DNA from: Clostridia bacterium
GTDB lineage: Bacteria; Bacillota_A; Clostridia; Oscillospirales; Acutalibacteraceae
NCBI GenBank assembly: GCA_024699005.1
Contig: JAILQN010000109.1
Coordinates: 1 to 18,787 of the forward strand
Direction: 5' to 3'
DNA length: 18,787 bases
The position numbers were made by a program, and so were the translations under genes. The first letter of the stretch is position 1; the number at the start of each line of letters is the position of its first letter. Below, one piece after another: positions 1-18,787 of this stretch. Below the pieces are notes generated by a model. It made no database searches. It was not told the origin of the DNA and was given only the letters and a program-made list of their open reading frames with translations.

Positions 1-63
1 CATACATCTTGCCGGCTCTTTTTCCGGCATCTATCACAAAAATGCTCGTTAATACACAAAGTA

Positions 64-825
64 TTGCCTGCGCTTTTTGTTTCAGCTGCCGAAAAAATAT
101 CTCGGCAATCTGCATACACCGAATTAATCAGCACTTACTTAATAGAAAACAGTACGGTCCTTAAAAATCTGCTTGGCATAACCGATGAAAAGGAACTTGA
201 TTCAGCTGAAGCCGAGTTGTCCCGCGCTAACATGATGCTGCTGTATGAAAAAGGATTTGACGATTTTTCATCCGGCGGTTTTTGTTTTATTCATAAATAT
301 CTGTTCGGCGATGTCTATGAATGGGCAGGTGAATACAGAAAAATCAATATCATAAAACGTGAAGAACTGCTCGCAGGTCAAAGCGTTTGGTATTCCGATG
401 TTATGAATATCGGCAGGGATTTGGATAAAGCTTTCAAAGAAATAGGCAAGGTTGGTTGGGTTGATATATCAAAAGAGGAATTTGTAAAGCAGATATCAAG
501 GTTGTTTCCCAGACTATGGCAGGTTCACCCTTTCAGGGAAGGTAACACAAGAACGACCGTTATACTGATGACTTTTTTTATTGAGCATTTCGGTTACTAT
601 TTTGATCAGACTTTGATGGCTGAAAGTGCCGGATATGTGCGAAACTCATTTGTGCTGGCAAGTCTCGGTGAGTATTCCGAATTCGAACACCTTGAGAAGA
701 TATTGCAGGACGCTATTTGTACGGAGCCTATAGATTACGAAAACGGCACAATGAAAAGTGAAGAAAAGAGTACAAAATATAAGTCGGATAACTACACTCC
801 GACCAAACATGAATATATAGGCTGA
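64..825 (+). CDS. Fic-domain protein (putative AMPylase/nucleotidyl transferase)
   Basis: Fic/Doc-family enzyme, a family that usually transfers AMP or another phosphate-containing group onto target proteins. The Fic core motif HPFREGNTRTT begins at His155, counted from the TTG at 64, and matches HxFx(D/E)GN(G)R. The third Gly of the canonical motif is Thr, and the second Arg (GNGRxxR) is replaced by Val. Upstream, VLKNLLGITDEKEL and the YLFGDVYEWAGEYRKINI stretch are typical of the Fic domain. The start is uncertain. TTG at 64 has no visible ribosome binding site, there is no in-frame ATG before the domain, and the frame stays open to base 1, so the gene may begin outside the window or have lost its start. 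A hairpin terminator follows at 850-883. No antitoxin-like partner is visible. The family is clear; the activity and target are unknown. Confidence 0.85.
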   Translation: MPALFVSAAEKISRQSAYTELISTYLIENSTVLKNLLGITDEKELDSAEAELSRANMMLLYEKGFDDFSSGGFCFIHKYLFGDVYEWAGEYRKINIIKREELLAGQSVWYSDVMNIGRDLDKAFKEIGKVGWVDISKEEFVKQISRLFPRLWQVHPFREGNTRTTVILMTFFIEHFGYYFDQTLMAESAGYVRNSFVLASLGEYSEFEHLEKILQDAICTEPIDYENGTMKSEEKSTKYKSDNYTPTKHEYIG

Positions 826-849
826 TCTTTTTTGTGGGCGAATCATGAA

Positions 850-883
850 AAAACGTCGTGTCCAAAATCGGACGCGGCGTTTT
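850..883. terminator. Intrinsic terminator, probably bidirectional
   Basis: A 14-bp stem (two G-T wobbles) pairs AAAACGTCGTGTCC with GGACGCGGCGTTTT around the 6-nt loop AAAATC. It is flanked by an A-run on the left and a T-run on the right, so it could end transcription of the Fic gene on the plus strand and of the minus-strand cluster that ends at 918. Confidence 0.75.
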
Positions 884-917
884 ATTGAATACATTTACTG
901 CAAATATCAACTATCTG

Positions 918-1494
918 CTAACAACAGGGATCCTGTCTTTGAACATGCGGGATATCCGTTGCCGTTTCGATCATGACGATAAGATCCTTCAGGCGCGCGT
1001 TTGACGGGGCGGGATCATGTATATATTCCGACATGATTTCATTTATGACGGACAAACAGTCGACGGGTATAACATACACGTGCGGTATGCCGGCTCTGAT
1101 CTCTGCCGCCGCTTCATCGTCAAAAGAACCGTTTACCTGCGGCATGTGATCGATAAATGACGGCCTGTTCCGTCTTATGAAGTCGTCGTCTTCCAGCGCA
1201 AAAAAGAAATCCTCTTTCCCGGGCTTTGCCCCCCCGTCTTTCCGTATTGAACAGGTATTCCCCGGAAAACGGGGAATCATCCCAAATATGAAGAAATATC
1301 CTGCTTTTGTCCGACGGATTAAGCAACTTCTTTGTGTACCATCCTTCGCAGGACGCGCTGTCGCAATTCAGTTGATTTTTCAGAGCAGCGATCTCATGTC
1401 TGTGCCGGCAGGTGTTGTCGATTATGCGTAATACCGGAGGTTCCTTGATCGTCTTATCCGGCAGGTGAGGGAAAAATCTTTTCAGCGATATCAT
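918..1494 (-). pseudogene. Hypothetical protein, frameshifted at a G7 tract
   Basis: Two overlapping minus-strand frames join into one plausible protein. The first starts at ATG 1494, preceded by GAAGGTG as a ribosome binding site, and reads cleanly to about SGEYLFNTERRG. The second continues from AKPGKEDFFFALEDDDF to the TAG at 918. The junction is a run of seven G on the minus strand (plus-strand C7 at about 1229-1235). With six G the two frames fuse into one ORF of 191 residues, and the arithmetic works exactly (577 nt minus 1 is 192 codons). The shift could be a sequencing error, a real inactivating insertion or a phase-variable tract. I do not recognise the family. The protein is acidic toward its C-terminus and has no signal peptide or membrane segment. 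Confidence 0.55.
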
Positions 1495-1543
1495 GATGCA
1501 CCTTCAGAATCATAAGCTTTCATTCGCGTGAGTGGCTGGCTTC

Positions 1544-2545
1544 TCAGTCCGGGATTACAGTCGGCTGGATCCTGCCAAGAGCTTCTATGAAGGGGTTGCC
1601 GGAAGCATTGTACCATTCGTCGTAGTCGATCGCGACGTTATTGCCCTGATAAAACGTTACGTGGTTGTACAGATTGCAGATCTCGCTTATCCGGTCATCG
1701 GGATATTCGAGCATTATATCATAAATATATCTTACAAATGAATCCCAGTTTTCCTTGATCCAGCTGTCGGTATTCATTTGTGCATATTCGGATTCTGTTA
1801 CCGTATCATCGCTGCTGTAAAGAAGAGACGCCTGCGGGTATGTGTTCGTCAGATATGTCTTATTCAGATATTCCGAAATCGTTTTATGATATCCTTCTGT
1901 TTTGCATTCCCACTGGATCCTGTACTGAAGGCGATTCAACATGGTAAGACCGACTGCTTCGCACAGCGGTTCTTCATTGTAAGGCGAAAATAAAATATTT
2001 GTTTTATCTGCCGCTTTGCACCAGATAAAGAAGTGGGTCAGCTCATGTCCGAGTTCATAAATATATCGGGGGATCAGAACCGGAAAGTCGGTTTCATTCA
2101 GCTCATCCAGATGGATGCGGAATCCGTCCCGGAAATAATTTGTATTATTGTTTTTATCTTCATCTCCGAAATCGATCAGAAGAATATTATCCGCAAGCGG
2201 GTCATATCCCAAAAGATCTTTCATTTCCTCATATACGGTATCCAGTATATCGGAAATGCCGAGATCGTTTTCATAATATTCGTTCACTCCGGATACGGTA
2301 GTCCAATAGAGATTATCCCTGACTTTCACAATATTCTCAGCGGGTTCCCCGTACTCGATAACGGATATCCCGTCAATCAGGACGTTTTCATTTTGCGCAG
2401 CACAGACCGTCTCTTCGTTTCCGGCGGCGGTTGTTTCGTCATTATGCGGCGTTTCTGTGGCAGTCGGCGTGGTTATTGTGCCGCAGGCGGTCAGCTGCAG
2501 AATGATGATCGTGAAAACTGCGATAATTACGCAGGTTTTTTTCAT
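1544..2545 (-). CDS. Lipoprotein with HExxH zinc-metallopeptidase motif
   Basis: A 333-residue exported lipoprotein. The N-terminus MKK is followed by a hydrophobic segment and a lipobox LTAC with the lipidated Cys at residue 21, then a Thr/Glu-rich linker (about 22-50). The motif HELTH at 167-171 is a zinc-binding HExxH. It is followed about 20 residues later by NEEPLCE (Glu191/192/196), which could supply a third, gluzincin-type ligand. The likely role is a membrane-tethered extracellular zinc peptidase. I cannot place it in a named MEROPS family, and the substrate is unknown. The start ATG at 2545 has a GGAA-containing purine stretch upstream. It lies downstream of the P-loop kinase gene with a 175-bp gap, in which I found no convincing promoter. 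It looks richer in A+T than the carbohydrate-enzyme genes. Confidence 0.7.
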   Translation of the reverse strand: MKKTCVIIAVFTIIILQLTACGTITTPTATETPHNDETTAAGNEETVCAAQNENVLIDGISVIEYGEPAENIVKVRDNLYWTTVSGVNEYYENDLGISDILDTVYEEMKDLLGYDPLADNILLIDFGDEDKNNNTNYFRDGFRIHLDELNETDFPVLIPRYIYELGHELTHFFIWCKAADKTNILFSPYNEEPLCEAVGLTMLNRLQYRIQWECKTEGYHKTISEYLNKTYLTNTYPQASLLYSSDDTVTESEYAQMNTDSWIKENWDSFVRYIYDIMLEYPDDRISEICNLYNHVTFYQGNNVAIDYDEWYNASGNPFIEALGRIQPTVIPD

Positions 2546-2720
2546 GATATATTATTTCCGTTCCTGTCGTAATGATTAATACTCAGTCTGCATTATCTGA
2601 ATATCGCGATAATTCCGGAACCGCCTCAGGTGTTGATCCCGACTGATACGGTCTGTCCGGATAATCGGATGATCCGCTTTATGGGAGATCGTTATTCCGC
2701 TGAATCCGGCGCATCCGCTG

Positions 2721-3422
2721 TCATACGTCCCCCATAAACGGCTTTTTGTTTATATCGATATCGTATCTGCCGTTGTCTTCGATGCCGAGATAACCCTTGA
2801 GTTCCTCAAAAGACTCCCCGGAATGCATGCCGTCGAATACGAAAAAGTGATCGGCGCTGATGAGCCCTGCGTCTTCCGGAACGGTAAGATTCTGTCCGTC
2901 CAGAAACTTATCCATATTCTCATAGACCTTGGGAGTCCGGATCGCCGCTTCGGGGTCTCTTTCTTTGCGTCGGTTAAGGCGATTTTTTGCTTCTTCCCTG
3001 CCGATGCTGATAAACACGACCATCAGTTCTCCTCCGCGGGCGTGGATCTCATCGCGCAGCTTGCCCAGGGTTTCACTTTGTTTGCCGCTGAATTCTTCGC
3101 AGATCTCTCCGGTGTAAGGTGTGTTGACGATAACGCAGTCGTTGAATACAAAACCGCGCAGAGCCATTATCTGTGTAACTGTGTACTCGACGTCGCGCAC
3201 ATGATCGCGGAAGAATTTTCCCTGACGGTCATAAAGATCCTTGTAAGCCAGATCGAACATTTTCCTGGCCATCGGTCCAAGATCGTCTTTGTCGATATAA
3301 AAGCAGTTTTTTATGATACTCGCGAGATTGAGCGCAAGGGTCGTCTTGCCGGAGGCTATGCCGCCTGCGATGATGATGTAAAGCTTTTTGCCGATAAGTC
3401 TGCTGTTGTTCGTGTTTTCCAT
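2721..3422 (-). CDS. P-loop kinase-like ATPase (AAA_33/zeta-toxin-like)
   Basis: A 233-residue cytoplasmic P-loop protein. The Walker A motif is GGIASGKTT, with Gly20, Gly25, Lys26 and Thr27. It is followed by FYIDKDDLGP, which resembles the substrate-binding DxD region of small-molecule or zeta-toxin-type kinases. RLNRRKERD (about residues 148-156) has the look of an Arg-rich lid. FISIGREEAKNRLNRR and DHFFVFDG fit the usual C-terminal core strands. Function is inferred only as phosphorylation of a small molecule, nucleotide or peptidoglycan precursor. No cognate antitoxin is seen, so a zeta-toxin role is not supported. The start ATG has AAAGGGAA just upstream. The gene lies about 70 bp downstream of the M23 peptidase gene, probably co-transcribed, with a heptamer array in the gap. 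Confidence 0.7.
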   Translation of the reverse strand: MENTNNSRLIGKKLYIIIAGGIASGKTTLALNLASIIKNCFYIDKDDLGPMARKMFDLAYKDLYDRQGKFFRDHVRDVEYTVTQIMALRGFVFNDCVIVNTPYTGEICEEFSGKQSETLGKLRDEIHARGGELMVVFISIGREEAKNRLNRRKERDPEAAIRTPKVYENMDKFLDGQNLTVPEDAGLISADHFFVFDGMHSGESFEELKGYLGIEDNGRYDIDINKKPFMGDV

Positions 3423-3466
3423 ACGTTTCCCTTTCGTATGTATATATTAATCTGAGCGGTATTGCC

Positions 3467-3497
3467 CTGAAAACTGATGCGTTCTGAGCGCTGACTA
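3467..3497 (-). repeat. Heptamer array containing the M23 gene stop codon
   Basis: Read on the minus strand, the units are TAGTCAG, CGCTCAG, AACGCATCAG (3 nt longer) and TTTTCAG. The first unit contains the TAG stop codon of the M23 peptidase gene (3495-3497). The pattern is NNNTCAG with period 7. Confidence 0.6.
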
Positions 3498-5300
3498 CGC
3501 GATAGTGATCCCGTTTACCGGATCGTATACGTACGGCAGGGGGTTGACCCTGGTGCCGTCCACCCAGACCTCGAAGTGCAGGTGATAGCCGGTGGAATTG
3601 CCCGTGGTGCCTATCGAGGAGAGCTGCGTGCCGGCTGTTACGTATTGCCCCTCGACTACTCTGAAAGAGCCCTCCAGAGCGTGGGCGTAACCGGTGACGA
3701 TGCCGCCGCCGTGGTCCACGCGGACGTAATAGCCCCAGGACCAGTGATAGGTGACGAGCGAAACGACGCCGTCCGCCGCGGCGACGATCCTGCGTCCGCG
3801 GCTCGAGCCCTCGTCCGAGGAGATGATGTCGATACCCTTGTGCGAGTCGGAAAAGCCCTGCGACAGATAGAAACAGTTGTCGGGAGCGGGCCATACGAAG
3901 CCGCCGCCCTGGGATTTATAGAGCCTTGGTGAAATGGAGTAAAGCGATGAGGAGTCAAGATATGAATAAGCGGACATGCCGCCGGCTGCCTGGGCGTAGC
4001 TCCTTGTGTTCGTGCCGACTCGGATAAGGGCGTTCGCCGGAGCGCGGACGTTCAGACGGACAGCCTCGCTCTTCTGATCGGTCAGCACGCCGTCTATATA
4101 CGTGTCGGTGTAGGAGATGGCGTCGCGGCCCTCTGCGCCCTGTACGATAACGCTGACGAATCCGATAGCGAGGTCGGGATCGGAGCGGCGCAGTGTTTCG
4201 AAGGGGATGCTCTCTTCTTCGATATAAGTGACGGTTGCACGGATGCTCAGATTCGGTTTGGCGGGAACGACGACAAGTCTGGTCCCTGCTTCCGGCTCGC
4301 TGACTTCCGTCCCGGGATTAAGGCTTCTGAGCCGGTTTTCGGAAAGTCCGTTCGCCCGCAGTATCGACTGCAGGGTGTCGCCGGTCTTTACGGTATAGTA
4401 TTCCGCCGGAGCGCGATAGCCCTTCATATAGGAACGCAGCCACTGAGCGTCTTTTATTAAGCTGCCTGCCGGGTACAGACCGGGGGTGGTTTTTATGTCG
4501 TCGACAAACTCAACTACGGTGTCCTCGCCGTCAAAGCCGTGGATGTCCGCGTAGTCGGACAGGACCTCCGATCTGACCCGATCAAACGTATCCTCATCCG
4601 TCAGCGCGCAGAGAAAGACGTCGTTCACAAAAACGCCGCATGCGTTTACGGTATTTTCGCCGCAGACAAGGCGTATTATGCTGTCGGTTATCTCGCTTTG
4701 CGGGGTGAATCCGGTGCGCCTGACGGGTATCACCGTGTATTCCGCCCGGGATATCACGTCGGCCTCCGCGCTGTCGCCCAGTCTTGCTTCCGCAGTCCCT
4801 GCGGCGGACAGGAAGTATGCTTCATCAGGGACGTCGGCTATGCGCTCGTCGTCCAGCCAGACCCGTACGCCGAGCCTGTAAGAGGACGCGAAAACGCACA
4901 AAACGATAACCGCCGCCGCGCTGAGTGCGGGAGCGACTATGTTGAATACCGATTTGCCGTGTTCGCGGTAGACCGTCATCGCGTGTCTGACGTATCGGAA
5001 GAAGACGACCAGACCCGCTGTCCGGCTCTCGCGACGCTCCTTTTGTATCTCTGCGTTCGCCCTTCTGAGACGATCTATCAGCCTGCGCCAGCCGCCGATA
5101 TACCGCAGAGCCGAGAGCTTCAGGATCGAACATGCTCCCGATACCCCCCGCGCAGTCGCCTTGAAAATGAATATTATTCCTCTTATCAGCGTTCCGAGAG
5201 TTATACGGTACAAAAACCCGACCGCCCGGCAAAACGATTCGCCGAGCGAATAGACCGCGCCGATGGGTCCGCGTGGTGGACCGGAGGTTTTGTTTGTCAT
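3495..5300 (-). CDS. Membrane-anchored LysM-G5-M23 peptidoglycan peptidase
   Basis: A 601-residue cell-wall hydrolase from ATG 5300. An N-terminal region of about 110 residues has several short hydrophobic stretches, followed by a clear membrane helix (about 120-140). The remainder should lie outside. The domains are LysM (YYTVKTGDTL, about 301-345, peptidoglycan binding), G5 (about 352-430, ending ALIRVGT) and an M23 endopeptidase (about 470-600). The M23 zinc-site residues are visible as HKGID (His487, Asp491) and HLHFE (His573, His575), as in lysostaphin-type enzymes that cut peptide cross-bridges. An in-frame TTG at 5354 extends the ORF, but that extension (FLTSYFILLTS) is encoded by a heptamer array, so I chose ATG 5300 even though its ribosome binding site is poor. 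It probably acts in wall remodelling or sporulation. Its place among sugar-enzyme genes may be coincidental. Confidence 0.88.
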   Translation of the reverse strand: MTNKTSGPPRGPIGAVYSLGESFCRAVGFLYRITLGTLIRGIIFIFKATARGVSGACSILKLSALRYIGGWRRLIDRLRRANAEIQKERRESRTAGLVVFFRYVRHAMTVYREHGKSVFNIVAPALSAAAVIVLCVFASSYRLGVRVWLDDERIADVPDEAYFLSAAGTAEARLGDSAEADVISRAEYTVIPVRRTGFTPQSEITDSIIRLVCGENTVNACGVFVNDVFLCALTDEDTFDRVRSEVLSDYADIHGFDGEDTVVEFVDDIKTTPGLYPAGSLIKDAQWLRSYMKGYRAPAEYYTVKTGDTLQSILRANGLSENRLRSLNPGTEVSEPEAGTRLVVVPAKPNLSIRATVTYIEEESIPFETLRRSDPDLAIGFVSVIVQGAEGRDAISYTDTYIDGVLTDQKSEAVRLNVRAPANALIRVGTNTRSYAQAAGGMSAYSYLDSSSLYSISPRLYKSQGGGFVWPAPDNCFYLSQGFSDSHKGIDIISSDEGSSRGRRIVAAADGVVSLVTYHWSWGYYVRVDHGGGIVTGYAHALEGSFRVVEGQYVTAGTQLSSIGTTGNSTGYHLHFEVWVDGTRVNPLPYVYDPVNGITIA

Positions 5301-5321
5301 GGTTTTTCGGGGAAACGGGGA

Positions 5322-5349
5322 TGTAAGAAGTATGAAGTATGAAGTTAAA
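5322..5349. repeat. Heptamer array upstream of the M23 gene
   Basis: Four 7-nt units on the plus strand: TGTAAGA, AGTATGA, AGTATGA, AGTTAAA. They lie 22 bp upstream of the M23 start codon. Translated on the minus strand they give the 7-residue-periodic peptide TSYFILLTS, a false N-terminal extension. Confidence 0.6.
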
Positions 5350-5422
5350 AACAAGAAATAATAAGCAGGAAAGTAAAATCACCTGTTTTTATATTCTACA
5401 TTATTACATTGCGGCTGTCAAA

Positions 5423-6283
5423 TCATATCTCAAGAACTTCTCCGGGCTTTACGCAACGGAGATCCCTTTCCGTTTCAAAATACAGCTCCCACAGAGTGGG
5501 ATTGTAAACGCGCGTCCCGTCCGCGCTGAAGATCAGCGAACGGAAAGCGTTTATATAATCGTAAATATCGATGTTCGTTGCGTACCAGGTGTCTTCTTTT
5601 CCGCCGAGTATGCCGCAGAGATTCTCTATATGGTCCCAGTTGTCGTGCATGTCGAATTCGTAGCTGTGTCCCCAGAGGTAAAACAGACGCGGATAGCGGT
5701 TGTCCATGTACTCCTGATCGACGTTCAGAGCGGTAAATTCGTTCGCCCAGTCAAGCGCTTTCGGGTTGTTGTGGTGCGCCGTGGGGATCCAGCGGTACCA
5801 GTCGTCCGGCGGAAGAAAGCCGTTATTGTCTTCGGCCAGCGAACGGGCGTAAACGATGCCGATATCATGAAGATATCGCCGCACGGTCCCGTAATCCGAG
5901 CCGCCGGTGAAACGGCGTATCCCGCCATTGGGATACGCCATGCCGCGGATGATCACGCCGAGGTTCTGCTCCAGCTGCAGGCGGCAGTTGAGCGCGTCGC
6001 GAAGCCCGACCAGCGTGCGGGAAGAACCAGGGGCTATATGGTGTTCCCCGTGGACCGCGACTTCATGGCCTTTGTCCAGGATGTTCTCTTTGATTTCGGC
6101 GTACGTCAGTTTATCGCCGCCCGGTGTTTCCGCGACCAATCCGCTGTTGATGTTGAATGTGCATCTGATCCCGTATTTTTCCGTCAGACCGGAAAGACGC
6201 AGATCCTGCCTGACGCCGTCGTCGTAGCTGAACGTGACGGCTTTCGTTTTCCCGCCGGGATAACGCATGTGGGTGTAGTCCAT
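5423..6283 (-). CDS. Polysaccharide deacetylase-like (NodB/CE4-like) protein
   Basis: A 286-residue protein from ATG 6283. NodB-type motif 1 appears as TFSYDDG (residues 17-23, Asp21/Asp22) and motif 2 as HGEHH (His78 and His82). These would supply the metal-binding Asp-His-His set of carbohydrate esterase family 4-like deacetylases. GMAYPNGG and FYLWGHSYEFD are further conserved-looking segments. The expected role is removal of acetyl groups from a sugar or glycan. No signal peptide is visible, so it may act in the cytoplasm on imported oligosaccharides. The start is odd. A heptamer array touches the ATG, leaving no ribosome binding site, so the alternative ATG at 6268 is possible, and a TTG start at 6319 would lie inside the repeat. 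It follows the GH39-like gene in the same direction. Confidence 0.82.
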   Translation of the reverse strand: MDYTHMRYPGGKTKAVTFSYDDGVRQDLRLSGLTEKYGIRCTFNINSGLVAETPGGDKLTYAEIKENILDKGHEVAVHGEHHIAPGSSRTLVGLRDALNCRLQLEQNLGVIIRGMAYPNGGIRRFTGGSDYGTVRRYLHDIGIVYARSLAEDNNGFLPPDDWYRWIPTAHHNNPKALDWANEFTALNVDQEYMDNRYPRLFYLWGHSYEFDMHDNWDHIENLCGILGGKEDTWYATNIDIYDYINAFRSLIFSADGTRVYNPTLWELYFETERDLRCVKPGEVLEI

Positions 6284-6367
6284 AGTTTCAAGTTCTGAGT
6301 TCTGAGTTCCAAGTTCCAAGTTCTGAGTTCCAAGTTCTAAGTTCTAAGTTCTGAGTTCTGAGTCCGG
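6284..6367. repeat. Twelve-unit AGTTCYR heptamer array
   Basis: Twelve consecutive units in unbroken 7-nt register on the plus strand. The consensus is AGTTC(T/C)(G/A); the first (AGTTTCA) and last (AGTCCGG) are degenerate. It abuts the start codon of the deacetylase gene (6281-6283). Confidence 0.85.
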
Positions 6368-6386
6368 GTTGACAGGGAAGAGTTTT

Positions 6387-6414
6387 CTGACCCCTGATCC
6401 CTGACCACTGAATC
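6387..6414. repeat. CTGANCC heptamer array overlapping the GH39 stop
   Basis: Four 7-nt units on the plus strand: CTGACCC, CTGATCC, CTGACCA, CTGAATC. The last overlaps the TGA stop codon of the GH39-like gene (6413-6415, minus strand). Confidence 0.7.
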
Positions 6415-7711
6415 AGCTCGCTTCCGCGAGAATTACCGTGTTCTTCGCGGCGACGGTAACGATTTCGTCGCAGGGGGCTTCCGCTATAAGGGAGAGATCA
6501 TGCCGTTCGTCAAGCAGATACAGCCGTACTTTTTCCGCTCCGGGGAACGTCAGCCGGATCTGTCTGTCCTCTTTTTCGTGATTGGAGACGAGCAGGGCGC
6601 GGCTATTTCCGTCAGTCGCGGCGGCGAACGCCAAACCTGTGTCGGCTTCCGTTTCGGCCTGCGTACCCAGAGCGAGGAGCCTGCCGAAGGCTTTCAGCGC
6701 ATAATAAGTGCGGGACGGAGTATCCGTATGCCTCAGGAACAGGCCGCCGTAAAGCTGATCCGGCTGCGCGTCGTAATAGCAGGCGACGTTCGTGTCGTCC
6801 GTCTGCTGCAGACGGCACATTACGTCGGCAACAAAGGACGCGCCGGGCATGCTCCGCATCGTTTCGAACATGTCGCTGCCCGACCAGTTCCACTCGTCCA
6901 GGATCGCTTCGGTCCCGGCAAAGCCCGCAGCGTCCAGCTTCTCCCGGCAGTACCGCGCATGGGCGAGCACTTCTTCGGGATCTGAGGAATATATATGCCA
7001 GGAGAAGAAATCAAGTGGAGATGCGGTCCCGGGCGCTTTGACGTAAGCAAGGAAATCGTCGAACCACCGCAGGAACGAGACAAGAAATTCGTTCGTGTCC
7101 TTACGGGTCGCGGCGTAGAACCCACAGGACGCGTAACCGCCCACTTTTATATCCGGGAACTCCCTTTTCAGCAGGTTGGCCGTTTCGCGGTAGAGTCCGA
7201 AAAACTCTGCCTGTGTACCCGTCCACATGGGAGGGTTCTCCGGTTCGTTCCATATCTCCCAGTATTCGATACCGTAATGAAAACCGTCAGCCCAGCCCTC
7301 GTTGTAGTGACGCACGATGTTTGCGCAGATCCGCGCCCATTTCGCGGCGTCCTCCGGCGGGCGCACGTGGGCCTTCAGATAGCCGTGGTCTATGGTCTCT
7401 CCCAGCCGGTAGAAGGGCTTGGCGCCGCATTCGTCTATGCATTTCAGGTATTCGTCGGTGAATGTGAAATCATAGGACTTCGGGTCGTTTTCATCCATAT
7501 CCCACAGGGGGAAGATATTGCGCACGTCCACGAATTTTCCGCCGCCGAGAGTCCCTTCAATATCGTGCAGGCGGCAGTAAGGGATATGCGCCTCCCCGAA
7601 AAGCTTTTTGGCGTCGTGCCGGAAATTATGCGTCACCGGCCCGCCGTTCACGCCGTTGAGCGGGCGGATCGGGCGGTTTCCCGGTGTGCGTCTGATGGTT
7701 ATGGTATCCAT
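6413..7711 (-). CDS. GH39-like glycoside hydrolase (putative beta-xylosidase-type)
   Basis: A 432-residue (beta/alpha)8-barrel glycosidase from ATG 7711. WEIWNEPEN puts the catalytic acid/base at Glu156, and ILDEWNW puts the nucleophile at Glu273. Both strand contexts and the roughly 117-residue spacing match clan GH-A, family 39-like enzymes. The C-terminus (about 350-432) looks like the small beta-sandwich common in GH39. No signal peptide is present, so the substrate is probably an imported oligosaccharide. The reading frame stays open upstream to 7933, but ATG 7711 is preceded by AAAGGAAAGTG and by a consensus promoter and 5' leader, and the domain starts there. GH39 activities include beta-xylosidase and alpha-iduronidase; which applies here is unknown. 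Confidence 0.87.
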   Translation of the reverse strand: MDTITIRRTPGNRPIRPLNGVNGGPVTHNFRHDAKKLFGEAHIPYCRLHDIEGTLGGGKFVDVRNIFPLWDMDENDPKSYDFTFTDEYLKCIDECGAKPFYRLGETIDHGYLKAHVRPPEDAAKWARICANIVRHYNEGWADGFHYGIEYWEIWNEPENPPMWTGTQAEFFGLYRETANLLKREFPDIKVGGYASCGFYAATRKDTNEFLVSFLRWFDDFLAYVKAPGTASPLDFFSWHIYSSDPEEVLAHARYCREKLDAAGFAGTEAILDEWNWSGSDMFETMRSMPGASFVADVMCRLQQTDDTNVACYYDAQPDQLYGGLFLRHTDTPSRTYYALKAFGRLLALGTQAETEADTGLAFAAATDGNSRALLVSNHEKEDRQIRLTFPGAEKVRLYLLDERHDLSLIAEAPCDEIVTVAAKNTVILAEAS

Positions 7712-7735
7712 TTGCTTCACTTTCCTTTTGAGTAT

Positions 7736-7757
7736 GGGCAACCTTATTCGGTTGCCC
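7736..7757. promoter_or_regulatory. Perfect inverted repeat in the GH39 leader (operator or hairpin)
   Basis: GGGCAACC, a 6-nt spacer TTATTC, then GGTTGCCC: an 8-bp perfect inverted repeat. It lies 24 bp upstream of the GH39 start codon and about 50-70 bp downstream of its promoter. It could be a repressor operator or an mRNA hairpin. Confidence 0.55.
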
Positions 7758-7807
7758 GACGTAACCTTCTTCCTGTGGGCGAGCACGCAGGACCGCCCCT
7801 GCTGAAA

Positions 7808-7836
7808 ATTATAGTGTGCGGAATATGTTTTGTCAA
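7808..7836 (-). promoter_or_regulatory. Consensus sigma-A promoter for the GH39 cluster
   Basis: On the minus strand, -35 TTGACA (7831-7836), a 17-bp spacer and -10 TATAAT (7808-7813) match the consensus exactly. Transcription should start near 7801, giving a leader of about 90 nt before ATG 7711. Confidence 0.85.
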
Positions 7837-7858
7837 TCGAGGTTTTTATAAAAAATGC

Positions 7859-7887
7859 TTGCGTTTCGCTTGCATATTGCTTATAAT
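7859..7887 (+). promoter_or_regulatory. Sigma-A promoter of the toxin-antitoxin operon
   Basis: -35 TTGCGT (7859-7864), a 17-bp spacer and -10 TATAAT (7882-7887). The -10 box lies only 18 bp before the antitoxin ATG, so the leader is very short, with GAGGTGA (7894-7900) as ribosome binding site. The promoter diverges from the GH39 promoter. Confidence 0.7.
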
Positions 7888-7905
7888 TGTGATGAGGTGA
7901 TTCAA

Positions 7906-8211
7906 ATGGCAAGAACGTCAAACGTATTTGCACGGGTGGAGCCCGAAATCAAAGAACAGGCGGAAGCCGTATTAAATCAGCTGGGGATTCCCATGTCAAA
8001 CGCAGTGGGGATGTTCCTCCGTCAGGTCGTGCTGCAGCGAGGCATCCCGTTTGATATGAAACTGCCCGCGAGGCGCCCGCTGGTTTTGGGGAAGATGACT
8101 CCTGAAGAACTGGATGCGGCGCTTGAGGAAGCACAGACAGATATTGACAACGGAAACGTGTTTACGCCGGAAGAAGTTATGGCTGAAATGGAGAGGTTAT
8201 ATGGTAAATGA
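7906..8211 (+). CDS. RelB/DinJ-family antitoxin
   Basis: A 101-residue antitoxin. The N-terminal half, with ARVEPEIKEQAEAVLNQLGI and SNAVGMFLRQVVLQRGIPF, is the ribbon-helix-helix DNA-binding pattern of the RelB/DinJ family. The acidic C-terminal half (EELDAALEEAQTDIDNG) would wrap and neutralise the toxin. Such antitoxins normally repress their own promoter. ATG 7906 is chosen because GAGGTGA lies 5 bp upstream and MARTSNV is a typical family N-terminus. The frame extends further upstream into the promoter, but that extension is not credible. The stop overlaps the toxin start (ATGA), the standard layout for translational coupling of a type II pair. Confidence 0.93.
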   Translation: MARTSNVFARVEPEIKEQAEAVLNQLGIPMSNAVGMFLRQVVLQRGIPFDMKLPARRPLVLGKMTPEELDAALEEAQTDIDNGNVFTPEEVMAEMERLYGK

Positions 8212-8525
8212 GATGGACGGTTTTTTATTCTGCAAAAGCAAAACAGGACTTGCAAAGTATATATGAATACATCGCATTTGATTTGTGGTCTCCTGATACG
8301 GCTGAGGCTCAAATCAAACGGATAGATGAGATGATTCAATCTCTCGATGCATTTCCGTTTCGTCATCCGGTGAATGACACTGAGCCTTTGAAGTCGAAGG
8401 GTTTCAGATCAGTTGCCGTTGGCAATTATGTTATTATCTATTTGCCACAGGAAAAAGACTGTACCGTAACGATTTATCGTATCATATACGGCGGACGTGA
8501 CCTGACGAACCAGGGAATCGAATAG
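8208..8525 (+). CDS. RelE/ParE-family toxin
   Basis: A 105-residue toxin partner. The N-terminus (YSAKAKQDLQSIYEYIAFDL) matches the ParE/RelE helical hairpin, and the C-terminal strands with RSVAVGNYVIIYLP and YRIIYGGRD match the family core. RelE members cleave ribosome-bound mRNA and ParE members poison gyrase. The sequence (YEYIA, PFRHP, GGRD) leans toward the ParE-like branch, but I cannot settle which. It overlaps the antitoxin by 4 nt. Its stop codon is TAG. The next gene starts only 9 bp downstream, so read-through from the antitoxin promoter into the beta-helix gene is likely. Confidence 0.92.
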   Translation: MRWTVFYSAKAKQDLQSIYEYIAFDLWSPDTAEAQIKRIDEMIQSLDAFPFRHPVNDTEPLKSKGFRSVAVGNYVIIYLPQEKDCTVTIYRIIYGGRDLTNQGIE

Positions 8526-8534
8526 CAGCTAAAT

Positions 8535-11165
8535 ATGAAAATGAAAAATAAAAACCGCATATGGCTTTTCGCGTTCCTCCTGCTTGCCGCCGGAGCCGCG
8601 ACGGCGTATTTTTACACCGTCTGTTATCTTAAATGGATAATCCCGCTCTATGCCGTTTCGATGGTTCTGATCTTCCTGGAGGGCGCGGCGGCGTTCGCGC
8701 TGCCGGCAGCCGCGAAGGAGAAACCGAAAAAGAAAATACTGCTCTCGGCGCTGCTCGGCGGAGGTATCGCCGTGGGCGTGGTATTCGCGGTCTCGTTTGT
8801 GATCAACGTGCTGATCTTTCACGAGGGCGGCGCCAAGTACGCGGCGATCGGTACGGCGGTCGTCTTTTACGGCTGCAGTCTGTTATGGACGGCGCGGATG
8901 AAAGAGGAAACGAACGAAAAATGGATATGGAAACCGCTGGTGGCGGTAATATTATGCGTCTGCATACTGTGCGCCGGTCTGCTGCCGGACGCCGGGAAAT
9001 GGCTGTACGACAGCGGGTTCTTTACTCGCGCCGATCCCACGGGATTCGGAACGTATACGGAAAAAACCGCCGGGCTCGTTCAGGATGCCGATCTTTACGT
9101 GGCGCCGGACGGCAGCGACGGTAACGACGGCAGCTTCGATCATCCTTTGGCAACAATAGAAAAAGCCCGCGAACGGGTGCGGAATGTGGATAAGTCCGGC
9201 AGGACCGGGATCACCGTCGCCCTGAAAGCGGGCGAGTATTCCGTAAAACACATTGAATTCTCCGCAGAGGACAGCGGCTCGGAAAGCTGCCCCGTCACAT
9301 ACTGCGCTTACGGCGACGGCGAGGTGATCCTGAACGGCGGCAGGACGCTGGATCCCGCCCTGTTCTCCGCGGTGACGGACGAAGCGGTCCTTGCGCGGCT
9401 GTCTGCCGAAGCAAAACAGAACGTCGTCTGCGCCGATCTTACGAAGCTCGGCCTGACTGAAGCGGACTGGGGCAGGCTCTATTCCGTCGGCGGCTATTCC
9501 ACCGCGTCCCATTACGACGGCGACACCGTAGGCCCCGTGCCCTGCGTGCTGTATTTCAACGGCGAGCCGCAGATCGTCGCCCGCTATCCCGACAGCGGGA
9601 CCCTGAAGGTGCAGACCGTTATCAGAGAGGGCGAGGGCAAAGAGAGTTCCACAAGCAACCACTCGCAGCGCCCGGACTGGAATGAGTTGCGCAACCCCGA
9701 GACCACGATCTTTACGGCGGACAAAAAGACCGCCGCCCGCATAGCCTCCTACGCTTCCCTTGACGGCGTCTGGCTGTGGACGGCTCTCATGTATAACTGG
9801 GCGGACGGAACGTCGCCGCTTAAAAGCTTCGATCCCTCCACCCGGGCGGTTGAACCCGCTTATGTAAGCATCTACGGCGCGGTGCCCGGCGCGGATTACT
9901 ATATCTTCAACGTGCCGGAGGAGCTGGACAGCCCAGGCGAATGGTATCTGGACAGGGAGTCCGGCGTCGTCTATCTGTATCCCTCGGGGGATATGCAAAG
10001 CGCGCAGATCATGATCTCGCTTTCCGCCGAAGATCTTGTGACCGTTTCCGGCGCGGAGCATCTTCGTTTCTCCGGGCTGTCTGTGCGCGGCACGCGCGGA
10101 GGCGGTTTTGCGGTCGAAGGAAACGATATCCTGATCACGGATTGCGTGATTTCGGACGTCTCCGGTGTCGGCGTTCGCATGAACGGGACCGGCAACACGC
10201 TCACGGACAGCGAGCTTGCTCATATAGGCGCCGCCGGTGTTGATATCGCGGGCGGCGACCGGGAGACCCTGACACCCGGCGGCAGCCGAGTGGAAAACTG
10301 CCTGATACATGACTTTTCCGAGGTGGCGCTGACAGCGGGCCCGGGAGTGAATATGAACGGGGTCGGCAATGTCTGCTCGCATAACGAGTTTTACAGCGCT
10401 CCGCAGCAGGCGATCTTCTACGGCGGCAACGATATGCTGATAGAGTACAACCTGATGTACGACGTGGCTCTGCTTTCGGACGACTGCAGCGCGATCTACA
10501 GCGGCAGGCGCTGGGATTGCGGCGGCAGCGTGCTGCGTTATAACGCGATGTTCGATCTCGGAGACGGCGATCACGAACCCAACGGCATCTACTGGGACGA
10601 CGGCATGAGCGGCCAGACCGCCTACGGCAACCTGATAGTCAATTGCAGGCAGAACGGCTTCCTTATCGGCGGCGGCAGGGACAATACCGTTTACAACAAC
10701 GTGCTGATCAACTGCAGAACGCCGATATGTTACGACGACCGCGCCCGCGACGGCGCTCTTAATGAGGAATCCTGGTTCAAGCACAGCATGGAAGGCGCGG
10801 ATATGCAGCAGAATCTGGAGGCGATGCCCTGGAGAAGCGAAGTCTGGCAGACGGCTTATCCCTACACGGCGGACTGGAAGCTTGACTATTCCGATACGGA
10901 AGATCCGGATTTTATTCCCAACCCCGCAAACAGCCGGATATACGGCAACCTTATCGTGCAGTACGCGGGCGATATCGGCAGGTTCGACGAGAGCGTTTCC
11001 CGCTTCAGCGAAATCTCCGGCAACGCGGTTTATAAGATGACCGCTCTGAAAAAACTCTTTGCCGATCCGAAACACGGCGATTATACGCTGCGCGACGACG
11101 CGCCGGTATTTGAAGAGATACCGGAGTTTGAGCGGTTACCTCTTTCGGAGATCGGAAGATACTGA
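8535..11165 (+). CDS. Membrane-anchored right-handed beta-helix protein (GH141-like)
   Basis: An 876-residue protein. About 150 N-terminal residues hold five predicted membrane helices (roughly 10-30, 34-58, 67-94, 101-119 and 132-150). The rest is a secreted-type right-handed parallel beta-helix. It begins with DLYVAPDGSDGNDGSFDHPLA, a typical opening of such enzymes, has a middle insert (VLYFNGEPQIVARYPDSG, EWYLDRESGVVYLYPSG), and then runs of beta-helix coils (ISDVSGVGVRMNGTGNTL and later). This layout resembles GH141 and related beta-helix glycosidases, but catalytic residues cannot be assigned from sequence alone. The five-helix anchor is unusual for this fold. The ribosome binding site is weak; ATG 8541 is an alternative start. 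The gene sits directly after the toxin gene and ends before the hairpin element at 11227. Confidence 0.8.
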   Translation: MKMKNKNRIWLFAFLLLAAGAATAYFYTVCYLKWIIPLYAVSMVLIFLEGAAAFALPAAAKEKPKKKILLSALLGGGIAVGVVFAVSFVINVLIFHEGGAKYAAIGTAVVFYGCSLLWTARMKEETNEKWIWKPLVAVILCVCILCAGLLPDAGKWLYDSGFFTRADPTGFGTYTEKTAGLVQDADLYVAPDGSDGNDGSFDHPLATIEKARERVRNVDKSGRTGITVALKAGEYSVKHIEFSAEDSGSESCPVTYCAYGDGEVILNGGRTLDPALFSAVTDEAVLARLSAEAKQNVVCADLTKLGLTEADWGRLYSVGGYSTASHYDGDTVGPVPCVLYFNGEPQIVARYPDSGTLKVQTVIREGEGKESSTSNHSQRPDWNELRNPETTIFTADKKTAARIASYASLDGVWLWTALMYNWADGTSPLKSFDPSTRAVEPAYVSIYGAVPGADYYIFNVPEELDSPGEWYLDRESGVVYLYPSGDMQSAQIMISLSAEDLVTVSGAEHLRFSGLSVRGTRGGGFAVEGNDILITDCVISDVSGVGVRMNGTGNTLTDSELAHIGAAGVDIAGGDRETLTPGGSRVENCLIHDFSEVALTAGPGVNMNGVGNVCSHNEFYSAPQQAIFYGGNDMLIEYNLMYDVALLSDDCSAIYSGRRWDCGGSVLRYNAMFDLGDGDHEPNGIYWDDGMSGQTAYGNLIVNCRQNGFLIGGGRDNTVYNNVLINCRTPICYDDRARDGALNEESWFKHSMEGADMQQNLEAMPWRSEVWQTAYPYTADWKLDYSDTEDPDFIPNPANSRIYGNLIVQYAGDIGRFDESVSRFSEISGNAVYKMTALKKLFADPKHGDYTLRDDAPVFEEIPEFERLPLSEIGRY

Positions 11166-11173
11166 TCATTTTC

Positions 11174-11201
11174 AGCGGATGGCGGATAGTGGATAGCTGA
11201 A
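11174..11201 (+). repeat. RGYGGAT heptamer array after the beta-helix gene
   Basis: Four 7-nt units, AGCGGAT, GGCGGAT, AGTGGAT and AGCTGAA, start 9 bp after the TGA stop of the beta-helix gene. Confidence 0.6.
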
Positions 11202-11226
11202 GTTGTTTTGTTTGATATATAATACT

Positions 11227-11285
11227 ATGCCGCTTACGCGACCGGCAGAAGTAAGCTTACTTCTGCACAGCCGCGTAAGCGGCAT
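11227..11285. terminator. Large two-tier hairpin between convergent genes
   Basis: The outer arms ATGCCGCTTACGCG (11227-11240) and CGCGTAAGCGGCAT (11272-11285) are perfectly complementary over 14 bp. Inside lies a 22-bp perfect palindrome (11245-11266, half-site GCAGAAGTAAG). The tiers are separated by unpaired ACCG and ACAGC. It sits between the + gene ending at 11165 and the - gene ending at 11327, so it probably terminates both. It lacks a strong T-run, and its regularity also resembles a REP-like element. Confidence 0.65.
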
Positions 11286-11301
11286 ATTATAATCTGCAAC
11301 C

Positions 11302-11329
11302 TTATCAGCTGTCGGCTGTCTGCTGACTA
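11302..11329 (-). repeat. Heptamer array containing the LRR gene stop codon
   Basis: Read on the minus strand, the units are TAGTCAG, CAGACAG, CCGACAG and CTGATAA. The first carries the TAG stop codon of the LRR gene (11327-11329), the same TAGTCAG as at the M23 gene stop. Confidence 0.65.
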
Positions 11330-12247
11330 AAACAGATACTTTAGCCATTCAAGCTGCATACGCAGCGAGATGAAAACGTTCACTTTGAAATAGGTGATGA
11401 TATCGTGGAAAAGGTCCGTATTCTTGCTGACGACCTCCGCCTTTTCCGCCGCGTTGTTGCCCTCGGCGTAAGAGAGGATTGCGTTGAACTCCTCTTTCGT
11501 GCCGTAAAACGCGATCTGTTTTATCGGGCTTTCCCGCTCTTCGCCCGAATCGAGGTCCAGGGCGCTGAAAGCGTAATCTTCTATCACCAGATAGTTGAAA
11601 TTGCCGGAACGGGAATAGGGTATCTCCACCCGCTCCAGATAACGGGTGTTGCAGAATGCGTAGGGATATATCCGGAGCATGCACCAGTCGTCGATCTTAT
11701 ACGTCTTATCCGGTTTCGCCGCGGGGTAGTGCACCAGATCGTAGCAATGGCGGGTATACAGTACGCCGTCCTTCGCCTCAAATCCGGCGTTGCCGCTCTC
11801 CACCTCAAAGCGCTCCAGATTAGTAAGGTATGAAAACGCTTTCGGGAACACGTCGTTTGAGTAGACTTTGATATAGTCTTCTCCCCAGAATTCTATATCG
11901 TCTTCGGTAAGTTCTCCGATGGAAAAACCGCGCAGCTCGCTGGATTTTGTGATATAAACGGTCCTGACGCCGTCCGCGATGGATTTTATCCAGTCATAGA
12001 ACGCATACTCGTCGTTGACCGGCACTCCGTTGCCGCGGTCGTCGATCGTCAGTTTGCCGGAAGCCGGATCGAAGGTATAGACGGAGTCGGTATCGGTCCA
12101 TTCTCCGCTGTCGGCAACGTAAACGCCTTTGTTGATATAGACGTTTGGGTCGGAACTTTCACCCGCCGCGAGCGCGGGCAGCGCCGGCGCGAACAGCAGG
12201 CAGACGGAAAGCAGGACGGACAGAAACTTTTTCATTTTGCGGTTCAT
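11327..12247 (-). CDS. Secreted BspA-type leucine-rich-repeat protein
   Basis: A 306-residue exported protein. The signal peptide covers residues 1 to about 27 (MKKFLSVLLSVCLLFAPALPALA). The middle holds irregular BspA-type (LRR_5) leucine-rich repeats, for example AFSYLTNLERFEVESGNAGF, DGVLYTRHCYDLVHYPAAK, YAFCNTRYLERVEIP and KQIAFYGTKEEFNAIL. Proteins of this type are usually surface or secreted binding proteins in gut bacteria. The C-terminus DIITYFKV...LEWLKYLF is Phe/Ile/Leu-rich and resembles the amphipathic tail of the neighbouring hydrolases. AAAGGAC precedes the start. The gene lies only 30 bp downstream of the hydrolase pseudogene and is probably in the same transcript. Its last residues and stop are at the edge of a heptamer array. 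The ligand is unknown. Confidence 0.82.
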   Translation of the reverse strand: MNRKMKKFLSVLLSVCLLFAPALPALAAGESSDPNVYINKGVYVADSGEWTDTDSVYTFDPASGKLTIDDRGNGVPVNDEYAFYDWIKSIADGVRTVYITKSSELRGFSIGELTEDDIEFWGEDYIKVYSNDVFPKAFSYLTNLERFEVESGNAGFEAKDGVLYTRHCYDLVHYPAAKPDKTYKIDDWCMLRIYPYAFCNTRYLERVEIPYSRSGNFNYLVIEDYAFSALDLDSGEERESPIKQIAFYGTKEEFNAILSYAEGNNAAEKAEVVSKNTDLFHDIITYFKVNVFISLRMQLEWLKYLF

Positions 12248-12273
12248 ATCGATTGTCCTTTATCTGTGATCAA

Positions 12274-12294
12274 AAACCTAAAAACTGAAAACTG
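12274..12294. repeat. AAAACTG heptamer array at the 3' end of the hydrolase pseudogene
   Basis: Three 7-nt units on the plus strand (AAACCTA, AAAACTG, AAAACTG). On the minus strand they encode the terminal residues VFSF and the TAG stop (12278-12280) of the hydrolase copy, where the intact paralogue instead ends ALNFQR. Confidence 0.6.
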
Positions 12295-13928
12295 CTTTTA
12301 TCTTTTCAAACAGTTCGCGGAAGAATTTTATGATCTTCTGCAGGATATTCAGCGGAGCGGAGAAGTCCGGAGTGATGTCGTTGTCCGCAGTCAGAGGAAT
12401 AAGGGTAGGCTGGTCAGGATCGTAGAGAAGATGCTGCGGATGTTCCGGGCTGTCAAACACGGTGTCGAATTTATGTCTGCAGAATTCCTGATAATGCAGC
12501 TCCATCTGCGCCGGTAATCCGTGGTTGATGTTTTTGAAAAACCAGGTGTTGTCGGGCAGCAGGCAGGTGGACGCGTCGATCTGTCTGTCCGGTGAGATAT
12601 ACGCCCCGAAGCCCGCCGCTTCGCGCCCGGCGATGTACTCGTCCGACAGGGTGGTGTCGATATTTGACACCGTCGCGCCGAAGCTTCTGTATTTGACTCC
12701 GGTCAGCTTGTCGCCCACCTCGGCGGCGTCCTCGGACAGCGGATACTGCGGGTAGCCGTATTCCACGTCCACCTCGATCCTTACGCCCGCCTCGCGCATC
12801 TCGCGCAGCATCAGCTCCAGGTTGTTCTGAACGTTCTCATGGAACCAGCGCGCTTCTTCGATGATCCCGGCGTACTCGGCTTTGAGCTCGTCGGTCGGGA
12901 ACAGATATTCCATGGCCTTGTCGAATTTTTCGTAAACGAACGACCAAGTTGCCGCCCATCCTGGCGTAATAAGCGCGCAGGATCGGGGCGATAAGCTTGT
13001 CTTTGAGCTGCCTGTAGGCGCGGTTGACGACCGCCGCCGTGATCTTCAGGCCGTAAGCCTTCTGAAGAGCGTCAACGATCCTCTGAAGGGCAACGATCAT
13101 ATCGTCGTCGGCTATGCCGGAAAAGCTTCCGGATTTGAAGAAACGGTATGCGCAGTCGCCGTCGACTTTGACTGTGCCGGCAAATATATCCTGAATGTAA
13201 TTGATGCCGCAGAATCCCGGATCGCTGAATATTACGGAGTCGATACCCTCATAATTGTTCTGTCGGGCGTACTCCCACAAATAAGCGAGAGTCGCGCTGC
13301 CGCCTTCGCAGCGGCCGATAAGCTCGATGGAATCGTGACCGGTTTTCTGTCTGATTGTCTCGATGTAATCGTTGATATCCGCCGCGGTGGCGCGCAGCAT
13401 CGGGCGGCCGTCCAGGTGATACTCGTTTGCGCTGCTGATGGAGTAATTATGAGAAGCTCTGACCGTGCTCTGATCCCAAGACCACGTGATGGACGTGCCC
13501 TCGGGCATAGTGCCGTCCGGATTCGGCGCGAAACCGTCGAAAGCGGGCAGTATGATGTCAAGGACTTTTTCGCAGTACGGGTCCCAATAGCCCGTCGTCA
13601 GGCCCAGAAAGGCGTCCGGCAGCGCGGTGTCTATGATCTGGGCTATATAATCCCCGTCTTCAAACAGCACGGTCTGCGTGCCGTCCGGATTCGTTTTGAC
13701 TACGTCCCGGTCCACGCCGTGGATATATACGAACGGTTCGTTGCCGCAGTCGCAGCTGCCGTCCGCGCCGGCGAAGATCGCCCAGACGGGCAGCAGGGCA
13801 AGCGCCAGCAGAAGCGCGACTGCCGCTCTTGAGCGGCGATGATCGCCTTTATATCGTAAATGCTTATTCTATCTGTCCCCTGTGCTGTTATTTTGATAAA
13901 GCGTGAAGTCTTTTTCGTTGTGTTTCAT
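12278..13928 (-). pseudogene. Decayed tandem copy of the secreted Cys-nucleophile hydrolase
   Basis: Close paralogue of the gene at 13968-15590 along nearly its whole length. The start ATG at 13926-13928 has a good GGAGGG ribosome binding site, but an in-frame TAG (13869-13871) follows 19 codons later, before the signal-peptide core (RRSRAAVALLLALALLPVW). A second lesion is an extra T on the minus strand at about 12945: GGNLVV is read where restoring the frame gives GGNWSFVYEKFDKAMEYLF, as in the paralogue. The part before the shift keeps GRCEGG (nucleophile elbow with Cys). The part after it keeps IDASTC and NINH and the amphipathic tail ILQKIIKFFRELFEKIKA. Two independent lesions point to a pseudogene, although assembly errors remain possible. 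TAG read-through is unlikely because other genes here end with TAG. Confidence 0.75.
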
Positions 13929-13967
13929 ATTGCCCTCCGATTCATATTGTCATCCGATAAAAAGTCA

Positions 13968-15590
13968 TTATCGTTGAAAGTTTAAAGCTGCTTTGATCTT
14001 TTCAAACAGTTCGCGGAAGAATTTTATGATCTTCTGCAGGATATTCAGCGGAGCGGAAAAGTCCGGAGTGATGTCGTTGTCCGCGGTGAGCGGGATCAGC
14101 GTCGGCTGGTCCGGATCATAGATCAGAAACTGCGGATGATCCGGGCTTGAAAAAACGTCGTCAAATTCATGTCTGCAGAAGTCCACGTAATGCTGTCTCA
14201 GCTGCGGAGTCCATATGTGATTTATATTTTTGAAAAACCACGTGTTTTCCGGGAAAAGGCAGGTGGATGCGTCGATCTGCCTGTCGGGGGAGATATAGGC
14301 TCCGAAGCCGGCAGCTTCGCGCTCCGCAATATACTTGTCGGAAAGGGTTCCGTCGATATCTGACACCGTCGCGCCGAGACTCTTGTATTTTACGCCGGTA
14401 AGCATGTCGCCGATCTCAGCCGAGTCCTCTGACAGCGGATACTGGGGGAAGCCGTACTCGGCGTCTATTTCGACTCTTACGCCGGCTTCCTGCATCTCGC
14501 GGATGATCAGCGCGGCGTTGTTCTGCACGTTTTCGTGGAACCAGCGTACTTCCTCGATGATCGGAGCGAATTCGGCTTTGAGTTCCTCCGTCGGGAAAAG
14601 ATATTCCATAGCCAGATCGAATTTTCCGTAAACAAACGACCAGTTCCCGCCCTGCCGCGCGTAATATGCGCGCAGGATCGGGGCGAAAAGCTTGTCCTTG
14701 AGCTGGCTGTAGGCGCGGTTCACGACTGCCGCAGTGATCTTTAAGCCGTAGGTCTTCTGAAGCGCGTCAATGATCTGTCGGACCGCCCGGAGCATATCGT
14801 CTTCAAAATAACCGGAGAGATCGCTTGATTTTAAATATCGGTATGCACTGTCGCCGTCTACCTTGACCGTGCCGGAAAACAGGTCCTGAACGTAATTGAC
14901 GCCGAAGAAGCCGGGATCGCCCAATATCACGGAGTCGATGCCGGCGTAATTGTTCGGTCGGGCGTATTGCCATAAATAAGCAAGAGTGGCAGAGCAGCCC
15001 TCGCACCGGGTGATGATCTCGACCGTATCGTGACCGGTTTTCCGTTTTACGGTCTCGATGTAATTATTGATATCCGCCGCGTCGGAGCGCATGCTCCGTC
15101 TTGCTTCCAGGATATAATTGTTCGCGACGTCCATGCCGTAAGAGTGGTCGCTGATGATCGTGTCTTCGTTCCATGACCAGCCGATATCCGTGCCTTCCGG
15201 AAGTACGCCGTCTGTGGACGGCGCGAAACCGTCAAATGCGGGCAGGATGATATCAAGCACTTTCTCGCAGTACGGGTCCCAATAGCCTGTAGTAAGACCT
15301 AAAAACGCGTCGGGAAGAGCCGTTTCGATGATCCGGCTGACGTAATCCCCGTCCGCGAACAGTTCGGTCCTTGTGCCGTCCGGATTCGTTCTGACCGGCG
15401 GCAGAGTTGTGCCGTGGAGGATGATAAACGGATCATAACCGCAGTCGCAGCTGCCGTCCGCGCCGGCGAAGATCGCCCAGACGGGCAGCAGGGCAAGCGC
15501 CAGCAAAAGCGCGACAGCCGCTCTTGCGCGGCGATGATTGACGCAGCTGATTTTCTGACAAAATGCGGTGTTATTTTTGATGTGTTTCAT
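13968..15590 (-). CDS. Secreted alpha/beta-hydrolase-like protein with Cys nucleophile
   Basis: A 540-residue exported protein from ATG 15590, which has AGGAGG just upstream; the frame opens further upstream but without a better start. A long signal peptide (core about residues 22-43, AVALLLALALLPVWAIFAGA) leads to GSCDCGYDPFIILHG, a typical first strand and oxyanion-loop region. EIITRCEGCSATLAYL (Cys196) aligns with the GxSxGG elbow of lipases, but the nucleophile is Cys, as in PHA synthase or dienelactone hydrolase (GxCxGG). Asp440 (IDASTC) and His458 (NINH) are candidates for the rest of the triad. The protein ends in an amphipathic tail (residues 516-540). The substrate is unknown; an acyl ester or thioester is plausible. 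It is the first gene of an operon with the pseudogene copy and the LRR gene. Confidence 0.72.
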   Translation of the reverse strand: MKHIKNNTAFCQKISCVNHRRARAAVALLLALALLPVWAIFAGADGSCDCGYDPFIILHGTTLPPVRTNPDGTRTELFADGDYVSRIIETALPDAFLGLTTGYWDPYCEKVLDIILPAFDGFAPSTDGVLPEGTDIGWSWNEDTIISDHSYGMDVANNYILEARRSMRSDAADINNYIETVKRKTGHDTVEIITRCEGCSATLAYLWQYARPNNYAGIDSVILGDPGFFGVNYVQDLFSGTVKVDGDSAYRYLKSSDLSGYFEDDMLRAVRQIIDALQKTYGLKITAAVVNRAYSQLKDKLFAPILRAYYARQGGNWSFVYGKFDLAMEYLFPTEELKAEFAPIIEEVRWFHENVQNNAALIIREMQEAGVRVEIDAEYGFPQYPLSEDSAEIGDMLTGVKYKSLGATVSDIDGTLSDKYIAEREAAGFGAYISPDRQIDASTCLFPENTWFFKNINHIWTPQLRQHYVDFCRHEFDDVFSSPDHPQFLIYDPDQPTLIPLTADNDITPDFSAPLNILQKIIKFFRELFEKIKAALNFQR

Positions 15591-15621
15591 ATGAACCTCC
15601 TGCGAGTATAGATCATTCATT

Positions 15622-15650
15622 ATATTACACAAAAACTGTAGACAAGTCAA
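15622..15650 (-). promoter_or_regulatory. Sigma-A promoter of the secreted hydrolase operon
   Basis: On the minus strand, -35 TTGACT (15645-15650), a 17-bp spacer and -10 TAATAT (15622-15627). It lies about 30 bp upstream of ATG 15590. Confidence 0.65.
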
Positions 15651-15682
15651 TGATTTCTGTTGATTATTATTTTAACAAGTTG

Positions 15683-15711
15683 TTGACGAACGGGGTTGAA
15701 AAGGGTAGAAT
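15683..15711 (+). promoter_or_regulatory. Sigma-A promoter of the esterase gene
   Basis: -35 TTGACG (15683-15688), a 17-bp spacer and -10 TAGAAT (15706-15711). The next base begins a heptamer array, so the mRNA 5' end should consist of repeat units. Confidence 0.7.
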
Positions 15712-15760
15712 AGTTCCAAGTTCCAAGTTCCAAGTTCCAAGTTCCAAGTTTTGAGATCCA
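15712..15760 (+). repeat. AGTTCCA heptamer array at the esterase transcript start
   Basis: Five exact AGTTCCA units followed by AGTTTTG and AGATCCA, in unbroken 7-nt register. It is the same family as the array at 6284-6367. It directly follows the -10 box and ends before the GGGAGGT ribosome binding site. Confidence 0.88.
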
Positions 15761-15777
15761 AAGATGGGAGGTCTTTT

Positions 15778-16599
15778 ATGATTTATAAAACAATTCCGGT
15801 CACGGCAGGCGGGGAGACCGCAGATCTGACCCTTTATCTGCCCGACAACACCAATGAAGTCGATCCCGGTCGCAGGCGTCCGACCGTGCTGATCTGCCCC
15901 GGCGGCGGTTACGCTTTCCGCTCCCGCCGCGAGGCGGAGCCCATCGCGCTCAAATTCGTCGCGGAGGACCTGAACGCCGCGATCCTTGAATACAGCGTCG
16001 CGCCCGCCCGTTTTCCGACGGCGCTTTTCCAGGCGGCAAAGGCGATCGCCCTGCTGCGCGAAAACGCGCAGGAGTGGAACGTCGACGTAAACAACATAAG
16101 TATCCTGGGTTTTTCCGCGGGCGGTCATCTGGCGGCAAATTACGGCTGCCTCTGGAACAGCGAGCTCGTGCGGAACGAATTCGGCTTTGAAAACGGCGAA
16201 AACAAACCGAACGGCATGATCCTCTGCTATCCGGTCATTACCTCCGGACGCCTGACCCACGGCGGCAGCATCGAAAACCTTCTGGGCGACGGAGTGAACG
16301 ATCCGGAACTCATGGAGCTCGTATCCTGTGAAAAGCAGGTGAACGCGGACACGCCCCGCGCCTTTATCTGGCACACCTTTGAGGACGGCGCGGTCCCGGT
16401 CCGGAACTCGCTCATGATGGCGTCGGCTCTTGCCGAAAAAGGCATAAATACCGAGCTTCACATCTTCCCCAGGGGCGGTCACGGGCTTTCGCTCTCCAGC
16501 GAGACGGTCTACGGAAACTATAAGCACGACACCGACGAGGTGCAGGTGTGGATTGATATGGCGGTTCGGTGGGTCAAAGCAATCAGCAATGTGCAATGA
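15778..16599 (+). CDS. Alpha/beta hydrolase, acetyl(xylan)-esterase-like
   Basis: A 273-residue hydrolase of the Aes/BD-FAE-like type from ATG 15778, which has GGGAGGT 7 bp upstream. ICPGGGYAFRS forms the oxyanion-hole region. The nucleophile elbow is GFSAGGH (Ser113), and Asp203 (FEDGAVP) and His235 (GGHGLS) complete a convincing catalytic triad. Such enzymes remove acetyl or feruloyl groups from sugars or short xylo-oligosaccharides. No signal peptide is seen, so it should act inside the cell. It is transcribed from its own promoter, divergent from the secreted hydrolase operon. Its last residues (AISNVQ) and TGA stop are encoded within a GCAATNN heptamer array, so the C-terminus may have been reshaped by repeat insertion. 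Confidence 0.88.
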   Translation: MIYKTIPVTAGGETADLTLYLPDNTNEVDPGRRRPTVLICPGGGYAFRSRREAEPIALKFVAEDLNAAILEYSVAPARFPTALFQAAKAIALLRENAQEWNVDVNNISILGFSAGGHLAANYGCLWNSELVRNEFGFENGENKPNGMILCYPVITSGRLTHGGSIENLLGDGVNDPELMELVSCEKQVNADTPRAFIWHTFEDGAVPVRNSLMMASALAEKGINTELHIFPRGGHGLSLSSETVYGNYKHDTDEVQVWIDMAVRWVKAISNVQ

Positions 16600-16613
16600 G
16601 CAATATGTAATTG
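16579..16613 (+). repeat. GCAATNN heptamer array overlapping the esterase stop
   Basis: Five 7-nt units: GCAATCA, GCAATGT, GCAATGA, GCAATAT and GTAATTG. The third contains the TGA stop of the esterase gene (16597-16599). It forms the left, inverted partner of the array at 16744-16778. Confidence 0.8.
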
Positions 16614-16715
16614 CGCTGTCGCGGGTATGATCGTATGATTTTGCACCGCCCCGGAAAAATGCACACTGCGCGGTCGTAAGCTGAGAACTATACGTGTTTA
16701 GGCGTGACTATATGA

Positions 16716-16736
16716 CATTTTCGCTCTGCGAAAATG
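16716..16736. other. Hairpin inside the repeat-bounded intergenic element
   Basis: CATTTTCG and CGAAAATG pair perfectly over 8 bp with the loop CTCTG. It lies in the core between the two inverted heptamer arrays. There is no T-run, so terminator function is doubtful. Confidence 0.5.
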
Positions 16737-16743
16737 AACCATA

Positions 16744-16778
16744 ATTGCACATTGCACATTGCTAATTGCACATTATTG
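16744..16778 (+). repeat. ATTGCAC heptamer array upstream of the oxidoreductase gene
   Basis: Five 7-nt units: ATTGCAC, ATTGCAC, ATTGCTA, ATTGCAC and ATTATTG. They are nearly the reverse complement of the array at 16579-16613, and lie 40 bp before the oxidoreductase start codon. Confidence 0.8.
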
Positions 16779-16818
16779 AAACCGTTCTCTTCAATGAAAA
16801 AAAGAAAGGATAAATACA

Positions 16819-17883
16819 ATGAAAGAAAAACTCAACATAGCCGTAATCGGCTGCGGCAACATCGCAAACAGCGCGCATATCCCGGCGTACATGACGTCGC
16901 CTCATGCAGAGATCAGATACTTCTGCGACATCATCCCCGAGAGGGCGGATGAGCAGGTCAGAAAGAACGGCTGCGGCAAAGCTGTCTATGATTATCACGA
17001 GATACTGAACGATCCGGATCTGGACGCCGTTTCCGTCTGCACTCACAACAACCTGCATTCGGTGATCTCCATCGACTTCATGCGCGCGGGCAAGGACGTG
17101 CTCTGCGAGAAGCCCGCTGCGAGAGTGCTTTCCGAGGCGCTCGAAATGGAAAAAGTCTCGTATGAGACCGACCGCATTCTTTCCATCGGCGTGTGCAACC
17201 GCTACAGCACCGCGGTCAACAAGATAAAGGAGATCATAGAGTCCGGCGAGCTGGGCGATATCTATCACGTTTACGCGTCTTTCCGCGCCTACCGCTCCAT
17301 ACCGGGCATCGGCGGCGCTTTCACCACCTTCGAGGAGTCCGGCGGCGGCGCGCTTATCGACTGGGGCGTGCATTACCTTGACCTTGTCGAGTACGTCTGC
17401 GGCGACCCGAAGCCCCTGACCGTTTCCGGCGAGGCGTTCTCTTATCTCGGCCGCGATATACCGAATTACGTCTTCACCCATATGTGGGCGGAGCAGGATT
17501 ATAATCCGAACGGTACTTACGACGTCGACGATTCCGTCACAGGTCTTATCCGTACGGAGGGTCCCGTCATCTCCTTCAACGGAGCGTGGGCGGAGAACAT
17601 CGACGACGGAGGCACGTTCATTGACTTCATGGGCACAAAAGGCGGCATCCACCACGATTATCTCGGCGGGTTCACCATGTTCACGGTGAAAAACGGTATG
17701 CTGGTAACGTCCAAAACCGATTTCAGATCGGTCAATCTGCACCGTGCGGAAGTGCTGGACTTCGTGGAGAGCGCGAGGGAGCACAGGCGCAACCGCAACG
17801 ACATAGCCAACGCGATAATCACGTCCAGGATCATGCAGGGGGTTTACGATTCCTCCGCGCAGCACAGAGAGGTCACAGTCTGA
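16819..17883 (+). CDS. Gfo/Idh/MocA-family oxidoreductase
   Basis: A 354-residue cytoplasmic NAD(P)-dependent dehydrogenase. The N-terminal Rossmann motif IAVIGCGNIA (Gly11, Gly13) binds the cofactor. VLCEKPAA (Glu97-Lys98-Pro99) is the family's signature active-site motif. The C-terminal half (about 125-350) with GGGALIDWGVHYLDLVEYVCG gives the usual alpha/beta domain; the GVHYLDL His and Asp are the typical catalytic positions. Family members oxidise or epimerise sugars, inositols and sugar acids, so it may process the sugar released by the nearby glycosidases; the exact substrate is unknown. AAAGGA precedes the ATG. No classical promoter was found, and the upstream heptamer element separates it from the esterase gene. 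Confidence 0.93.
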   Translation: MKEKLNIAVIGCGNIANSAHIPAYMTSPHAEIRYFCDIIPERADEQVRKNGCGKAVYDYHEILNDPDLDAVSVCTHNNLHSVISIDFMRAGKDVLCEKPAARVLSEALEMEKVSYETDRILSIGVCNRYSTAVNKIKEIIESGELGDIYHVYASFRAYRSIPGIGGAFTTFEESGGGALIDWGVHYLDLVEYVCGDPKPLTVSGEAFSYLGRDIPNYVFTHMWAEQDYNPNGTYDVDDSVTGLIRTEGPVISFNGAWAENIDDGGTFIDFMGTKGGIHHDYLGGFTMFTVKNGMLVTSKTDFRSVNLHRAEVLDFVESAREHRRNRNDIANAIITSRIMQGVYDSSAQHREVTV

Positions 17884-17950
17884 CCCCGCTGCCGTCAGGT
17901 CTTTAATAACGTGCCGAAAACATTCTGCAAAATAAAAGAGGTGAAGCCCA

Positions 17951-18043
17951 TGTTAGACGCACAGCAATCCGTTTTTTCCAAAATCATAACTGCGATTAAA
18001 GTGTTCTTTGAAAAACTGCTGGCAATGTTCGGGAAAGAATAAC
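17951..18043 (+). CDS. Small amphipathic peptide (30 aa), PSM-like in character
   Basis: ATG 17951 follows AGAGGTGA at 8-bp spacing, an excellent ribosome binding site, and the frame ends at TAA 18041-18043 after 30 codons. After a short polar start (MLDAQQS) the peptide is a strongly amphipathic helix, KIITAIKVFFEKLLAMF, with Lys/Glu on one face and Ile/Phe/Leu on the other. It has no signal peptide. It resembles the C-terminal tail of the secreted hydrolases in this window (KIIKFFRELFEKIKA). In length and character it also resembles staphylococcal phenol-soluble modulins, although homology is not shown. It lies 44 bp before the CotH-like gene in the same direction, probably co-transcribed. 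Possible roles are a membrane-active peptide or a small partner of the secreted proteins; this is inference. Confidence 0.6.
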
Positions 18044-18087
18044 GTCGGCGTTTCCTTAAAACGCTCAATAAGGAGGATGTTGTTTCC

Positions 18088-18787
18088 ATGAAAAGAACCG
18101 TAGCGTTCCTGCTCGCGGCGCTGATGCTGTTTTCCATGATCCCTTTGGCGTCGGCTGAAAACGGCTTGATAGAAACGCTCAAAGTCAACCCCTACGGCGG
18201 GGAGGAAGCGGCGGCGGATACCGTCTCATGGCTGTATCTGTACGGAACGTATTATATGTTCCTGCCGGGGGATGCGGATCTGTCAGCCGCGAAGGTTTAT
18301 TATTCCGCCCCGGCGGCGGTAAAGCTTGACGGGGAAGAGATCGCCTCCGGCGGCAGCGCCGCGGCGTTCACTTCCGGCGCGCATACGCTCAGCTGCAAAG
18401 ACTCGGAATACCCGCTGAGTGTCATGTACGGCTCCTCGGCGCCGGCGGTCTTTATCTCCACGGAAAGCGGCTCGATGGCGGGCGTTTACGCCGATAAAGA
18501 GCATAAAGAGCCCGGAACGATACGCATCACGAACGGCGACGGCACGGATGCCTACAGCGGCAAGCTGGATTATATCAAAGGTCGCGGAAATTCCACCTGG
18601 ACGTGGGCCAAAAAGCCGTTCAATATCAAGCTCAACAAGAAAGCCTGGCTGTTCGGCATGGCAAAAAGCAAAAAGTGGTGCCTGATCGCCTGTTACATCG
18701 ACAACACTCTGCTGCGCAACGACATGGTCAGCGATTTGGCAAACGAAGTCGGGATCAGTCATACTCCGCGCGGGCAGCACGTGCAGC
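18088..18787 (+). CDS. Secreted CotH-kinase-like protein (3' end outside window)
   Basis: Open from ATG 18088 to the right edge (233 codons visible), with AGGAGG (18071-18076) upstream. The signal peptide is MKRTVAFLLAALMLFSMIPLASA, cut before ENG. A beta-rich region of about 130 residues follows, then the start of the CotH domain. YIKGRGNSTWTWAKKPFNIKL, FGMAKSKKWCLIACYIDNTLLRND and ANEVGISHTPRGQHV match the conserved opening of CotH family proteins (spore-coat CotH is an atypical protein kinase). The catalytic DxD-type residues should lie beyond the window. In gut Clostridia such domains also occur on secreted and cell-surface proteins. The preceding small peptide gene may belong to the same transcript. 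Confidence 0.85.
   Translation, partial: MKRTVAFLLAALMLFSMIPLASAENGLIETLKVNPYGGEEAAADTVSWLYLYGTYYMFLPGDADLSAAKVYYSAPAAVKLDGEEIASGGSAAAFTSGAHTLSCKDSEYPLSVMYGSSAPAVFISTESGSMAGVYADKEHKEPGTIRITNGDGTDAYSGKLDYIKGRGNSTWTWAKKPFNIKLNKKAWLFGMAKSKKWCLIACYIDNTLLRNDMVSDLANEVGISHTPRGQHVQ

Follow-up and report, generated by a model that had tools for sequence, protein, structure and literature searches.

The small dispersed repeats (SDR) of Nostoc, reportedly described by Elhai in 2008, are said to be tiny mobile repeats of 21-27 nt that often sit within heptamer arrays and can be nested by successive insertions; in that reported arrangement the SDR lie inside arrays, whereas in the genomes discussed below the arrays lie inside longer elements. 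A general over-representation of heptamers in bacteria was noted in 2007 with slippage suggested as its cause (Mrazek 2007, as cited in PMC4692102 and PMC4679880). The heptamers TAACTGA (PMC4679880) and GGGNATC (PMC4692102), and apparently the cyanobacterial STRR too, resemble the present arrays in being intergenic tandem heptamers near gene ends. In the available sections of the two reports, TAACTGA and GGGNATC are described chiefly as direct repeats, with one indirect heptamer set in PMC4679880 and inverted cases mentioned in PMC4692102, whereas here, in another phylum, many arrays are arms of dispersed palindromes.

Two further classes of known elements can be compared. With MITEs, the elements found in relatives of the organism share a short, non-coding, many-copy and palindromically folding sequence, terminal inverted repeats, occupied as well as empty sites, and perhaps a TA target; they differ in that the arms are period-7 arrays, that interiors vary between the same ends, and that no parent insertion sequence was found (PF13358 in 11 genomes; 36 open frames). 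With REPINs and tagged REPs, as portrayed in PMC3116915 and PMC3733652, they share inverted hairpin doublets round a spacer, the occurrence of lone hairpins, and greater rarity between divergent genes, but here heptamer arms lie between the hairpins and RAYT was not found in four array-rich genomes. Among titles and abstract openings of the open-licence literature, none was found to describe palindromes with heptamer arms in Clostridia.

Seven-base arrays in the window

The window, that is, the whole stretch of 18,787 nucleotides analysed, is Clostridia-type DNA, the named homologues of its genes and the 80 loci retrieved with its oxidoreductase all being Clostridia or Bacillota records, rather than DNA of the cyanobacterial hosts to which STRR belong. 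A lag-match scan with a score of 9 or more gives nine period-7 segments in it, as against 0 to 2 segments at each of the other periods from 2 to 30 (multiples of 7 excluded), which bears out the strict 7-nt period and the several heptamer families within one region that the earlier note had described. Such segments average 0.1 in dinucleotide shuffles of the whole window, with never more than 1 in a shuffle (n=100), and the concatenated intergenic stretches hold 9 against a shuffle mean of 0.01 (n=300). Run at its lowest score, Tandem Repeats Finder assigns period 7 to six of the nine (5323, 6290, 6387, 15712, 16578 and 16744), its output lacking those at 11175, 11305 and 12273, and adds one at 18661-18675 (2.1 copies, within a gene) that had not been claimed before. 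Ten arrays had been proposed originally; nine are recovered at period 7, and the tenth, at 3467, is unsupported, falling below score 5 in the lag-match scan and missing from the Tandem Repeats Finder output as well. The intergenic seven-base repeats of this gut bacterium are confirmed as real. The arrays and the features around them are:

5320..5345, plus strand: AGTATGA array, ahead of the gene for the LysM/G5/M23 peptidase
6284..6363, plus strand: AGTTCYR array, about 10.6 copies (scan segment 6291-6363; fold of the region, z +1.6)
6387..6411, plus strand: CTGANCC array, adjoining the AGTTCYR array with another unit
11175..11196, plus strand: left heptamer arm RGYGGAT, pairing in the fold with the right arm at 11305
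11219..11293, no strand: nested central palindromes (arms 11219-11240/11272-11293, a second palindrome within)
11305..11328, minus strand: right heptamer arm, abutting the minus-strand gene 11327-12247 at its end
12273..12294, plus strand: short AAAACTG array, spanning the end of a minus-strand gene at 12278
15712..15750, plus strand: perfect AGTTCCA array (5.6 copies), preceding the esterase gene
15779..16599, plus strand: esterase gene, BD-FAE domain (Pfam PF20434), with arrays flanking both sides
16578..16611, plus strand: left heptamer arm AGCAATG/TGCAATG (scan segment 16578-16604), covering the final codons of the esterase, stop included
16612..16743, no strand: spacer of the candidate element, with a hairpin at 16716-16736
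16744..16779, minus strand: right heptamer arm ATTGCAC (scan segment 16744-16769), about 40 bp upstream of the oxidoreductase start
16819..17883, plus strand: Gfo/Idh/MocA-type oxidoreductase, so named from Pfam domains of homologues; query for the 80 loci of relatives

When gene limits are chosen by judgement among the listed ORFs, each of the nine arrays is either intergenic or spans a gene end, as had been stated, with those at 12273 and 16578 overlapping gene ends and seven centred in intergenic DNA, which makes up about 9% of the window (binomial P about 1.6e-6). When ORFs are instead taken mechanically at their longest, from 100 codons upwards, five of the nine are intergenic, the remainder falling on long antisense frames or extended starts; the placement between genes is confirmed conditionally on the judgement-set limits.

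Two pairs of window arrays fold like the elements of the relatives. The 16578 arm is 92% complementary over 26 nt to 16744-16769, and the fold of 16570-16785 has a z of -3.12 (1 of 200 shuffles equally good). The region of the 11175/11305 pair, which fails the exact-match partner test, folds with a z of -7.66 (0 of 200 shuffles equally well). On the strength of these folds, 16578-16779 and 11166-11335 may represent two such elements. The other five arrays (5320, 6284, 6387, 12273 and 15712) have no inverted partner in the partner test, and folding of the four regions concerned does not surpass that of shuffles (z +0.34, +1.6, +0.93 and +3.04); they could be remnants or one-armed forms. The element ends known from relatives were not found beside window arrays, the only near matches at a window array being three with two mismatches each, which are the AGTTCYR units themselves. 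Among 398 family genomes, with two candidates assessed in each, the 16578/16744 arm sequences alone have a match in 11 and the interior of 16560-16800 in none. AGTTCYR was rejected as a family-wide repeat, its exact three-unit pattern occurring in 0 of the 398 genomes and in 1 of 9 in a separate set, as was the M23 gene as a marker for close relatives (best identity 42-46%).

Palindromic elements in related genomes

The nature of the arrays was read mainly from relatives rather than from the window's own genome, the models for the window being the genus of G373 and genomes G001-G003. A single locus of the 80 (L002) has both neighbours, esterase and oxidoreductase, the esterase with 47% identity over 252 residues; its spacer between the two genes holds a hairpin-bounded AGACTTA element, a heptamer unlike those of the window.

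A complete element in the relatives begins with a terminal inverted repeat, often adjoined by a hairpin, and continues with a heptamer arm, small central hairpins, the heptamer arm in inverted form and the opposite end; reading by eye places hairpins at both ends of many of these elements. In G404, G405 and G200 the ends are AACAATAATTTA...TAAATTATTGTT, with other ends in G373 and G002, and the G404-type end was not found in the fetched parts of G373, G329 and G406. The fetched parts of the relatives contain 63 elements bounded by a 12-base terminal repeat, AAACAATAATTTA/TAAATTATTGTTT, with at most one mismatch; this repeat occurs 191 times in G404 as against 2 for the reversed control. A period-7 array is present in 37 of the 63 and two arrays in 31, whereas an array at any other period from 4 to 15 (14 left aside) occurs in one element (period 10). 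Interiors differ among elements with identical ends, one element type borders unrelated genes, and 40 of the 63 are preceded by T and followed by A, which would agree with a TA target, with no longer duplication.

Copy numbers are high. A 206-bp query taken from G200 has 49 matches in that genome. Of these, 30 span 134 bases or more with an identity of at least 90%, and at least 15 of the 30 reach a contig end, so that a copy may in some cases have been counted at both its ends; elements often lie at contig ends in this assembly. G373 has a second family with at least 40 matches, and one family of unpaired arrays there sits inside dispersed repeats. Arrays found again elsewhere together with 25 bp or more of sequence beyond the array number 37/44 in G404, 25/40 in G200, 12/12 in G405 and 13/18 in G373, that is, 87 of 114, so that the spreading unit in these four relatives appears to be a larger palindromic element. 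With that, the earlier suggestion of STRR-like repeats generated by an active process loses its first part, free-standing tandem repeats, and keeps its second.

Consistent with a palindromic unit, 70 of a first set of 140 arrays lie within 250 bp of an inverted partner and 4 of a direct one, as compared with 14 partners when another array's flanks are used and 0 with shuffled flanks. Over all tested arrays the figures are 93/195 inverted, 18/195 direct and 102/195 with no inverted partner; array-to-array pairs across all loci comprise 80 inverted and 10 direct, and in G003 direct partners (13/24) outnumber inverted ones (11/24). Templating of one arm by the other, which predicts a palindromic order of units, was rejected: the mean score is 15.7 against 16.4 for shuffled unit order, and 0 of the 26 testable among 27 family-distinct pairs fall in the best quarter. 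The units themselves show some likeness, A[AG]T[GT] occurring in 39 of 49 distinct units where the best pattern per shuffled set reaches at most 33 (100 sets), this being a pattern chosen after the units were seen and counted over units that are not independent; four of the nine unit forms tried in the window lack it. For the 13 arrays of 42 nt or more, lag-35 identity is 0.66 as against 0.72-0.79 in fixed-unit simulations, with several of the 13 showing no drift.

Occupied and empty orthologous sites

Three sites within one block of G404 were compared: site A with four relatives, site B with G405 only, and site C with G405, G373, G200 and, in part, G406. At site A, G404 and G373 carry differing families and G405, G406 and G200 none; at site B, G404 has an element where G405 has a 55-bp spacer. 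Site C is empty in G404 and holds a lone hairpin in G200, an AGTGAGG element in G405 and an AATGTAC element in G373, all three beginning at one stop-codon TA, while G406 has a hairpin train with a different end, cut by the contig start. Rather than identical arrays fixed at orthologous loci, the relatives show empty sites or, at one and the same base, differing heptamer families. The active process proposed earlier is supported.

Proposed origin and spread of the arrays

It is likely that the arrays are arms, or what is left of arms, of composite palindromes that are short (about 90-320 bp), non-coding and spread through these Clostridia genomes as non-autonomous mobile elements, and they are best read as MITE/REPIN-like elements with heptamer arms and a putative mobiliser. 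In the mechanism proposed, the whole element would be moved by an enzyme acting in trans on its ends, with insertion probably at TA targets, after which slippage may lengthen, shorten and drift the arrays. Candidates for such an enzyme were sought across genomes with the profiles PF13358 and PF01797. An IS630 parent was rejected, DDE_3 (PF13358) exceeding the cut-off in 0 of 11 genomes with one weaker match, as was an autonomous element, none of the 36 open frames within long terminal-repeat pairs of the fetched parts having a transposase domain (33 above the cut-off of a Pfam family, one DUF6809 below it and two unmatched; 10 also read by eye). Y1_Tnp (PF01797) exceeds the cut-off in 5 of 14 genomes (G373, G405, G406, G408 and G001), and none was found in the array-rich G200, G404, G002 and G003, assemblies that may be incomplete.

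This distribution weighs on a stricter reading, in which the elements would be REPINs proper, REP palindromes moved by RAYT (a Y1 transposase): their inverted hairpin doublets with spacer and their lone hairpins resemble the architecture given in PMC3116915, and five genomes do encode the domain, but none was found in the four array-rich assemblies, and that reading is quite improbable. Somewhat less so, yet still unlikely, are plain simple-sequence repeats, the LSSR/STRR view, in which slippage and drift act in spacers under weak constraint and no mobile element takes part. Many bacteria have an excess of heptamers, and this has been ascribed to polymerase slippage (Mrazek 2007, as cited in PMC4692102 and PMC4679880); the perfect direct array at 15712 and the long array at 6284 are both unpaired, some arrays switch unit along their length while keeping phase, and only 2 of 14 arrays in G329 (2/9) and G406 (0/5) have another copy extending at least 25 bp beyond the array. 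Slippage alone, however, is at odds with the common sequence beyond the arrays, the terminal repeats, the many near-identical copies, the filled and empty orthologous sites, and the excess of inverted partners over controls.

Functional RNA hairpins under selection at gene ends (terminators, attenuators or mRNA stabilisers) could explain the strong folds of the two window elements and the rarity of arrays in divergent spacers, which are 5 of 59 array-bearing spacers as against 109 of 592 of all (Fisher P 0.0495), but convergent genes are not enriched (P 0.72), one element type adjoins unrelated genes, and both presence and unit family vary among species at one spacer; selection of this kind is a very improbable origin. 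A broader possibility, held only tentatively, is that of a superfamily of modular palindromes in which ends, heptamer arms and the hairpins at the centre are swapped or reconstructed in situ; it draws on site C, which ranges from empty in G404 through a lone hairpin in G200 to differing heptamer interiors in G405 and G373. Period 7, with units that mostly contain A[AG]T[GT] and that may vary along an array while staying in phase, would on this view be the mark of an enzyme, as yet undescribed, that copies or binds, and a source of heptamer repeats in bacteria generally.

Returning to the reading as non-autonomous mobile palindromes, such elements remodel the ends of genes, the esterase stop in the window being a probable example. 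Should arms of mobile palindromes account for many heptamer arrays, the questions become which enzyme moves the elements and why period 7 persists in the arms. The proposal offers an origin, testable in any array-rich strain, for repeats of a kind that has been noticed in bacteria for a long time.

Heptamer arrays and their pairing in the window

A lag-7 scan recovered nine arrays with a strict 7-nt period, against 0.1 in shuffled windows, and the same scan at the other periods from 2 to 30, multiples of 7 excluded, gave 0–2 arrays each. Tandem Repeats Finder returned the same period-7 arrays for six of the nine and added a two-copy run at 18661, within a gene. The earlier note had listed ten arrays; the lag-7 scan bears out nine, and the tenth, at 3467, is supported by neither method. 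Its placement of the arrays at gene boundaries holds for all nine, which lie between genes or span a gene end under the gene limits that we set; by mechanical ORFs, five of the nine are intergenic.

Two array pairs are inverted about a spacer: 16578/16744, with arms 92% complementary over 26 nt (fold z -3.12), and 11175/11305, which has nested palindromes between its arms (fold z -7.66) and fails the exact-match partner test. No inverted partner was found for the other five arrays (5320, 6291, 6387, 12273 and 15712), whose regions fold no better than shuffles.

Elsewhere in the window, 12278-15650 holds two tandem paralogues without a Pfam match in the parts scanned, the first copy of which looks frameshifted because it is divided over two frames (12278-12913 and 12837-13715). 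A small two-gene pair at 7855-8525 resembles a RelB/RelE-type toxin-antitoxin module, and positions 1-79, at the Fic-domain gene, share an 88% match over 69 nt with loci L019 and L023.

Dispersed palindromic elements in the relatives

Relatives were found through the oxidoreductase of the following pair:
15779-16599 (+), esterase
16819-17883 (+), Gfo/Idh/MocA-type oxidoreductase

Its named homologues are Clostridia MAGs; the 80 loci bear titles such as Clostridia, Ruminococcaceae, Oscillospiraceae and Firmicutes, many being ruminant-derived, and an esterase adjoins the gene in locus L002 only, some loci being too short to tell. The best matches of the LysM/G5/M23 gene (42-46%) fall within one genus of 11 genomes, which was taken as a model for the window; genomes G001-G003, also used as models, have a GC content of 55-57% vs 53% in the window.

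In these relatives the dispersal of the elements, their ends, their inverted arms and their turnover are demonstrated. Within 250 bp, 70 of 140 arrays from the model-genus genomes and the window have an inverted partner and 4 a direct one; as controls, 14 of the 140 match another array's flanks and none matches shuffled flanks. Among the G001-G003 arrays, counted without a shuffle control, 23/55 have inverted and 14/55 direct partners, 13 of the latter lying in G003, where arrays are clustered.

Arrays with an inverted partner, by genome
G200: 21/40
G404: 27/44
G405: 11/12
G373: 6/18
G329: 3/9
G406: 0/5
G272: 0/2
Others: 0/1
Window: 2/9

In G200, 25 of 40 arrays have a further copy extending past the array itself, and the main element has 49 genome-wide matches, 30 of them at ≥134 bases and ≥90% identity; at least 15 of these 30 reach contig ends. 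The G404 terminal repeat occurs 191 times in that genome (reversed control, 2) and is absent from the contig parts examined of G373, G329 and G406. Between such ends, in G404, G405 and G200, interiors vary among several heptamer families, small hairpins and heptamer-free sequence: 37 of 63 elements contain a period-7 array and 31 contain two, periods 4-15 other than 7 and 14 accounting for a single case. A one-armed AATGCAC array in G373 belongs to a repeat with different ends and at least 40 matches, and only 2 of 14 arrays in G329 and G406 have a further copy.

Several further observations concern the arrays and the elements. Heptamer-free elements with the same terminal repeats in G404 and G200 (L218, L146 and others) comprise GTAGGGGCG palindromes and short-hairpin trains. 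The pattern A[AG]T[GT], chosen post hoc, occurs in 39 of 49 distinct units; in none of 100 shuffled sets did the best pattern exceed 33. In G001, L343:1-325 carries successive different arrays with small hairpins between them, a series recalling the two adjacent families at 6284-6411 of the window. A 101-nt array (L345:11778-11878) keeps period 7 while its unit shifts along its length; L328:19224-19367 has a higher-order 28-nt repeat (lag-28 identity 93%); and on L020 two arrays about 11 kb apart (1726-1759 and 13010-13042) are, by eye, nearly reverse-complementary.

Filled and empty orthologous sites

Gain and loss were compared between a 5.7-kb block of G404 and its relatives. At site A, G404 and G373 carry elements of different families, with no element in G405, G406 or G200. 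Site B, compared with G405 alone, has an element in G404 and a 55-bp spacer in G405. Site C is empty in G404 and holds a lone hairpin in G200, an AGTGAGG element in G405 and an AATGTAC element in G373, these three sharing one start, the same stop-codon TA; in G406 a hairpin train with a different end is truncated by the contig start. The esterase-oxidoreductase spacer has AGCAATG arms in the window vs AGACTTA arms bounded by hairpins in L002. A hairpin and an ACACTCC array precede the oxidoreductase gene in L001; no array is seen there in L003, L004, L006 and L007.

Known systems and a possible mode of movement

Over-representation of heptamers is already known (PMC4692102, PMC4679880); in the open-licence literature searched, we found no report of period-7 arms in mobile palindromes whose heptamer interiors differ at one and the same site. 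The elements resemble MITEs in how they work but differ in having no parent found: no IS630 domain exceeded the cut-off in 11 genomes, and the 36 frames lying between long terminal-repeat pairs yielded no transposase domain. Their hairpin doublets resemble those of REPINs, from which they differ in that four array-rich genomes yielded no RAYT. Mutual copying as what keeps the arms alike was rejected.

T and A stand at the borders of 40 of 63 elements, and TA would be the target. A trans-acting enzyme would move the element as a whole, and slippage after insertion could plausibly account for how long the arrays are and how they drift.
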